From assembly GCA_015064895.1 (NCBI GenBank), contig SVRI01000002.1:1-64000 (forward strand): DNA of 64,000 bases. Direction: 5' to 3'. The position numbers and the translations under genes were made by a program. Source of the stretch: Oscillospiraceae bacterium (GTDB taxonomy: Bacteria > Bacillota > Clostridia > Oscillospirales > CAG-382). Position 1 is the first letter of the stretch, and each line of letters begins with the position of its first letter. Shown piece by piece: positions 1 through 64,000 of this stretch. The notes under the pieces are model-generated. The model was not told the origin of the DNA and ran no database searches. It worked only from the letters and a program-made list of their open reading frames with translations.

Positions 1-56
1 ATTAAATACACTTAAAATTCGCACAAACACCCTTGTGAGAGGTAAGCCGCCGCGGC

Positions 57-186
57 AAAGGAGAGAAGTCAGCGTAGGTTGAGATTGCGAAAGCTTACTT
101 ATTGCGAGCCTGAGTCTTGACCTCACCGTGGTCAAGACGAACCATTTTTGCCTTAGCCAAAACCTCAACCGAGCCCTCTCTCCTTT
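57..186. repeat. Imperfect long inverted repeat
   Basis: AAAGGAGAGA at 57-66 pairs with TCTCTCCTTT at 177-186, and GGTTGAG at 77-83 pairs with CTCAACC at 164-170. Inside, GTCTTGACC (114-122) and GGTCAAGAC (130-138) form a 9-bp hairpin with a 7-nt loop. Nested pairing of this size suggests a folded RNA or a small palindromic repeat. Function unknown. Confidence 0.45.
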
Positions 187-203
187 TGAGCGGAGCGTTT
201 TTG

Positions 204-231
204 CCTTCTTTTGTCGCGGGACAAAAGAAGG
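204..231. repeat. Perfect 12-bp hairpin
   Basis: CCTTCTTTTGTC (204-215) and GACAAAAGAAGG (220-231) are perfect arms around a GCGG loop. No long T-run follows, so it is not a convincing terminator by itself. Confidence 0.5.
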
Positions 232-264
232 TCGGCACCGCAGTGACGAAACACTCTCAAAAAC

Positions 265-300
265 AAAAAGAAAGGCGTACCGCAGTACGCCTTTCTTTTT
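265..300 (-). terminator. Intrinsic terminator downstream of rlmH
   Basis: Perfect 16-bp arms (265-280 and 285-300) around a 4-nt loop, with a GC core (GGCGTAC/GTACGCC) and A/T-rich flanks giving T-runs on either strand. It lies about 40 bp past the rlmH stop codon. Confidence 0.85.
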
Positions 301-339
301 ATGATTCATCCGTAAGCAAATCCCCCTTACGGAGCCTTT

Positions 340-822
340 TTATTTATGATATTTTTCTCCTTTGAGAATTGTGAATGCTCTGTATATCTGTTCTGTAAGC
401 ATTACTCCGAAAAGTCCGTGGGCAAATGTCATGGGTGAAAACGAAAGACGTAAATCGCAAGCCTTTTTCACCGTATCGGAAAGTCCGTGGGATGAGCCGA
501 CGATAAATACAATCTCGCTTCTTCCGTCATTCATCGCCTTCTGAAAGGTCCCTGCGAAAGCCTCACTTGACATTGTTTTCCCCTCAACGCACATGGCGAT
601 TTTGTATGCACTCTTTGAAAGAAGCGGCAAAAGATTCTTTGCTTCCTTTTCAAGTGCCGTGTTTATTTCACTTTGAGTAGGGTTATCGGGCAGGTTTTCG
701 GGTTTTAACACCTTTTCGGAAAACTTTGCATACTTTCCAATTCTTTTTATGTATTCGTCCATAGCCTTGCGGAAGTATTCGTCCTTCTGCTGACCGAAGT
801 AAATATATGTTACATTTAGCAT
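340..822 (-). CDS. rlmH: 23S rRNA (pseudouridine1915-N3)-methyltransferase RlmH
   Basis: RlmH is a SPOUT-class, SAM-dependent enzyme that methylates pseudouridine 1915 in helix 69 of 23S rRNA on assembled 70S ribosomes. The protein is 160 residues, the usual family length. It shows the family N-terminus (MLNVTYIYFG, then an EYIKRIGKYAKF region), the knot segment EIVFIVGSSHGLS with the glycine-rich SAM loop, and the C-terminal LSFSPMTFAHGLFGVMLTEQIYRAF signature, described here in parts. An in-frame TTG 15 bp upstream (837) would add five residues; I prefer the ATG at 822 because it matches the family start, although its ribosome site is weak. It is a single gene with its own promoter and terminator. 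Identification is firm; the start is less so. Confidence 0.93.
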   Translation of the reverse strand: MLNVTYIYFGQQKDEYFRKAMDEYIKRIGKYAKFSEKVLKPENLPDNPTQSEINTALEKEAKNLLPLLSKSAYKIAMCVEGKTMSSEAFAGTFQKAMNDGRSEIVFIVGSSHGLSDTVKKACDLRLSFSPMTFAHGLFGVMLTEQIYRAFTILKGEKYHK

Positions 823-841
823 TTTTTTACATTCCAATCTA

Positions 842-870
842 TTGACTTTTATTTTTGCGGGTGGTAGAAT
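842..870 (+). promoter_or_regulatory. Promoter for the KDG kinase gene
   Basis: TTGACT (842-847), 17-nt spacer, TAGAAT (865-870). It faces the oppositely oriented rlmH promoter at 898-926 and gives a leader of about 105 nt. Confidence 0.6.
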
Positions 871-897
871 TATGATAGTTGGTGTAGTTTTGCGTTT

Positions 898-926
898 ATT
901 ATATCACGTTTAAAAAATGATTGCAA
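898..926 (-). promoter_or_regulatory. Promoter for rlmH
   Basis: On the minus strand TTGCAA (926-921), 17-nt spacer, TATAAT (903-898). Transcription from it runs across the opposing kdgK promoter at 842-870. Confidence 0.6.
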
Positions 927-981
927 GACCGCCGATGAAAATGTTAATTTAAGTGCCATACAGGCAGAAAGGAAATATAAA

Positions 982-2001
982 ATGAAAGCAGTATGTTTCG
1001 GCGAAATTATGTTAAGACTTACTCCCAACCTTTACGACAGATTTGTACAGAGTGAAAAGTTCTGTGCATCCTTCGGCGGCGGTGAAGCAAATGTTTCCGT
1101 ATCCCTCCAGAACTACGGTATTGATGCTTCCTTTGTTACAAAGCTCCCCACCCACGAAATCGGTCAGATGGCAGTAAACAGCCTTCGCAAGTACGGCGTT
1201 GACACAAGCGATATCACACGCGGCGGCGACAGAGTAGGTATCTACTATCTTGAAAAGGGTGCTTCCGTAAGAGGTTCCAAGGTTGTATATGACAGAGCAG
1301 GCTCCTCCATCGCAACAGCTACAAAGGCAGATTTTGACTGGGAAAAGATCCTTGACGGTGCTGACTGGTTCCACTTCACAGGTATCACACCCGCTCTCGG
1401 CGACAATGTTGCTGAAATCACACTTGATGCTCTCAAGGTTTGCAAGGAAAAGGGTATCACTGTTTCCTGCGACCTCAACTACAGAAAGAAGCTCTGGACA
1501 AAGGACAAGGCAAGAGAAGTAATGGGCCAGCTTATGCCCTATGTAGATGTATGTATTGCCAACGAAGAAGATGCTGACGACGTATTCGGCATCAAGGCTG
1601 AAGGCACAGACGTAAACGCAGGTAAGCTCAATCATGAAGGTTACAAGAGCGTTGCAAAGCAGCTTGCTGACAAGTTCGGCTTCAAGTATGTTGCAATCAC
1701 ACTCAGAGAAAGCATCTCTGCCAACGACAACAACTGGGGTGCAATGCTCTACGACGGTGTTGACTACTTCTTCTCCAACAAGTACATGCTCCATATCGTA
1801 GACCGTGTTGGCGGCGGCGACTCCTTCGGCGGCGGTCTTATCTACTCCATGATGACAGGTAAGGCAAGTCAGGACATTATTGAATTTGCAGTTGCAGCTT
1901 CCGCACTCAAGCACACAATCGAAGGCGACATGAACCTTGTTACTGTTTCTGAAGTCGAAGCTCTCGTTAAGAACGGCGGCAGCGGCAGAGTTCAGAGATA
2001 A
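982..2001 (+). CDS. kdgK: PfkB-family kinase, probable 2-dehydro-3-deoxygluconokinase
   Basis: A PfkB/ribokinase-family sugar kinase of 339 residues. KDG kinase phosphorylates 2-keto-3-deoxygluconate with ATP to KDPG, in hexuronate (pectin, glucuronate) breakdown. The N-terminus GEIMLRLTP followed by a GGGEANVS stretch is typical of KDG kinases. The C-terminal PfkB signature is DRVGGGDSFGGG near residues 272-283, with the catalytic Asp in GGGDSF. The start has an AGGAAA ribosome site about 8 bp upstream. Codon use is strongly biased (AAG for Lys, CTC/CTT for Leu), as in pckG, suggesting high expression. No KDPG aldolase or uronate genes lie beside it, so another keto-sugar or fructose substrate is possible. 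It is monocistronic and ends in a composite 3' element. Confidence 0.85.
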   Translation: MKAVCFGEIMLRLTPNLYDRFVQSEKFCASFGGGEANVSVSLQNYGIDASFVTKLPTHEIGQMAVNSLRKYGVDTSDITRGGDRVGIYYLEKGASVRGSKVVYDRAGSSIATATKADFDWEKILDGADWFHFTGITPALGDNVAEITLDALKVCKEKGITVSCDLNYRKKLWTKDKAREVMGQLMPYVDVCIANEEDADDVFGIKAEGTDVNAGKLNHEGYKSVAKQLADKFGFKYVAITLRESISANDNNWGAMLYDGVDYFFSNKYMLHIVDRVGGGDSFGGGLIYSMMTGKASQDIIEFAVAASALKHTIEGDMNLVTVSEVEALVKNGGSGRVQR

Positions 2002-2143
2002 CTTACTTTTTCTTTACAAAAAGAAAAAAGCAAGCAAAAAAAAGAAAGAACTTAGCACCTACATTTTAAAAGTGCAAACCAATTCATTTTTGCTCGATTA
2101 CATTTAATCCCGACCGCCATACAACGGCGGTCGGGATTTTTAT
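1999..2143 (+). repeat. Composite 3'-end element, copy A
   Basis: Starts at the kdgK stop codon (TAA then CTTACTT). It contains an imperfect A/T-rich hairpin (about 2002-2033), the box TTAGCACC (2052-2059) with GTGC at 2072-2075 able to pair with its GCAC, a 46-nt spacer and a 13-bp terminator hairpin (2106-2118 with 2126-2138) followed by T's. It matches copies B-E in order and spacing. Confidence 0.75.
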
Positions 2144-2173
2144 ACCTTGCAAAAGTATTCATTTTTTGCTCGG

Positions 2174-4456
2174 TTATATGTCACTTTCCTTAATCGCTCT
2201 GCCGATTTTAAAAGCAATTTCCTTTGCTGCCTCAACACTTTGTGCCTCGGCAATTATTTTAAAGCCTTTTGCACGGCTTGGAACAACAGTAACATTTCCA
2301 CCCGAAAGTGTAAGTTTTATCCCTTCACCGCTGTCATCCTTTGAATCATGATACAGCTTTGACAGTCTTTCCATTGCCCGTCCCCTATTGACGTCTGCTA
2401 TATATTCGTCTGTATAAATACCGAATGACGGCAATTTTTCCATAAGCTGTGCTTCATTTTCATTTGTTACGGTCATCAGTGCAAAAAACATTACAAGAAC
2501 AACAATGCCGTCATCACATATACTATCCTGAATAAGTCTTTGTCTCACATTGCTTTTCAGTCTTTTTCCTGCAAGGCTTTTCATTACATACGGCAGATTT
2601 TTTGCACAGTACACCTCATCAACACATAGCTCATCGAGTCTTTTCAACACCGCCGCACGCATTTGGTTTTCATCAAGACACATTTCACCGTCTTTCAGCA
2701 CAACACCGCTTGTATTAAAACAGACCTCTTTTACTCCGTCAGATTTTCCCGCAAAAACTTTGCCCCCGAAATTTTCAAATATTCTTTTAAAGCTGTCGGC
2801 TCTGCCCTTTTCTTCACAGCAATTAACATAAATTTTTATCTGTGAAAAATCCTGATGTCCCGGTACGTTTTTTACAAGTCTTATTACTGCTGCCTCATAA
2901 AGCTCCTTTACCGGTACCTCGCATATTTCCGATGTCGGAACTTTGAAGGTGTTTTCATCTTCCCTTACCGCATTATAAAGCTTCATTATTTCTCTTTCGG
3001 CGGTTTCGTCAATACTGCCGCCGCTACCGGTAATAAGTTCGACCTTTAACATTCTTTCGGTGCAATCAAGACGTACAAGAAAATCAGCACCTATTATACC
3101 CGAAGCAAATCTCATCATTTCTTTGTCAGCATTACCTGCATAAAATACGGTTGAACACATATCCATGCCTGCAAGAAATGATCTGACATACAAATCATCA
3201 CGGCTTTGGCAGGCTACCAATGCCGTAAGCTTTACAAATTCATTATTCTTGAATTTAAGGCATACAGCCCTTGCAAAGCTCATAATATCAGCAAAATTAT
3301 TATCCTTGCTGCACACCGCAACACCGTCATCCACAAACGAAAAACCGCCGTTTTTGAATCTGTTCAAAATATCCTCCTTTTTAATCCTGTCAAGAGCCGA
3401 AACAACCCTGCCTTCCTCAAGAACCACGCCGTCTTCTATGACAGCACCGTCACCTATTACGCACCCCTTTGAAACAATACAGTTTTCACCTATTCTTACA
3501 CCTTCCCCGACGATGCAGCTAACAAGACCGGTTCCCTTGCCAACAAAGGTGTTCTCCGACACAATCGCACCGTCAATGTCGCACTCGTCTGAAACAGCAC
3601 ATTTGTCGCAGATTACAGAAAAACCGGATATGCTGACTCCCCTGCCGATAAAGGCACCCTCGGAAACATACACTCCGTTTTGTGCGTGAATTCCTTCATT
3701 GCACATTTTTTCAATATCACGTCCCGCACTGCTTCTAACGTCAATTATCCCCTTTGAAGCAAGAATGTTACAATCATAGTATTCATCGAGACTTCCCACA
3801 TCACACCACAAGCCGTCACAAAACACAGCCGATATTATCATGCCTTCCTTCATGAGTGACGGAAAAAGATTTTTGGAAAAATCATACTGCATGTTATCTG
3901 GGATTCTGTCAAGTGCATATTTTGACAAAACATAAATGCCTGTATTTACCGCATCCGATTTTACATTTTTCCACGACGGCTTTTCACAGAATGCCGTAAC
4001 GGTTCCATTTTCATCGGTAAGCATTACGCCGTATTCGGTTGGATTTTCCTTTCGTGCACCGACTATTGTTACTGTGCTTTTATGTGCAAGATGATGTTCA
4101 ACAGCAGACCTCAGATTAAAATCAAAAACCGCATCACCCGACACCACAAGAACGATTTCACTTTCACCGTCATAGCAGTTTTTTACACCGCCGGCAGTAC
4201 CTAACGGCTCCATTTCTCTTTTACATCTGACATTTTTGTATTTTTCACAAGTCTGCCTTATCATTTCCCATTTGTAATGGGTAGAAACAGTTATGTTATC
4301 AAAGCCTTCGCAAACTAGGTTTTCAAGTATGTTTTCAAGCACAGTCACGTCAAGGATTTTAACAAGAGGCTTTGGTTTTATATCTGTCAGAGGTGAGAGT
4401 CTTGTTCCAAATCCGCCGGCAAGCACAACCGTCTGAACCTTAACTTTTTTGTCCAT
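2174..4456 (-). CDS. Nucleotidyltransferase / left-handed helix / phosphomannomutase-like fusion
   Basis: A 760-residue cytosolic protein in three parts. Residues 1-235 are a sugar-phosphate nucleotidyltransferase: VLAGGFGTRLSPLT is the nucleotide loop, KPKPLV the lysine motif, and VSGDAVFDF the metal-binding Asp region. Residues 255-350 are hexapeptide (left-handed beta-helix) repeats rich in I-G-x-x-x-V. Residues 375-760 align with a phosphohexomutase. The architecture is known as a mannose-1-phosphate guanylyltransferase/phosphomannomutase fusion in clostridia and cyanobacteria. The mutase active-site serine loop (T-A-S-H-N-P) is not visible: the expected place after GIIGADF reads LVRLDCTERML. 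The second half is therefore probably not a working mutase and may be structural or regulatory. Start is ATG with a GGGGGA ribosome site. The exact sugar (mannose, glucose, heptose) is not decidable. Confidence 0.8.
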   Translation of the reverse strand: MDKKVKVQTVVLAGGFGTRLSPLTDIKPKPLVKILDVTVLENILENLVCEGFDNITVSTHYKWEMIRQTCEKYKNVRCKREMEPLGTAGGVKNCYDGESEIVLVVSGDAVFDFNLRSAVEHHLAHKSTVTIVGARKENPTEYGVMLTDENGTVTAFCEKPSWKNVKSDAVNTGIYVLSKYALDRIPDNMQYDFSKNLFPSLMKEGMIISAVFCDGLWCDVGSLDEYYDCNILASKGIIDVRSSAGRDIEKMCNEGIHAQNGVYVSEGAFIGRGVSISGFSVICDKCAVSDECDIDGAIVSENTFVGKGTGLVSCIVGEGVRIGENCIVSKGCVIGDGAVIEDGVVLEEGRVVSALDRIKKEDILNRFKNGGFSFVDDGVAVCSKDNNFADIMSFARAVCLKFKNNEFVKLTALVACQSRDDLYVRSFLAGMDMCSTVFYAGNADKEMMRFASGIIGADFLVRLDCTERMLKVELITGSGGSIDETAEREIMKLYNAVREDENTFKVPTSEICEVPVKELYEAAVIRLVKNVPGHQDFSQIKIYVNCCEEKGRADSFKRIFENFGGKVFAGKSDGVKEVCFNTSGVVLKDGEMCLDENQMRAAVLKRLDELCVDEVYCAKNLPYVMKSLAGKRLKSNVRQRLIQDSICDDGIVVLVMFFALMTVTNENEAQLMEKLPSFGIYTDEYIADVNRGRAMERLSKLYHDSKDDSGEGIKLTLSGGNVTVVPSRAKGFKIIAEAQSVEAAKEIAFKIGRAIKESDI

Positions 4457-4588
4457 ACAAATCCCCCGTTTTTTCTTTTTGAAACTGCAACAAGCAAGAA
4501 TTTATATATTAAGTTTTCCCACTTTATGAAAAATATATTTACTCTTTAAAAACTTTTAAAAATCTTTGCAAAAAACATGAAATTTATA

Positions 4589-4617
4589 TTGAAAAAATAC
4601 AACATTTAGTATAAAAT
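4589..4617 (+). promoter_or_regulatory. Promoter for the SLH-domain protein
   Basis: TTGAAA (4589-4594), 17-nt spacer, TAAAAT (4612-4617), in a very A/T-rich divergent intergenic region. Confidence 0.5.
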
Positions 4618-4651
4618 ATATTTGTAGCATCTATATTTCGGAGGTATAATC

Positions 4652-6775
4652 ATGAAAAAGAACAGATTTGCCATAGTTTTTCTTGTCATTTCAGTCATTG
4701 CCGTATGTATGTCGGTTTGTGCTTTTGCTGCAACCGCCACAACCTACAAAACGGTAATCACTCACGACAAGCAGGAAAATAAGGTTACACTCGACATTTA
4801 TGTTGACAGCGGCACTGCCATTGCGGGATACTGTAACTTCAAATATGACACCTCGGTTCTTTCGCTCGTTGACAAGAACGGTGACACTGTTCCCGAAACG
4901 ATAGACGATTTTCTTTCCGACGGCAAGACAACCTATCTTAAGAACATCATAAATTCCTATAACGGTGCAGATATAACCGACGTAAAAAGAGGTGCTTCAA
5001 AGCTTATTAACACTGAAAAAGGCTATCTCTTTTTTGCTTGGGCAGTTCCCAGCAGACTCCCTGCCATTAATGCATCAGAAGATAAAGTAAAGGTTGCAAG
5101 TGTAGATTTTGATGTGGTAAGTTCTTCTGTTCCCGATGAAGACAGCATTATTGTTGCATCAAAGCAGTACACAAACACCGTTGACAGCTGGTACAACGGC
5201 ATGATTGTCCTCAACGAGGCAAAGAAAGCATTCATATACGACGGCGACAAAACCGGCACGGAATACTACTCATCTGAGTTTATAACATCAGGAAAAGCAA
5301 ACCCCGATGATGATCCTCAGGATACACCAGATGACGAGCCTCAGGATACTCCCGACGACGAACCTCAGGACACACCCGACGACGAACCTCAGGATACACT
5401 AGATGACGAGCCTCAGGATACTCCCGACGACGAACCTCAGGATACACCGGATGACGAGCCTCAGGACACACCCGACGACGAACCTCAGGATACTCCCGAT
5501 GACGAGCCTCAGGACACACCCGACGACGAACCCCACGACACACCCGACGACGAACCTCAGGATACTCCCGATGACGAGCCTCAGGATACTCCCGACGACG
5601 AACCCCAGGATAATCCCGACGACAGCAATTGCAACGGCACCGAAAACGAAACCGTTTCCGAGGCAACATGTGCAAAAGAGATTGATTTTAAAATTGAAAT
5701 TATCCCCGAAACCGAAAGTGCTCGAATCAAATGGTTACACCCCGAAGACATTGACATTGAATCATACACACTCATCATCTGTGACAAAGATTTTGACGTT
5801 GTCAAAAAGGTCTCCGGAATTTCAAACATCAGCATTTCGTATACAGTATCCGATCTTTACGGAGGTACTGACTACAGAATATATCTCATGGCTCAGGATT
5901 CAGACAGCATTTACACATCCGATGTTTATTCCTTCAAGACAGACGATTACGAATCTTATCCCCCCGTCAATTCCTTTAATGTTACATATGACAAAAACGG
6001 CACATACCTTTACGGCTTGGCAAACGAAAACGTGATGTACGGCGGATATGTCACAAAGGTACCCGAAGTTATCACGAAAGACGGTTCGGTTTTTATAGGC
6101 TGGTCAAAGGACAAGGTAAATGTCATTGACATATACAACGAAAAGATATATACAGATACAGTATTCTATCCCCTGACAGCTTCGGCAAAGCCTGCCGCAA
6201 AAACATATATTGCAGGCTACAGTGACGGCAGCTTCAAGCCCGAAGGAAACATCACAAGAGCAGAAGCTGCAACCATAATTTCGAGAATCAGCAACAAGTT
6301 CAGTTCGTCCACCAGATACTGCCACACCTTTACGGACTGTCCCGAAGGAATATGGTATGAAAAGGCCGTAGCCTTCTGTTCCTCTCAGGGCTACATCAAG
6401 GGATATGAGGATGCAACCTTCAGACCCGACGGAAACATTACAAGAGCAGAATTTGCCACCATTCTCGTAAGAGTATTCGGTTACGACGGCATTACGGGTT
6501 TGAATGTTTTCTCCGACCTTGACGGTCACTGGGCAAAGGATTATGTCAGCGTACTTTACAGCGCAGGCATTATTGTTCCCGACCAAAACGGCAAATTCCG
6601 TCCTAACGAAAAACTGACCCGTGAAGATGCGGTTTCAATGATAAACAGATGTCTCGAAACAATCCCCGACAGACAGTCAATCCTTGATGAGCTGACGGAA
6701 AACGGCTACAAATTTTCCGACGTTCCTCAGCATTCAGCTTCATTCTTTGACATCATGTCCGCAGTAATGAAATAA
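4652..6775 (+). CDS. S-layer-homology anchored surface protein with acidic repeat stalk
   Basis: A 707-residue exported protein. Residues 1-27 are a signal peptide ending near AFA-AT. Residues 30-200 form a beta-rich domain resembling cohesin-type modules. Residues 219-322 are 13 copies of an eight-residue unit, consensus DDEPQDTP, a long acidic stalk. Residues 345-430 look like a fibronectin type III domain, residues 450-510 resemble an InlB/Flg_new beta repeat (FIGWSKD), and residues 517-690 carry three SLH modules with ITRAEAATI, ITRAEFATI and LTREDAVSM motifs. SLH modules bind pyruvylated secondary wall polymer, so the protein should sit on the cell surface with its N-terminal domain outward. 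The ATG follows a CGGAGG site. The ligand of the N-terminal domain is unknown. A cohesin would imply cellulosome-type assembly, but I see no dockerin protein in the window. Confidence 0.85.
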   Translation: MKKNRFAIVFLVISVIAVCMSVCAFAATATTYKTVITHDKQENKVTLDIYVDSGTAIAGYCNFKYDTSVLSLVDKNGDTVPETIDDFLSDGKTTYLKNIINSYNGADITDVKRGASKLINTEKGYLFFAWAVPSRLPAINASEDKVKVASVDFDVVSSSVPDEDSIIVASKQYTNTVDSWYNGMIVLNEAKKAFIYDGDKTGTEYYSSEFITSGKANPDDDPQDTPDDEPQDTPDDEPQDTPDDEPQDTLDDEPQDTPDDEPQDTPDDEPQDTPDDEPQDTPDDEPQDTPDDEPHDTPDDEPQDTPDDEPQDTPDDEPQDNPDDSNCNGTENETVSEATCAKEIDFKIEIIPETESARIKWLHPEDIDIESYTLIICDKDFDVVKKVSGISNISISYTVSDLYGGTDYRIYLMAQDSDSIYTSDVYSFKTDDYESYPPVNSFNVTYDKNGTYLYGLANENVMYGGYVTKVPEVITKDGSVFIGWSKDKVNVIDIYNEKIYTDTVFYPLTASAKPAAKTYIAGYSDGSFKPEGNITRAEAATIISRISNKFSSSTRYCHTFTDCPEGIWYEKAVAFCSSQGYIKGYEDATFRPDGNITRAEFATILVRVFGYDGITGLNVFSDLDGHWAKDYVSVLYSAGIIVPDQNGKFRPNEKLTREDAVSMINRCLETIPDRQSILDELTENGYKFSDVPQHSASFFDIMSAVMK
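5306..5617 (+). repeat. 24-bp coding tandem repeat, 13 units
   Basis: Thirteen in-frame 24-bp units encode DDEPQDTP with minor variants (DDDPQDTP, EPHDTP, QDTL, QDNP). Such arrays change length by slippage or recombination, so the stalk length probably varies between strains. Confidence 0.9.
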
Positions 6776-6781
6776 CAAAAA

Positions 6782-6800
6782 GGGACGGTTTATCCGTCCC
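6782..6800 (+). terminator. Weak hairpin between SLH gene and ABC exporter
   Basis: GGGACGG (6782-6788) and CCGTCCC (6794-6800) form a 7-bp stem with only a short T-stretch after it. It may be a leaky terminator; I see no strong promoter in the 44-bp gap, so the exporter may be read through from the SLH gene. Confidence 0.5.
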
Positions 6801-6819
6801 GAACTTTTGAGGTTTTTAT

Positions 6820-8535
6820 ATGATAAAACGATTTCTGCACTACTACAAGTTCCACAAGAAGCTCTTTATTCTTGACATGTGTGCATCTCTTCTTGTTTCG
6901 CTCATCGGCATTGTATACCCCGTTATAACAAGAAAAATGCTTAATGACCTTATACCCGACAAAAACTACAGAATGATTGTAATTTTCGGCATATCGCTGC
7001 TCTGTCTTTACATTTGCAAAATGCTGCTCAATTATTTCATCCAGTACAAGGGTCATGTAATGGGTGTTAAAATGCAGGCACAGATGAGAAGCGACATGTT
7101 CGCACATCTTGAAAAGCTGCCCTATTCCTTCTATGACGAAAACGAAACGGGCAAGCTTATGTCCAGAATGACAAACGACCTTATGAGTGTAACCGAGCTT
7201 GCACATCACGGCCCTGAAAACTTAATAATTTCAGGTATCACCATTATTATTTCTTTCTGCTACCTTGCAACAATTAACATTTACCTTACACTTATAATTT
7301 TTGCCTGTGTTCCCTTTCTCATTTTTGCGGCGGCAATACTCAGAAAGAAAATGACTGCGGCTTTTCTTGCAAGCAGAACCGCCGTTGCCGAAATCAATGC
7401 AAGGCTTGAAAGCAGCATATCCGGCATACGTGTTACAAAGGCATTTACCAACGCAGACAAGGAACAGGAAAAGTTTGAGGAAGGCAACAAGGAATTTGTC
7501 GATGCAAGGAAGGACGCCTACAATGCAATGGGCCGTTTTCATTCTTCCACAATGTTTATAAACGACATATTCAATGTAATTGTTCTGATTGCAGGCGGTT
7601 TCTTCCTCTACAACGGTCAGATTACCTTCGGTGACTATTCGGCATTTGTAGTATCAATCACGCTGTTTACTCAGCCTGTTATGACTCTTATAAACTTTAC
7701 CGAACAGTTCCAGGACGGTTTTACCGGCTTTAAAAGATTTCTTGAAATTATTGACGAAGAACCCGAAAAAGACAGTGAAAACGCAAAGGACATTGAAAAT
7801 GTCAAGGGACACATCGAGTTCAAAAACGTCACCTACGGTTATACAGATTCGGTAAACGTCCTCAAAAACGTAAGTCTTGACATCGGCAAAGGAAAAACAT
7901 ATGCCCTTGTCGGTCCTTCGGGCGGCGGCAAAACGACAATCTGTCATCTTATCCCCAAGTTCTACGATGCACACGAGGGTGAAATCCTCATTGACGGAAT
8001 GAACATTGATACAATAACAAGACATTCCTTAAGACGTGCCATAGGCATTGTTCAGCAGGACATATATCTCTTTAATGCAAGCATAAAGGAAAACATACTT
8101 TACGGCAGACTTGATGCCACAGACGAAGAAGTTATTGAGGCAGCAAAAAGAGCCAACATCCACGACTACATAATGAGTTTAGAGAACGGCTACGAAACGC
8201 AAATCGGTGAACGCGGCATCAAGCTTTCGGGAGGTCAGAAGCAGAGGTTATCAATTGCCCGTGTCTTCTTAAAGAACCCGCCAATTCTTATCCTTGACGA
8301 GGCAACAAGTGCCCTTGACAATTCGACCGAAATTCTTATTCAGCAGTCTCTTGACGAGCTTTGCAAAGGACGTACAACCATCGTTGTTGCACACAGGCTT
8401 TCGACTATCAAGAATGCTGACGAAATTGCAGTTATTGAAGACGGTGTAATTACCGAAAAAGGCAGTCACGACGAGCTGATGGGTGCAGGCGGTACGTATG
8501 CGACGCTGTACAGTCAGCAATTCCGCGGTGTTTAA
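6820..8535 (+). CDS. ABC exporter half-transporter (ABCB/MsbA-type)
   Basis: A 571-residue membrane protein with the N-terminal six-helix exporter domain (residues 1-310) fused to a nucleotide-binding domain (330-571). Visible motifs: Walker A GPSGGGKTTICHL near 366, Q-loop VQQDIYLF, signature LSGGQKQRLSIAR, Walker B ILILDEATSALD, and the H-loop VAHRLS. Such half-transporters work as homodimers that export lipids, peptides or drugs using ATP. No partner half-transporter is adjacent, supporting a homodimer. The start follows a GAGG site. The substrate cannot be told from sequence; the upstream surface protein is the only contextual hint. A composite 3' element starts at the stop codon. Confidence 0.92.
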   Translation: MIKRFLHYYKFHKKLFILDMCASLLVSLIGIVYPVITRKMLNDLIPDKNYRMIVIFGISLLCLYICKMLLNYFIQYKGHVMGVKMQAQMRSDMFAHLEKLPYSFYDENETGKLMSRMTNDLMSVTELAHHGPENLIISGITIIISFCYLATINIYLTLIIFACVPFLIFAAAILRKKMTAAFLASRTAVAEINARLESSISGIRVTKAFTNADKEQEKFEEGNKEFVDARKDAYNAMGRFHSSTMFINDIFNVIVLIAGGFFLYNGQITFGDYSAFVVSITLFTQPVMTLINFTEQFQDGFTGFKRFLEIIDEEPEKDSENAKDIENVKGHIEFKNVTYGYTDSVNVLKNVSLDIGKGKTYALVGPSGGGKTTICHLIPKFYDAHEGEILIDGMNIDTITRHSLRRAIGIVQQDIYLFNASIKENILYGRLDATDEEVIEAAKRANIHDYIMSLENGYETQIGERGIKLSGGQKQRLSIARVFLKNPPILILDEATSALDNSTEILIQQSLDELCKGRTTIVVAHRLSTIKNADEIAVIEDGVITEKGSHDELMGAGGTYATLYSQQFRGV

Positions 8536-8680
8536 CTTACTTCTTCTTTTTCGGAAAAGAAGAAGTAAGCAAGAAGAAAAGGTTTTAGCACCGACAATTT
8601 CGTATATGAAAATTTAACATCAAATACACGATTAAAGCAATCCCCGACCGCCATTAAGGCAAGCGGTCGGGGATTTTTAA
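8533..8680 (+). repeat. Composite 3'-end element, copy B
   Basis: Starts at the exporter stop codon. The first hairpin is perfect: 15-bp arms (8536-8550 and 8555-8569) with a TCGG loop. TTAGCACC lies at 8585-8592, followed by a 48-nt spacer and a terminator with 11-bp arms (8641-8651, 8663-8673) and T-run. Confidence 0.8.
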
Positions 8681-8685
8681 TTAAT

Positions 8686-9714
8686 TTACAGTATCTCAAT
8701 CTCTCTACCCTCTATCGCCGACTGCTTTTCGGCATAGGCAATATCAACGGTGAGTTTTGATGCTTCGGGAGGATTAATTTTACTCGTGGTATCATTCTTG
8801 ATGCATTCGATAAAGTCAATCATTTCATTCACATAACCGTCGTCGGAGGGAAGTCCGAATTCTTCATAGGGTACTTCAAGCTCTCTTGCTTCGGTTTCGG
8901 TATAAATCATGAGTTTATCACGTTTGAGTTCAACCGTTGCTCTTTCAAAGGCAACAGTAAATTCAGCCGTAAAAGGATATTTTAACTGCATACCCCACGT
9001 GGATGATGCAGAAACAACCATACCGTCATAGTTAAAGAGGGTTACTATTGTATCGTGGTCTACAGAATTACGGGAAGACTTTGTATAAACGCTCTTAGGT
9101 TTTCCGAAAACATAGCTAATATAGTCAAGGTCATGGACATGAAGGTCAAGCACAACGCCGCCGCTCTTTTTTTCATCTACAAACCAGTTTTGCCAGCTCC
9201 ATCTGGGAAGCATACTCCAGCGTACAAAGTTTGCAAATCTCACCTTACCGTATTCTTCTGTATCAACAAGCTTTTTAACTGCATTATATGAAGGGAAATA
9301 ACGGATACACTGACCGATAAGAAGCTTTACGTTATTCTTCTTTGACGCATCCAGCATTGCCTGTGCCTGTTCCACGTTTACTGCCATTGGCTTTTCGGAG
9401 AAAACATGTATTCCTCTTTCCATTGCCATTATAGCGATGGGTGCATGAAGATATGTAGGAAGTGCCGTGATAACAAAGTCGAGCTGTTCTTTATCGAACA
9501 TTTCTTCGGCATCCTTATAAAACTTATACTTTGAAACATCAAGGTGAGCATTTTCCGTACTTATATTCATCTGAACCTGCGAAGTAAAAGCAGATTCTTC
9601 AACGTCACAAATTGCAACGAGGTTTATATCCTTTTCCACTTTCATAACTTCTTTAAGGTTTCTGAAGTGAACCTTTCCGAGGCCGCCAAAGCCTATAATT
9701 GCAAAATTAAGCAT
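8686..9714 (-). CDS. Gfo/Idh/MocA family oxidoreductase
   Basis: A 342-residue NAD(P)-dependent sugar or cyclitol dehydrogenase. Residues 1-120 form the Rossmann domain with the dinucleotide loop GFGGLGKVH at 8-16 and the conserved EKPMA motif (catalytic Lys in EKP). The rest is the alpha/beta C-terminal domain. The segment VLDLHVHDLDYI carries the usual Asp/His active-site positions. It lies 19 bp after a xylose-isomerase-like TIM-barrel gene, a common pairing in inositol and rare-sugar catabolism where one enzyme oxidises and the other isomerises or epimerises. Start is ATG with a GGAAG site. The substrate is not decidable. Confidence 0.9.
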   Translation of the reverse strand: MLNFAIIGFGGLGKVHFRNLKEVMKVEKDINLVAICDVEESAFTSQVQMNISTENAHLDVSKYKFYKDAEEMFDKEQLDFVITALPTYLHAPIAIMAMERGIHVFSEKPMAVNVEQAQAMLDASKKNNVKLLIGQCIRYFPSYNAVKKLVDTEEYGKVRFANFVRWSMLPRWSWQNWFVDEKKSGGVVLDLHVHDLDYISYVFGKPKSVYTKSSRNSVDHDTIVTLFNYDGMVVSASSTWGMQLKYPFTAEFTVAFERATVELKRDKLMIYTETEARELEVPYEEFGLPSDDGYVNEMIDFIECIKNDTTSKINPPEASKLTVDIAYAEKQSAIEGREIEIL

Positions 9715-9733
9715 ATTCCATCTTCCTTTTCTT

Positions 9734-10546
9734 TTATATCAGCTTTTCAAGAAGTGCCTTTGCGTTCTTGATATCTTCAATCTGCTTTTCTCCCGAGATT
9801 TCTCTTTCAATGGTGATAGGTCCGTCATAGCCTATTTCCTTAAGCTTTGCAATAAATGCAGGGAAATTAACCTTACCTTCACCAAGAGGCATTTCTTCAC
9901 CGAGGTTTCTGCCGTCTGTAGGATAGCAGCCGTCCTTACCGTGAACGTCACGAACATACTTACCGAACACATCCAAAGCATCGACGGGATTTGCCTTACC
10001 ATAAAGAATGAGGTTTGCGGGGTCAAGGTTTATGCCGAGGTTATCTGTACCGATATCCTCTATTGTTCTTCGAAGTGTTACAGGTGTTTCCTGACCTGTT
10101 TCAAAGAGGAAATACTGACCGTTATTCTTTATATACTGTGCAAGATATCTCAGAGCACACACGAGAGAATGGTATTCCTCGGTATTGGGCGTTTCCGGAA
10201 GGAAGCCGACGTGTGTTGCAACATTTTGACATCCGATTTTCTTTGCAAAATCCGAGGCCGCCATAACATCCTTTATTCTTGCATAGCGGAAATCCACAGG
10301 CACAAGACCGAGTGTTACGGGACCGTCATAAAAGTCCCAAACTCCCGGGCCCTGCCATCCGCCCCAGACGGTGGAAACGGTGACACCGTATTCTTTTGTC
10401 GCCTTATTGACCCTTTCAGCTATTTCATCGGTATACATATTCATATTCCAGCAGCTGAGCTGGCAGGAATAAAGACCCAAGTCACGAACCTTTTTAATCT
10501 CGGCTTCGACATTATTATCAAGATTTACAAGTACGCCTATTTTCAT
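9734..10546 (-). CDS. Sugar phosphate isomerase/epimerase, TIM barrel (AP_endonuc_2)
   Basis: A 270-residue xylose-isomerase-like TIM-barrel protein. Visible landmarks are CQLSCWNMN near the N-terminus, CQNVATHVGF, a metal-binding Glu in LFETGQE, a LGINLDPANLI strand with Asp, the His-containing VRDVHGKDG and a final ITIEREISG with Glu. These match the metal ligand set (E-D-H-E) of the family. It is the first gene of a two-gene operon with the downstream Gfo/Idh oxidoreductase and has its own promoter. The family includes inosose isomerases, hydroxypyruvate isomerases and 3-keto-sugar epimerases; which one applies is unknown. Confidence 0.88.
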   Translation of the reverse strand: MKIGVLVNLDNNVEAEIKKVRDLGLYSCQLSCWNMNMYTDEIAERVNKATKEYGVTVSTVWGGWQGPGVWDFYDGPVTLGLVPVDFRYARIKDVMAASDFAKKIGCQNVATHVGFLPETPNTEEYHSLVCALRYLAQYIKNNGQYFLFETGQETPVTLRRTIEDIGTDNLGINLDPANLILYGKANPVDALDVFGKYVRDVHGKDGCYPTDGRNLGEEMPLGEGKVNFPAFIAKLKEIGYDGPITIEREISGEKQIEDIKNAKALLEKLI

Positions 10547-10586
10547 TTTACGTTTCCTTTCTTTTTACATAATATTTCCGTATATT

Positions 10587-10615
10587 ATAATACCGCAAAA
10601 AATGATATATTGCAA
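10587..10615 (-). promoter_or_regulatory. Promoter for the isomerase-oxidoreductase operon
   Basis: Minus strand TTGCAA (10615-10610), 17-nt spacer, TATTAT (10592-10587), about 40 bp before the start codon. Confidence 0.5.
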
Positions 10616-10632
10616 CACGCTAAACAAAAAAA

Positions 10633-10884
10633 TCAGTGCAAATTCAAATATTTTTCTTTCGTCGCAAGTCCTCCCCTTATATGTCGTTCGGACTTATTCT
10701 TATCAAGCACGGCTTTTACTTTCACAAACAGGCATTTATTTATCGTTTCAAGTCTTATTCCCACGTCCTTATGTACCGTGCTTTTACTGACACCGAACTG
10801 TTTTGCCGTCTCTCTTACCGTCGTACCGTTTTCAATTATGTATTGTGCCATCGCCGTGGCACGTTCTTTGATATGGTCTCTCAA
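10633..10884 (-). CDS. spoIIID: Sporulation transcription factor SpoIIID
   Basis: SpoIIID is a small DNA-binding protein that tunes the mother-cell sigma-E regulon during endospore formation. Read from a TTG at 10884 the protein is 83 residues: RDHIKERA at the start, the helix-turn-helix TVRETAKQFGVSKSTVHKDV in the middle, and the C-terminal IRGGLATKEKY, closely matching the Bacillus protein (93 residues). The TTG is chosen because GAGAGGTG sits 7 bp upstream and the reading matches family N-termini; an upstream ATG at 10962 would add 26 unrelated residues. Its presence implies that the organism belongs to a sporulating lineage. In many Firmicutes the gene lies by mreB/mbl; here it stands alone. 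Confidence 0.93.
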   Translation of the reverse strand: MRDHIKERATAMAQYIIENGTTVRETAKQFGVSKSTVHKDVGIRLETINKCLFVKVKAVLDKNKSERHIRGGLATKEKYLNLH

Positions 10885-11031
10885 AGTTTTCACCTCTCTT
10901 ATTTGAATATATGAGAGGTTTTTGTCTGTTATGATGTCATTTGGGAATAAGATTGCAGGCATGTGAAATCATAATGACAGGCGTGTATTTTAATAAACAT
11001 TAAACAATTTGACAAAAAATCGTCAAAGCTA

Positions 11032-11059
11032 TTGCATTTGACAGAAATTCTGTTATAAT
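11032..11059 (+). promoter_or_regulatory. Promoter for pckG
   Basis: TTGCAT (11032-11037), 16-nt spacer, TATAAT (11054-11059) preceded by TG, an extended -10. Two TTGACA hexamers (11009, 11038) also occur but at wrong spacing for this -10. Confidence 0.55.
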
Positions 11060-11151
11060 CTATTATGGTATGGGAGGGAAAATTTTCTTCCACCGCCAAT
11101 TTTTGTTTTAAAAAATAAAAATATATTACAAAACCTAAGGAGGTTTACACC

Positions 11152-12933
11152 ATGACAAACAACAAGTATGTCAACGAGTGGGTTGCCGAAATGGCTGAAC
11201 TCACACAGCCCGACAAGATTGTCTGGATTACAGGTTCTGACGAACAGACCGACGCTCTCAGAGCTGAGGCTTGTGCAACAGGCGAACTCGAAAAGCTCAA
11301 CGAAGAAAAGCTCCCTAACTGCTATCTCCACAGAACAGCAGTTAATGACGTAGCAAGAGTTGAAGGCAGAACATTCATCTGCACAAAGGAAAAGCACGAT
11401 GCAGGCCCCACAAACAACTGGATGGGTCTCGAAGAAGCTAAAGAAAAGCTCACACCCCTCTACAAGGGTGCAATGAAGGGCAGAACAATGTACGTTATCC
11501 CCTACTCCATGGGTGTTGTTGGTTCTGACTTCTCCAAGATCGGTATCGAACTTACAGACTCTATCTACGTTGTACTCAACATGCTTATTATGACAAGAGC
11601 AGGTCAGTACGTTCTCGATGCTCTCGGAGACAACCCCGACTTCATCAAGGGTCTCCATGCTAAGGCTGACATCGACGAAGAAAAGAGATACATCTGCCAC
11701 TTCCCCGAATACAACTACATCGCATCCGTAAACAGCGGTTACGGCGGAAACGTTCTTCTCGGCAAGAAGTGCTTTGCTCTCAGAATCGCTTCCTACCTCG
11801 GACGTAAGGAAGGCTGGATGGCTGAACACATGCTTATTCTCGGTGTTGAATATCCCGACGGCGAAACAAAGTATGTTGCAGCTGCATTCCCCTCTGCTTG
11901 CGGTAAGACAAACCTCGCTATGCTCATTCCTCCGGAATTCCTCGCTAAGAAGGGTTACAAGGTATGGTGCGTAGGTGACGATATTGCTTGGATCAGAGTC
12001 GGCAAGGACGGCAGACTCTACGCTGTTAACCCTGAAAACGGTTTCTTCGGCGTTGCTCCCGGTACTAACGAAAAGTCCAACCCCAATGCACTTCACACAA
12101 CAATGAGAGACACAATCTTCACAAACGTTGTTCACAACCTTGACGACAACACAGTTTGGTGGGAAGGTCTCGACAACAATCCTCCCGTTAACGCTATTGA
12201 CTGGAGAGGCAACAAGTGGGATTACAAGACATATGACAAGACACGCAAGCTTGAAACAAGCGGTGCTCACCCCAACTCAAGATTTACTGCTCTTGCTCAG
12301 AACTGTCCTTGCATTTCTTCTGAATTCAACTCCACAACAGGTGTGCCCCTCTCCGCTATCATCTTCGGCGGCAGACGTGCTAAGACTGCACCCCTCGTTT
12401 ACCAGTCCAAGAACTGGCAGCACGGTACATTCGTTGGCTCTATCATGGCCTCCGAAACAACAGCTGCAGCTGCAGGTGCTCTCGGCGTAGTAAGACGTGA
12501 CCCCATGGCTATGCTTCCCTTCTGCGGATACAACATGGGTGAATACTTCGCTCACTGGCTCTCTATGGGTCTCAAGGCTGAAAACGCTCCCAAGATTTTC
12601 CATGTTAACTGGTTCAGAACAAACGCTGAAGGCGAATTTATCTGGCCCGGCTTCGGTGACAACCTCAGAGTTCTTCTCTGGATCCTCGCAAGATGCGAAG
12701 GCAAGGTTGACGCTGTTGAATGCGAAATCGGTTATCTTCCCAAGCCCGAAGACATTGACACAGAAGGTCTTGACATCTCCATGGATGTAATGAAGGAACT
12801 TCTCAGTGTTGACAAGGCTAGCTGGATTGAAGACCTCGATTCCATCAAGGCATTCTACGCTAAGATCGGCGACACAATGCCCAAGGAACTTCTCGACGAG
12901 CTTGCTACTCTTGAAGCTAATCTCAAGGCATAA
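11152..12933 (+). CDS. pckG: Phosphoenolpyruvate carboxykinase (GTP)
   Basis: Interconverts oxaloacetate plus GTP with PEP, CO2 and GDP in the cytosol. In fermenting anaerobes it often runs toward oxaloacetate, feeding succinate formation and biosynthesis. The 593-residue protein has the usual GTP-class length (about 600). Visible motifs include the P-loop PSACGKTNLAM near residues 246-256, the GDDIAWI metal/phosphate segment, and FGGRRAKTAPLV. The ATG follows a perfect AAGGAGG site. Codon use is extremely biased, signalling very high expression. It is monocistronic, with a promoter upstream and two tandem composite 3' elements downstream. Identity and class are clear. Confidence 0.96.
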   Translation: MTNNKYVNEWVAEMAELTQPDKIVWITGSDEQTDALRAEACATGELEKLNEEKLPNCYLHRTAVNDVARVEGRTFICTKEKHDAGPTNNWMGLEEAKEKLTPLYKGAMKGRTMYVIPYSMGVVGSDFSKIGIELTDSIYVVLNMLIMTRAGQYVLDALGDNPDFIKGLHAKADIDEEKRYICHFPEYNYIASVNSGYGGNVLLGKKCFALRIASYLGRKEGWMAEHMLILGVEYPDGETKYVAAAFPSACGKTNLAMLIPPEFLAKKGYKVWCVGDDIAWIRVGKDGRLYAVNPENGFFGVAPGTNEKSNPNALHTTMRDTIFTNVVHNLDDNTVWWEGLDNNPPVNAIDWRGNKWDYKTYDKTRKLETSGAHPNSRFTALAQNCPCISSEFNSTTGVPLSAIIFGGRRAKTAPLVYQSKNWQHGTFVGSIMASETTAAAAGALGVVRRDPMAMLPFCGYNMGEYFAHWLSMGLKAENAPKIFHVNWFRTNAEGEFIWPGFGDNLRVLLWILARCEGKVDAVECEIGYLPKPEDIDTEGLDISMDVMKELLSVDKASWIEDLDSIKAFYAKIGDTMPKELLDELATLEANLKA

Positions 12934-13073
12934 CTTACTTTTTTCTTTACGGAAAGAAAAAAGTAAGCAAAAAAGAAAGAACTTAGCACCAACACTTTTA
13001 GGTACAAGTTCTCAGGTTAATATCTCGGATATAACGATTCCCCGATGTCAAACAACGACATCGGGGAATTTTG
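12931..13073 (+). repeat. Composite 3'-end element, copy C
   Basis: Starts at the pckG stop codon. The first hairpin has perfect 15-bp arms (12934-12948, 12953-12967) around ACGG. TTAGCACC is at 12983-12990, then a 46-nt spacer and a terminator with 13-bp arms (13037-13049, 13057-13069). Confidence 0.8.
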
Positions 13074-13247
13074 CTTTACTTCTGAAAAGAGAAAGTAAGC
13101 AAAAAGAAAACCTACTTTCTTAAGGAGAAAGTAGGCAAAGACCTTTTTAATTTAGCACCAACCATTCTTTAGTGCTGATTCTTAGGTTAGTATCTCGGAT
13201 ATGATTATTCCCCGATGTCAAACAACGACATCGGGGAATTTTTTTAC
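13074..13247 (+). repeat. Composite 3'-end element, copy D (tandem with C)
   Basis: A second copy right behind C and not at a stop codon. It has an imperfect CTTTACT/AGTAAG hairpin, an extra perfect 10-bp hairpin (13111-13120 with 13126-13135), TTAGCACC at 13152-13159 with GTGC at 13172-13175, a 47-nt spacer and a terminator (13207-13219 with 13227-13239) plus T-run. The tails of C and D are nearly identical (TATCTCGGATAT), suggesting tandem duplication. With copy C it fills most of the 420 bp without a gene. Confidence 0.75.
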
Positions 13248-13280
13248 CCTAAATTTATCCATACTACGCCAAACATTTGC

Positions 13281-13309
13281 TTGACAGTGCACATATCCTA
13301 TGATAAAAT
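13281..13309 (+). promoter_or_regulatory. Promoter for GH38 gene
   Basis: TTGACA (13281-13286), 17-nt spacer, TAAAAT (13304-13309) with TG one base upstream (extended -10). Confidence 0.7.
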
Positions 13310-13353
13310 TTATATGTATATTATGGATTTTTATCCTTAAAGGAGGCAAAACT

Positions 13354-15849
13354 ATGGCTAAAAAGCTCCATTTAGTATGTAATGCACATCTCGACCCCGT
13401 TTGGCAATGGGAATGGGAAGAAGGTGCTGCCGAAGCACTCTCCACATTCAGAATTGCGGCAGATTTCTGCGAAGAATACGACAAGTTTGTATTCTGCCAC
13501 AACGAAGCTCTTTTATATAAATGGATTGAAGAATACGACATGCCCTTATTTGAACGCATTCAGAGGCTCGTCAAAAAAGGCAAGTGGAACATCATGGGCG
13601 GTTGGCATCTGCAACCCGACTGCAATCTTCCCAGCGGTGAATTTTTCGTAAGACAGATTATGGAAGGAAGAAAATACTTCCTTGAAAAGTTCGGAAAAGT
13701 CCCAACAGTTGCTATAAACTTTGACCCATTCGGCCACACAAGAGGTCTTGTTCAGATACTCAAGAAAACAGGCTACGAGGGTTACATGTTCATGCGTCCC
13801 AGTGAAGAATACATGCACCTCGACAGCGACGAATTTACATGGAAGGGTTATGACGGCTCAGAGGTTACGGCTGTCAGAATCCTCGGCGGTTACAACTCAC
13901 CCAAGGGTCAGGCAGCTATTAAAATCCGCGGCTACATTGACAGATGCAAGGAAGACGACTTTTTCCTTTGTCTCTGGGGTATCGGAAACCACGGCGGCGG
14001 TCCTTCAAAAAAGGATTTGGATGACATCGAAGCTCTTTCAAAGGAAGTTGCAGGTAAAGGTGTCGAACTTATCCACTCAACAGCCGACGACTACATTTCA
14101 CTTGTAAACAAAGAGCACAAGGACAGACTTCCCGTGGTTGACACAAGTCTTGTACCCTGGGCTGTTGGATGCTACACAAGCCAGGTAAGAATCAAGCAAA
14201 GATACAGACAGGCTGAAAATGTATTCAACCTTGCTGAAATTATGGCTTCGCAGGCTTCTTTAAACGGTCTTATGAAGTATCCCGAAAAGGAATTTGCAGA
14301 AGCTCTTTATGACATTCTCACGGTTCAGTTCCACGACTCAATCCCCGGCTCATCCATTCAGCCGGTTGAAGAAATGGCACTGAGAATGCTTGACCACGCA
14401 CTTGAAATACTTTCCCGTATCAAGGCACGTGCTTTCTTTGCACTGGCTTCGGGTCAGAAAAAGGCAGATTCTGACAAGATTCCATTCTTTGCATACAATC
14501 CTTATCCATATCCAATCAACACGGACATGTACTGCGAATTTATGCTCTGGGATCAAAACTGGAACATTGAGTTTTTACAGCCGAGACTTATCGACAAGAA
14601 CGGCAAAGTTGTTCCTTCTCAGTGTGAAAAGGAAAACAGCACAATTCCCCTTGAATGGAGAAAAAGAGTTGTTTTCAATGCGACACTTGAGCCCATGAGC
14701 TTAAATCGTTTCGACTGTGCATTTGACACAATTCCCGCAAAGCCAAAAGCAGTATGCGACGAAAATGCCACTCACTTTGTATTTGACAACGGCGAATTAC
14801 ATATTGAAATAAACAAGTCCACAGGTCTTGTTGACACATATGCAAAGAACGGTGAAAACTATGTAAAGAGCGGCGCATTCAGTCTTGACGTTTATCAGGA
14901 TGACCACGATCCCTGGGGCATGATGGTTTACTCCTTCAAGAACAAAATCGGCTCATTCCGTCTTGCAACGCCCGAAGAAACAAAAGAATTTTGCTGTATT
15001 GACGAGCCTATCCCTGCTGTTCACGTTATTGAAAGCGGCGACGTAAGAACAGTAATTGAAGCGGTATTCTGTTACGAAAGCTCACGTGCTGTTGTAAAGT
15101 ACTACCTTTCAAAGAAAGACGGTCTAAAGGTTGACGTCAGGGTTGTATGGGTAGAAAAGCAAAAGATGATAAAGATGGCAGTTCCCACTTCCTTTGCGAC
15201 AGTAAACATCGGCGAAGAGGCTTACGGCAGAGAAAAACTCAAAGAAGATTTACTCGAAAACGTATCACAAAAATACATTTGTCTTATTGGTGACGGCAAG
15301 GGACTTTGTGCTATAAACAACGGTGTTTACGGCTCAAGCTTTGACCAGAATGATGGTATACTTAACATTACACTTCTCCGTTCTGCCTCCTACTGTGCAC
15401 ATCCCATAAGAACGGCAGACGGCGACAGAAAGGTTATGCCTCAGGACAGATATACACCCTACATTGAACAGGGTGAGCGTGACTTTTCTTTCAAGTTTGA
15501 CATAGGCTCCGAAAAGGAAATTCTCCACGGTGCAGGCAGAAGTGCAAGACACTTCAACATGCAGCCCATGGTTTACTCATTCTATCCCACAGGCGTCGGT
15601 GAAAAGCCCGTATCTCCCCTCTCGATTTCAGGCAATGACCTTATTGAATGTACAACATTCAAAGCGGCAGAGGTTGGTGAAGGCTACATTATAAGACTCT
15701 TCAATCCCACTGACGAAAAGCAGAGCTGTGAAGTGACTTTCATGGGCAAATCCTTGACGGTTGATTTCGGAATGTACGAAGTCAAGACCCTGAGAGCTAC
15801 TGACAAGGGACTTTGCGAAACCGATTTACTTGAAGGTTTACTTGACTGA
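13354..15849 (+). CDS. Glycoside hydrolase family 38 alpha-mannosidase
   Basis: A cytosolic 831-residue alpha-mannosidase that releases mannose from alpha-mannosides using zinc and a retaining mechanism. The N-terminal catalytic barrel begins with NAHLDPVWQW, whose His and Asp bind zinc. The nucleophile Asp lies in NFDPFGHTRGL near residue 125, and later His residues (VQFHDSIPGSS) complete the site. The C-terminal half is the beta-sandwich region typical of GH38. No signal peptide is visible, so the substrate is probably imported oligosaccharide. I start at the ATG at 13354, 8 bp after AAGGAGG, rather than an upstream in-frame ATG at 13300 that overlaps the promoter. The gene is monocistronic, with a terminator 15 bp past the stop. 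Confidence 0.93.
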   Translation: MAKKLHLVCNAHLDPVWQWEWEEGAAEALSTFRIAADFCEEYDKFVFCHNEALLYKWIEEYDMPLFERIQRLVKKGKWNIMGGWHLQPDCNLPSGEFFVRQIMEGRKYFLEKFGKVPTVAINFDPFGHTRGLVQILKKTGYEGYMFMRPSEEYMHLDSDEFTWKGYDGSEVTAVRILGGYNSPKGQAAIKIRGYIDRCKEDDFFLCLWGIGNHGGGPSKKDLDDIEALSKEVAGKGVELIHSTADDYISLVNKEHKDRLPVVDTSLVPWAVGCYTSQVRIKQRYRQAENVFNLAEIMASQASLNGLMKYPEKEFAEALYDILTVQFHDSIPGSSIQPVEEMALRMLDHALEILSRIKARAFFALASGQKKADSDKIPFFAYNPYPYPINTDMYCEFMLWDQNWNIEFLQPRLIDKNGKVVPSQCEKENSTIPLEWRKRVVFNATLEPMSLNRFDCAFDTIPAKPKAVCDENATHFVFDNGELHIEINKSTGLVDTYAKNGENYVKSGAFSLDVYQDDHDPWGMMVYSFKNKIGSFRLATPEETKEFCCIDEPIPAVHVIESGDVRTVIEAVFCYESSRAVVKYYLSKKDGLKVDVRVVWVEKQKMIKMAVPTSFATVNIGEEAYGREKLKEDLLENVSQKYICLIGDGKGLCAINNGVYGSSFDQNDGILNITLLRSASYCAHPIRTADGDRKVMPQDRYTPYIEQGERDFSFKFDIGSEKEILHGAGRSARHFNMQPMVYSFYPTGVGEKPVSPLSISGNDLIECTTFKAAEVGEGYIIRLFNPTDEKQSCEVTFMGKSLTVDFGMYEVKTLRATDKGLCETDLLEGLLD

Positions 15850-15863
15850 CACTGATAAAAAAC

Positions 15864-15898
15864 AAAAGAAACAGGCTTTTACGCCTGTTTCTTTTTTA
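15864..15898. terminator. Bidirectional terminator between convergent genes
   Basis: AAAAGAAACAGGC (15864-15876) and GCCTGTTTCTTTT (15883-15895) form a perfect 13-bp stem with T-runs on both strands. It serves the GH38 gene and the convergent secreted-protein gene. Confidence 0.9.
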
Positions 15899-15910
15899 TT
15901 GTACTATATT

Positions 15911-18900
15911 TTAGTTTTCAGGGAAAAGTCCGTCACCGGGAAGTGTTGCCGAGCCGCTGTCTTCATAGTCAACGACTATTTTATAAAGAGCATTTCTTGT
16001 TTCGGTGTCAAGTGTTTCGTCTTCGAGCGCCGCCTTTGCGGTATCGTAAATGTTACCCTTGACAGCTTCGCCGTAGAGTATGAACTGTTCGCCGTCAACA
16101 GTAATCTTTGTATATGTCTTACATACAAGGTCTGTTCTGTACTTTGCTGCGGGAAGATTCTTTACTACCCCTGCAAATACGTGCTGTGTATCTGATGTGG
16201 AGTCGTAAATATGATCGATTCCCTGCTGCTTGTTATACGCAACACCCGTTGCAATCTTGGAGAAGTCGAGTGTGAGTTCAGTGTCGCCAAGGACATCGGA
16301 AGCCGCCACAACAAAGCCGTATTCATCAATTACAAAATCTGTTTCTTCGTTTTTGGGTGCTGTCAGGATATTCGACTTGAAACGGATACCCATTTCGCCC
16401 TTGGTTCTTAATGACTTTTCATTGTCTGAAGTCATATAGGAATCCATACCCAGCTTTGTTGCTGTTTTCGTTGTCATATCAACATAGAAATACTGTGATT
16501 TTACAAACTCGCCGTCGGCTGTCTTTTCAACAACTTCTATAAGAAGATTTTCTTCGCCGATTTCAGGGATATATTTGTCGTTATCTTCTGTTATTTCAGT
16601 TACAACGCCGCCGATTTCAACGTATCTTACGTTGGTTGCATCTGCTTTTGCACCGAGACTGATTTCAATGCTGTCAGGTTCTGACTTGGGAACTGTGTAG
16701 TAAAGACCTATCCAAACTCTACCGATATAATTACTGTCATAATCCAAATCGGAAGTTACTTCGGCGGTGTCGGAAAGCTCATAGCCGTCGTCAATAGTAT
16801 ATGCAATGTAAAGCATATACTCTACACCGTCTTCAAATACATCTGTAGGCTGCATAACAGTTCCGTTGGATTTCTGCCACTGGATTGTTCCAAGGGTGAT
16901 ACCCTCGGTATCGGTGGTTATACCGGTCAAGTCATAATTTTCGCCTGCAACGGGAGTGGTGACACCGGTGATGTTAACGGTATTGACTGGAATATAGTTG
17001 GCTGTGTAGTAAAGACCTATCCAAACTCTACCGATATAATTGCTGTCACAATCCAAATCAGAGGTTACCCCCACAGTATCGGAAAGCACATAGCCTTCGT
17101 CAACAGTATATCCAATGTAGAGCATATACTCTACACCGTCTTCAAATACATCTGTAGGCAACATAACAGTTCCGTTTGATTTCTGCCACTGGATTGTTCC
17201 GAGGGTGATTCCGTCGGTATCGGTGGTTATTCCGGACAAGTCATAAGTTTTACCTACAATAGGGGTAGCGACGCCGATGATGTTAACAGTGTCGATAGTA
17301 ACATCGGCTGTGGCTGTACGTGCTACAATATAAGGGCTGAAGCTGCTTGAAGTAAAGGTCATGGTAGCAGACTCACCGTCTATTACTATTGTAACACCCT
17401 CAACCTCTTCTGCTGTTCCGTCTGCCAATATATGATACAAAGCCGCTTCGCCGTTCTGAAGTGCCAATGCTTCTTCCATGCTGACAGATATACTTACCGT
17501 CAGTTCTTCTCCCTCGTCATAATACCGATTAAGGGTGTAGGGATATCCATCTTGGTCGAAAACATCGATATTATAGAAAGCCATTACGTTATCTGCACCA
17601 ACAGCTTCTGCCGCATTAATGATAAAAGAATTCGGAGGTATTTCTTCCACTTCAACCTGTTCAACAACCACATCTACTGTTACGCCCGTGCTTTCGATAG
17701 TCATTTGTTCCTTGGATTCAACAGTAATTTCATACTCGGGAACAGAGGGTTCTTCGCACATACATACGTTGGTTATATCATAACTCATCTGGTCGAAGTT
17801 ACACGGTAACATTTCATCTGTAACCGTACAGAGACCGCATACTGTGCATGCGTGCATACAGGGCAAGATGAGCCTAGACATATAATCGGCTTTTGTAATA
17901 CAAACTACCCACTGTTTACCGTCTTCAAAAGTGAATGTAACGGCACATTCGATTAACATCTGACCTTTGCCACCAAGTTCCCTGGATTTTTCACCGATAA
18001 AGCTATTGATGAAATTTTTGTTATCTTCATTCAGAATATCATCAAGCGTTATGCTGTTGCTGTCTGAATCTACTTTTCCGTAAGCAAAACCGTAAACGGT
18101 TCCGCTGGGCGCTGTTTCGGTTAAAACATCAGATTCCTTGGATTCGTCTCTCTCAAAGTGGCCGTACCACGTGCTGTCTTCATCGGTATCGTAGCCTTCC
18201 TTTATGAACTCGTAATACCAGCTGTATTCTGTCTTTACAGGTTCATAACAGCCCTCATACATAGGACCGACACTTACGGTAATGGGTGCTGTAACAGGTA
18301 TTACGGAAAGGTTATCATATTCCAAAGTCGAACCATAAATATGCTTGTCATAAAGAGTGTGAGAAAGACCGTCAAAACCGAGTTCAGTGTAGTTGGTACT
18401 TCCGTAAGAACCTCTGTATTCCACTTCACAAGATACCCTTAATTCAAACTCCAGGTTGTTTATAGTAACGTCGCCTAAAGCTTCGTCCTGTGCTTTAAGT
18501 GCCTCATAGATTTCTTTTACCGTTCCGTCAAGTGAAAGGTTAAGAACACCGCCGTCTTTGCTTATTGTTAAGAAATCACTGAGATCGTCGTAATAAGAAG
18601 ATATGTTCCATTCACCGCAGCCTTCGTTATATTCGCCATCCAGTCCGTATGGCGCATACATATAACTGGCTTTGCTTGAAAATTGGTACTCGTAGTCATT
18701 AATCAAAACTCTTGCTTGAACATAAAAAATTGCACCGTTGTAGTTGTCCTCTAAAGCCTTGTAATGCTCACGATCCCCATCCGGATATGTGGTATCAATA
18801 TAGTTGTTAAAAACCTCAATTGCATCATTGATATTGATGCTGAAGGACTGGTCAAATTTCAGTTCACCTGTGCCGTCATATTCAACTTCTTTCCAGAGGT

Positions 18901-19138
18901 CACAGACATCACTTGTATATTCACCTTGACTGAGCACAAAGGTTGTGCCGGGTTTATTCAGAACACTGAGTGCATACTCACCGGTTTCCAAAAGCTCGGC
19001 AGAGCTGTCAATTTTTAAAGTGTCCGATAAGGAATCGGATACAGTCACGGCGGCGGGAGATGCCAATGCCGTTACACAAAGTATTGACACTGCAACAAAA
19101 AACACAAATAACGCTTTTGCAAAGTTTCTCGTTTTCAT
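15911..19138 (-). CDS. Large secreted repeat protein of unknown function
   Basis: A 1075-residue exported protein that I cannot assign to a function. Residues 1-27 are a signal peptide (hydrophobic core, cleavage near ALA-SP). Residues 30-430 are an acidic, Tyr-rich beta region. A Cys cluster (CMHACTVCGLCTV) lies near 425-437, suggesting disulfides or a metal site. Residues about 612-817 are two near-identical 103-residue repeats containing DGITLGTIQWQKSNG and YIGRVWIGLYYT. The C-terminal 150 residues (MGIRFKSNI, DEYGFVVAA, AGVVKNLPAAKYRTDLV) resemble a C-terminal module I associate with large secreted clostridial proteins. No LPXTG, SLH or transmembrane anchor is seen. The ATG follows AAGGGG. 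Adhesin or glycan-binding roles are only guesses. Confidence 0.75.
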   Translation of the reverse strand: MKTRNFAKALFVFFVAVSILCVTALASPAAVTVSDSLSDTLKIDSSAELLETGEYALSVLNKPGTTFVLSQGEYTSDVCDLWKEVEYDGTGELKFDQSFSININDAIEVFNNYIDTTYPDGDREHYKALEDNYNGAIFYVQARVLINDYEYQFSSKASYMYAPYGLDGEYNEGCGEWNISSYYDDLSDFLTISKDGGVLNLSLDGTVKEIYEALKAQDEALGDVTINNLEFELRVSCEVEYRGSYGSTNYTELGFDGLSHTLYDKHIYGSTLEYDNLSVIPVTAPITVSVGPMYEGCYEPVKTEYSWYYEFIKEGYDTDEDSTWYGHFERDESKESDVLTETAPSGTVYGFAYGKVDSDSNSITLDDILNEDNKNFINSFIGEKSRELGGKGQMLIECAVTFTFEDGKQWVVCITKADYMSRLILPCMHACTVCGLCTVTDEMLPCNFDQMSYDITNVCMCEEPSVPEYEITVESKEQMTIESTGVTVDVVVEQVEVEEIPPNSFIINAAEAVGADNVMAFYNIDVFDQDGYPYTLNRYYDEGEELTVSISVSMEEALALQNGEAALYHILADGTAEEVEGVTIVIDGESATMTFTSSSFSPYIVARTATADVTIDTVNIIGVATPIVGKTYDLSGITTDTDGITLGTIQWQKSNGTVMLPTDVFEDGVEYMLYIGYTVDEGYVLSDTVGVTSDLDCDSNYIGRVWIGLYYTANYIPVNTVNITGVTTPVAGENYDLTGITTDTEGITLGTIQWQKSNGTVMQPTDVFEDGVEYMLYIAYTIDDGYELSDTAEVTSDLDYDSNYIGRVWIGLYYTVPKSEPDSIEISLGAKADATNVRYVEIGGVVTEITEDNDKYIPEIGEENLLIEVVEKTADGEFVKSQYFYVDMTTKTATKLGMDSYMTSDNEKSLRTKGEMGIRFKSNILTAPKNEETDFVIDEYGFVVAASDVLGDTELTLDFSKIATGVAYNKQQGIDHIYDSTSDTQHVFAGVVKNLPAAKYRTDLVCKTYTKITVDGEQFILYGEAVKGNIYDTAKAALEDETLDTETRNALYKIVVDYEDSGSATLPGDGLFPEN
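16690..17305 (-). repeat. Tandem duplication, 309-bp unit (103 residues)
   Basis: Two in-frame copies with a 309-bp period inside the secreted protein; for instance GTGTAGTAAAGACC recurs at about 16695 and 17004. The high DNA identity indicates recent duplication or gene conversion. Confidence 0.85.
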
Positions 19139-19307
19139 TTTTATACCCCTTTCAAAATTATTTAATATATAACCTTACATATAAATGATAGTACCATTCT
19201 TTTGATTTGTCCCCACACTTTTGTAATTCTTTTGGGTGGGAAATCAAAAAAACGGTGTGGGATTGGTGTGGGAAAGGATTTTTTCACAAAATGCAGGCAA
19301 ATATATT

Positions 19308-19336
19308 TTGACAAGAGCAATATAGTGTGGTATAAT
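19308..19336 (+). promoter_or_regulatory. Consensus promoter for the AsnB-like gene
   Basis: TTGACA (19308-19313), 17-nt spacer, TATAAT (19331-19336) with TG upstream: a perfect extended promoter. Transcription would start only about 30 bp before the TTG start codon, showing that the shortened N-terminus is genuine. Confidence 0.8.
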
Positions 19337-19373
19337 ACCGAGTGTAAAATCTTCAAAAAAGAGGAGAATAACA

Positions 19374-20912
19374 TTGATTGAAATCAAAGCATACAGCGGT
19401 CACATCAGAAACCACAAATCCCTCTGTGAGGAGCTTGGTATAAAGACCGGTCTTTCGAGAGCCGACAGAGAAAGTGAAATCATAGTAAAGGGCTACGAAA
19501 AATGGGGGTACTCCCTTCCCTCTCACATTTACGGAATGTTTGCCTTTGTGCTTTATGATTCAGAAAATGACACCTACATACTTTTTCGCGACCAGTTCGG
19601 TACGGTACCATTGTATTATTATGAAACAGCTGACGGAAAACTTCTTTTCGGCACACAGATAAGAGATATTATGAAGCAGGACGGTTTTATAAAGGCTCTT
19701 AACGAAAAAATGCTGTCCATTTATCTGACAATGACATACACAACAGGCGATGAGACTTTCTTTGAAGGTGTAAAAAAACTCATGCCGGGCAGATACATGG
19801 TATGGAAAAACGGCAAAAAAGAAGTTGTCCGCTACTGGAAGCCCACATTCAATCCCGACAACACAAAGACTCTTGACGAATGGGCAAAAGAACTTCACGA
19901 AACGGTAAAAAAAGTCATGCTTGAGGTCAAGGATGAGGATGAACAGGTAGAAAGCTTTCTTTCGGGCGGTGTTGATTCATCCTATGTACTTGCAATGTCT
20001 GACGCTGCGGCTTGTAACAGTGTCGGCTACAACGATGAAAGACTTGACGAATCGAGAATAGCAGTTAAAACTGCCGAGATTTTAGGCAGAAAGTTCAACC
20101 GTTGTCTTGTTGAACCCGAAGACTATTTCGGTGCGGTAAGATATGTTATGGAAAACATGGAAGTACCGCTTGGTGACGCTTCCGCCGTTGCATTTGCTCT
20201 GGGCTGCAAGGCTACTGCAAAGGGTACAAAAATCTGCTACAGCGGTGAGGGTGCCGACGAATTTTTCGGCGGATACAACATGTACAGAAACGCCGAGCGT
20301 TATGGTGACAATTTAAAAACCTTCTATGTCGGCAACACCAACATTATGAAGGAAGAAGAAAAGCAGAAAATCTTAAAGAACTACAACGGGGATTTTCTCC
20401 CCATTGACCTTGTAAAATCAATCTATGAGGAAAACGAAGGGCTTGACCCGCTTTCAAAAATGAGCGACGTTGACATTCAGGTATGGCTTGAGGGCGACAT
20501 TTATTTAAATGTAGACAAGATGTCAAAGGCGGCAGGACTTGAAGTCAGAATGCCCCTTACCGACCTCAGAATTTTTGACATTGCTTCGAGAATGCCATCA
20601 AAGTACAAGGTAAATTCCCAAGACGAGCACAACAAGCTTGCCCTGAGACGTGCGGCGTTAAATGTGCTTCCGGAAGAAATAGCATACAGAAAGAAGCTTG
20701 GCTTTGTCGTTCCCATAAGAATGTGGATGGCAGACGAAAGGTACAACGGTGACGTAAGGCGTCTCTTTGACAGCGACATTGCCGAAAAATTCTTTAATGT
20801 AGACGAAATCAAGGCAATCTTTGACGAATACATAGGCGGAAATTCCGACAACTGGAGAAAGGTATATGTAATCTACACCTTCCTTCTCTGGTATGAGATC
20901 TATTTTGGCTAA
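19374..20912 (+). CDS. Asparagine synthetase-like protein lacking the glutaminase cysteine
   Basis: A 512-residue AsnB homologue. AsnB normally makes asparagine from aspartate, ATP and glutamine, with an N-terminal Cys (residue 2 in the gene product) that hydrolyses glutamine. Here the protein begins at the position equivalent to the family NGEIYN motif (read as YSGHIRNHK), so about 70 residues with the nucleophilic Cys and the RGPD loop are absent. The rest of the N-terminal domain (YGMFAFVLYDSE, FRDQFGTVPLYYY) and the whole synthetase domain are intact, including the pyrophosphate loop SGGVDSS and SGEGADEFFGGY. The TTG start has a GGAGA site and a consensus promoter just upstream. It is probably an ammonia-dependent synthetase, or an amide-forming enzyme on another substrate. 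Confidence is high for family, low for reaction. Confidence 0.85.
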   Translation: MIEIKAYSGHIRNHKSLCEELGIKTGLSRADRESEIIVKGYEKWGYSLPSHIYGMFAFVLYDSENDTYILFRDQFGTVPLYYYETADGKLLFGTQIRDIMKQDGFIKALNEKMLSIYLTMTYTTGDETFFEGVKKLMPGRYMVWKNGKKEVVRYWKPTFNPDNTKTLDEWAKELHETVKKVMLEVKDEDEQVESFLSGGVDSSYVLAMSDAAACNSVGYNDERLDESRIAVKTAEILGRKFNRCLVEPEDYFGAVRYVMENMEVPLGDASAVAFALGCKATAKGTKICYSGEGADEFFGGYNMYRNAERYGDNLKTFYVGNTNIMKEEEKQKILKNYNGDFLPIDLVKSIYEENEGLDPLSKMSDVDIQVWLEGDIYLNVDKMSKAAGLEVRMPLTDLRIFDIASRMPSKYKVNSQDEHNKLALRRAALNVLPEEIAYRKKLGFVVPIRMWMADERYNGDVRRLFDSDIAEKFFNVDEIKAIFDEYIGGNSDNWRKVYVIYTFLLWYEIYFG

Positions 20913-20928
20913 TCAACTTAAAACATTC

Positions 20929-20958
20929 AAGACCGGTGTATAAGCATCGGTCTTTTTT
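20929..20958 (+). terminator. Terminator after the AsnB-like gene
   Basis: AAGACCGGTG and CATCGGTCTT form a 10-bp stem with one G-T pair, loop TATAAG, followed by six T's. Confidence 0.85.
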
Positions 20959-20997
20959 GTCAAAATGGTAAATAGTTTGAAAATACAATAAATAATA

Positions 20998-21026
20998 TTG
21001 ACTGAAAATAGGGATTGTTGTATAAT
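20998..21026 (+). promoter_or_regulatory. Promoter for the channel-like gene
   Basis: TTGACT (20998-21003), 17-nt spacer, TATAAT (21021-21026). Confidence 0.7.
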
Positions 21027-21068
21027 AATGTTAGTCGGAAGACAAAAAATAAAAAAGGAGAAATGGTT

Positions 21069-22271
21069 ATGGAATATTTCAATGAAATTATTAACCAGAT
21101 TTGGTCAATCGGTCTTGTTCGCTTTATCGTTTACCTCGGCGTTGCTTTCCTGGCAGCCTGGCTCGCAAGCCTTATCACAACAAAATTGTTGAAGCTCTGC
21201 AAGCTTGATGCAAAACTCGACAAGCTCGGCGTTAACGAAGGCTCACTCAACACATCTATGAAGTTTGTAGGAAAACTCATATTTCTTGTTGTTTTCCTCC
21301 TCTTCCTCCCCAGTGCACTTGAAGCTATCGGCATCACAAGTGTTTCTACTCCCATCAACGGACTTGTCAGCACATTTGTTGGTTACATCCCCAACATCAT
21401 CGCAGCAGTAATCCTCGTTTATGTAGGTGTTCTTGTTGCACAGATTCTCGGTCAGATAGTTAACGTTCTTCTCAAGAAGACAAAGATTGACTCTCTTGTG
21501 AAGAGAACTGTTGATGATGAAGGCAAGAAGGTTGTACTTCTTTCCGATGTAATTGTAAAGATTCTTATGGGTATGATTGTTCTTGTTACAATCACATCCG
21601 CTCTCGGAGTTCTTGGTATTGATGCAATTTCCGTTCCCGCTGCTAACATCGTCAACTCCATCTTCGGTGCAATCCCCTCCATCATTCTTGCTGTAGTTAT
21701 CGTTGCAGTTGGCGTATTTGTTGCAACTCTTGCATGCGGTCTTCTTTACAATGTTCTCGTTGCTGCAAACTTTGACAATGTTGTTCGCAAGGTTGTTCCT
21801 CAGCTCAAGGTTTCTGCTACAAAGGTAGTTGTAAATCTCGTTAAGACAATCATCATTGTTTTTGTTGCCGCAGAAGGACTTGAAGCACTCCAGCTTTCTG
21901 TTCTCACAATGATCGTAACAGCTGTTATTTCTTACCTTCCTTTGGTTATCAAAGCTGCCGTTATCCTTCTTCTTGCATTCATCGGTGCAAACATGCTCGA
22001 AAACATCATCGTTAAGAACCATGCACATTATGCAGGTCTTGCTAAGATTTTGAAGGTAGGCATCTTCACAGTTGCAGGCTTTATGATTCTCAGCCAGATG
22101 GAAATCGCTCCCACAATCGTTAATGCTGCATTTGTTGTTACTCTTTCCGCTGTTGCTGTTTCCTTTGCACTTGCATTCGGTCTCGGCGGCAAGGACTTCG
22201 CTAAGAAGACTCTTGACAAAATGGACGAAAAGATTGAAAAGACTGCTGAAAAGAAAGATGAAGAAAAGTAA
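21069..22271 (+). CDS. Mechanosensitive-channel-like membrane protein (conserved TM helix repeats)
   Basis: A 400-residue polytopic membrane protein. Repeated helix units with the pattern YIPNIIAAVILVYVG, AIPSIILAVVIVAVG and YLPLVIKAAVILLLAF match the conserved TM-helix repeat of MscS-related CmpX-type proteins. The last helix ends in FALAFGLGGKDFAKK, resembling the pore helix and following segment of MscS. The C-terminal tail is a highly charged Lys/Glu coil. These proteins may open under membrane tension to release solutes during osmotic downshift, but this subgroup lacks the full MscS cytoplasmic cage, so channel activity is inferred. I choose the ATG at 21069, 8 bp after AAGGAG, over two in-frame ATGs closer to or upstream of the site. 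Confidence 0.8.
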   Translation: MEYFNEIINQIWSIGLVRFIVYLGVAFLAAWLASLITTKLLKLCKLDAKLDKLGVNEGSLNTSMKFVGKLIFLVVFLLFLPSALEAIGITSVSTPINGLVSTFVGYIPNIIAAVILVYVGVLVAQILGQIVNVLLKKTKIDSLVKRTVDDEGKKVVLLSDVIVKILMGMIVLVTITSALGVLGIDAISVPAANIVNSIFGAIPSIILAVVIVAVGVFVATLACGLLYNVLVAANFDNVVRKVVPQLKVSATKVVVNLVKTIIIVFVAAEGLEALQLSVLTMIVTAVISYLPLVIKAAVILLLAFIGANMLENIIVKNHAHYAGLAKILKVGIFTVAGFMILSQMEIAPTIVNAAFVVTLSAVAVSFALAFGLGGKDFAKKTLDKMDEKIEKTAEKKDEEK

Positions 22272-22297
22272 TTATTACTTTTAATTAAAGCAAATGA

Positions 22298-22325
22298 GGA
22301 CAGGGTTTTGCCCTGTCCTTTTTTC
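22298..22325 (+). terminator. Terminator after the channel-like gene
   Basis: GGACAGGG (22298-22305), loop TTTTG, CCCTGTCC (22311-22318), then a T-run. Confidence 0.9.
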
Positions 22326-22390
22326 AGAAAAAAACAGAGTTCGAATTAATCGGACTCTGATTCTTTGGCAAATCACGCAAACTTTAATAC

Positions 22391-22417
22391 AATGCACCAG
22401 TCGGTGCATTTTTTTAT
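22391..22417 (+). terminator. Second plus-strand terminator-like hairpin
   Basis: AATGCACC (22391-22398), loop AGTC, GGTGCATT (22403-22410), then T's on the plus strand only. It does not suit the minus-strand gene to its right. Confidence 0.65.
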
Positions 22418-22418
22418 G

Positions 22419-22500
22419 AGTTAAGTTTCAGCGTGAAAAGATAAGTTTCATCGTGAGGGAGTTAAGTTTCGGAGTCAAAAAGATAAGTTTCAGTGATACT
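22419..22500. repeat. Four imperfect 20-21 bp tandem repeats
   Basis: The core TAAGTTTC recurs at 22422, 22442, 22463 and 22484, each followed by a variant of AGCGTGAA. The last unit overlaps the stop codon of the DUF2691-like gene. Origin unknown; it marks one edge of the two-gene cassette. Confidence 0.6.
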
Positions 22501-22990
22501 TTTTATCACTCTTTATTTCATCTTCTAAATCAACAGACAAAGGATATGCCTTTCTGATTTTGTCGTATAATTCTTTATTCTTTGTAAGTACGATTGTAAA
22601 TGTGCTGTCAAATGCAATTATTTCTGTTTCAGCCAATGGATGCTGCATTGAATAGGGAATTTTCCAATATCCGTTGTATTCATCGCACCAAGGCAATTTG
22701 TGAGACATTATTTCTTCTTCTGAAATATCCTTTGCAAATGATAAAAATGTACCCCAAACCCACAGAAAATCTTCAGTATTAACAATTTCCGTTATTCTCT
22801 CTCCGGACATAAAAACAGGAGAACAGGTATGCCAACCGAAAATTTTTTCATACTCCTCTGTGACGGGAAAGCACTCGTAGTTAGCGATAAGCCAGTTAAA
22901 CTTCAGCTGGTCGTTTTCCATTGAATTAAATACTTTTTTCATTAATGTGTAACCGGGTTCACCTTCACCGATAAAAATACCGTAAATCAT
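22490..22990 (-). CDS. Uncharacterised protein, DUF2691-like
   Basis: A 166-residue soluble protein of unknown function. The start MIYGIFIGEG and the segment FNWLIANYECF resemble the DUF2691 family as I remember it, with a conserved Trp and Glu, but this is recognition by eye. It is acidic, has no signal peptide or membrane segment, and is rich in aromatic residues. It overlaps the upstream four-helix-bundle gene by 4 bp (ATGA), so the two are translationally coupled; GGAGA precedes the ATG. The pair sits between repeats and next to a tRNA, suggesting a small acquired cassette. Confidence 0.6.
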   Translation of the reverse strand: MIYGIFIGEGEPGYTLMKKVFNSMENDQLKFNWLIANYECFPVTEEYEKIFGWHTCSPVFMSGERITEIVNTEDFLWVWGTFLSFAKDISEEEIMSHKLPWCDEYNGYWKIPYSMQHPLAETEIIAFDSTFTIVLTKNKELYDKIRKAYPLSVDLEDEIKSDKKYH

Positions 22991-23343
22991 TTTGCATTCT
23001 CCTTCGCCGTGTTAATTGAAGCTATGAGAATTCTTTTTATTTCAAGACAATCGTTCAAAAGAGATTTTCCCATATCTTCAGTTATAAAATCAGATATTGT
23101 AAGTAATTTGAGCCAATATTCGGTTTCGGCAGTTTCTTTTAATGCAATGTGCATTTTGGAGATGAAATCAGCTTTACTTTGACCGTAATTAGCTTCATTT
23201 ATATTAGCACCAATGGATGTTCCGCTACGAACAATTTGTTTTGATATTATCGTTTCTTTTTGTGTTTTGATAAGGTATTGGTGTAGTTTAATAATTCTGG
23301 AAGCAAAAGAAATAGATTTATCAATCAGTAGGTTTTCTTTCAT
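22987..23343 (-). CDS. Four-helix-bundle protein (S23 / intervening-sequence family)
   Basis: A 118-residue all-helical protein of the S23 ribosomal intervening-sequence family. Visible hallmarks are the first helix SISFASRIIKLHQYL, the motif KQIVRSGTSIGANINEANYG, and KMHIALKETAETEYWLKLL. The family was first seen encoded in intervening sequences of 23S rRNA genes and is now known as scattered stand-alone genes; Avd proteins of diversity-generating retroelements share the fold. Members form pentameric bundles and may bind nucleic acid. No reverse transcriptase or variable repeat is nearby, so a DGR role is not supported. The ATG follows a strong GGAGGGG site. It is the first gene of a two-gene operon. 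Confidence 0.9.
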   Translation of the reverse strand: MKENLLIDKSISFASRIIKLHQYLIKTQKETIISKQIVRSGTSIGANINEANYGQSKADFISKMHIALKETAETEYWLKLLTISDFITEDMGKSLLNDCLEIKRILIASINTAKENAK

Positions 23344-23432
23344 AAAATCCCCTCCATTTTCAGAATTATTATAACACGATTAAATAAACATTTCAAGAGA
23401 TGCTTATTCTTTACAATGTTCTAACAACAAAT

Positions 23433-23571
23433 TATTCATTATTCATCAGCGAAGCGACTTCATTATTCATTCTTCACTAAAAATCCGTGTTCGAAAATGA
23501 AAAATTAATGATGAATAATGAATAGTGAATAATACAAACAAAAATCCGCATTCTTTCGAACACGGATTTTT
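23433..23571. repeat. Nested inverted repeats beside tRNA-Pro
   Basis: TATTCATTATTCAT (23433-23446) pairs with ATGAATAATGAATA (23511-23524). Separately, the 18-bp arm 23479-23496 (AAAAATCCGTG to GAAA) is perfectly repeated inverted at 23554-23571. The second arm is shared with the tRNA terminator hairpin, so the stretch can form alternative structures. It marks the other edge of the cassette. Confidence 0.7.
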
Positions 23572-23575
23572 GTTT
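23536..23575 (-). terminator. Terminator of tRNA-Pro
   Basis: AAACAAAAATCCG (23536-23548) and CGGATTTTTGTTT (23563-23575) form a 13-bp stem. It begins at the last base of the encoded CCA end. Confidence 0.7.
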
Positions 23576-23650
23576 GGTCGAGGTGACAGGACTCGAACCT
23601 GCGGCCCCATGGTCCCAAACCACGTACGCTACCAACTGCGCTACACCTCG
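23575..23650 (-). tRNA. tRNA-Pro (anticodon UGG)
   Basis: Read on the minus strand it folds as a 76-nt cloverleaf. The acceptor arm is CGAGGTG with CACCTCG, the D-arm includes AGCGCAGTTGGTAGCG, the anticodon loop TTTGGGA gives UGG, and the T-arm has GGTTCGAGTCC. The discriminator is A and CCA is encoded. It has its own consensus promoter about 50 bp upstream and a terminator touching the CCA end. Confidence 0.95.
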
Positions 23651-23700
23651 ATAAGTATTCTGCTGCCGCAAACTGTGCCTTATCCCAATGCGACTTTGTA

Positions 23701-23729
23701 ATTCTATCATACAAAGAACAATTTGTCAA
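23701..23729 (-). promoter_or_regulatory. Promoter for tRNA-Pro
   Basis: Minus strand TTGACA (23729-23724), 17-nt spacer, TAGAAT (23706-23701), with an upstream TG extended -10. Confidence 0.75.
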
Positions 23730-23742
23730 GTGCAAATCAAGA

Positions 23743-23770
23743 AAAAGGACTGCCCTGAAGCAGTCCTTTT
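23743..23770 (-). terminator. Terminator after the GH20-like gene
   Basis: AAAAGGACTG (23743-23752) and CAGTCCTTTT (23761-23770) with an 8-nt loop and a minus-strand T-run. It insulates the tRNA promoter just downstream. Confidence 0.85.
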
Positions 23771-23771
23771 C

Positions 23772-26249
23772 TTATGAGAAGTATTCCTTTAAATATTCAA
23801 CATTGACAATCTTTTCGGCAAGGCTATACTTATTAAAGAAGTAATGGTTTGCCGACTCAAAGCCGATGGTGGAATTCTTTGATGCAACATCATACATCAT
23901 TACAGCAAGCTTTTCTTCCTCGTCAAGAACAACGAGAATTTCAGTCTTGTTTTCCCTTTTGCCGTCGAGATATTCATTTCGCAATCTGTTATACTTTGTC
24001 TGAAGGTAACTGCTTCTGTAAATACAATAGCCTGCTGTTGCAACCTCGACAAATTCTCGGATATTCTCACTGTCAATCACAGCATCCGAGAGCAATCTAT
24101 CAAGTCCCTCTTTCCAGATTTCAGAAAGTGTTTTAAGGCAGTTTTCATAAACATCAAGCGGGAAAATCGCACGCCAGGATTCTATGTCATCATAGGGATA
24201 CCCTGTCATGGTAGCTTTTAGTCCCGTCTGTTTTTCAAACAAAAGGTTTGCAGGTCCCATTTGGAAAGGTCCGAGATATGCAGTATGTACATGGAAGGGT
24301 AGGTTACGGAAAGCCTTGCTGAAAGCGGCTGTTGCACGGTGAACAGCTTCTGCGTTTTGTCCAAATATTTCCTCATATACATCGCCGTCTTTTTCTTGTC
24401 CGAAGTAGTATTTGCTCATAGCCAAAAGGTTCATGGAGGGATATCCGCCGAGAGACCACGACAGCATCAAGCCGTCAACGGGATTTTCGCAAATGCCGTC
24501 CATATGCTCTTTGACAAGGTCAAGGGTCGGGATATATGGAATTGTCGAGCATTCCCACGAGTTGTTAAACTGCACCTTTGCCAAGGACTTGCCGCCCGCC
24601 TCTTTGCACGTTTTCCATGTCTTCTTTGCAGTTTCACCCGGACCTACAAGGCTTATGGAATAGTCGATGACAGAAGTTTCGGTGTCACCGAACTTCTTGC
24701 TTACGCCTTCTTCACTGACACAGACTATTCTTGCTCCTGTTTTTGCAGTTCTCTTTACGGTATCCCATCTGTCGTTACACCAAGCCCACGACCAGTCATA
24801 TGCGATAACCTCGATATCTTTATTTACGCTTTCGGCTGCCTTTTTTATTATGCCGTTGACTTCTGCGTAAACCTCCTCCTGAGGTCTGTCTTTACATATG
24901 GGACAATATGTGAAATTCTTTATGGAATGGGAAAAGCAATTTGTTTTATTTTCACTTGCCGTAATTGTAAGAAATCCGCCGATATTGGGTGCTGCCTCGC
25001 ATATGGTTTTTATACCGTTATAAAGATAGTCCTGAACAGGCTTTTTTGAAGTACAAAGAGTACCTTCTCCTGCCTCGTCAAGATAGCCGAGAAGTTCGGG
25101 GTGTTTATCAAAAAATGCTTTTGGTCTTGTTCTCGGTTCGTTGATATAAAGATATATCTTGACTCCGTACTTTTCGGCTCTGTCACAAAGTTTCTTAAGA
25201 CCTTTCAGTCTCTTTTGCCAACCGTCGGAAATGGATTTATCCCACGAAAATTCACACATCTTATAAAGCACCGAATGAATCCACACACCGTTGATGCCGA
25301 TTTCGGAATACTCCTTGAAAAGAGAGTCGGGATAAGACGATTCACCGCCGTCGGCAAAGGGGTCGCCGAAAAGAGCACAGTAGGAATGAATAAAGCGGAT
25401 ATCAAAGCGGGTATCCCTTGTAATTTCCATTTCGTCAAAGGAAAAACTGTTATTCTTTTTGACAAGAGTCTTTAAATACTGAAGTCCTCTGAGTACACCC
25501 ACCTCATCAACAGCGGCAATCTTAATTCCGCTCTTTGTAATGGATATACTGTGGCTTTCTGCCTTTTTACTCTCGTTCTTAATCACCTCAAGGGTTATAT
25601 GTTTTTCGTTTCCGTCAAGGGAAATGTTTGCATTTTCATACGCAAAGGCTTTGAAATAATCGGCATATTTTCCGCTTGTTCTGTCGTCAATTCCCCATTT
25701 TTCGTCAAGGACTACTGCACGCTTTTCACCGTTATACGACAGCTTTTCCTCTTTGCCGAAGTTATCAAGAAAATCAAAGTCCTCAGCCGATGTTTCTTTG
25801 CCGAAGAAAGGAAGATTTGACAGCAGTTTTTCTTTGATATTTTTTGTTTTTTCTTTTTCCTCATCTGTCAGAGGTCTGTATTTCAGAGGCTTTACATCAG
25901 GCTTGAACTGCCCGAGCTTTATGCCAAAGAAATCTTCTTCGCGAAGAGTAAAGGCAAGTTCATCTTCGGTAAGGTCAACAAGCTCCGAAAGCTGGTTGTA
26001 CGGCAGAAGGTGCCAGTTATTACGGATTATTGTAAGATATCCTCTTTCACCGTACCTTTTGTTGTACTTTGCAGGAACACGAAGTCCCATACCGGATGCA
26101 AGACTGTTTACCGTTTCAACATCGGTATCAAGAACTTTTGCCAGTTTTGCTACAGGAACGCTTTCCCAGTTACGGAATATGAAGTTTTGAAAAAGTGTCG
26201 GAAAACTATTATAATCAGCTTTTCTATCAGCGACAATAGGAAGATTCAT
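23772..26249 (-). CDS. Putative glycoside hydrolase, GH20-like barrel with N-terminal helical modules
   Basis: An 825-residue cytosolic protein. Residues about 25-105 hold two short helical segments resembling helix-turn-helix folds (VAKLAKVLDTDVETVNSLA and NQLSELVDLTEDELAFTL). Residues 175-260 resemble the alpha/beta domain that precedes GH20 or GH67-type barrels (GVLRGLQYLKTLVKK). Residues 270-620 look like a TIM barrel with GINGVWIHSV, VKIYLYINEPR, VIAYDWSWAWCND and FNNSWECS. A CPIC motif with nearby Cys suggests a metal or structural site. No signal peptide. A carbohydrate-active role is likely, but the family is not certain; catalytic Asp-Glu pairs typical of hexosaminidases are not clear. 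The ATG at 26249 is chosen for its AGGTGG site; a GTG 12 bp upstream is the alternative. Confidence 0.65.
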   Translation of the reverse strand: MNLPIVADRKADYNSFPTLFQNFIFRNWESVPVAKLAKVLDTDVETVNSLASGMGLRVPAKYNKRYGERGYLTIIRNNWHLLPYNQLSELVDLTEDELAFTLREEDFFGIKLGQFKPDVKPLKYRPLTDEEKEKTKNIKEKLLSNLPFFGKETSAEDFDFLDNFGKEEKLSYNGEKRAVVLDEKWGIDDRTSGKYADYFKAFAYENANISLDGNEKHITLEVIKNESKKAESHSISITKSGIKIAAVDEVGVLRGLQYLKTLVKKNNSFSFDEMEITRDTRFDIRFIHSYCALFGDPFADGGESSYPDSLFKEYSEIGINGVWIHSVLYKMCEFSWDKSISDGWQKRLKGLKKLCDRAEKYGVKIYLYINEPRTRPKAFFDKHPELLGYLDEAGEGTLCTSKKPVQDYLYNGIKTICEAAPNIGGFLTITASENKTNCFSHSIKNFTYCPICKDRPQEEVYAEVNGIIKKAAESVNKDIEVIAYDWSWAWCNDRWDTVKRTAKTGARIVCVSEEGVSKKFGDTETSVIDYSISLVGPGETAKKTWKTCKEAGGKSLAKVQFNNSWECSTIPYIPTLDLVKEHMDGICENPVDGLMLSWSLGGYPSMNLLAMSKYYFGQEKDGDVYEEIFGQNAEAVHRATAAFSKAFRNLPFHVHTAYLGPFQMGPANLLFEKQTGLKATMTGYPYDDIESWRAIFPLDVYENCLKTLSEIWKEGLDRLLSDAVIDSENIREFVEVATAGYCIYRSSYLQTKYNRLRNEYLDGKRENKTEILVVLDEEEKLAVMMYDVASKNSTIGFESANHYFFNKYSLAEKIVNVEYLKEYFS

Positions 26250-26386
26250 CACAAATACCACCTGTTATTTTTTCTCAGTATAACACCGCAGGGTATGGAA
26301 GTCAATAGCACCTTGTCAAAAAACAGACAGTGCGATACTGCTAATATACAGATTTCGTCAACATGCACGAAGTTATTCGACAGTTG

Positions 26387-26415
26387 TTGACAAAATCACT
26401 TATATATGATATAAT
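26387..26415 (+). promoter_or_regulatory. Consensus promoter for the GT2-LTA synthase fusion
   Basis: TTGACA (26387-26392), 17-nt spacer, TATAAT (26410-26415), with TGA before the -10. The leader to the start codon is about 100 nt and contains no riboswitch I recognise. Confidence 0.75.
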
Positions 26416-26519
26416 CAAGCGGTTGAAATTGCAAACATATATTTACTTATGTATGGTTAGTGTTTTATGGTAGTGTTGTTTCTTGACATCTGCATGCACT
26501 GTTTTACGGAGGTATATAA

Positions 26520-29500
26520 TTGTCAGAATCCATAATTAATGCTATAAAAAGTGCAATAATCAATATTGGGCATATATATCCCGCTGCATGGTCGATACGG
26601 AATTTTGTTTTTTCATTTATCGGTTTATTAACTGCATACATAACCATTTACCTTATTATAGGTTTTTTCACCACGAGAAAGTTCAAAAAAACTGAAAACA
26701 AGCACAAATATGCAATCTGCATAGCTGCCAGAAACGAAGAGTCCGTAATCGGCAATCTTATTGAAAGCATAAAAAACCAGGATTATCCGTCAGAGCTTCT
26801 CACAATCTTCGTCGTTGCCGACAATTGCACCGATGCCACTGCAAAAATCGCCAGAGAATGCGGGGCTGTTTGCTACGAAAGATTTGACGATATTCACAAA
26901 ACAAAGGGTTTTGCCCTTCAGCACCTTTTCAAACAAATAGACAAGGATTACGGCACCGAAAGCTTTGAAGGATACTTCATTTTTGATGCCGACAATCTTC
27001 TTAACAGCGATTATATCACCCGAATGAATGAAGCATTCGACTCGGGGGAAAAAATAATTACATCATACAGAAACACCAAAAATTTCAACGAAAACTGGCT
27101 TGCATCAACCTATGCAATTCATTGGCTGCGTTCTGTACGCATGTGGCATAGAGCACGCTCTTTTCTGAGACTTGCAACAAACATTCAGGGCACAGGTTTT
27201 CTGTTTGCCAACGAGCTTGTCAGAAACGGTTGGAATTACACTTCCTTAACTGAAGACCGTGCATTTACAGCCGATGCGGTTGCACACGGTTATGCCATCT
27301 CTTTCTGTTATGATGCGGTATTTTATGACGAACAGCCGACAAAACTCAAGGTAGCTTTAAGGCAGCGTCTGAGATGGTCAAAAGGTCATCTCATGGCATT
27401 TTCTGAGACGGGGCCTTACCTGTTGAAAAATATTATTGTCGGTCCAAGATACAAAGAAGATGCAAAAGACGGATTAATCAATCCCAAAGTCCGTTATCAC
27501 TGTAAAAGCAAGCCCGACACCCTTAAAGGCAGATTAATTGAACAGATAAGGTTCAGATGGGCATCTTTTGACACCTTTGCACAGCTTTTCCCAAAGGTTG
27601 TGGTAAAGCTCTTTGTATGGCTCGCAGTATCGGTTATTCTGCATTCCTTCGTGTCATATGCAATAGGAATCAGGGGTGTTGGTTTATTCAGAGTAAACAA
27701 TGCCTTTGCAGATATTCTAATCGCAATATTCGGAGACAAAATTATATACGCAAGACCCGGCACGCAGGCGATGCTGATTTCGGTATTGCTGACACTTTTC
27801 TGGAATGTCATAAGAAGAATCAATTCCCATATCAAAGCGATGGCGATGCCCATCTATATATTCATTGTTGAACACAAGAGAATTGTAAAAATCCCGTTTT
27901 ACAAAAAAGTTTTGTTTACTCTTACTTGGCCCACCCTTGATGCAATAGGCAGATGGACCACCTATCTAGCATTATTTATGAAGGTCGAATGGAAGCCCAT
28001 TCCCCATACCAGTACAGTTACCATAAATCAAATTGAAAAGGCAAAAAAAGAGGTTACAGAAATGTCAAACCATAAACTTAAATTGCCATCGGGTATTAAC
28101 AAGCGATTGATACTAAGAATAATTATATTGATTGTACCGTTCTTACTGATGGACATTTTTGTTCGTATTCTGACAAGTGATATAAACTACAGTCTTCCGG
28201 CAACAATTGCCCCGAACATTCTGTTCACTATTATGTGGATTGCACTTTTTATCGGTATATCACTTTGCTTAAAAGGAGTACTGGGCCGGATTTTTTACGG
28301 CTTATGCTTCACATTGTTTTTCCTGTTGTTCATGACCCACTCGGTTTACTATTCATACACGGGATTCATCTTTAACTTCACCCTGCTTGAGTCAGCTAAC
28401 GAAGGAAAAGCTTATATTTGGGACGTTGTAAAAAACTCCAACCTTTTAACTTATTTCAAATGTGCCATAGTATTTATCATTGGTGTAATAACTACAATTA
28501 AATTTCCTACATCAAAAAACTTCAAATGGAAACAGCTTATCATTATTATTGTTTCTTTTGTTCTTTTGCATCTCGGCACTCCAATGCTTCTCGGAAAGGC
28601 AAACAAATCGCTCGAATGGGACACCTGGAGAAATCCGAGAAATGTATATGAAAACTTCAACGACAGCAACAAAAACATAAAAATCTGCGGTCTTTATGAA
28701 TACTCCGCAAGGGATTTTTACATGACATTCTTAAAGTCAAAAGACGAAAAGAATCCCGAAGAAACAGAGTTTCTCAAAAACGAATATGCTGACAAGACAC
28801 AGCATAAGAAAAACGAATTAACAGGACGATTCAAAGGCAAAAATGTCATTTTCCTTCAGCTTGAAGGTATTGACAGTTGGCTTTTTAACGAGGTTGACAT
28901 GCCCAATCTTTACGGCATGATGGACCATTCTTTCGTGTTTGATAATCATTACTCATATTACACCGGCGGCGGTTCAACCTTTAATTCAGAGCTTGCCGTA
29001 ACAACAAGCTTTATCACTCCGATTTCATACACTCAGAATGCCTATTCATTCAACAAAAACAGTTTTCCTGCATCGCTTCCCAATAAGTTGAAAAAGCAGG
29101 GCTATAGAGTAAATGCCTTCCACATGAACTCCGGTGAGTATTACATGCGTGAATTAAACTACAAAAATTGGGGTTACGACAACTACTACAGTCTCATGGA
29201 TGACGGAAATTATAAAGACATTTCATATCAGCTTGACAGAGAGCTCATCCTTAACGATTTCTTCTACAATAAAATGTTCGAGCAAGAAGAGCCGTTCATG
29301 AACTACATTATTTCCTATACGCCCCACACCCCTTTCTCACTTGACAGCAGAATGGGTAAGCTTCTTGCAAAGAAGTTTTATGGTGAAGGCGCAGAAATTC
29401 CAAGTATGACTGAGGAAGAAACCGCAAGGTTTTTTGCAACAGAAACCGACTACATGATAGGACTTCTGCTTGAAGCATTGGAAGAAAACGACCTTCTTGA

Positions 29501-29939
29501 AGATACTATTATCGTTGCTTTTGCCGACCACTATCTTTACACTCTTAACGACAAGACGATTCTCGACAAAAACGGCAAGCATACCGAAAACAACCTCATC
29601 AATCATACTCCTTTTCTTATCTGGAGCAAAGACTTATCCAGAAAGCACATCCAGAAAGTAAATTCACAGCTCGACATTCTTCCCACGGTAATGAATCTCA
29701 TGGGTATCAGTTATTCCGAAACCGATTATATCGGAAGAGATATTTTTGACAAGGACTACAAAGGATATGTTTTCTTCAGCGATTATTCATGGTATGATGG
29801 CGTAAACTATGTTGAATACGGTGAAGTAACCAACAACGAATATGCAGACCCTGAATACATTGCAAAGAATAATGAGCTGATAAACAATCTTATCAGACGA
29901 AACGATCTTACACTAAAGCATAATTTCTTTAAAAAATAG
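26520..29939 (+). CDS. Glycosyltransferase 2 / LTA synthase-like sulfatase fusion membrane protein
   Basis: A 1139-residue membrane protein joining two enzymes. Residues 28-50 are a membrane helix. Residues 62-300 are a processive-type GT2 domain with AARNEE (69-74), FDADN (155-159), TED (244-246) and QRLRW (282-286). Several more helices follow to about 500. From about 525 a second block of five helices leads into an extracellular LTA-synthase-type sulfatase domain (about 770-1120), with the probable nucleophile Thr820 in GGGSTFNSE and metal motif ADHY (1002-1005). GT2 domains use nucleotide sugars in the cytosol; LtaS-type domains transfer glycerol phosphate from phosphatidylglycerol outside. 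The fusion could couple glycolipid or glycan synthesis to its phosphoglycerol modification. TTG start with GGAGG site. An internal in-frame ATG (28062) with AAGAGG may give the second half alone. Confidence 0.85.
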   Translation: MSESIINAIKSAIINIGHIYPAAWSIRNFVFSFIGLLTAYITIYLIIGFFTTRKFKKTENKHKYAICIAARNEESVIGNLIESIKNQDYPSELLTIFVVADNCTDATAKIARECGAVCYERFDDIHKTKGFALQHLFKQIDKDYGTESFEGYFIFDADNLLNSDYITRMNEAFDSGEKIITSYRNTKNFNENWLASTYAIHWLRSVRMWHRARSFLRLATNIQGTGFLFANELVRNGWNYTSLTEDRAFTADAVAHGYAISFCYDAVFYDEQPTKLKVALRQRLRWSKGHLMAFSETGPYLLKNIIVGPRYKEDAKDGLINPKVRYHCKSKPDTLKGRLIEQIRFRWASFDTFAQLFPKVVVKLFVWLAVSVILHSFVSYAIGIRGVGLFRVNNAFADILIAIFGDKIIYARPGTQAMLISVLLTLFWNVIRRINSHIKAMAMPIYIFIVEHKRIVKIPFYKKVLFTLTWPTLDAIGRWTTYLALFMKVEWKPIPHTSTVTINQIEKAKKEVTEMSNHKLKLPSGINKRLILRIIILIVPFLLMDIFVRILTSDINYSLPATIAPNILFTIMWIALFIGISLCLKGVLGRIFYGLCFTLFFLLFMTHSVYYSYTGFIFNFTLLESANEGKAYIWDVVKNSNLLTYFKCAIVFIIGVITTIKFPTSKNFKWKQLIIIIVSFVLLHLGTPMLLGKANKSLEWDTWRNPRNVYENFNDSNKNIKICGLYEYSARDFYMTFLKSKDEKNPEETEFLKNEYADKTQHKKNELTGRFKGKNVIFLQLEGIDSWLFNEVDMPNLYGMMDHSFVFDNHYSYYTGGGSTFNSELAVTTSFITPISYTQNAYSFNKNSFPASLPNKLKKQGYRVNAFHMNSGEYYMRELNYKNWGYDNYYSLMDDGNYKDISYQLDRELILNDFFYNKMFEQEEPFMNYIISYTPHTPFSLDSRMGKLLAKKFYGEGAEIPSMTEEETARFFATETDYMIGLLLEALEENDLLEDTIIVAFADHYLYTLNDKTILDKNGKHTENNLINHTPFLIWSKDLSRKHIQKVNSQLDILPTVMNLMGISYSETDYIGRDIFDKDYKGYVFFSDYSWYDGVNYVEYGEVTNNEYADPEYIAKNNELINNLIRRNDLTLKHNFFKK
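28047..28064 (+). promoter_or_regulatory. Possible internal ribosome site and start
   Basis: AAGAGG at about 28048-28053 followed 8 bp later by an in-frame ATG (28062, codon 515), exactly at the junction between the GT2 and LTA-synthase halves. Confidence 0.4.
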
Positions 29940-29948
29940 CAAAAAAAG

Positions 29949-29976
29949 AGGCAGTCACAGTTGTGGCTGCTTTTTT
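29949..29976 (+). terminator. Terminator after the GT2-LTA synthase fusion
   Basis: GCAGTCACA and TGTGGCTGC form a 9-bp stem with one G-T pair, followed by six T's. Confidence 0.85.
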
Positions 29977-29980
29977 ATTA

Positions 29981-30009
29981 TTGACTTATGTGGTAAATTA
30001 ATATATAAT
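29981..30009 (+). promoter_or_regulatory. Promoter for the DUF6259-like gene
   Basis: TTGACT (29981-29986), 17-nt spacer, TATAAT (30004-30009). Confidence 0.7.
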
Positions 30010-30043
30010 TCATTTGAAGATATTTGCTTCAAGGAGGTAGATT

Positions 30044-33000
30044 ATGAAGAATCTTATTACTTGCCGGTTTACATCGTCAAACGGCATTGTAAAACAGGAA
30101 AATGACAAGCAGAGTTTTATCGTAAAAAGAGCTCCCATAGGTGAAAAATTCCTTATGGACAACCCTCTGTACACTTTTACGGCAGAAGGTCCTGTCAGTC
30201 TTGAGGAATATGTTGTAATCGAGTACGATTGCTTTGGCATAAAGCGTACACCCAATGCCTATAAGGGTCCTTTTATGTCACTCAAAAAGGGTGAAGAAAA
30301 CATCCCGCTTTTCCTTTTTGACGACATGCTTTGCGACAAAAAGAGCCATACAATTATTGTAAAAGCTCCCGAAGGAAATTTTGATTCAATGGTAATGAGC
30401 TTCCGCATTGACAAGCTCCCCGAAGCTTATTTCAACATCACAAAGCTCTATACCTGCAAAAAGTGTGAGCTTCCGGTTTGCTGTGAAAAGGGTGTCTCTG
30501 CAAATGCAAAGCCCTTTACTCCCATTGATATTTCCGACAAGTTCGACATGGAATACGACTTTTCGGAATTTGACAGTCTCAACGATGCAGGACGCTATTT
30601 TGACAAAGAGAATATCTCGCTTTACGGTGTTCCCTTCAATGTAAAGGTAGACGGCAAAAATCTTATTTCAGCACCGCCTGTTCCCGCCGAAAACGAAGAC
30701 ATAATCGAAAACTTCGGCAAAAAGTGCAAGAGAAGAATCTGCCGTGCTGTCAGCCGTGACGGTGAAACTGTTATCAATATAAACAAAAAGGCAAGTGAAA
30801 TCTACTTTATTCTCTCTCTTTCGGGCAAGCGCCACATCCGTCTTCTTTACGGTTCAGACCCCACGATTTTAGGTCAGGCAAATGTCGATCTGAGCATTCC
30901 GTTTACAGTTGAAGACGTTGAATATTTCATGGCTGAAGTTGTCTACAAGGACGGAAGACGCGACACTCATCTCCCCCTCAATCTTGCTACGGGCAGACAC
31001 GGCATTCAGGGTGACGTAAGCGTTTACGCAGTTCCCTGTGACGGCGAAGTTGAAAGCCTTATTATTCACAACAGAAATCTCGACACAGACGTAAATCTTG
31101 CAGCAGTTACCGTAAATGAGACAGACGAAAGACTATATCCCGACATGCTCATCCCCGAAAAGGATGAAGTAATTGCAAGGGTAATTCCTGCCGACAAGGG
31201 CTTTGGTCTTGACGGCAAGGTTCTCACAATCAGAAACTGTGGCATTTCAATGGTTATCGACCTTTCTAAGGGTCTTAACCTTATTGACATGAAGAACGCA
31301 TACACACCCGACATGAAGGTAAACAAGGGTGCGATTCTCAAGACAAGAGCACAGAACGGCGAAATAAACGAGGAATTTGAATTCCAGAACATTCAGTACT
31401 TTGACAACTACGCAAAGATTACATACAAATACGAAGGTGCAATTTTTGACATAACAGCCGACATTTCGGAAAAAGACAGCATAAAGTGGATGCTTGAAGT
31501 TGTCAACATGGCAGATACCGAATTCAAAAAGGGCATCATGTTCCCTTGCATTCCCACTGTAGACTTTGGCGGATTTTCCGACAACTGGTACTACCTTCCC
31601 AAATATCAGAACCTCAACAGCAACGAAACAATGTTTATGTATGAGGAATCAGCCCCCTCTTTCCCCTTGCAGTTTATGGACATCTATTCTCCAAAGATGC
31701 AGGGCGGTCTGTGTATATCTACTCAGGAAAGAGAGCTTATTACCCGTAAGTACGCCCTTACAAAAGACGAAAGCGGTCTTGAATTATACGTAGAATATCC
31801 TTACATGTACGGTGACATTGAGTCCCGCGGAACATTTATCGCATCCCCTGCTCTTATCACAGCACACAAGGGCGACTGGAGAGAATCCTTTAAGATTTAC
31901 AAGACCTGGCTTGAATCCTGGTACACCCCCTACAAGTGTCAGGACAAGCAGTGGTACAGAGAATGCTTCTGGCTGCTTGCAGAAATCACCGACTTCTTTG
32001 AAACAGAAGACATGTGTGCTTGGCCCTGTTGGTACAACCCCGATACCAAGCAGTTCAACTTCAGAAAGATTCTTGAAGAACAGAAAGGCATTACAGGTGT
32101 ATATCCCGACATTCTTCATATGTGGTCATGGTGCTGTACCTGGCGTAACGGCAGATACGGTCAGCGTTGGGGCAACTACGACAAGGAAGACTATGCAAAC
32201 TACGGCGGTCTTGAGCCTTTCAGAAACGCACTTCACGACATCCGTGACAATATGGGTGTTCAGATTTCGCTCTACATGCACCCCACACTTCTTTCCAACA
32301 CCTACGAAAAATTCAATCTTTTCAAGGACACAAGTATGGTTAAGAGCGAATGGGGCGGTCACATCGGTATTGCAGGCGACTCCTTCAGAATGTGTCATGC
32401 AGAAGAAAGCTTCAGAGAAGCTTCCCTCTCAATGTATCCGAGGCTCTACAAGGAAGTGGGTATTCCGCTTATCTACGTTGACGAATTTTCCCTCAGAATC
32501 GGCAACAGATGTTATGCAGACAATCACGGACATCACATTCCTTCAAATCTTCTCAAGACCGACAGAGAATACATCTCACGTCTTAAAGACATCATGCCCG
32601 AGGAAGTTGTTCTCTACGGCGAATATGCTGCGGCAGACGTAAATGCAAGATACATCGACTGCAACATCTCATACTACATCCTCGACTCTATCGTTGACAT
32701 GATTGAAACAACAAAGAGAGCGAATGACGGTGATGACAGGTTATCTCGTGTATTCATGCACGCATACCGTTTTGCATTCCCCAAGATTGTACAGCTCATT
32801 CTTCCCATGGCAATGAGAAACATCTCATGGCACCCGCAGAAGTTCTTATTCTTCAATGCAGAAGCAATCTACGACTCATTCTGGGACTGCGAAGAATCGA
32901 GAGGTCAGGACTTTACTGTTCATGCGTATAAGCTCAAGAAGAAGTATCAGGACTGCTTCACATCCGACTATCCCGAAATGATGGTTGAGACAGAATCACC

Positions 33001-33229
33001 TGCCATCTGTATGAACAAGTTCCCCTCAAAGGACAGAATTGTTTACACTATCTACAACAGAGCTTACTCAACATTCAGAGGTAAAGCTCTCAAAGTTCCA
33101 TACACGGAAGGTGCAACCTACTACGACGCATGGAATGAAAAGCCACTCGAATACAAGGTAGTTGACGGTTTTGCTGAAATTTATCTTGAAATCGGTGCTC
33201 AGGAAATGGGTTGTATTGTTATTGAGTAA
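30044..33229 (+). CDS. Large putative carbohydrate-active protein, DUF6259-like
   Basis: A 1061-residue protein without signal peptide or membrane helices. I recognise it only loosely: the central segment (about 640-900), with RECFWLLAEITDF, DILHMWSWCCTWRNGRYG, YMHPTLLS, LIYVDEFSLRIG and VLYGEYAAAD, resembles the DUF6259 family thought to be glycoside-hydrolase-like barrels. The acidic residues in YVDEFS and YGEYAA are possible catalytic ones. The N-terminal 600 residues look like beta-sandwich domains, and the end (EIYLEIGAQEMGCIVIE) fits a C-terminal beta domain. The ATG follows AAGGAGG. It is monocistronic, ending in composite element E. Placement among GH genes supports a glycan role; the substrate is unknown. 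Confidence 0.6.
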   Translation: MKNLITCRFTSSNGIVKQENDKQSFIVKRAPIGEKFLMDNPLYTFTAEGPVSLEEYVVIEYDCFGIKRTPNAYKGPFMSLKKGEENIPLFLFDDMLCDKKSHTIIVKAPEGNFDSMVMSFRIDKLPEAYFNITKLYTCKKCELPVCCEKGVSANAKPFTPIDISDKFDMEYDFSEFDSLNDAGRYFDKENISLYGVPFNVKVDGKNLISAPPVPAENEDIIENFGKKCKRRICRAVSRDGETVININKKASEIYFILSLSGKRHIRLLYGSDPTILGQANVDLSIPFTVEDVEYFMAEVVYKDGRRDTHLPLNLATGRHGIQGDVSVYAVPCDGEVESLIIHNRNLDTDVNLAAVTVNETDERLYPDMLIPEKDEVIARVIPADKGFGLDGKVLTIRNCGISMVIDLSKGLNLIDMKNAYTPDMKVNKGAILKTRAQNGEINEEFEFQNIQYFDNYAKITYKYEGAIFDITADISEKDSIKWMLEVVNMADTEFKKGIMFPCIPTVDFGGFSDNWYYLPKYQNLNSNETMFMYEESAPSFPLQFMDIYSPKMQGGLCISTQERELITRKYALTKDESGLELYVEYPYMYGDIESRGTFIASPALITAHKGDWRESFKIYKTWLESWYTPYKCQDKQWYRECFWLLAEITDFFETEDMCAWPCWYNPDTKQFNFRKILEEQKGITGVYPDILHMWSWCCTWRNGRYGQRWGNYDKEDYANYGGLEPFRNALHDIRDNMGVQISLYMHPTLLSNTYEKFNLFKDTSMVKSEWGGHIGIAGDSFRMCHAEESFREASLSMYPRLYKEVGIPLIYVDEFSLRIGNRCYADNHGHHIPSNLLKTDREYISRLKDIMPEEVVLYGEYAAADVNARYIDCNISYYILDSIVDMIETTKRANDGDDRLSRVFMHAYRFAFPKIVQLILPMAMRNISWHPQKFLFFNAEAIYDSFWDCEESRGQDFTVHAYKLKKKYQDCFTSDYPEMMVETESPAICMNKFPSKDRIVYTIYNRAYSTFRGKALKVPYTEGATYYDAWNEKPLEYKVVDGFAEIYLEIGAQEMGCIVIE

Positions 33230-33368
33230 CTTACTTTCTCTTTAATAAAAAGAGAAAGTAATCAAAGAGAAAAAATTTTAGCACCATTCAATATCAGTGC
33301 GAAAACAATTCCAATTGCTCAATTAAAACTAATCCCCGATGTCAAACGCCGACATCGGGGATTTTCCT
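33227..33368 (+). repeat. Composite 3'-end element, copy E
   Basis: Starts at the stop codon of the DUF6259-like gene. First hairpin arms are 33231-33243 and 33249-33261 (13 bp perfect). TTAGCACC is at 33278-33285 with GTGC at 33297-33300, then a 45-nt spacer and a terminator (33331-33343 with 33351-33363). Confidence 0.8.
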
Positions 33369-33372
33369 GTAT

Positions 33373-34428
33373 TTAGTTATTATTATCGTCAAAATCCACG
33401 CTCTGTCCGAGCTTTGCCGACTCGAATGCCGCCATCATAACCTTCATTACACGGCGCATCTGAGAATGGGTGACAAGCTGGGGTTCTGTTCCGTCAACAG
33501 CCTTTACAAAGTTTCTGTAATAGTCGTGAACATCGCTCTTTGGCTTTTCTACTTCATATGTTTTTGTAGTAGCATCGGTTCTCGGTGCCATTGTTTTTGT
33601 AAGACCTGCCGCCGTTACAACGGGAACAACATTGCTTTCATGCATGTTTGTACACTTGACAACCTTTGCTTTATCGTTCCAGCCGTTGATAACAGCCGTA
33701 CCCTCAGTGGCTCTCATATAGAATCTCGGCATTTCAATAAAATTATATGTGCCGACTTCTACAAGTGCCTTCTGTCCGCCCTCAAACATCATTGTGAGCT
33801 TTATTCCGTCATCGACTTCAAGATTTGTGATATTATCAAATTCGCAGTATATCTTTTTGAGTTTTCCGTCCATCATCCCGAGAAGCTGGTCAATAAGATG
33901 CACACCCCAGTCAAGCAGCATACCGCCGCCGTGTTCCTTTTTTCCTCTCCAGTCACCGGGAATACCACGAGAACCGTGTACACGGCTTTCAATATTGATA
34001 AGTTCGCCTATTTCTCCGCTTTCCTTAATTTGCTTCATAGCAAGGAAGTCAACGTCAAAGCGTCTGTTCTGATGCACAGAGAAAATCTTGCCGCATCTGT
34101 TGGCTGTTTCTATCATTTCATCAAGCTCACCGAGGTTCATTGCAACAGGCTTTTCGCAGATTACATTCTTTCCTGCCTCAAGAGCACGGATAACAACGCT
34201 TTTATGAGAATCATTGGGAATTGCAACGGTTACAATATCAACCTTTTCATCAGCCAAAACTTCTTCAAAGCTGTCATATGCAAAGATTCCATTTTCTCTT
34301 GCAACTTCATTTCTTTCCTCTTTAATATCGTATATACCGACGAGATTTACAACATCACTCTTTTGTGCGTGATTAACGTGCCATGCACCCATTCCGCCGT
34401 ATCCGACAACAACCAGATTCTTTTTCAT
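33373..34428 (-). CDS. Gfo/Idh/MocA family oxidoreductase
   Basis: A 351-residue NAD(P)-dependent dehydrogenase. The Rossmann domain begins MKKNLVVVGYGGMGAWHV with the dinucleotide loop GYGGMGAWH, followed by the family VICEKPVAMN with the EKP lysine. The C-terminal domain includes LLDWGVHLIDQLLG with the conserved Asp/His positions. Such enzymes oxidise sugars or cyclitols, or remove groups through 3-keto intermediates. The ATG follows AAGGAGG. It has its own promoter (34551-34578), but its orientation and position behind the GH5-like operon suggest a shared pathway. It is distinct from the 342-residue paralogue at 8686-9714. Substrate unknown. Confidence 0.9.
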   Translation of the reverse strand: MKKNLVVVGYGGMGAWHVNHAQKSDVVNLVGIYDIKEERNEVARENGIFAYDSFEEVLADEKVDIVTVAIPNDSHKSVVIRALEAGKNVICEKPVAMNLGELDEMIETANRCGKIFSVHQNRRFDVDFLAMKQIKESGEIGELINIESRVHGSRGIPGDWRGKKEHGGGMLLDWGVHLIDQLLGMMDGKLKKIYCEFDNITNLEVDDGIKLTMMFEGGQKALVEVGTYNFIEMPRFYMRATEGTAVINGWNDKAKVVKCTNMHESNVVPVVTAAGLTKTMAPRTDATTKTYEVEKPKSDVHDYYRNFVKAVDGTEPQLVTHSQMRRVMKVMMAAFESAKLGQSVDFDDNNN

Positions 34429-34550
34429 AAGAAGTCCTCCTTACGCAAATCCTTTCTTTGGTTTGCACATAGAATATATCATCACAAAAGCTTAAAGTCA
34501 AGAAACAATGTTGCTCTTTTTTCACAATTTCTTGCTGTTCTTTCTCTTAA

Positions 34551-34578
34551 ATTATATGTTTCTTATTCGGATTGTCAA
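34551..34578 (-). promoter_or_regulatory. Promoter for the Gfo/Idh oxidoreductase
   Basis: Minus strand TTGACA (34578-34573), 16-nt spacer, TATAAT (34556-34551). Confidence 0.7.
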
Positions 34579-34639
34579 CAGCATTTTTTAAGGCTACAAA
34601 AAATCATTAAAGCATATAAAACATTAACATTTTATACTC

Positions 34640-34664
34640 AAAAACCCCGACCTTTCGGTCGGGG
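34640..34664 (-). terminator. Terminator after the GH5-like operon
   Basis: CCCCGACC (34645-34652), loop TTTC, GGTCGGGG (34657-34664). On the minus strand it has a GAAA tetraloop and is followed by T's. Confidence 0.9.
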
Positions 34665-34672
34665 TCGTCATT

Positions 34673-36517
34673 TTATTTATTTGTGATTTTTATTATACAT
34701 CCGTCAAAGGCTTTCACCTTATCTTTGTTTCCGTAAAGTACATTTTCAACGGTATAGCCATCTTTAAATGAAAGTTCAAGGTCTTTATCCGTATCGGTAT
34801 GATTGAGAACCACCACATATGCTCCGTCATCTGTTTCGTGATATGTGGAAACAAGGTCATTATCGGAAATCTCATAAGGGTATTCTGCGATATAGTCGGC
34901 AAAGAGAGTTTTATAAACAATTTCAAATCCGCCATCAAACGCATTATGTCTGTCAACAAGGTTATCTTCAAGCGGTGCATTTACAAAGAACACCCTGCCT
35001 TTACCGTAGTTATTAACTGTAATTAAGGGGTTGTTTTCATTATCGCTAAAGAGCACCTTTGCACCTATAGGCTTGAAGGTTATATTTCTCATTCTGAAAA
35101 GTGTTATATCTTTACCGCCTATATTAGCAGTAACATTTTTAGCATACTCGGATGAATCAACTACTCTCAGTCCCGAGAAACTTTCAAACTCGGATATTAC
35201 TGCGTTATTTGCCGAGATATACAAGTCTGCACCGTTATATACCCTTTCTTTAAGCTCATTGAATCTTTCAACCGGCATCATTCTGATACCGTTGATTGAA
35301 GGAAGCATATACAGCCTTGAATCAGGCAAAGTTTTTTCTCCGTCCTCAAACACGCAATTAAGACCTGCTTTCTTCATAAGGCAAAAGGTCATATAACCGA
35401 CACCCCAGTTTCTCTGGTCACGTGTCATAACACAGACAGCATCCACTCTCGCCTTGGGAAGCTCAAGAGCACTTTCATCAAGGAAGTCCGCAAACTTTTT
35501 CATTTCCTTGAGGACGGGTTTCGGGTTATGATTGACATCAAGCATACCAAGCTCCAGTTCAACAAACTGGTCATTATAGGGAAATGTTTTAAGATTTGTC
35601 TGGTCGTTTGCACACCACCACATTGCACCATCCTGTCCGTTTGCAAAGAGTGAAAGCATATTGATTCTCATAAAGTCTGCAGCCTTTTCATTACTGCAAA
35701 TCATGGGTCCCATCGTGCCTATTTCTTCGGCAAGGCAGGGCTTCTTGGAAATCTCGGAATAATACTTTGACTGCGCGGTGGGATGAAGGGTTGTTCTGAA
35801 GGAAAGGGTTTCATCTATCCTTGTATGCTCGCACCAATACGGATAGGGGTGTGTTGTAAGAATATCGGTAAACATACCCTGATGAGAAATGGTCCATTCG
35901 TTATTAAGTCCGAGACCGTGCATTCCCGAAACGACGGGTCTTGTATTATCCGCCGCCTTTATTGCGTTTGATACCATGGCTGTCCAGCTTGCCGCCTCAA
36001 ACACCGAAGTTACCGGTGCCATACAGTTACATTCATTACCGAGATCCCAGGCATATATGCAGTTTCTGTCCTTGAATCTTTGGACAAATCCCTTAATAAA
36101 CAGCTGTTCAAAGTAGAGGGCAACGGGATGTGTTATAAGGTTCTTTTCATAAAGTGCCGCCGGCACAAACAAGGCACCGCTCATCCAGCCTGTGAGAAGT
36201 CCCACAATGAGTTTAATATCATACTTATCACAGATATCGAGAAAAGTCGAGAAACGTGAAAGCATTTCTTCATCGAGATAGTATTCGTTTTCCGGTTCTT
36301 GTCCGTTCTTTACGGAATAGCCGATTACTCTTCCCTGTCCTGCAATAACAGGTGTTACGGGCTGAAAATCACGCCAGTTGGGAAATACTCTTAAGTACTT
36401 TGCTCCGTGTTCAGAGAGAATCTTTATATCATTTTCAATTGCTTCTGCATCAAAGTTCTGCCACATTTCCGTTCCTGCATTTGATGCCCAGTAATTACAA
36501 CCAAGTTTAAATTTCAT
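34673..36517 (-). CDS. Clan GH-A glycoside hydrolase, GH5 mannanase-like
   Basis: A 614-residue cytosolic enzyme. Residues 1-345 form a (beta/alpha)8 barrel beginning KLGCNYWASN. The likely acid/base Glu is in WDLGNECN near 168 and the nucleophile Glu in CLAEEIGTMG near 267, the strand-4 and strand-7 positions typical of clan GH-A retaining enzymes. TTHPYPYW contributes the conserved His/Tyr. Residues 365-520 resemble the glutamine-amidotransferase-like domain found after the barrel in GH42-type enzymes, and the end is a small beta domain. Mannan or mannoside hydrolysis is the best guess, given the GH38 gene nearby. The ATG follows AAGGAGT, 17 bp after the preceding gene, so the three genes 39407-34673 form an operon. 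Confidence 0.75.
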   Translation of the reverse strand: MKFKLGCNYWASNAGTEMWQNFDAEAIENDIKILSEHGAKYLRVFPNWRDFQPVTPVIAGQGRVIGYSVKNGQEPENEYYLDEEMLSRFSTFLDICDKYDIKLIVGLLTGWMSGALFVPAALYEKNLITHPVALYFEQLFIKGFVQRFKDRNCIYAWDLGNECNCMAPVTSVFEAASWTAMVSNAIKAADNTRPVVSGMHGLGLNNEWTISHQGMFTDILTTHPYPYWCEHTRIDETLSFRTTLHPTAQSKYYSEISKKPCLAEEIGTMGPMICSNEKAADFMRINMLSLFANGQDGAMWWCANDQTNLKTFPYNDQFVELELGMLDVNHNPKPVLKEMKKFADFLDESALELPKARVDAVCVMTRDQRNWGVGYMTFCLMKKAGLNCVFEDGEKTLPDSRLYMLPSINGIRMMPVERFNELKERVYNGADLYISANNAVISEFESFSGLRVVDSSEYAKNVTANIGGKDITLFRMRNITFKPIGAKVLFSDNENNPLITVNNYGKGRVFFVNAPLEDNLVDRHNAFDGGFEIVYKTLFADYIAEYPYEISDNDLVSTYHETDDGAYVVVLNHTDTDKDLELSFKDGYTVENVLYGNKDKVKAFDGCIIKITNK

Positions 36518-36534
36518 GCAATATACTCCTTATC

Positions 36535-38259
36535 CTAAAACTCAAATATAGCAAAGCCGGCAGCAGGAACCGTTACATAATAGTTTTTGTCATCAATTCT
36601 TTCGATTTTAACATCATCTGAGCAGAGCTTTATGGCTTTGAGATTTGCGTTGTCCTTAAAGGTTACTTTTACACGTCTGTCGGCGTTTTTATCTATGCTG
36701 TCGCCTACGGGTCTTGCTCTATAGTTACCTTCATTATTGAAGATTGAAAGGTATCTTCCTCCGTCTGCGTTTTTAGAAACAAGCCAGTGAAGTCCGTCAA
36801 CAGTAACGGGCATGATTTCCATGCTTCTTGCCTTGACATCAAGTTCAAGCTTTTCTAAGTTATCGCTTGTGTAAACTCTATATTTTTTACCGTACATCTT
36901 TGACACACGGCTATCGGGGGACGCATCAATAAGTGTATCGTACTTTGCAAGTACTTCTTCCGAAGCATCTTCGTAAATAATATCAAACAAATCGCCAAAG
37001 CGTGAGTTTGTCATAACGTGACCTTCATTGCCGTACCTTTCGCCGTAGCTTTCGTACATGAGCTTTAACACATTTTCAACGTATCCGTTAAACGCTTTCT
37101 GTTTGTCATCGACAGGCATAAGCATATAGTTATCGTTGAACTGATTGATTTTGCGGACTCTGAAGGGATTATGAATCTCAACGCATGAGTACTCCTTAGG
37201 AAGCACAATGGCAAAGGGAATATGTGCTTTTACATTTTTATAATTTCTTGCAAAGTCGATAAATTCCTTCTTGGCAATACCGTATTCCGAAAGTTCAAAT
37301 GTATTCATATCGGAATAGGAGCAATTGAGCCCCCACTCCTCGGCAAGGTAATCCGCACCGCTCATGAGAGAATAGTAATAGATTCTCTTCTGAAGAAGTC
37401 GGGATGAACCGCCCGCCTTGCCATGTTCGGTAAAGTTATCGGGATGTAGGTCCTGAGTGAGATACCATTCATTTGAAGGGTCATCATTGAAGCACGGCAT
37501 GGATGCATCAAATTCGGTTGGTGAAGCAATCCATGTTTCATAATATGTACCCCACTTTTTACCTGCCGGCTCTGCAATACCGCGGGTTGTGGCAACGGCA
37601 ATTCTCATATCGGCAATCTGCCAGCCGACTTCGGGCATAAAGGTTTTCATTCCAAGCTCGTTCTGCATTCTGTGAAGAAGGAAATAGCTGTCACAGGGAA
37701 GCACATATCCGAGAGTTTCATCCATTCTTCTCTTATAAATTGCCGAAACAAGTTCAAGAAATTCATCTGAGTTTTTGGGAAGGCGGACATTTGCATAATA
37801 TTCGGGTGTGTCGTGGGAAAGATTTGCAAGTCTTGTTCCGTCGGGCATTACGGCATGTTCGCTTGCAAGTTCATTTTTGAGAATTTCAAGGTCATAGGGG
37901 CCGTCACCGATTCTTTTGAGTCTCGGAATATCCGACTGGGCAATATTACTTGCACTTTCATGGAGCTGAAAACCTAAAAACCAATCGCCGAGGATGCTTT
38001 CGTATTCACGGATAAGGTCGTGGTCAAATTTATATTCGTGATATGTAATACCGCCTGTGATTCTGTCAACGTAGAAGGGTATTTTATTCTCCTTAATCAT
38101 CGAGTGAAGGCGTGTACCCTTTGCGGCAAATTTATTGAATTTCAGTTCTTCGGGGACAGAAAAAGCGTGCTGGATTTTGAAACCCGAGTCTTCATTCAGA
38201 AGGTCATTTTTAATCAGACCTTCATAGCATCTTTCATTATATACATGGAAAAATTTCAT
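36535..38259 (-). CDS. Unknown protein, probable TIM-barrel enzyme
   Basis: A 574-residue protein I cannot name. It has no signal peptide or membrane helix. Motifs suggestive of a glycosidase-like barrel are GDWFLGFQLHESASN near 90-105, MPEVGWQIADMRIAVATTRG (Glu at a strand end), KKWGTYYETWIAS, and DYLAEEWGLNCSY with a Glu pair. The C-terminal 100 residues look like a beta domain (FAIFEF end). It lies between the deacetylase-like gene (17 bp gap) and the GH5-like gene (17 bp gap), each with a ribosome site, so it is cotranscribed and likely acts on the same glycan. The ATG follows AGAGGT. Confidence 0.5.
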   Translation of the reverse strand: MKFFHVYNERCYEGLIKNDLLNEDSGFKIQHAFSVPEELKFNKFAAKGTRLHSMIKENKIPFYVDRITGGITYHEYKFDHDLIREYESILGDWFLGFQLHESASNIAQSDIPRLKRIGDGPYDLEILKNELASEHAVMPDGTRLANLSHDTPEYYANVRLPKNSDEFLELVSAIYKRRMDETLGYVLPCDSYFLLHRMQNELGMKTFMPEVGWQIADMRIAVATTRGIAEPAGKKWGTYYETWIASPTEFDASMPCFNDDPSNEWYLTQDLHPDNFTEHGKAGGSSRLLQKRIYYYSLMSGADYLAEEWGLNCSYSDMNTFELSEYGIAKKEFIDFARNYKNVKAHIPFAIVLPKEYSCVEIHNPFRVRKINQFNDNYMLMPVDDKQKAFNGYVENVLKLMYESYGERYGNEGHVMTNSRFGDLFDIIYEDASEEVLAKYDTLIDASPDSRVSKMYGKKYRVYTSDNLEKLELDVKARSMEIMPVTVDGLHWLVSKNADGGRYLSIFNNEGNYRARPVGDSIDKNADRRVKVTFKDNANLKAIKLCSDDVKIERIDDKNYYVTVPAAGFAIFEF

Positions 38260-38276
38260 TTATATTTACCTCTTTA

Positions 38277-39407
38277 TTACTCAAACGACTTATTATCGCA
38301 AAGATGTTTTTCCGCCACGGCATCTGCTATATGGCATCCCTTATATCCGTTATCGTAAAGATATTTACAAACATCAAGAACTCTGTTTTCAAAATCGGGA
38401 AGATAGCCTTTATAATCTTTATGGAAATACTGTTCGTGAATCATTGTCGAAACAAAACCGCCTCTGTTCGGGTGTGCCACGATTTCCTTAATCTGCGACA
38501 TCACCCAATCGTATGTGCCGAGATTTGTTACAAGGTCAATTCTTGCGAACATCATATCCTCGTCTTTGTCATACCAGAAATCACGGGTGTCTGCGTGTTT
38601 TACCTGTTCTTTATCAAGATAGTAGGCAACAAGGGGCGTTCCGTCTGCATTAAATGTTAGATAGCCTGTGAGAGATTTGAAGCCAAGGCTGCGAAGTGCT
38701 CTTACGCCTTCCCTGTTCACCTCACCCCAATGGATTGTTGTTGTATCGTTAATACATTCCTTGCCTGCAAAACGTATGATTTCTCTGCAGACATTAGTGC
38801 AATCCTCTGTGATTTCTTCACTTGTTGTATTTTTATAAGGCATATCGGGATACTCGCTCTTTGCGTGGAAGGCAAGCTTTAACCAATCGCTGTTAGCACG
38901 GAATTCATCCTTGAACTTATCCGTCATCATGGTGAGGTTAAAGTATTCGGTATGTTCCTTAAAATCGTCAGTGGGGATAAATTCATAGAACAGGTTAAGA
39001 TGAACCTTTGCACCGTAGAGGTCATGTGCTTTTTTATATACGGCAAGGTAAGGATTCTCGAAAATCGACTTATACACGTCTTTATTCTTTGTTAAATCCT
39101 GCAAAAAGAGGATATTATCATCGGATGAAACTCTGTATTTACCTTCAACGTCATTGAGCTTGAACACGGCAATCTTTGCACATTCACCGCTTGTTTTATC
39201 CTCGGCGGTAAGGGTGTTTCTGTAGCCTGAAATTTCAACATCCGCAGTAAAATATTCTGTGTCATATACAGCCTTTTTGTTACAGATATAAACATCGTTC
39301 TTTTCCGGTGCCTCAACTTTAACGGTAACGCAAAGTTTGTTTCCGTTAAGCTTTCCGTCACGTGAATTAAGACAATCTCCGTCAAGAGGAAACACAAATC
39401 TTATCAT
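38277..39407 (-). CDS. Unknown protein, polysaccharide-deacetylase-like fold
   Basis: A 376-residue protein of uncertain function. The N-terminal 115 residues are beta-rich. The rest includes AKVHLNLFYEFIP, WLKLAFHAKSEYPDMPY, TTTIHWGEVNREGVRALRSLG and STMIHEQYFHKDY, a layout recalling NodB-type deacetylases or related barrels, with His residues that could bind metal, but the classical metal triad is not plainly visible. It is first in the three-gene operon with the GH5-like enzyme. The ATG follows AAGGATG. A glycan-modifying role is inferred from context only. Confidence 0.5.
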   Translation of the reverse strand: MIRFVFPLDGDCLNSRDGKLNGNKLCVTVKVEAPEKNDVYICNKKAVYDTEYFTADVEISGYRNTLTAEDKTSGECAKIAVFKLNDVEGKYRVSSDDNILFLQDLTKNKDVYKSIFENPYLAVYKKAHDLYGAKVHLNLFYEFIPTDDFKEHTEYFNLTMMTDKFKDEFRANSDWLKLAFHAKSEYPDMPYKNTTSEEITEDCTNVCREIIRFAGKECINDTTTIHWGEVNREGVRALRSLGFKSLTGYLTFNADGTPLVAYYLDKEQVKHADTRDFWYDKDEDMMFARIDLVTNLGTYDWVMSQIKEIVAHPNRGGFVSTMIHEQYFHKDYKGYLPDFENRVLDVCKYLYDNGYKGCHIADAVAEKHLCDNKSFE

Positions 39408-39458
39408 ACAAACACATCCTTTTTATCCAACATTTAAAGTGCATATTTATCTACTAAT

Positions 39459-39487
39459 GTTTTATCATTTTTATATATAAATGTCAA
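39459..39487 (-). promoter_or_regulatory. Promoter for the three-gene carbohydrate operon
   Basis: Minus strand TTGACA (39487-39482), 17-nt spacer, TAAAAC (39464-39459), with TG upstream. It is divergent from the rpe promoter at 39554. Confidence 0.55.
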
Positions 39488-39553
39488 GAAGTTTTAGAAA
39501 TTACGGACTATATGACAAGTCACGCGGAACAGAGGACAAAATACAACATACAC

Positions 39554-39582
39554 TTGACAACCATAGGTTTTTATAGTACAAT
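39554..39582 (+). promoter_or_regulatory. Promoter for rpe
   Basis: TTGACA (39554-39559), 17-nt spacer, TACAAT (39577-39582). Confidence 0.7.
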
Positions 39583-39620
39583 ACTACTAGATATAGATTT
39601 TTTATATATGAGGTATTTAT

Positions 39621-40265
39621 ATGATTAAGGTTTCACCTTCAATGCTCGCCTGTGATTTCACAAAATACGGCGCAGAGATTGAAAAGATAACGAAGGCCGG
39701 TGCCGAATATGTGCATCTTGATGTTATGGACGGAGTATTTGTACCAAACATTTCCTTCGGCATTCCCGTAGTTCAGGCAGCAAGAAAGGCAACAGATGCA
39801 ATACTCGACGTACATCTCATGATTACCGAGCCCGAAAGATACATAAAGCAGTTTTCGGATGCCGGTGCAGATATCATCGTCTTCCACTATGAAGCAACAA
39901 ACAATCATCAGGAAATCATTGATGAAATCCACTCCCTCGGCAAAAAAGCAGGTATGTCCATAAAACCGGCAACACCCGCATTTGTCCTTGAGCCGTTTAT
40001 GAGCAGTCTTGACCTTGTACTTGTCATGTCGGTAGAACCCGGCTTTGGCGGTCAGAAGCTTATTCCCGAAACATTGGAAAAGGTTTCAAAGGTGAAAGAA
40101 ATGAGACAGCTTTTGGGGGCTGACTTTGAAATAGAAATTGACGGCGGTATTACCGTTGACAATGCACATCTTGCCATTGAAGCGGGTGTCGATGTCATCG
40201 TTGCAGGCTCTGCCGTATTCAAGGCTGAAAACCCCGCAGCGGTCATAGCATCGTTCAAAGAGTGA
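39621..40265 (+). CDS. rpe: Ribulose-phosphate 3-epimerase
   Basis: Rpe interconverts ribulose 5-phosphate and xylulose 5-phosphate in the pentose phosphate pathway. The 214-residue TIM barrel has the expected metal-ligand motifs: SPSMLACDF, HLDVMDGVFVPNISFG (His and Asp), DVHLMI (His), VMSVEPGFGGQ, and the phosphate-binding EIDGGITVDNA and VAGSAVF. Length and motifs match bacterial Rpe; an allulose-6-phosphate epimerase is a less likely alternative. The start follows GAGG. It lies upstream of recA but recA has its own promoter. Confidence 0.94.
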   Translation: MIKVSPSMLACDFTKYGAEIEKITKAGAEYVHLDVMDGVFVPNISFGIPVVQAARKATDAILDVHLMITEPERYIKQFSDAGADIIVFHYEATNNHQEIIDEIHSLGKKAGMSIKPATPAFVLEPFMSSLDLVLVMSVEPGFGGQKLIPETLEKVSKVKEMRQLLGADFEIEIDGGITVDNAHLAIEAGVDVIVAGSAVFKAENPAAVIASFKE

Positions 40266-40297
40266 TTTTTTGGACAGTCAGACAAAAACAGTTGGGT

Positions 40298-40321
40298 GTA
40301 CAGTATTGATATTTACTGTAC
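40298..40321. promoter_or_regulatory. Perfect palindrome over the recA -35 region
   Basis: GTACAGTA (40298-40305), 8-nt centre, TACTGTAC (40314-40321): perfect 8-bp arms whose centre contains the recA -35 hexamer. The position is ideal for a repressor. The half-sites do not match the usual Firmicute LexA box (CGAAC-N4-GTTCG). Confidence 0.65.
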
Positions 40322-40334
40322 CATAGGCTATAAT
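40306..40334 (+). promoter_or_regulatory. Promoter for recA
   Basis: TTGATA (40306-40311), 17-nt spacer, TATAAT (40329-40334). Confidence 0.75.
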
Positions 40335-40377
40335 TTATGTGTCGACAAAAGTTCTATACTGAAAGGAAATGATTGAA

Positions 40378-41472
40378 ATGAAGAAGACAGATATAAAGGA
40401 AGTACAGAACAGCGATAAGCAAAAGGCTCTTGCCACCACCATTGCTCAGATTGAAAAGAGCTACGGCAAGGGTGCTATTATGAAGCTTGGCGAAAATTCG
40501 TCAATGAATGTTTCGGCAGTATCCACAGGTTCTCTCAGCCTCGACCTTGCCCTTGGTATTGGCGGTGTTCCGAGAGGAAGAATCATTGAAATCTACGGTC
40601 CTGAGTCCTCAGGTAAGACAACCGTTGCACTTCACATTGTTGCAGAAGTTCAGAAGCTCGGCGGTGAAGCTGCATTTATCGATGCAGAGCACGCACTTGA
40701 CCCTGTTTATGCTAAGGCTCTCGGCGTTGACATTGACTCACTTCTCGTATCCCAGCCCGACAACGGCGAACAGGCTCTTGAAATTACAGAAGCACTTGTT
40801 CGTTCGGGTGCAGTTGAAGTTGTTGTTGTTGACTCGGTTGCAGCTCTCGTTCCAAGAGCCGAAATTGACGGCGAAATGGGTGATGCACACGTAGGTCTTC
40901 AGGCAAGACTCATGTCTCAGGCATTAAGAAAGCTCTCGGGTGCTATTGCAAAATCAAACTGTATTGTAATTTTCATCAACCAGTTAAGACTTAAAGTGGG
41001 CGTTATGTACGGCAACCCCGAAACAACATCCGGCGGTAATGCCCTCAAGTACTACGCATCGGTTCGACTTGACATCAGACGTACCGAAACAATTAAAGAC
41101 GGTGCTGAGGCTGCCGGTAACCACACAAGAGTAAAGGTTGTAAAGAACAAAGTAGCTCCCCCCTTCAAAACAGCAGAATTTGACATTCTCTACGGCAAGG
41201 GCATTTCCAAGGAAAGCGAAATTATTGACATTGCCGTAAACCTTGACATTATCCAAAAGAGCGGTTCATGGTTCTACTACGGTGACCAGAGACTTGCTCA
41301 GGGTAAAGACAACGTAAGAATACTTCTTGATGAAAACAAGGAAATGGCTGCGGAAATAGAAGGAAAAATCCGCGACAGACTTCAGAACGGTGCCGGTGCA
41401 GACGAGGTACTCGGCGGCGACGAAAAGGTTACGGATTCGGGAATACTCATCACCGAGGATTTTGACGCATAA
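40378..41472 (+). CDS. recA: Recombinase RecA
   Basis: RecA forms filaments on single-stranded DNA, catalyses strand exchange and triggers SOS autocleavage of LexA-type repressors. The 364-residue protein has the N-terminal oligomerisation helix ([17 protein letters not shown]), Walker [10 protein letters not shown], Walker [11 protein letters not shown], the L2-region segment [18 protein letters not shown], and an acidic C-terminal tail. I start at the ATG at 40378, about 10 bp after AAAGGA; the ATG 9 bp upstream is too close to the ribosome site. It overlaps recX by one base. A palindrome at the promoter suggests damage-responsive control. Confidence 0.97.
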
Positions 41473-42125
41473 TGATCATAGTAAAAACAATCATATCCAA
41501 GGGTGGCTCAGAAGTCACCCTTGAATGCGAATTTCGGGAAAAACATACTCTGACACGGGCAGATGCAATAAGGCTCGGACTTTACGATTTATCTGAGGAT
41601 GACTTTCCCGTTGAATTTGCCGACGACGAACTGATTGAATTTCTTGCAAAAAAGCTCAAGGCAATAAAGTATGCGACATATCTTTTGCAGTTTTCAGACA
41701 AGAGCGAAAAGGTACTCAGACGCAAAATGCAGGAAAAGGATTACTCAAATGAGGTAATTGACGAAGCTTTATCGGTTATGCGTTCCTCGGGAATAATAAG
41801 CGATGAAAACCTATGTCTCAAAAAGTACGTTTCCATCGCAAATTCAAAGCTATACGGCCCTCACAGAATAAAGAACGAGCTTTTCTCAAAGGGCTTTTCG
41901 TCGGAGGACATAAAAAACGCAGAAAACCTTGCAGATATTGACTTTTATGAGTTATGCAAAGAGCTTTGTAACAAGCTTTTATCATCAAGCAGAATTAATC
42001 TTTCGGACAGACAAGAACGTGATAAATTCAAAGCAAAGCTTTCAAGGTACGGTTACGGTTTTGACGAAATAAATTCAGCTCTCGAAAATCTCGACTATTC
42101 TGTCGATGACGAAACCGATTTTTAA
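41472..42125 (+). CDS. recX: RecA regulator RecX
   Basis: RecX binds RecA filaments and limits their growth and activity. The 217-residue protein shows the three-helix repeats of the family: a YATYLLQFSDKSEKVLRRKM region followed by EVIDEALSVM, LYGPHRIKNELFSKGFS, and a final FKAKLSRYGYGFDEINSAL. Its ATG overlaps the recA TAA stop by one base (TAATG), so translation is coupled. A first module of about 60 residues with ECEFREKHTL is common in Firmicute RecX. Confidence 0.93.
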   Translation: MIIVKTIISKGGSEVTLECEFREKHTLTRADAIRLGLYDLSEDDFPVEFADDELIEFLAKKLKAIKYATYLLQFSDKSEKVLRRKMQEKDYSNEVIDEALSVMRSSGIISDENLCLKKYVSIANSKLYGPHRIKNELFSKGFSSEDIKNAENLADIDFYELCKELCNKLLSSSRINLSDRQERDKFKAKLSRYGYGFDEINSALENLDYSVDDETDF

Positions 42126-42136
42126 AGGAGGAAGAC

Positions 42137-42580
42137 ATGGAAGTTTATATTTGGATAGGCATTGCCGTTGTTTCGCTGATAGTTGAAGTAGCAACATCGG
42201 GGCTTACAACCATATGGTTTATACCGCCCGCACTCATTTCAATGGTACTTGCCCTGTTACATGTGCCGGTTGCCATTCAGATTGCGGCATTTGTTATATT
42301 GTCGGCACTCATGATATTGCTATTCTACAAAAAGCTTAAAGAAAATATTGAAAAGAAATCCGAAAAAACAAACATCGATGCACTTATCGGAAAAGAAGCA
42401 ATTGCAGAACAAGATATAACATACAGAAGCATGGGCAGAGTAAAGGTAGGCGGTATGAGTTGGTCTGCATATATTGAAAAGGATGCACAAACAATAAGCA
42501 AAGGCGATTTTGTAAAAATTTTATCCATTGACGGTGTAAAGCTGAAGGTAGAAAAAGCCGAAATACAGGAAAAAGTTTAA
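42137..42580 (+). CDS. NfeD family membrane protein (short form)
   Basis: A 147-residue protein with two or three N-terminal membrane helices (VYIWIGIAVVSLIVEVATSG, IWFIPPALISMVLALL, AAFVILSALMILLFY) and a C-terminal OB-fold domain (GKEAIAEQDI to VEKAEI). Short NfeD proteins pair with SPFH proteins in membrane microdomains and lack the ClpP-like protease of long NfeD. The next gene is an SPFH protein, the standard partnership. The ATG follows AAAGGAGG, 11 bp after recX. Confidence 0.9.
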   Translation: MEVYIWIGIAVVSLIVEVATSGLTTIWFIPPALISMVLALLHVPVAIQIAAFVILSALMILLFYKKLKENIEKKSEKTNIDALIGKEAIAEQDITYRSMGRVKVGGMSWSAYIEKDAQTISKGDFVKILSIDGVKLKVEKAEIQEKV

Positions 42581-42606
42581 ATTAAAATTACTTTAGGAGG
42601 ATAATC

Positions 42607-43530
42607 ATGGAACTGTTTATAGTTGTTTTTATAATAATAATTGCTATTATTCTTTCAAATATCAAAATCGTGCCCCAAGCACAGGCTATGGTAGTCGAAA
42701 GACTGGGTGCATATAAGACAACGTGGAAGACAGGCGTGCACTTCAAACTCCCCTTCATCGACAAAACTGCAAAAAAAATGTCACTCAAGGAACAGGTCGT
42801 GGATTTTCCTCCTCAGCCTGTTATCACAAGCGATAATGTTCATATGATGATTGATACCGTTATCTACTACCAGATTGCCGACCCAAAACTATACGCATAC
42901 GGTGTAGAAAATCCCATGCTTGCCATTGAAAACCTCACAGCAACAACCCTTCGTAACATTATCGGCGATCTTGAACTTGACGGAACACTTACTTCACGTG
43001 ACATTATCAACACAAAGATGCGTGCAATCCTCGATGAAGCAACCGACCCTTGGGGCATCAAAATCAACAGAGTAGAGCTAAAGAACATCATGCCTCCCAA
43101 GGATATTCAGGATGCCATGGAAAAACAGATGAGAGCCGAACGTGAAAGACGTGAAAAAATATTGCAGGCTGAGGGTGAAAAGAAGTCGGCAGTGCTTATA
43201 GCCGAAGGTAAAAAGGAATCAATGATTCTTGAGGCAGAAGCCGAAAAACAGGCCGCTATTCTCAGAGCCGAGGCAAAACGCGAAGCTAAAATCAGAGAAG
43301 CTGAAGGTGAAGCTGAGGCAATTCTCAAGGTTCAAAATGCTGTTGCAGAAGGTTTGAAACTTGTAAGTAATGCCAATCCTTCCGATAAAGCACTTGCACT
43401 TAAGAGCTTTGAAGCACTTGAAAAGGTTGCTGACGGAAAAGCCACCAAGCTTATCGTCCCCTCCGACCTTCAGAATGTTACTGCAATTGCGGCTGCATTC
43501 AAAGAAGCAACTGACGAAAACAAGCAATAA
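42607..43530 (+). CDS. SPFH/band 7 family protein (stomatin/paraslipin-like)
   Basis: A 307-residue membrane-anchored scaffold protein. Residues 1-22 are a membrane helix; the SPFH domain follows (IVPQAQAMVVERLGAY, DVVINTK-like and VELKNIMPP segments). A long Glu/Ala/Lys-rich coiled coil at about 170-250 contains repeated AEGEKK and AEAE units. Such proteins form large rings organising membrane domains and controlling proteolysis. It is paired with the preceding NfeD gene. The ATG follows TAGGAGG. Confidence 0.93.
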   Translation: MELFIVVFIIIIAIILSNIKIVPQAQAMVVERLGAYKTTWKTGVHFKLPFIDKTAKKMSLKEQVVDFPPQPVITSDNVHMMIDTVIYYQIADPKLYAYGVENPMLAIENLTATTLRNIIGDLELDGTLTSRDIINTKMRAILDEATDPWGIKINRVELKNIMPPKDIQDAMEKQMRAERERREKILQAEGEKKSAVLIAEGKKESMILEAEAEKQAAILRAEAKREAKIREAEGEAEAILKVQNAVAEGLKLVSNANPSDKALALKSFEALEKVADGKATKLIVPSDLQNVTAIAAAFKEATDENKQ

Positions 43531-43565
43531 TTAAAGAAATATTTTAAAAAAGTTCGCAAAATGTA

Positions 43566-43594
43566 TTGTATTTTATTAATTTATATGTTATAAT
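43566..43594 (+). promoter_or_regulatory. Promoter for secG
   Basis: TTGTAT (43566-43571), 17-nt spacer, TATAAT (43589-43594). Confidence 0.55.
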
Positions 43595-43650
43595 AGTATG
43601 CGTTGTGTATAGACTACACGTTAAAGTATTAAACATCGGAGGAATTTTAG

Positions 43651-43890
43651 ATGAATACACTTACAACCGTTATCGGTATTTTATTAATAGTAATGGCTGT
43701 TTTCCTTGTTATTGCAGTTCTTATGCAGAGCAGCAAAGACCACAGACTCGGATCTTCCATTGCAGGCGGTGCTGAAACATTCTTTGGCAAGCAGAAGGGC
43801 AAGAGCATGGATGCCATGTTCAACAAGCTTACTACAGTTATCGCTATCATTTTCGTTTTACTCGTTATCACTCTCTTTGTAATTCAGTAA
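43651..43890 (+). CDS. secG: Preprotein translocase subunit SecG
   Basis: SecG is the small auxiliary subunit of the SecYEG channel. The 79-residue protein has two membrane helices (TVIGILLIVMAVFLVIAVL and a C-terminal LTTVIAIIFVLLVITLFVI) joined by the conserved loop QSSKDHRLGSSIAGGAETFFGK. Length and topology are typical. The ATG follows CGGAGGA. In many Firmicutes rnr and smpB follow secG; here an LTA-synthase-like gene follows after a 214-bp gap. Confidence 0.96.
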   Translation: MNTLTTVIGILLIVMAVFLVIAVLMQSSKDHRLGSSIAGGAETFFGKQKGKSMDAMFNKLTTVIAIIFVLLVITLFVIQ

Positions 43891-44104
43891 AACAGCATTA
43901 TATGGCATGTATCCATGTGATGCGTGCAACTAACAGGTAAAAAAGAAACGACTATTCTACGGAACTTTATTGATTTAATCGAATGACTGACTGCATTCCA
44001 TGTATCGGTCATGCTCTCCGTCAGATTTTACTGAATCTTTTTATTCCAATGAAATTCAGACGCGAGGTATATTCCTTGCGTCTTTTTCATATCCGGAGGT
44101 AATC
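43891..44104 (+). other. Intergenic leader between secG and LTA synthase-like gene
   Basis: I see no gene here. It contains short inverted segments (GCATG/CATGC types) and ends in a terminator-like hairpin at 44058-44087, just before the next ribosome site. I looked for a tmRNA, common near secG, and found no tRNA-like ends or tag frame. Confidence 0.4.
44058..44087 (+). terminator. Terminator or attenuator before the LTA synthase-like gene
   Basis: AGACGCGAGG (44058-44067) and CCTTGCGTCT (44074-44083), one G-T pair, then five T's. It ends 8 bp before the GGAGG site of the next gene, so it may attenuate that gene as well as end secG. Confidence 0.75.
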
Positions 44105-46486
44105 ATGAGCAAGCCCAACACTCACGCCGGCACAGTATCAGAAGCGTCCAAAAAAAAGACAACAGCTCTTTCAAGAGCTTTTTCAAAATTTGACGATATG
44201 ATGTGCAACTCAAAAAAAGCTCTCTTATTCATTGCAATATATTCATTTGTATTCAACTACATAATGGAGCTAACTCTCAGACACAATCCATGGAAAGCTT
44301 TCACGCTGATGTTCACTTCACCAATTGTTTTCCTGCTAGGATATCTTATAGTATTCTCAACGCTGTCTTTGATGTTCTTTTTCAGAAAAAGGACCTTTGC
44401 CTTCTGTTTTCTTGCCTTCATATGGTTTTTAATTGCTGCGGTAAACTTCTTTTTGATGGTGGTTTTCCAGCGTTCAACCCCGTTTGTTTTTTCGGATCTT
44501 CGAATTCTCAGTTCATCAAAGGACATTGTCAACAACGGGTACATAGGTTGGGTTGAACTTATTTTTATAATTCTTGCAGCACTTATTTTCATTGCCCTTA
44601 TATGTCTTGTTTACTTCAAGTCCAAAAAATGCAAAGGGCTTGCAGGCTCTGCATCCTTCTTTTCCGTGCAGTTAACAGCCATTACGGTTATCATAACAAT
44701 AATTTACACAAATACGGCAGTAAGTGCAGACAAGTTTGACAATCTCCCCAACAAATTCCGTGACCACGGATTTGCATTCTGTTTCTTATATTCGGTTATT
44801 GACAACGGCATTGACAAGCCCAAGGATTACTCTGCCGACAGCTTTGACAAAACAAGAAAAGATGTCAACAAGGATTTCAAGGACAGTCAGGGTGCAGATG
44901 CTCTTATACACACAGGAAACCATGAGCTTCTTGAAAACATATATACAGAAGTCAAGAGCAAGTATGAAACAATGCCAAACTATGCTTATATTCAAGCAAA
45001 CAAAGAAGACTGCGATGCCAGAATCTTAGAGCTTGAAAACAAGTTCTCCCGGCACGTTGAAGCTTCATCGTTTGATTCCAATGCACAAAACTCAGACAAT
45101 CCCGGTTCCGGTTTTGCAGGAAATCTTGAAATGCCAAACATCATTTTCCTTCAGCTTGAATCCTTCTACGATGTAAACAACATCAAGGGCTATGAATACA
45201 ACACAAATCCCCACCCCGTTTACTCAATGCTTAAAGAAGAACTCCCCGGCGGAAAGCTTACAGTCCCATCAATCGGTGCAGGAACTGCAAACACCGAGTT
45301 TGAGGTTATGACGGGGATGGACGTTTCGTTCTTCGGTATTGCAGAATATCCCTATCTTTCGGTTCTTCAGGATCAGACATGCGAATCGATTTGCTACAAT
45401 GCAAAGGAATACGGCTACAAAACCCATGCTCTTCACAATCATAAGGGCAACTTCTACGACAGATACAAGGTATTCCCAAATCTCGGTTACGATACATTCA
45501 CTTCCCTTGAAGCAATGACAGACCTTTCCATCAACCAGCGTAACTGGTGCAGAGACTATGTGCTTCTTGATCAGATAAATGCGTGTCTCGATGCAACCGA
45601 CGGTCAGGACCTCATTTACACAATCAGTGTACAGCCACACGGTAAGTATCCAACCGAAAGCGAATACGAAAATGAAATACTAAAGGGTGAAACACCGAGA
45701 ATCGTTGTTTCGGGTAACGAACACAATCCCGAAAATCCCGGCTTTTCCTACTATGTAAATCAGATAAGCGAGGTTGACACCTTTATCGGTGACCTCATTC
45801 TTGAGCTTTCATTCCGAAACGAGCCTACTGTTGTTGTCATGTACGGCGATCATCTTCCCGCCTTTTCAGTGGAAAAATACTGGCAGCTCAAAGAAGGCAA
45901 CTGTTATCAGACGGACTACATTATCTGGAACAACTGCGGTATTGATTTCTCTGATGCCAAGGATCTTACCACATTCCAGCTTTCATCCTATGTATACAGC
46001 AAGCTTGGCATCAACTGCGGTGAAATCAACAAGCTCAACCGAATCTATCTTGAAAACGACGACGTCGATGACTACCGCGACATAAGACACACTTATCAGT
46101 ATGCTATCTTCTACGACAAGTCATTAAAGTCACCGTCCTCAAAGGTAACACTTACGACTTATGAGCCTGCTGACACCATCTACGGTATCACAAGTGCAAG
46201 CATTTCGGACATATTCACAATTGACGATACAACATACATTGTTGGCGAAAGATTCAACTCTTTTACACGAATATTCATAGATGGCAAACAAGCAAATACA
46301 GAGTTTGTTTCAGATAAAGTTGTTACAACCACAGCAGATATTCTTGACGGGCAGGTAATACGTACCGCACAGCCGTCAGGAGGATTTATGCTCGGACAAA
46401 GCCAAAATGCCAAGGTTTATTCAGGCAACATGATAATACCGTCAAACATGCGTGAAGAAAAACTGGCTGAACATAACATATATTGA
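44105..46486 (+). CDS. LTA synthase family sulfatase
   Basis: A 793-residue membrane protein of the LTA synthase/alkaline phosphatase superfamily. Five membrane helices occupy about 38-235, followed by an extracellular catalytic domain (about 340-660). Visible motifs are IIFLQLESFYD, the probable nucleophile Thr394 in IGAGTANTEFEV, and the metal motif MYGDHLP near 580. The C-terminal 110 residues are a separate beta domain (YIVGERFNSFTRIFIDGK), IPT/TIG-like, which classical LtaS lacks. These enzymes transfer glycerol phosphate from phosphatidylglycerol to build or prime lipoteichoic acid or to decorate glycans. I start at the ATG after GGAGG; an upstream frame start would run through the terminator hairpin. 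Confidence 0.88.
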   Translation: MSKPNTHAGTVSEASKKKTTALSRAFSKFDDMMCNSKKALLFIAIYSFVFNYIMELTLRHNPWKAFTLMFTSPIVFLLGYLIVFSTLSLMFFFRKRTFAFCFLAFIWFLIAAVNFFLMVVFQRSTPFVFSDLRILSSSKDIVNNGYIGWVELIFIILAALIFIALICLVYFKSKKCKGLAGSASFFSVQLTAITVIITIIYTNTAVSADKFDNLPNKFRDHGFAFCFLYSVIDNGIDKPKDYSADSFDKTRKDVNKDFKDSQGADALIHTGNHELLENIYTEVKSKYETMPNYAYIQANKEDCDARILELENKFSRHVEASSFDSNAQNSDNPGSGFAGNLEMPNIIFLQLESFYDVNNIKGYEYNTNPHPVYSMLKEELPGGKLTVPSIGAGTANTEFEVMTGMDVSFFGIAEYPYLSVLQDQTCESICYNAKEYGYKTHALHNHKGNFYDRYKVFPNLGYDTFTSLEAMTDLSINQRNWCRDYVLLDQINACLDATDGQDLIYTISVQPHGKYPTESEYENEILKGETPRIVVSGNEHNPENPGFSYYVNQISEVDTFIGDLILELSFRNEPTVVVMYGDHLPAFSVEKYWQLKEGNCYQTDYIIWNNCGIDFSDAKDLTTFQLSSYVYSKLGINCGEINKLNRIYLENDDVDDYRDIRHTYQYAIFYDKSLKSPSSKVTLTTYEPADTIYGITSASISDIFTIDDTTYIVGERFNSFTRIFIDGKQANTEFVSDKVVTTTADILDGQVIRTAQPSGGFMLGQSQNAKVYSGNMIIPSNMREEKLAEHNIY

Positions 46487-46494
46487 CATAGAGA

Positions 46495-46524
46495 AATCCC
46501 GTCATTTTCATGACGGGATTCTTT
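46495..46524 (+). terminator. Terminator after the LTA synthase-like gene
   Basis: AATCCCGTCAT (46495-46505), loop TTTC, ATGACGGGATT (46510-46520), then T's. Confidence 0.9.
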
Positions 46525-46532
46525 TACACAAG

Positions 46533-46557
46533 AAAAGCCGTCTGAGAGACGGCTTTT
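46533..46557 (-). terminator. Terminator of ftsZ and the dcw cluster
   Basis: AAAAGCCGTCT (46533-46543), loop GAG, AGACGGCTTTT (46547-46557): a perfect 11-bp stem 9 bp past the ftsZ stop. Confidence 0.9.
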
Positions 46558-46566
46558 AAACATTAT

Positions 46567-47712
46567 TTAGAAATTGAAGCGGCTTCCTGTTGTGGAGCGG
46601 GGTCTTGAGAAAATCTTGGAGATATCATCATCAATACCGCTTTCGGAAATAACTTCTTCGGAAGAAGCTTCTTCTTCAGCTGCTGCTTCTTCAGCTGCTT
46701 CTTCCTGAACGGGAGCAACTACGGGTCTTGCTACTCTTGCTTCAAAAGACTTCTTTTCGGGTTCAAAACCTGTAGCAACTACAGTAACCTTCATTTCGTC
46801 TTCGAGATTTGTATCAAATGCAGCACCCCAAATAATATTTGCTTCGGGATTTGCTTCCTTGCTGATGAGGTTTGCAGCGTATTCAACTTCTTCAAGTCCG
46901 ATATCGGGGCTGGAAGTGATGTTGATGATAATGCCGCGTGCACCTGTGATGGATGTTTCAAGAAGAGGACTGGAAATTGCAGCCTTAGCAGCAAGCTCAG
47001 CCTTATCCTTACCCTGACCCATACCAACGCCCATATGAGCGAGGCCTGCTTCTCTCATTACTGTTCCAACGTCATTGAAGTCGAGGTTGATGAAAGAAGA
47101 TACATTAATAAGTTCTGTAATGCTCTGTACACCCTGACGGAGAACGTCATCGGCAATCTGAAAAGCATTAGCGAGTGTAATTCTTGTTTCAGAAACGAAC
47201 TTGAGTCTTTCGTTGGGGATCATGATGATGGAGTCAACGCACTTTCTGAGGTTTTCGATACCTGCTTCAGCCTGTGCCATCTTTCTGGGTCCTTCAAAAG
47301 CAAAAGGCTTTGTAACAACACCGATTGTAAGAATACCCATTTCCTTTGCAACCTTTGCAATTGCAGGAGCTGCACCTGTACCGGTACCGCCGCCCATACC
47401 TGCGGTGATGAATACCATATCTGTATCAACAAGTGCTGCCTTGATATCGTCAATATTTTCTTCCGCTGCTCTGAGGCCTACTTCGGGATTTGCACCTGCA
47501 CCTCTGCCCTTTGTTACCTTTTCGCCAATAAGTATCTTTGTAGGAGCAGCACATCTGAGAAGAGCCTGCTTATCTGTGTTAACTGCGATAAATTCTACGC
47601 CCTTAACATCATTTTCTACCATTCGGTTTACAGCATTGTTTCCGCCGCCACCTACACCAATTACCTTGATGACTGCGCCGAAATCAAAACCTGTATCGTA
47701 ATCGTATGTCAT
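46567..47712 (-). CDS. ftsZ: Cell division protein FtsZ
   Basis: FtsZ is the tubulin-like GTPase that forms the division ring. The 381-residue protein has IKVIGVGGGGNNAVNRM at the N-terminus, the tubulin signature GGGTGTGAAPAIA, the synergy-loop region with DLDFNDVGTV-type residues (NLDFNDVGTVM), and an Ala/Glu-rich linker at 325-360. The C-terminal tail (DDDISKIFSRPRS) is a divergent form of the usual D-I-P-x-F-L-R peptide that binds FtsA or ZapA-type partners. No ftsA is adjacent. The ATG follows GGAGG. A 143-bp A/T-rich gap before it probably carries an extra promoter (minus strand TTGCAA-17-TATTAT near 47760). Confidence 0.97.
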   Translation of the reverse strand: MTYDYDTGFDFGAVIKVIGVGGGGNNAVNRMVENDVKGVEFIAVNTDKQALLRCAAPTKILIGEKVTKGRGAGANPEVGLRAAEENIDDIKAALVDTDMVFITAGMGGGTGTGAAPAIAKVAKEMGILTIGVVTKPFAFEGPRKMAQAEAGIENLRKCVDSIIMIPNERLKFVSETRITLANAFQIADDVLRQGVQSITELINVSSFINLDFNDVGTVMREAGLAHMGVGMGQGKDKAELAAKAAISSPLLETSITGARGIIINITSSPDIGLEEVEYAANLISKEANPEANIIWGAAFDTNLEDEMKVTVVATGFEPEKKSFEARVARPVVAPVQEEAAEEAAAEEEASSEEVISESGIDDDISKIFSRPRSTTGSRFNF

Positions 47713-47855
47713 TTGATTATCCTCCTATTTTACATTCTAATATAAATTATCATCTACTATAATAATCTTTTTTTTATTATTTTGCAATATCAAAATGTGT
47801 CGTTTTGTACGAATTAACATTTTATTTACTTTTTCAAATCCAAATAAATACAATA

Positions 47856-48695
47856 TCAGAATTTTTTAAGAGTTCCTGTTTTGCCGAAATCCTTAACCAC
47901 ATCAATAGTTCCGCTTGCCGTGGTTCCTGCCTTGTCCTTTATGATTTCGTTCATCATTTTAATTTTGTTGCCGAAATCCTTAAAGTCGCCGAGTTTTACA
48001 TAAAACTTTGTTCCATACTGAAGTGATATATCAAATTTATCACAAAGGTCAATCATTCGGATGTTTCCAAGTGCCTTTTCGGTCTCCAGAACACCTGTAA
48101 GTTCCAGCAATATCTTTTCAGTTTCTTCATCAATCTTGAGTTTTTCGCCTGTTACACAGCCTTTCACCGATGAAAGACGAAGCAAAATCAGGTTCTCTAT
48201 TCTATTTTCTGACACACTGTTGCCGGATTCAAGAACAGTCAGATCATCAGAAAGAATATATATTGTGCCGTTTATGGAAAGATAAAATCTTTCTTTGGCA
48301 AGCTTCACCTCTGCCACATATGTGTTAGGAAGCTTTCTTGAGATTTCTATATCTTTAATATATGTAAGATTATATTTTGCCTCGTTTACTATATCTTTTT
48401 CACTCTTGGAAAAGAGCTTCATGCCCTTTTTAAGTCCCATACCGTTGCAGAGTTCTTCCTGACTGTACGGAGTTGTGATTTGCTTTCCGGTATCAGCATC
48501 TACTACAACAAGTTTTTTGAAAACAAACAGTTTGTCAAAACACAGATACACACCAAGAACAATTATTACCACAACCGCCAACGCCGCAATAATTTTGTTT
48601 CTTAAGCTTGTTGACTTCTTTTTCTTTACAATCTTATCAAACATTTTTTCTTCGGTCTTGACTTCTTTTCCTTCGTGCATACGTTTTTCCTGCAT
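47856..48695 (-). CDS. divIB: Cell division protein DivIB/FtsQ
   Basis: A 279-residue bitopic membrane protein of the divisome. It has a cytoplasmic Lys-rich N-terminus (residues 1-33), one membrane helix (IIAALAVVVIIVLGVYLCF), a POTRA domain (FVFKKLVVVDADTG to YIKDIEISRKLPNTYVAEV) and a beta domain. It scaffolds FtsL/DivIC and the septal synthase outside the membrane. Position after murG and before ftsZ fits a dcw cluster. The start follows AGGTGA. Confidence 0.88.
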   Translation of the reverse strand: MQEKRMHEGKEVKTEEKMFDKIVKKKKSTSLRNKIIAALAVVVIIVLGVYLCFDKLFVFKKLVVVDADTGKQITTPYSQEELCNGMGLKKGMKLFSKSEKDIVNEAKYNLTYIKDIEISRKLPNTYVAEVKLAKERFYLSINGTIYILSDDLTVLESGNSVSENRIENLILLRLSSVKGCVTGEKLKIDEETEKILLELTGVLETEKALGNIRMIDLCDKFDISLQYGTKFYVKLGDFKDFGNKIKMMNEIIKDKAGTTASGTIDVVKDFGKTGTLKKF

Positions 48696-48711
48696 GTTTT
48701 CACCTGCCGTT

Positions 48712-49839
48712 TCATTTTACAAGTTCTTTTACAACGCCGTAGATTCTGTCAAGTGTATCAGTCACTGCAAATGTGCGTACATTATTTTCCATGTTCTTTC
48801 TTTTTTCATCGTCTTCAATGATTGATTTTACGGCTTTTATAAGCGACTTACCGTCAAGGTTCTTTTCCTCGATAAGTATCGCCGCATCCTTATCACTGAG
48901 CACCTTTGCATTCTTGAACTGATGATTATTTGTAACATAGGGTGACGGCACAATTACTGCCGCCTTACCGAGAATTGAGAGTTCGGAAAGCGTCATGGCA
49001 CCTGCACGGCAGATAGCCACATCCGCTGCAGGGAGCAGTTCATACATATTATAAATGTATCTGCATACTGTGACATTTCCTTTTTTCAGCACGTCTTTTT
49101 CCGTTTCAACGAATCCAAGCTTTCTGTAAAGCTCACTTTGTTCTTCCCAGCCCGCATTTCCCGTTGCATGGTAATGATAAATATTATTGGGAAGTGTATA
49201 GTTTTTTATCAGTTCATATGCATTTTCATTAAGTGCCATAGCTCCGAGGCTTCCGCCTGCAGATACCACCATTTTTGCATCATCCGGTACAGAAATCGCC
49301 TTTCTTGCATTTTCTTTATTGGCACAAAGCATCTTTTCCGAAACGGGTGTACCGACAAGCATCATCTTGTTTTTATCACATTCAAGATACTTTTTACTTT
49401 CCTCAAAGCCGAACATGATCTTATCCACATATTTGGACAGCATTTTTGTCGTAACACCGGGATAGGCATTTGATTCATGTACAAAAGTAGGTATTCCCAT
49501 CTTTGCGGCAGCCTTAAGAACAGGCCAGCAGACATATCCCCCCGTACCGTATACGATATCGGGTTTAAACTGTTTAATAATCTTCTTTGCCGCAGAAACG
49601 GAAGTGAATGCCTTAATGAGTGCATCAAAGTTTTCCAATGTCAGCTTTCTTTTAAAGCCTTTCACTTTTATGAAATGTATTCTATATCCCGCCTTGGGCA
49701 CAAGGGTGCTTTCAAGCCCCTTCTGTGTGCCGACGTATTCAATTACGGCATCGGGATTTTCTTTTTTTATTTTATCGGCTATTGCAAGGGCAGGATTTAT
49801 ATGTCCGCCGGTACCGCCGCCGCTGACAAGCACTCTCAT
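48712..49839 (-). CDS. murG: UDP-GlcNAc:lipid I N-acetylglucosaminyltransferase MurG
   Basis: MurG converts lipid I to lipid II at the inner membrane face. The 375-residue GT28 protein starts RVLVSGGGTGGHINPALAIA, the first glycine-rich loop. Further landmarks are YGTGGYVCWP, HESNAYPG, VSAGGSLGA, ICRAGAMTLSELS for donor binding and YVTNNHQFKNA. Length and motifs are standard. The ribosome site is weak, 27 bp after ftsW, so it is probably translated by coupling. Confidence 0.96.
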   Translation of the reverse strand: MRVLVSGGGTGGHINPALAIADKIKKENPDAVIEYVGTQKGLESTLVPKAGYRIHFIKVKGFKRKLTLENFDALIKAFTSVSAAKKIIKQFKPDIVYGTGGYVCWPVLKAAAKMGIPTFVHESNAYPGVTTKMLSKYVDKIMFGFEESKKYLECDKNKMMLVGTPVSEKMLCANKENARKAISVPDDAKMVVSAGGSLGAMALNENAYELIKNYTLPNNIYHYHATGNAGWEEQSELYRKLGFVETEKDVLKKGNVTVCRYIYNMYELLPAADVAICRAGAMTLSELSILGKAAVIVPSPYVTNNHQFKNAKVLSDKDAAILIEEKNLDGKSLIKAVKSIIEDDEKRKNMENNVRTFAVTDTLDRIYGVVKELVK

Positions 49840-49866
49840 TCAATTATTCACTGCCTTCCGTGTCAA

Positions 49867-51237
49867 TTATGTTTTTTCTGTTTGAGACATTCGCGATACC
49901 GACAGCACAACTCCCATTTCTGCAAGCAATATTATAAGCGACGTTCCGCCATAACTGAAGAAAGGAAGTGAAATACCGGTACTTGGTAATGTGTTTGTAA
50001 CAACGGCTATGTTGAGTATTACCTGAAGTCCTACATGCATTATAATACCGATTACAAGCATTGAGGAGAATTTGTCGGGTGCACGCAAACCTATTACCAT
50101 TCCGCGGTAAATAAAGAATATAAACACAGCAATCAGGAACAGTGCACCGATAAAGCCCATTTCCTCACACCATATTGAGAAAATATAGTCATTCTGGGGT
50201 TCGGGAAGATACAGGTGCTTCTGTCGGCTATTACCGAAGCCTACACCGAAAATGCCGCCTGAGCCTATGGCATAAAGCGACTGAGCAGGCTGCCATCCGC
50301 CCTCAAGCAAATGGTCAAAGGGATTCTTCCATACGGCAAGTCGACCCGATGAATGAGACATACTGAGTGCAAGAACAAGAACACCGCCAACACCTGCACC
50401 AATACCGCAAAGAAGATAACCTATTTTTGTACCTCCTATTACCATCATGCAGAAAATGATACCCGCTATAATGATAAGTCCCGAAAGATGGGGCTGAAGA
50501 TACATAAGAACGCCTATAATTACAAGCACTATTACATAGGGAAAAACACCGTAATAAAGACCGGGAAGTGTTTCTTTAATATTCATTGGAATAATAAATG
50601 CCGCTGCAACTCCGATAAACAGCATAAGAAAGATTGCACCAAGCACCTTATTCTGTACGACGAAAAAGCAAAGCACACCAAGTCCAAGTAGTGCTATAGC
50701 TCCGACAATTCTCTGCCAATTCTCACGTATTTTATCGGGTTGTGAAAGTTTTTGAGAATACCTGTCGGCATAATCGGCAAATAACAGTACGACGGCAAAT
50801 TTCATAATTTCCGAGGGCTGAAGTGAAATCGGACCTATCTGAATCCATCTCACGGCACCCTTGGCATCGCTGCCGACTATAAGAACCAGCACGAGAAGTA
50901 TAATTCCCACACCAAATATTATACGGGTGAATTTTCTTATAAAGTGATAATCAATAAAAATGGTTATCAGCGACATTACCACGAGTCCGACAAGTGCAAA
51001 CAGCACCTGCATCTTTGCAAATCTATAGCTGTCGCCGAAGTTTTCTTTAGCATATGGATAGCTTGACGAAAACACCATCAGAGTTCCCATACACAAAAGA
51101 AGTATTACACAGATAAGAAAGGGACGGTCAACGCCGCCCACCTTCTGAACTATCATCTTTCTTTTTGGAAGGGCGTTTTTCTGAACACGTTTGACTTTCT
51201 CGTTGCCTTGATTTCTATTTAATTCACCGTTATTCAA
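49867..51237 (-). CDS. ftsW: SEDS peptidoglycan polymerase FtsW (or SpoVE)
   Basis: A 456-residue polytopic SEDS-family glycosyltransferase that polymerises lipid II with the class B PBP encoded two genes upstream. After a charged 40-residue cytoplasmic tail, about ten helices follow. The signature VQPSEIMKF-type motif is SLQPSEIMKFAVVL, and GIFGVGFGNSRQKHLYLPEPQNDYIF (in parts) and STGISLPFFSYGG close to the C-terminus carry conserved residues. The start is TTG with GGGAGG. In sporulating Firmicutes the dcw SEDS gene may be FtsW or the sporulation paralogue SpoVE; sequence alone does not settle it. Confidence 0.93.
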   Translation of the reverse strand: MNNGELNRNQGNEKVKRVQKNALPKRKMIVQKVGGVDRPFLICVILLLCMGTLMVFSSSYPYAKENFGDSYRFAKMQVLFALVGLVVMSLITIFIDYHFIRKFTRIIFGVGIILLVLVLIVGSDAKGAVRWIQIGPISLQPSEIMKFAVVLLFADYADRYSQKLSQPDKIRENWQRIVGAIALLGLGVLCFFVVQNKVLGAIFLMLFIGVAAAFIIPMNIKETLPGLYYGVFPYVIVLVIIGVLMYLQPHLSGLIIIAGIIFCMMVIGGTKIGYLLCGIGAGVGGVLVLALSMSHSSGRLAVWKNPFDHLLEGGWQPAQSLYAIGSGGIFGVGFGNSRQKHLYLPEPQNDYIFSIWCEEMGFIGALFLIAVFIFFIYRGMVIGLRAPDKFSSMLVIGIIMHVGLQVILNIAVVTNTLPSTGISLPFFSYGGTSLIILLAEMGVVLSVSRMSQTEKT

Positions 51238-51259
51238 AGTCTACGCCTCCCTTTCAAGT

Positions 51260-52240
51260 TTACATCATTCCGATGTAGCCGAAGCAGCCTGCTATGGCAA
51301 GTGCCGCAGTAATCGCTGAAAATACAAATACAATTTTCACTTCATTCCATCCGCACATTTCAAAGTGATGATGAATGGGTGTCATTTTAAACACACGCTT
51401 TTTTGTAAGCTTATAGCTGAATACCTGTATCATAACCGAAACAGACTCTATGTAGTATATTATTCCCACAAAGAGTAAAATTATGGGAAGATCAAGCATC
51501 ATAGCTATACTGCACACGCATGCACCCATATAAAGCGAACCCGTATCCCCCATAAACACCTTTGCAGGATGGAAATTATATACGAGAAATCCCAGTGCAC
51601 CGCCGAGCATTACCGCCGACATTATTCCTGCTTCGATATTTACGCTCTTTATTGCAAGAACACCCATGAATATTACCGCAACCGATGTAACCGAAGCACA
51701 AAGTCCGTCTATTCCATCAGTTAGGTTTGTACTGTTTACACTAAACACTATACCTACAAGAAGTATTGCGTAATAAATGATGGATACCGATTCAAGGTTG
51801 AAGCTCTTTTCAACAAAGGGCAATGTAACTGTCGTTGAAATTTCACCGCTGAAATGAAGTGCTGCGATATATGCCGCAGTTACTGCAAACTGAAGTACAA
51901 GCTTCTGTATTGCTGTAAGTCCCTGATTTTCTTTTTTGAAGAACTTCACATAGTCATCAATAAAACCTATAAGGCCGTTGAAAAGGATAAACACATAATG
52001 TATAACAAGAATCATGTTTCTTTGCCAGATCGCTGCCGCAATTACGGGAACTAACGATGCAGCTATGAAAAACAATCCGCCCATTGTAGGTGTTCCTTCT
52101 TTACCCTTATGCCATCTGGGACCGATATCGAGTATCTTCTGACCCATTTTTACGCTTTTAAGCACGGGTATGAAAATTCTAGCAAGCACTACGGTCACCA
52201 CAAATGTTATGGCAAAGGCAGCCAACATACCTAATTTCAT
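51260..52240 (-). CDS. mraY: Phospho-MurNAc-pentapeptide transferase MraY
   Basis: MraY moves phospho-MurNAc-pentapeptide onto undecaprenyl phosphate to make lipid I. The 326-residue polytopic protein has GTPTMGGL, the catalytic Asp pair in GFIDDYVKFFKKENQGLT, NLTDGIDGLC, FMGDTGSLYMGA, and the HHHFE cytoplasmic loop. It normally is followed by murD, which is missing here; ftsW follows directly. The ATG follows GAGGAAC. Confidence 0.97.
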   Translation of the reverse strand: MKLGMLAAFAITFVVTVVLARIFIPVLKSVKMGQKILDIGPRWHKGKEGTPTMGGLFFIAASLVPVIAAAIWQRNMILVIHYVFILFNGLIGFIDDYVKFFKKENQGLTAIQKLVLQFAVTAAYIAALHFSGEISTTVTLPFVEKSFNLESVSIIYYAILLVGIVFSVNSTNLTDGIDGLCASVTSVAVIFMGVLAIKSVNIEAGIMSAVMLGGALGFLVYNFHPAKVFMGDTGSLYMGACVCSIAMMLDLPIILLFVGIIYYIESVSVMIQVFSYKLTKKRVFKMTPIHHHFEMCGWNEVKIVFVFSAITAALAIAGCFGYIGMM

Positions 52241-52284
52241 TTTTTGTTCCTCTCAAAACGTCTTTAGTTATTCCTGATTTTATA

Positions 52285-54573
52285 TCAGTCTGAATTATCA
52301 AGGTGGTGGAATTCTACCGAGATTACAGTACCCGGTTCCACAAGTGTACCGGCTTCGGGTGATTGACGCGTGGCCACCGAGCCTTCTACCCCGTCACGGT
52401 ATGCACCCTCAAGCTTTATATTAAGTGAGTTGTTCACAAGATACGTCATGGCGTTTGCCGGTGACTGTCCTACAACACTTGGAACTGTCACCTTATTTTC
52501 ATCGTCCTTTGGCTCTGTATAAAGAACTATCACACCGTTTTCACGGAGTTTTGTTCCGCTTCTCGGGAACTGGTCAAGTACAACATCGCCATCGCCTATT
52601 ATCTTATATTTAAAGCCTGCATTTTCAATGTTAGTCTTAGCACCCGATACCACAAGTCCGGTGTAATCGTCAATTGCCTTAAGAAGTTCATCGCCCGAGT
52701 CCTCTTCCGAGCTTGTTTCTATATCGAGATAAGGAAGCACCTCTGTAAGCACCGCCGAAACGACAGGTGCTGCAATTGTACCGCCGTAGTAATTACCGAC
52801 AGGTTCATCAATTGCTATAAGTATCGCAATTTCCGGGTCATTTGCAGGTGCAAATGCAACGCAGGACGCTATGTAGAGGTTTTCATCAAGAATATCTCTT
52901 TTTTGTGATGTACCTGTTTTTGCACCTACGCTATAGCCCTTAACATATGCATTCTTTGTCGAGCCCATGGTAATACCGTTGGCAAGATACTGCATAATAG
53001 TATCGCTTGTCTCGGTGGAATTTACCTGTCTTACAACTGTAGGTTCATATTCCTTTACAATATTGCCGTTATCATCAACAAGTGCCTTTACAACTCTCGG
53101 CTGCATGAGATTACCGCCGTTTGCAACGGCAGACACTGCACGGATAAGCGACAAAGGTGTAATCTTAAATGTCTGCCCGAAGGAATAAACCGCAAGTTCT
53201 GTCTGGTTAAAGCCGTTAAAATCGCTATGGTAAATACTGTCAACTTCCCCTGCGAGGTCGATACCGGTCTTATCCATAAAGCCGTATGACTCAAAGTATT
53301 TATAGAAGTTTTCTCTTCCTACTGCTTCGGCAAGCTCCATGAATACGGGGTTACATGAATTCTGAAGCCCAAGCTCGAAGTTTTCAAGGCCGTGTCCCCT
53401 TGTGAGGTGACAGCTGATATTATATCCGCCTATGTTCTTAGAGCCCGTACAGTTAAACTGATATGCGGGATTTGTCATAGGCAGATCTTCTTCAAGTGCC
53501 ATGGCACTTGTTATTATTTTGAAGGTAGAACCCGGTTCATAAAGCTCCGTTATTGCTTTATTCTTCCATCTTGCTTCGACAAGGTCTTTATAGAAGGTAT
53601 TCTTCTGATCTTCGTCGGGCAGCGACTTTGTTCCGTCTTCATTTTCAATAAGCTCTGTACAGTATTCATCATACATAAGCTGCATTTCTTCATCCAGGCT
53701 GTACGGGTCATTGAGATCATAGTCGGGTTTATTCGACATTGCAAGTATTTCACCCGTGTTCACATCCATTATTATGCCTAAGACTCTGTTTTGTGCCTGG
53801 GTATCGGCAAGTGCCGTTTCAAGGTGTTTTTCAAGAATGGACTGAACCTGCCAGTCTATTGTCAATACTACGCCGGTTCCGTTTTCGGCACCCACATAGC
53901 TTTCATACTGAAAAGGCATATCCTGCCCCTTTGCATTTTGTGCCGTTACGATTTTTCCGGAGCTTCCCTTTAGGTATTCTTCATAGTAAGATTCAACGCC
54001 GTAAATACCCTTGTTATCTGAATTGGTAAAACCGATAACATTACTTGCAAGGTTTCCGTAGGGATAGAATCGCTTTGTGTCCTCTTCAAGATGTATGCCC
54101 TTTATATCGTTTTCTTCGACAAACAGTCTTATTTTATCGGTGATATCAGTATCAACCTTTTTCTTGATTATCTGATACTTGGATTCCTTCTTTGACATCT
54201 TGTCGAGAACAAAGGATTTTTCAACATCAAGTGTTTCACAAAGATGATTTACTATCAGATCCTTCTGTTCGTCTTCTATTTCATAAGGTGATATAAAAAC
54301 AGTTTCAACCGTAGCACTCACAGCCAAAGGCTTCATGTTACGGTCATATATTGTACCCCTTCTGGGGCTTATGGTTATCGCCGTAGTATACTGGTCAAAG
54401 GCTTCCTTTTTATACTTTGTGCTTTCAACCGTCTGTAAATAGAATACTCTAAATGCAAGTGCTATCAGCAACACTGCCATTACTGATAGCACTAAAAGTA
54501 CCCTACCCAAATAGGGCTTTACAGGAGACGAATTATTTTTATTGTTATTCTGAGAAGAATTGTTCATTGACAA
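52285..54573 (-). CDS. Class B penicillin-binding protein with PASTA domains (FtsI/SpoVD-type)
   Basis: The septal transpeptidase of the cluster, 762 residues. One N-terminal membrane helix (VLLVLSVMAVLLIALAFRVFYL), a PBP dimerisation domain (about 60-230), then the transpeptidase domain with the catalytic Ser in GSTFKI near 347, SCN near 405 and KTGTSQK near 545. Two PASTA modules (about 625-690 and 695-757) close the protein; PASTA domains bind peptidoglycan fragments or beta-lactams. It partners with FtsW. TTG at 54573 or ATG at 54567 are both possible starts after GAGGA. In sporulators this may act as PBP2B or SpoVD. Confidence 0.93.
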   Translation of the reverse strand: MSMNNSSQNNNKNNSSPVKPYLGRVLLVLSVMAVLLIALAFRVFYLQTVESTKYKKEAFDQYTTAITISPRRGTIYDRNMKPLAVSATVETVFISPYEIEDEQKDLIVNHLCETLDVEKSFVLDKMSKKESKYQIIKKKVDTDITDKIRLFVEENDIKGIHLEEDTKRFYPYGNLASNVIGFTNSDNKGIYGVESYYEEYLKGSSGKIVTAQNAKGQDMPFQYESYVGAENGTGVVLTIDWQVQSILEKHLETALADTQAQNRVLGIIMDVNTGEILAMSNKPDYDLNDPYSLDEEMQLMYDEYCTELIENEDGTKSLPDEDQKNTFYKDLVEARWKNKAITELYEPGSTFKIITSAMALEEDLPMTNPAYQFNCTGSKNIGGYNISCHLTRGHGLENFELGLQNSCNPVFMELAEAVGRENFYKYFESYGFMDKTGIDLAGEVDSIYHSDFNGFNQTELAVYSFGQTFKITPLSLIRAVSAVANGGNLMQPRVVKALVDDNGNIVKEYEPTVVRQVNSTETSDTIMQYLANGITMGSTKNAYVKGYSVGAKTGTSQKRDILDENLYIASCVAFAPANDPEIAILIAIDEPVGNYYGGTIAAPVVSAVLTEVLPYLDIETSSEEDSGDELLKAIDDYTGLVVSGAKTNIENAGFKYKIIGDGDVVLDQFPRSGTKLRENGVIVLYTEPKDDENKVTVPSVVGQSPANAMTYLVNNSLNIKLEGAYRDGVEGSVATRQSPEAGTLVEPGTVISVEFHHLDNSD

Positions 54574-54585
54574 ACCGTCCTCACG

Positions 54586-55161
54586 TTACTCATATATCTT
54601 TGATACCGATTCTTTGAAGCTGTCAAATGTGGCATCAACTTTATGCTCGGTCTTGGTTTCTGCCGCCGACACTTCAACAGTATCTCCGCCTGAAATATCA
54701 ACGTAATGCTTTACCACATCCGTGGACTTTACAAGTCCGAGTTCCGTTGTCGCCACTTCTTCAATATACTTAAGGTCATATTTCTTATCAATTTCAAACT
54801 GAAGGCTGTCATTTTCCTGCTCAAGAAGTGCTATTTCTGACTTTAGGCTGTTGGATTCATATGACAGTTCATTCATCACGGAATTGCCGTATATTACAAA
54901 CATAAGCATAATGGTAAGAACCACTGCGTAGAAAACAAATCTTACGGGAAAAGGACTTGCTTTTACTCTTTTTTTGACAATTATGGGAGCATTTGCCTTT
55001 TCTCTATTTTTTCTGCGTGTTCTTTCAAGAGTGGAAGTTCCGGTTCTTGTCGAAACCCTTTCATCCCTCAATGCAGAAGCAGATGTTCTTCTTACACCAT
55101 TATATTGTGCTTCTCTTGAATTTATGTTATTTGTAACATTCATTCTTGTAGCTTCTGTCAT
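54586..55161 (-). CDS. ftsL: FtsL-like septum formation protein
   Basis: A 191-residue bitopic protein with a basic cytoplasmic tail (1-75), one membrane helix (FVFYAVVLTIMLMFVIYG) and an extracellular leucine-zipper coiled coil (SYESNSLKSEIALLEQENDSLQ region). That layout matches FtsL/DivIC. Position between rsmH and the class B PBP is the canonical ftsL position. The tail and the 70-residue C-terminal extension are longer than usual. The ATG follows GAGG. Confidence 0.85.
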   Translation of the reverse strand: MTEATRMNVTNNINSREAQYNGVRRTSASALRDERVSTRTGTSTLERTRRKNREKANAPIIVKKRVKASPFPVRFVFYAVVLTIMLMFVIYGNSVMNELSYESNSLKSEIALLEQENDSLQFEIDKKYDLKYIEEVATTELGLVKSTDVVKHYVDISGGDTVEVSAAETKTEHKVDATFDSFKESVSKIYE

Positions 55162-55185
55162 TAACCGTAAACCTCACTTATATTT

Positions 55186-56127
55186 TTAAATCTTTTCAAG
55201 TACTCTGAGTTTCGCACTTCTGGACCTTGGATTTTCATCAAGCTCCTGTTGGGAAGGAAGTATGGGCTTCTTTGTAATTACCCGTCCTTCTGCCTTCTTT
55301 CCGCACACACAAACAGGAAAATCAGGCGGACAAGTACAGCCAACCGTTTTTTCAAGGAATGTATGCTTTACGATTCTGTCCTCAAGGGAATGGAATGTAA
55401 TAATTGCCATTCTGCCCCCGGGACTCAGCATGGGAAAGAAATTGTTTATTGTGTCGGAGATTATATTTAGCTCTCCGTTGACTTCAATTCTTATAGCCTG
55501 AAAGGTTCTCTTTGCCGGGTGCGGACCGTCCTGCTTATTTTTTGCAGGTATTCCGCTTTTGATTATTTCCGAAAGCTCGAGAGTTGTTTCAATGAGCTTT
55601 TCTTCTCTGTACTTTACGATTTTTCTGGCTATGGAGGAAGCGTATCTTTCCTCACCGTACATATCTATAATCTTCGCAAGTTCCCTCTCGGAGTAGGTAT
55701 TAACAACATCATATGCCGTCATTTCCTCACTCCTGTCCATTCTCATATCGAGAGGGGCGTCCTGCATGTAGGAAAAACCGCGGGTGGCGTCATCGAGTTG
55801 AAAGGAGGAAACTCCAAGGTCCGCCACCACGCCGTCAATCCTATCAATACCATGCGATTTTAATACTTCGGCACCGTCTACAAAATTCGTGTGAACAAGC
55901 ATTATTCTGTCACCGTATTTTGCGAGTCTCTCTTTTGCTTTTCCGAGAGCATACTCATCTCTGTCGATACCGATAAGCCTTCCCTTTTCGGAAAGTCTTG
56001 AGGCTATCAGGTTTGAATGTCCCGCACCGCCAAGAGTACAGTCGACATACACACCGTCAGGCTTTATATTTAAACTGTCTACCGTTTCATTTAGAAGCAC
56101 CGAATAGTGCCCGAAATTTTCCTGCAA
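55186..56127 (-). CDS. rsmH: 16S rRNA (cytosine1402-N4)-methyltransferase RsmH
   Basis: RsmH methylates N4 of C1402 in 16S rRNA. The 313-residue SAM enzyme starts near GHYSVLLNETVDSLN and contains the SAM motif DCTLGGAGHS, DGVVADLGVSSFQLD, and the C-terminal IITFHSLEDRIVK. I choose the TTG at 56127, 8 bp after GGGAG, giving a family-like N-terminus; another TTG at 56142 lies 5 codons upstream but has the ribosome site behind it. It follows mraZ as in most bacteria. Confidence 0.95.
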   Translation of the reverse strand: MQENFGHYSVLLNETVDSLNIKPDGVYVDCTLGGAGHSNLIASRLSEKGRLIGIDRDEYALGKAKERLAKYGDRIMLVHTNFVDGAEVLKSHGIDRIDGVVADLGVSSFQLDDATRGFSYMQDAPLDMRMDRSEEMTAYDVVNTYSERELAKIIDMYGEERYASSIARKIVKYREEKLIETTLELSEIIKSGIPAKNKQDGPHPAKRTFQAIRIEVNGELNIISDTINNFFPMLSPGGRMAIITFHSLEDRIVKHTFLEKTVGCTCPPDFPVCVCGKKAEGRVITKKPILPSQQELDENPRSRSAKLRVLEKI

Positions 56128-56151
56128 TGCTTTATCTCCCAAAAATACGTT

Positions 56152-56583
56152 TTAGCAAAGACCGAGATGTATCTTCTTACTCTGCTCTTTGAGCTTTTCG
56201 ATATCGAACTTTTCAGTTTCTGCTTCGACATCTTCTGTGCCCCAGATTTCAACGTATTTTCTCATACCGATGAAAGAGATTTCCTTCACAAGGTTAGCAA
56301 ATGCTCTATGGTCGGCACTTATGCTGATTCGTCCCTGCGTATCTACATCTGTCGGCATTGCGTTTTTCATGATATATCTCTTCATGTCGCTTATATCTTC
56401 TGTTTCACCCAGAGTATCCAGCTTTTCCATGAAGTTTATCCATTCTTCTTCGGAGTACATAACGAGAAACTTAGAAAAGGTCTTGGCAATAATAACGCTT
56501 GAGCCTAAATCGGCACGGAACTTTGCGGGAACAAACACTCGTCCCTTTGCATCCAAGGTATGTTTAAACTCACCCGTAAGCAT
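56152..56583 (-). CDS. mraZ: Transcriptional regulator MraZ
   Basis: MraZ binds repeats in its own promoter and controls the dcw cluster. The 143-residue protein has two AbrB-like SpoVT domains: GEFKHTLDAKGRVFVPAKFR at the start and DTQGRISISADHR in the second half, each with the D-x-x-G-R core. The ATG at 56583 follows AAGGAGG; an upstream frame start at 56628 would add 15 residues behind the ribosome site. It is the first gene of the cluster. Confidence 0.96.
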   Translation of the reverse strand: MLTGEFKHTLDAKGRVFVPAKFRADLGSSVIIAKTFSKFLVMYSEEEWINFMEKLDTLGETEDISDMKRYIMKNAMPTDVDTQGRISISADHRAFANLVKEISFIGMRKYVEIWGTEDVEAETEKFDIEKLKEQSKKIHLGLC

Positions 56584-56681
56584 ATTCCGCACCTCCTTTT
56601 GACTTTCTCGTCGATGAAAACACTGCACTTTCGCTCTTTTTTAATCCATTTTCATCGTTTTTGCTCCACTAAGATGGTTAT

Positions 56682-56710
56682 ATTATAATATACTGCTCTT
56701 ATTTTTGCAA
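56682..56710 (-). promoter_or_regulatory. Promoter for mraZ and the dcw cluster
   Basis: Minus strand TTGCAA (56710-56705), 17-nt spacer, TATAAT (56687-56682). One GTGGAG box, the core of known MraZ sites, lies downstream at 56669-56664. Confidence 0.65.
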
Positions 56711-56878
56711 TAGGTTTACATAAAAAAATTCGTCAATTACGGCAATTTAATTTTAAACTTTTTGTAAACAAAGAATGGGTGTTCTATTTTGTTGTAAAAT
56801 ATGACAAAAAAGGCAGTTTTGTTATGTGCAATTTTACTTTTCAGTTTTTTTATTAAAAATACAACGGCAAAAAAAGAA

Positions 56879-56905
56879 AGAGAACGACAAGATTTGTCGT
56901 TCTCT
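56879..56905 (-). terminator. Terminator of typA
   Basis: AGAGAACGACAA (56879-56890) and TTGTCGTTCTCT (56894-56905): 12-bp perfect stem with a minus-strand T-run. Confidence 0.9.
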
Positions 56906-56924
56906 AAAGTCTGTTTATTGGTGT

Positions 56925-58748
56925 TTAAGATTTCAATTTCGCATAAGCCTTAGCTCTGTTTACATTATTGAGTATCTGCTTACGAAGTCTTATGGACTTG
57001 GGTGTTACCTCGATAAGTTCATCCTCATTGATAAATTCGATAGCCTCTTCAAGGGAGTGAATTTTAGGAGGTACAAGTCTGAGTGCTTCATCGGCACCGG
57101 TTGAACGTACAGCCGTCATATGCTTCTTCTTGCAAGGATTGATTACGATATCATCCGTCTTCGCATTCTCGCCGACAATCTGACCTTCATAAACATCCTG
57201 TGCAGGCACTACAAACATCTGACCTCTGTCCTGTACATTATAGATACCGTAAGAGGTTGTCTTACCTGTTTCGTATGCAACAAGTGAGCCTGTGGTTCTC
57301 TTTGTAATTTCGCCTCTATATGGTGTATATTCGAGGAACATGGAGTTGATTATACCCTCGCCTCTTGTATCGGTAAGAAATTCATTTCTGTAGCCGAAAA
57401 GTCCGCGGGTAGGAATATGGAATACAACATGCATTCTGTCGCCTCTGGGTGACATATCAATAAGCTCGCCTTTTCTTGCACCAAGCTTTTCGATAACCGA
57501 GCCCATATATTCCTGAGGAACATCGCAGCTTACTTCTTCCATGGGTTCCATCTTTACGCCGTCAATTTCCTTAAAAAGAACCTTGGGTGCACTTACCTGA
57601 AATTCATAGCCTTCACGTCTCATTGTTTCAATAAGAATTGAAAGGTGCATTTCGCCTCTGCCCATTACTCTGAAGGCTTCTGTGGAATCTGAATCCTCAA
57701 CCTTGAGGGAGATATCCTTGAGAAGCTCACGGTAGAGTCTTGCACGAAGGTGACGTGAGGTACAGAATTTACCCTCTGTTCCCGCAAAGGGTGAGTCGTT
57801 TACCGAGAATGTCATCTCGAGTGTAGGCTCTGAAATCTTACAGAAAGGAAGGGGCTCTACGTTCTGTGTATCGCAAAGCGTATCGCCGATTGTTACCTCT
57901 TCTATACCCGAAAGGCATACGATTTCTCCCGCCTTTGCCTCGTCAACATTAACTCTCTTTAATCCGTCGATAGTGAGAAGGTTTACAATCTTTGCGTTAT
58001 AGTTATTATGAATACCGTGGTGGTGGCAGACGGTCACCTGCATACCCTTCTTTACGGTACCTCTTTCAATTCTGCCTGTTGCAATACGACCGATAAAGTT
58101 ATCATAGTCGATATTGGAAACGAGCATCTGAGCAGGGCCCTCTTCGTCAACATCGGGACCGGGTACGTGATTTATAATCTGTTCAAACAAAGGTACAAGG
58201 TTTTCTTCCTGAATATCGGGCGAGAGACTGGCTGTACCGTTACGTCCCGAGCAGAATACAACGGGGCTGTCGAGCTGTTCATCGGTTGCATCAAGAGCAA
58301 TGAGAAGTTCAAGCACTTCGTCAACAACTTCTACAGGACGTGCACCGGGTCTGTCAACCTTATTTACAACGATAATTACCTTATGGCCGAGTTCAAGTGC
58401 CTTCTGAAGAACAAATCTTGTCTGGGGCATTGTGCCTTCAAAGGCATCAACGAGAAGAAGTACGCCGTCAACCATTTTGAGGATTCTTTCAACTTCACCG
58501 CCAAAGTCAGCATGGCCGGGGGTATCTACAACATTTATTTTAATATCGTTATAGATAATGGAGGTATTCTTTGCAAGGATTGTGATACCTCTCTCACGTT
58601 CAAGGTCGTTACTGTCCATTACTCTGTCGTCAACAACTTCGTTCTGTCTGAATGTTCCCGACTGCTTGAGCATTTCGTCAACAAGGGTTGTCTTACCGTG
58701 GTCAACATGGGCAACGATTGCTACGTTTCTGATATCATTTCTAATCAT
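56925..58748 (-). CDS. typA: Ribosome-binding GTPase TypA/BipA
   Basis: TypA is an EF-G-like GTPase that helps ribosome assembly and stress adaptation. The 607-residue protein has the G1 loop [10 protein letters not shown], the effector segment RERGITI, G3 [10 protein letters not shown]4 [10 protein letters not shown], domains II and III, and the C-terminal domain with GRGEMHLS and [15 protein letters not shown]. Length is typical. I take the ATG at 58748, after AGGTGA; a TTG one codon upstream is possible. It is monocistronic. Confidence 0.96.
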
Positions 58749-58792
58749 CAAATTTCACCTGATTTTTCAAATTCGTTGTTTACCAAAAATAG

Positions 58793-58821
58793 ATTATACA
58801 ACAAAAATGCGGTAAAATCAA
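58793..58821 (-). promoter_or_regulatory. Promoter for typA
   Basis: Minus strand TTGATT (58821-58816), 17-nt spacer, TATAAT (58798-58793). The -35 lies inside the loop side of the cysK terminator hairpin. Confidence 0.6.
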
Positions 58822-58846
58822 CAAGTAACTTGTAATTTACCGCATT
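58806..58846 (-). terminator. Terminator of cysK
   Basis: AATGCGGTAAA (58806-58816) and TTTACCGCATT (58836-58846) with a smaller ACAAGT/ACTTGT hairpin in the loop; T's follow on the minus strand. Confidence 0.75.
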
Positions 58847-58880
58847 ATTTTTCAATATTTACAATTTTACCTATATTTTC

Positions 58881-59810
58881 CTATTCCGAGAACAGCTCGG
58901 TAGAAAGATATCTGTCGCCTATATCCGGAAGAAGAACAACTATCGTTTTATCCTCATTCCCCGCCCTTTTGGCAATCTCCGTTGCCGCATAAAGTGCCGC
59001 ACCCGAGGATATACCCACAAGTATTCCCTCTTTCTTTGCAAGGGTTCTTGCAGCATCATAAGCATTATCGTGATGAACGGGAATTATCTCGTCATAAACC
59101 TTGGTATCAAGGATTTCGGGCACAAAGCCTGCACCTATGCCCTGAAGCTTATGAGCACCTGCCCTTCCTTCCGAAAGATAAGGGCTGTCGGTGGGTTCAA
59201 CGGCGACGATTTTTACATCGGGGTTCTTTTCCTTAAGATACTTGCCGACACCTGTTATCGTTCCGCCTGTACCAACACCTGCGACGAAAATATCCACTTT
59301 GCCGTCAGTATCGTTCCAGATTTCGGGACCTGTTGTGAGATAGTGTGCCTTTGGATTTTCGGGGTTTACAAACTGACCTGCAAGAATACTGTCTGGAATC
59401 TCGGAAAGAAGCTCGTTTGCCCTCTCAATAGCACCGTTCATACCATATTTGCCGTCGGTAAGCACCACCTCTGCACCAAAGGCACGGATGAGTTTTATAC
59501 GTTCAACACTCATTGTATCGGGCATTGTGAGAATCACTCTATAGCCTTTGGATGCCGCAATTGCCGCAAGTCCTATGCCTGTATTACCGCTGGTGGGTTC
59601 AATGATTGTTGCACCCTTTTTAAGCTTTCCTGCTTTTTCCGCTGCTTCAATCATCTGTCTTGCAACCCTGTCCTTGGCAGAGCCTGCGGGGTTTTTGCCT
59701 TCAAGCTTACATAGGATTGTTGCAGTACAGTTATTCTCTTTTGCATAATTTGAAATCTCAAGAAGCGGTGTATTACCCACAAGCTCTAAGATGTTTTTAT
59801 AAATTTTCAT
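58881..59810 (-). CDS. cysK: Cysteine synthase A (O-acetylserine sulfhydrylase)
   Basis: Makes cysteine from O-acetylserine and sulfide using PLP. The 309-residue protein has the PLP lysine in AGSAKDRVA near residue 44, EPTSGNTGIGLA for substrate binding, and GTGGTITGVGKYL for PLP phosphate binding, with length and order as in CysK. I start at the ATG at 59810, 5 bp after GGAGA; the upstream reading begins inside the preceding gene. It follows the LRR-like membrane protein by 11 bp and shares its promoter. Confidence 0.95.
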   Translation of the reverse strand: MKIYKNILELVGNTPLLEISNYAKENNCTATILCKLEGKNPAGSAKDRVARQMIEAAEKAGKLKKGATIIEPTSGNTGIGLAAIAASKGYRVILTMPDTMSVERIKLIRAFGAEVVLTDGKYGMNGAIERANELLSEIPDSILAGQFVNPENPKAHYLTTGPEIWNDTDGKVDIFVAGVGTGGTITGVGKYLKEKNPDVKIVAVEPTDSPYLSEGRAGAHKLQGIGAGFVPEILDTKVYDEIIPVHHDNAYDAARTLAKKEGILVGISSGAALYAATEIAKRAGNEDKTIVVLLPDIGDRYLSTELFSE

Positions 59811-59821
59811 ATATTCTCCAA

Positions 59822-60811
59822 TCACTCAAACAGCGAGCTGAAATCTACGGGGTTACCGTTTTCATCGACAAACTGAGGCTGTTCGTTTTTGTCATCGACA
59901 TTTCCTTGGGCGTTATTTATCTCGGGAGCATTCTGCACCGGATTATCCTGCTGTTCAAGGTAGCTTTCAAGTGTCATGGATATTCCTGTTTTTATGTCAT
60001 AAAACACGAATACTTTTTCCTTGATATGTTCCAAGGGTGACCAATCGGAAATATCATTGCCGGTAAAGTCAAGCTCCAGTAAGGATTCGGGACTATAATC
60101 AGAAAGTGCCGATACATCCGTAATTCCGTTACGTGCGAAATATCCAAAACAAAGCTTCGAATACTCTCTGACAAAGGAAACATCTTCAATCTTTGTATCG
60201 TAAATCTCAAAAATTTCAATATTCTTGAACTTTTTAAGGTCATTAAGGGAATCGCCCTCATTAAAGACAAATTCCGATTTCAAGAGATAGCCATTTGCGG
60301 TTTCTTGGAAATCAGGCTCATATGCCGCATCCGACAAACAAAGGTCTACATAATCGATATAACCTATAAAAACGCTGTTATCATATCCGTCACACGGACC
60401 GAGGGCAATATAATGGACATTATCTATATCCTGCTGTGTTACTTCCTGCACTTCTTTTCCAAGGGCATTTGCAAAAGCATGCAAAAACGATTTATTTTCA
60501 AAGCCAAGAACCTGAGCCGAAGCAGAAAGAGCTGTGTCGTCTACCTCGCCCAAAGGGGTTATATTGAGTTCTATTTCGGGCGTTTCCTGTTTAGCGGTAT
60601 CTCCGTTATCCTTGGCGGCATCCGGCTGTTTTTTGATTACCTGTGCTGACTGTACGGGCGGTTTGGCATTTTCTTTTTCACTATTCTTTTTACTGTTGGC
60701 ACTTACACATATTGATACAATCATAAAAACCACAAACGCGGCAAGAACTACTGCCATTACTACGTCTTCACGCTTAAATTTGTGACTGCCTTTATTATTC
60801 TGGCTATTCAT
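59822..60811 (-). CDS. Membrane-anchored protein with short leucine-rich repeats
   Basis: A 329-residue protein with a basic cytoplasmic start, one membrane helix (VVMAVVLAAFVVFMIVSICV, residues 18-37), a Lys/Ala/Pro/Gln-rich linker to about 80, and an extracellular domain. Residues 175-260 carry irregular leucine-rich repeats (LNDLKKFKNIEIFEIYDTKI, ITDVSALSDYS, LLELDFTGNDISDWSPL). The C-terminus is Asn/Gln/Asp-rich. The function is unknown; LRR domains usually bind protein. It is upstream of cysK in one operon, with no obvious functional link. The ATG follows AAAGGAT. Confidence 0.8.
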   Translation of the reverse strand: MNSQNNKGSHKFKREDVVMAVVLAAFVVFMIVSICVSANSKKNSEKENAKPPVQSAQVIKKQPDAAKDNGDTAKQETPEIELNITPLGEVDDTALSASAQVLGFENKSFLHAFANALGKEVQEVTQQDIDNVHYIALGPCDGYDNSVFIGYIDYVDLCLSDAAYEPDFQETANGYLLKSEFVFNEGDSLNDLKKFKNIEIFEIYDTKIEDVSFVREYSKLCFGYFARNGITDVSALSDYSPESLLELDFTGNDISDWSPLEHIKEKVFVFYDIKTGISMTLESYLEQQDNPVQNAPEINNAQGNVDDKNEQPQFVDENGNPVDFSSLFE

Positions 60812-60838
60812 ATATTATCATCCTTTCAAATCAAGTGA

Positions 60839-60867
60839 ATTATACTACTTTTTTATAGGTTTGTCAA
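60839..60867 (-). promoter_or_regulatory. Consensus promoter for the LRR-cysK operon
   Basis: Minus strand TTGACA (60867-60862), 17-nt spacer, TATAAT (60844-60839). Confidence 0.8.
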
Positions 60868-60884
60868 TTTTTTTAAAAAAGCAC

Positions 60885-60913
60885 TTGACAAAACGCGACT
60901 ACATGTGTAGAAT
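60885..60913 (+). promoter_or_regulatory. Promoter for the blaI-like operon
   Basis: TTGACA (60885-60890), 17-nt spacer, TAGAAT (60908-60913). The first operator overlaps its -10. Confidence 0.8.
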
Positions 60914-60938
60914 AGTTATAGACTACAAGCGTAGTCGC
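60895..60938 (+). promoter_or_regulatory. Two BlaI/MecI-type operators
   Basis: Operator 1 is CTACA-TG-TGTAG (60899-60910), between -35 and -10. Operator 2 is GACTAC-N4-GTAGTC (60921-60936), just downstream. Outer half-sites GCGACTAC (60895) and GTAGTCGC (60931) also pair. This matches the TACA/TGTA core of BlaI-family operators and implies autorepression. Confidence 0.85.
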
Positions 60939-60981
60939 AAATGATAATGCATTTTCATTTTATTTTGAAAGGACTGTTTTT

Positions 60982-61365
60982 ATGTCAATCGAAAACATAA
61001 GTATTGGCGATGGCGAACTTGAGATTATGAAGGTAATCTGGTCAAAAGACGAAGCTGTCAGCACACAGGAAATAACAAAGGCTGTTGAGGCAAAAGGGTG
61101 GAAAAGAACCACAATTTCCACTTTTCTCTCACGTCTCGTGGAAAAAGGAGCCCTTGTCAGCGAAAAACAGGGTAACAACTATTTCTACCGTCCTCTTATT
61201 TCAAAGAGAGACTACAGTTCCATGAAGGCAAAAAGCCTTATTTCATCGCTCTTTGACGGCTCTGCAAAACAGCTTTGTGCTTCGCTTTTTGAAGACGGAA
61301 ACCTGTCGCAGAAGGACATAGAAGAGCTTCGTGCCATATTTACAAAGGATGATAACAATGATTGA
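60982..61365 (+). CDS. BlaI/MecI/CopY family repressor
   Basis: A 127-residue winged-helix repressor. The N-terminal DNA-binding domain shows GDGELEIMKVIWSKDEAVSTQEI, then KGWKRTTISTFLSRLVEKGAL, and FYRPLISKRDY leads to the C-terminal dimer helices, where the partner protease cleaves BlaI. It is encoded just before an M56 protease gene with an 8-bp overlap, the standard blaI-blaR1 arrangement, and two operators lie in the promoter. No beta-lactamase gene is adjacent, so the response target may be envelope homeostasis. The ATG follows AAAGGA. Confidence 0.95.
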   Translation: MSIENISIGDGELEIMKVIWSKDEAVSTQEITKAVEAKGWKRTTISTFLSRLVEKGALVSEKQGNNYFYRPLISKRDYSSMKAKSLISSLFDGSAKQLCASLFEDGNLSQKDIEELRAIFTKDDNND

Positions 61366-62989
61366 GTATGTTTTTGGCAGAATTATTATTCTATCGGTAA
61401 CAGGTGCTCTGCTTTCTCTGTTTTTGCTGTTAATCAGACCGATTACAAAAAAAGCATTTTCGAGCAGGTGGCACTACTACACATATGTGTTAGCAATGCT
61501 TGTGTTTTTGATTCCTTTATCGATAAGAATTCCCGAATCTGTCACAGAAAATGAAAGCGGTTTGATTCATTCGGCAAACAATGAGGTACTGCAAAAAGAA
61601 AACAACGCCGGCATAATTGTCATTACAAGAGCCGATTCTTACACATCTGACGTTGCTGATATTGAGAATCCTACGAAAGATAAAGAAAGCCTTGACTTTG
61701 AGTCTGTTTTCATGCAAATATCCAAATACGCATTTTACATATGGCTTTTCGGTACGGTTCTTTATTTATCTTTTTCCGTAATTTCTCATTTTGTATTTGT
61801 AAAGAAAGCCATGACGTTTTCAACAAAAGACGTCATGGGAATATATGCCGAATCCCCCGGCAGGTCAATCAAAGTAACAAAAACCGATTACGTCTCATCC
61901 CCTGTTCTTGTCGGTATATTAAAGGCTCGGCTTTTTATTCCAAACGGGGAGTTTTCGGATGAAACCCTTGACAACGTAATGCTTCATGAATATGTTCATG
62001 TAAAACGAAACGATATTGCCGTCAAATGGTTATGTCTGATTTCAAAATCGGTTCATTGGTTCAATCCCTTTGTGCACATTCTTTCACATTTTATCGAAAC
62101 AGAATGCGAGATTTCCTGCGACATGGCGGCAACTCGTCATCTTGACAACGACGGTATAAAGAATTACTGCGAAACAATCCTTTCACTCATAACCGCAAAG
62201 AACAAAATTTCATCCACAGTACTTTGTGCAGGCGGTACAAAGAAAACACTTGAAAGGAGATTCAAAGCAATTATGGAAAAGAAAAAGACAAGCAAAAAGA
62301 TTGCCGTAATATCGGTTATTATTGCCGCAACTATCACTCTCGGTGCAATTACGGTAAGTGCATTCCTTGGCGGCAAAGCAAATGAACAAATGAAAAAAGA
62401 CAACACCTTTTCTGCTACAATAGCTGACCCAAAAGAGCCTTATAAGGCACAAGAAAAAAACAGTCAGAATGCAGAAGTTCCTGAAGTTGACGATAAAACT
62501 ACGGAAGAAAGCAATAATGAAAACACCATTCTTTACAGGGTTGTTGACAGCAACGATGAAATCGCGACACTAAGAGTTGTTGAGGTCGGAAATAAGGCTG
62601 AAATCAGTGCCGGTTTTGACGAACAGAGACACCCTGCCGTTGACTACCGTCTCAAGTCGGGAACACCTGTTGCAAGTCCCTTTGACGGCGAAATCATAAC
62701 AGCCGAATATACTTCAGACAAGGGCAATCACATTGAAATACTTTGTTTTGACGGTACAACGAGTGTATTATTTGCACATCTTGAAAAGATGAATGTTGTT
62801 ATCGGTGACAAGGTTAATGCCGGTGACATTATAGGTACTGTCGGCTCAACGGGAATGGCTACCGGGCCTCATCTTCATGTTGAATACTACCAAGACGGTC
62901 AGACGGTAAATCCTGTGGGAATACTTATTGTTGAGGAAAACGGAGACATTACCGCGGTTGCATCACAGCCTGAGTTGATAATTGATTAA
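61358..62989 (+). CDS. M56 (BlaR1-type) membrane protease fused to an M23/LytM domain
   Basis: A 543-residue membrane protein. The N-terminal part has M56 topology with helices near 2-25, 35-55 and 125-150, the zinc site HEYVH at 210-214, and the conserved ETECEISCDMAA further on. A helix near 310-330 leads outside. In BlaR1 the next domain is a penicillin sensor; here it is replaced by a low-complexity linker and an M23/LytM peptidase-like domain (about 410-530) with zinc ligands His425 and Asp429 in RHPAVDY and HLH at 505-507. M23 enzymes cut peptidoglycan crosslinks or bind them. The protein may thus sense peptidoglycan rather than beta-lactam and signal by cleaving BlaI. The ATG at 61358 overlaps the repressor gene, with AAAGGA upstream. 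Confidence 0.88.
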   Translation: MIEYVFGRIIILSVTGALLSLFLLLIRPITKKAFSSRWHYYTYVLAMLVFLIPLSIRIPESVTENESGLIHSANNEVLQKENNAGIIVITRADSYTSDVADIENPTKDKESLDFESVFMQISKYAFYIWLFGTVLYLSFSVISHFVFVKKAMTFSTKDVMGIYAESPGRSIKVTKTDYVSSPVLVGILKARLFIPNGEFSDETLDNVMLHEYVHVKRNDIAVKWLCLISKSVHWFNPFVHILSHFIETECEISCDMAATRHLDNDGIKNYCETILSLITAKNKISSTVLCAGGTKKTLERRFKAIMEKKKTSKKIAVISVIIAATITLGAITVSAFLGGKANEQMKKDNTFSATIADPKEPYKAQEKNSQNAEVPEVDDKTTEESNNENTILYRVVDSNDEIATLRVVEVGNKAEISAGFDEQRHPAVDYRLKSGTPVASPFDGEIITAEYTSDKGNHIEILCFDGTTSVLFAHLEKMNVVIGDKVNAGDIIGTVGSTGMATGPHLHVEYYQDGQTVNPVGILIVEENGDITAVASQPELIID

Positions 62990-62994
62990 ATCAT

Positions 62995-63023
62995 AAAGGA
63001 GTCCCGACGGGACTCCTTTTATT
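62995..63023. terminator. Bidirectional terminator between M56-M23 and CarD genes
   Basis: AAAGGAGTCCC (62995-63005), loop GAC, GGGACTCCTTT (63009-63019): perfect 11-bp stem with T's on the plus side and A's giving T's on the minus side. Confidence 0.9.
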
Positions 63024-63028
63024 ATACT

Positions 63029-63535
63029 CTATTCACCCAAAACAGCGTTTCTTATCATGCCTTTTATTTCAAAGATATCCTTATCAAGCACAACTGCCAG
63101 TTCCTCTGACAAAGCCTTTTCAACAATGGCAAGATAATGCTCTTCGGTTTGTCTTAGCTTTTTACCTTCTTCGGTACATTTTTTCTCACGGACAAGTATT
63201 TCCTTAAGCACCGCGGCCGTGCCCTCCACACTGTTATCCGACAGCATCTGCTGAAAATGAGCTGCAAGCAGTGCGGGTTGTCTTGTGGTAAATTCAGAAG
63301 CCGGTTTATCTTTCAGCATTTCAAGACATTCCTCTGCCTTCTTTTTTGACATTATGCCTCTGATATTTACATCCGAATCAACAGGCACATACACAACTTC
63401 GTTACCGTTTGAGAAAAGATAACGGAGTTTATAATACTTTTTATCCGATTCCTTGACAAATGAGGGAGTTTCAACAGCCTCGACAGTGCAGACTGCATTT
63501 GTTTTATATACTACCTTTTCACCTACAGAAAACAA
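63029..63535 (-). CDS. CarD/CdnL-family transcriptional regulator
   Basis: A 168-residue protein. The N-terminal RNA-polymerase-interacting domain begins FSVGEKVVYKTNAVCTVEAVE and continues through YYKLRYLFSNGNEVVYVPVD; the C-terminal half is helical. CarD-type proteins bind RNA polymerase beta and stabilise promoter opening. I start at a TTG (63535) because AAAGGAG lies 9 bp upstream and the reading gives a family-like N-terminus; an ATG 22 codons upstream would read through the ribosome site. The monocistronic gene converges on the M56-M23 gene. Confidence 0.85.
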   Translation of the reverse strand: MFSVGEKVVYKTNAVCTVEAVETPSFVKESDKKYYKLRYLFSNGNEVVYVPVDSDVNIRGIMSKKKAEECLEMLKDKPASEFTTRQPALLAAHFQQMLSDNSVEGTAAVLKEILVREKKCTEEGKKLRQTEEHYLAIVEKALSEELAVVLDKDIFEIKGMIRNAVLGE

Positions 63536-63679
63536 ATTTCTCTCTCCTTTGCCGTTTACTATACATATTCTACCATATTTAAACATTAATTTCAAAGGCA
63601 CTTTTGCACAAACTTTTCAGCAAAACCAGAGAACAAATTGACGATTACACGCCATTTTGCGTTTTTTAACAAAAAAGGG

Positions 63680-63708
63680 TTTACTTTTCAATGCACAAGT
63701 GATAGTAT
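63680..63708 (+). promoter_or_regulatory. Possible promoter for the DUF4886 gene
   Basis: TTTACT (63680-63685), 17-nt spacer, TAGTAT (63703-63708) with TG upstream. Confidence 0.45.
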
Positions 63709-63731
63709 ATCTATAAAAGGGAGGAATTAAA

Positions 63732-64000
63732 ATGAACGTTTTAGCTATAGGAAACAGCTTTTCTCAGGATGCGACAAGATACTTACACCAGGTTGCAAAG
63801 TCTGCAGGTGTTTATCTTGAAGTATTCAATCTTGAAATCGGAGGCTGTCCCCTTTCAAAGCACTTCAGAAACATCAAAGCAGATGCAAAAGCATATGCCT
63901 TTGAATTCAACGGCATATACACAGGCTTTCAAATGAGCATAAGCGAGGCTGTTTTATCCCGTGATTGGGACTACATCACAATTCAGCAGGTAAGCACCCA
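63732..64000 (+). CDS. DUF4886 / SGNH-hydrolase-like protein (cut by window end)
   Basis: The first 89 codons of a gene that runs off the window. The translation begins MNVLAIGNSFSQDATRYLHQ; the GNSFS block is the SGNH-hydrolase nucleophile loop (Ser in GNSF), and FNLEIGGCPLSKHF follows, as in DUF4886 proteins. These are probably esterases or carbohydrate deacetylases. No signal peptide is visible. The ATG follows GGGAGGA. The rest of the catalytic residues are outside the window. Confidence 0.85.
   Translation, partial: MNVLAIGNSFSQDATRYLHQVAKSAGVYLEVFNLEIGGCPLSKHFRNIKADAKAYAFEFNGIYTGFQMSISEAVLSRDWDYITIQQVST

Follow-up and report, generated by a model that had tools for sequence, protein, structure and literature searches.

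A fused GT2 glycosyltransferase and LtaS-type transferase, a rare single-chain form of a gene pair conserved in Bacillota

The fused gene and its signals

One long reading frame in the window, the 64,000-nucleotide stretch of DNA analysed here, appears to encode two membrane enzymes in succession, a GT2 glycosyltransferase and a transferase of the lipoteichoic acid (LTA) synthase (LtaS) type. We asked whether this is a genuine single protein, whether its two halves belong together in other organisms, and what they would make together. The features to which the analysis refers, with the evidence for each, are as follows.

26387..26415, + strand: sigma-A type promoter, TTGACA-N17-TATAAT, its -10 hexamer preceded by TG (consensus match only)
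26508..26512, + strand: ribosome-binding site GGAGG, with the TTG start 7 nt downstream (direct reading)
26520..29939, + strand: fused gene, GT2 synthase plus LtaS-type transferase, 1139 aa (open frame, Pfam, AlphaFold2)
26520..28040, + strand: GT2 synthase half, residues 1-507 (Pfam, alignment, topology, fold)
28041..28100, + strand: cytosolic linker, residues 508-527 (junctions of GT2-first loci; low pLDDT at 519-524)
28043..28064, + strand: A7 run, Shine-Dalgarno-like AAAGAGG and in-frame ATG (Met515, at 28062) (direct reading)
28101..28592, + strand: five transmembrane helices of the LtaS-type half, about residues 528-691 (hydropathy over the alignment, model helices)
28773..29936, + strand: extracellular sulfatase-fold transferase domain, residues 752-1139 (alignment with solved LtaS; fold)
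29945..29976, + strand: intrinsic terminator right behind the stop codon (RNA fold -18.7 kcal/mol, z -5.1, then T6)

The frame at 26520-29939 (+) is intact from its TTG start, with no internal stop codons; at the observed base composition, a stop-free run of 1139 codons would be expected by chance with a probability of about 1e-31. The candidate promoter agrees with the consensus at 12 of 12 positions, has an extended -10 element, and is the top site of the region. The terminator was absent from the output of the pattern scan and came from RNA folding. Because a promoter match lies upstream and a strong terminator follows the stop codon, the fused gene is apparently transcribed on its own.

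A preliminary description of this locus had proposed that a complete GT2 domain and a complete LtaS-type domain share the frame, and this was borne out: the uninterrupted protein contains the Pfam domains Glyco_tranf_2_3 (residues 63-289, E 5e-24) and Sulfatase (residues 775-1063, E 6e-31). The motifs that it had listed are present where it placed them (FDADN 155-159, TED 244-246, QRLRW 282-286, Thr820 and ADHY 1002-1005) and, in alignments of 40 GT2 and 54 LtaS-like sequences, are invariant except at A157 (A or S), L284 and A1002. It had also let one half act in the cytosol and the other outside. Hydropathy, positive-inside charges and fold predict the same sidedness, with GT2 catalysis on the cytosolic face and the LtaS domain beyond the membrane; hydropathy over the alignment, taken together with charge, gives a cytosolic linker, five transmembrane helices in the LtaS half, and a catalytic domain outside the cell. 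An AlphaFold2 model of the whole protein has a mean pLDDT of 90.5 with a weak linker, and its pTM of 0.60 leaves the mutual placement of the two halves uncertain.

Three large proteins that flank the fused gene, at 23772-26261 (-), 30044-33229 (+) and 34673-36517 (-), have weak matches of glycoside-hydrolase type (GH20 domain 2, DUF6259 and GH5-like). Two others, at 15911-19138 (-) and 36535-38259 (-), had no Pfam match. At 22987-23343 (-) the window encodes an apparently free-standing member of the 23S rRNA intervening-sequence family (PF05635), a four-helix bundle.

The GT2 half

The GT2 half is laid out as an N-terminal transmembrane segment, a cytosolic GT-A domain, interface helices, further transmembrane helices, and a C-terminal WKPIPH motif (491-496) that is kept in at least 38 of 40 GT2 sequences. 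Its catalytic positions are invariant in all 40 GT2 relatives: RNE 71-73, D101, the DxD motif at 156-158 (D156-A-D158), TED 244-246 and Q282RLRW286. The motifs DxD, TED and Q(Q/R)xRW are those of processive membrane GT2 synthases of the BcsA and hyaluronan synthase type, and the succession of a GT-A domain, interface helices and transmembrane helices is matched at the level of the predicted fold. The model of this half (pLDDT 89.9) aligns with E. coli BcsA with a Z of 27.2 (377 aligned residues within 14-512, rmsd 4.6) and with hyaluronan synthase with a Z of 26.9, the membrane region being included in both cases. PcManGT, which carries no polymer-synthase annotation but only that of a mannosyltransferase, fits nearly as well as BcsA (Z 25.1), and the fold does not discriminate between a polymer synthase and a glycolipid synthase.

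The score against the curated CelA model TIGR03030 is 19 bits, below the cut-off of 699, and the Pfam scan of the fused protein reported no PilZ domain. By motif and predicted fold, the GT2 half is of the processive membrane type, but it is not BcsA proper.

The genome of the window also holds a second, stand-alone GT2 (G000:C16:50240-51823; L002:1546-3117, minus strand). It is about 70% identical to the GT2 half, is its sister in the tree, and ends slightly beyond the fusion point. One of the two other species with a fused gene, L049 (described below), likewise has a solo GT2 copy (L147).

The LtaS-type half

The LtaS-type half spans residues 528-1139 approximately. Its nearest solved structures by sequence are the Listeria and Staphylococcus LtaS and LtaP, and alignment with solved LtaS identifies E782, T820, D1003 and H1004 as the metal and nucleophile residues and H868, R877 and H936 as belonging to the glycerol-phosphate pocket. 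These seven residues, together with N870, are invariant in 54 of 54 LtaS-like sequences. In S. aureus LtaS we take the pocket to consist of H347, W354, R356 and H416; the position of W354 is occupied by Tyr875 in the window protein, and by Tyr in all 54 sequences.

The predicted model of this half matches LtaS and LtaP structures with Z values of 40-42, including 42.2 for the complex of LtaS with glycerol phosphate (4uor), versus only about 26 for sulfatases. Neither EptA nor BcsG is among the 50 structural matches listed, which comprise LtaS, YejM and sulfatases. Against the LtaS equivalog model NF053595 the fused protein scores 116.8 bits, with a cut-off of 970 (other paired proteins, 96-133 bits), and against the OpgB (phosphoglycerol transferase I) model NF009027 it scores 19.3 bits, with a cut-off of 572. 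The LtaS half has an LtaS-type predicted fold and an LtaS-type catalytic site by alignment, yet it falls short of both equivalog cut-offs by a wide margin.

A second sulfatase-fold protein of 828 aa is encoded in the window at 44000-46486 (+). Its match to the fused protein is weak (E ~1e-4), and no NCBIfam model matched it.

The fusion and the gene pair in relatives

The linker, residues 508-527, is the point at which relatives close one gene and open the next. The preliminary description had regarded a stop at about codon 510 in relatives as a sign of an assembly error here. Most relatives do have such a stop, but this does not imply an error in the window. The same in-frame fusion is present in two further species. 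L034 (1131 aa; the same gene as L053) was found in a whole-protein search, comes from another family of the same order, and is 56-57% identical over both halves; L049 (1116 aa), about 60% identical, comes from a collection of 84,980 species and was recovered again as G434. Neither has a start codon at the join, so both can be produced only as fusions. Given these two species, the fusion in the window is not a missing-stop artefact.

We consider it very improbable that an assembly or sequencing error, a base lost or gained in the A7 run (28043-28049), joined two genes here: the A7 run, the Shine-Dalgarno-like site and the ATG do sit exactly at the join, and a one-base shift there would bring the GT2 to a stop at 28073 and restore the split arrangement of most relatives, but the in-frame fusion recurs in two independently assembled species that lack a start codon there, and the LtaS-half tree makes L049 the sister of the window protein (support 89), with which it also clusters when the GT2 halves are compared in a tree.

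The A7 run, AAAGAGG and the ATG at 28062 may possibly be the leftover start of a formerly separate LtaS-type gene. One-base slippage on the A7 run would free the GT2 alone, and internal initiation at the ATG would free the LtaS half. The linkers of the other two fusions are also Lys-rich and A-rich.

Closely related split forms exist. In G079, a congener of L034, the same site beside cinA carries a GT2, a stop, a Shine-Dalgarno sequence and then LtaS, and the LtaS-half tree pairs L034 with this split form. In L052 the halves share one frame with a GT2 stop codon in between. On the trees, at least two changes between the fused and split states are required. The expectation of a conserved clade of fused proteins was therefore only partly realised: fusions recur, but in three species that do not form one clade, and what is conserved is the pair.

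A genome scan queried with patterns of the LtaS half only gave 81 distinct loci, and in 53 of them the LtaS-like gene adjoins a member of the cognate GT2 subfamily (50-62% identity to the window GT2 half). Most of these pairs are convergent (34). In 13 the GT2 precedes LtaS on a common strand, fused to it in 3 cases; in 5 the order on a common strand is LtaS-GT2, and 1 is arranged otherwise. Some of the split pairs overlap at stop and start in the ATGA manner (in L097 and L124). A full-length GT2 copy lies elsewhere in 12 of the 27 genomes of the remaining loci, many of which have short flanks. With four gene arrangements represented, the link between GT2 and LtaS has outlasted rearrangement. 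This is a stronger argument than the correlation between the interspecies distances of the two halves (r 0.85), since shared descent alone also yields such a correlation. As judged from these gene neighbourhoods, the conserved unit is the pair of GT2 and LtaS-type genes and not the fusion, which is rare (3 species), and the conservation of the pair in many Bacillota argues for a functional link between the halves.

The carriers are Lachnospiraceae, Oscillospiraceae-like Clostridia, small-genome Bacilli and assemblies labelled 'Tenericutes', mostly metagenome-assembled. No third partner gene recurs across the 81 loci, where the housekeeping neighbours differ by clade; the exception is a YfhO/GtrA/GT2 set in some Bacilli, which have the LtaS-like gene without the cognate GT2. 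Nine Bacilli loci (L088, L094, L096, L099, L101, L116, L118, L120 and L123) place the LtaS-like gene near YfhO with GtrA and/or a further GT2, L120 having YfhO alone, and an adjacent cognate GT2 is missing from all nine but L116. Loci with YfhO and GtrA/GT2 are of the three-component glycosylation type, and a set of this type is responsible for LTA glycosylation in B. subtilis and S. aureus (PMC8035078).

A further LtaS-like protein with a long N-terminal extension (L050, genome G298) groups with the fused window and L049 proteins. No GT2 was found in its genome at the threshold used, and the partner has possibly been lost. A viral or mobile origin of the fused gene was rejected, as relatives of the fused protein were absent from viral contigs.

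What the module may make

To the fusion, the intact active sites and the conserved pairing, and to the predicted folds and sidedness, we add by inference the processivity, the sugar, the transfer of glycerol phosphate, and the GT2 product as its acceptor. The explanation that we prefer, at about even odds, is that the fused protein unites in one chain the two enzymes of a conserved envelope module, in which the GT2 would make a glycan and the LtaS-type half would add glycerol phosphate to it. In the cytosol, the GT2 half would build a sugar polymer from a nucleotide sugar, and it would push the polymer out through a channel of its own. The LtaS-type half, held close to the glycan exit, would load glycerol phosphate from phosphatidylglycerol onto the catalytic Thr820 and pass it to the emerging glycan. 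This reading is favoured by the analogy with BcsA-BcsG and OpgH-OpgB (see below), and it is consistent with the retention of the metal, nucleophile and glycerol-phosphate-site residues in the LtaS half, except for the change of W354 to Tyr. The YfhO/GtrA/GT2 context in some Bacilli speaks against it, fitting an LTA-like polymer at least as well. Of the earlier suggestion that one machine makes a glycan or glycolipid and decorates it with glycerol phosphate, or builds a teichoic-acid-like polymer, the two complete enzymes and their functional link have held up; the GT2 product may be a polysaccharide or a glycolipid, and glycerol phosphate may be added singly or as a chain.

Other envelope genes of the carriers bear on this choice. 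In 5 of 20 genomes the paired LtaS-like gene is accompanied by a far better match to LtaS, and DltD was not found in any of the 20 carrier genomes tested. On these two grounds, the job of the paired protein is probably not ordinary D-alanylated LTA, and the absence of DltD led us to reject ordinary LTA with D-alanine as the product. An NCBIfam match to EpsU was also set aside as a functional clue, EpsU being an oligosaccharide translocase, and the S. pyogenes qim operon was rejected as an equivalent because it is a different system.

The GT2 half might instead make a glycosyl-diacylglycerol anchor, to which the LtaS half would add glycerol phosphate as an LtaP-like primase or as a full LTA synthase. 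We judge this unlikely, but it remains a real rival because the GT28 anchor enzyme clears its cut-off in no more than 4 of 20 carrier genomes. In its favour are the genes of LTA-glycosylation type that neighbour the LtaS-like gene in some carriers and the fit of PcManGT to the GT2 half, and Listeria provides a precedent, with its separate glycosyltransferases for glycolipids and its LtaP/LtaS pair (PMC2764115). Several points argue the other way: the alignment of the GT2 half with BcsA and hyaluronan synthase extends over its full length, channel region included; the genome of the window has a GT28 glycolipid-synthase homologue of its own; DltD is missing, as noted; and a glycolipid would need flipping before the outer half could act. 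If an anchor were nevertheless the product, the fusion would join anchor synthesis to LTA assembly.

Quite improbable, in our estimation, is that the LtaS half goes on adding glycerol phosphates to a GT2-made glycan until chains of several units form, giving a teichoic-acid-like polymer on a polysaccharide instead of single substituents. LtaS and LtaP are the nearest solved folds and the LtaS catalytic residues are kept, as such an activity would suggest, and systems of the YfhO type, which neighbour some copies, have teichoic acids as their targets in other species. A score of 117 bits where the curated LtaS model requires 970, the uniform replacement of the pocket tryptophan by Tyr, and the stronger LtaS match that co-occurs in some carriers all count against chain building.

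If the decorated-glycan explanation is right, synthesis, export and decoration would be carried out by one polypeptide in the fused forms. Its products would then constitute a class of Bacillota surface glycan so far undescribed, polysaccharides made by one conserved GT2, to which a dedicated LtaS-type partner adds glycerol phosphate during export; we advance this tentatively, at somewhat less than even odds. The module, whose carriers include Lachnospiraceae, Oscillospiraceae-like Clostridia and small-genome Bacilli, leads us to expect a specific product, and cultured carriers such as Butyribacter intestini offer places to find it. To our knowledge, surface polymers have been little characterised in gut and rumen Bacillota beyond the well-studied Bacilli. 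We found no published description of a GT2-LtaS fusion or pair in the literature searched, with subscription papers and preprints lying outside it.

Comparison with known systems

GacH puts glycerol phosphate on a cell-surface polysaccharide (PMC13059722). GacH/SccH, whose glycerol-phosphate transfer is directed to the cell-wall carbohydrates of streptococci, resemble the proposed module, by description and not by sequence, in that glycerol phosphate goes to such a polysaccharide and not into LTA synthesis. We know of no fusion of GacH/SccH to a processive GT2 synthase, or exclusive pairing with one.

With LtaS and LtaP (PDB 4uor, 4uop, 2w5q) the window protein shares five transmembrane helices, an outside sulfatase-fold domain, the catalytic Thr, the metal ligands and a glycerol-phosphate pocket kept for the most part. 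It differs in its low identity (about 22%), in a score far below the equivalog cut-off, and in having Tyr for W354. Its type is, moreover, fused to or paired with a GT2, and a stronger LtaS match is present alongside it in some genomes.

OpgB transfers phosphoglycerol to glucan (PMC3818809), the osmoregulated periplasmic glucan of which OpgH is the synthase, and the likeness is that of a membrane glucan synthase and a phosphoglycerol transferase working on the synthase product. OpgH and OpgB are, however, encoded by separate genes in Proteobacteria, and with the model for phosphoglycerol transferase I the window protein reaches only about 19 of the 572 bits required.

E. coli BcsA holds three BcsG phosphoethanolamine transferases beside the nascent cellulose chain (PMC11379886). 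In that system (PDB 9b8v, 9fmz), as proposed for the window protein, a processive GT2 is combined with a five-helix membrane enzyme of the alkaline phosphatase superfamily that puts a head group onto the nascent glycan outside the cell. The window transferase differs in being of LtaS type and covalently fused to its synthase, in which Pfam reports no PilZ, and its hosts are Bacillota. If our preferred explanation holds, the glycan would correspond, in Gram-positive bacteria, to phosphoethanolamine cellulose and to phosphoglycerol glucans, and the comparison suggests that the coupling of a glycan synthase to a phospholipid-head-group transferase is recurrent in evolution, with different enzyme families.
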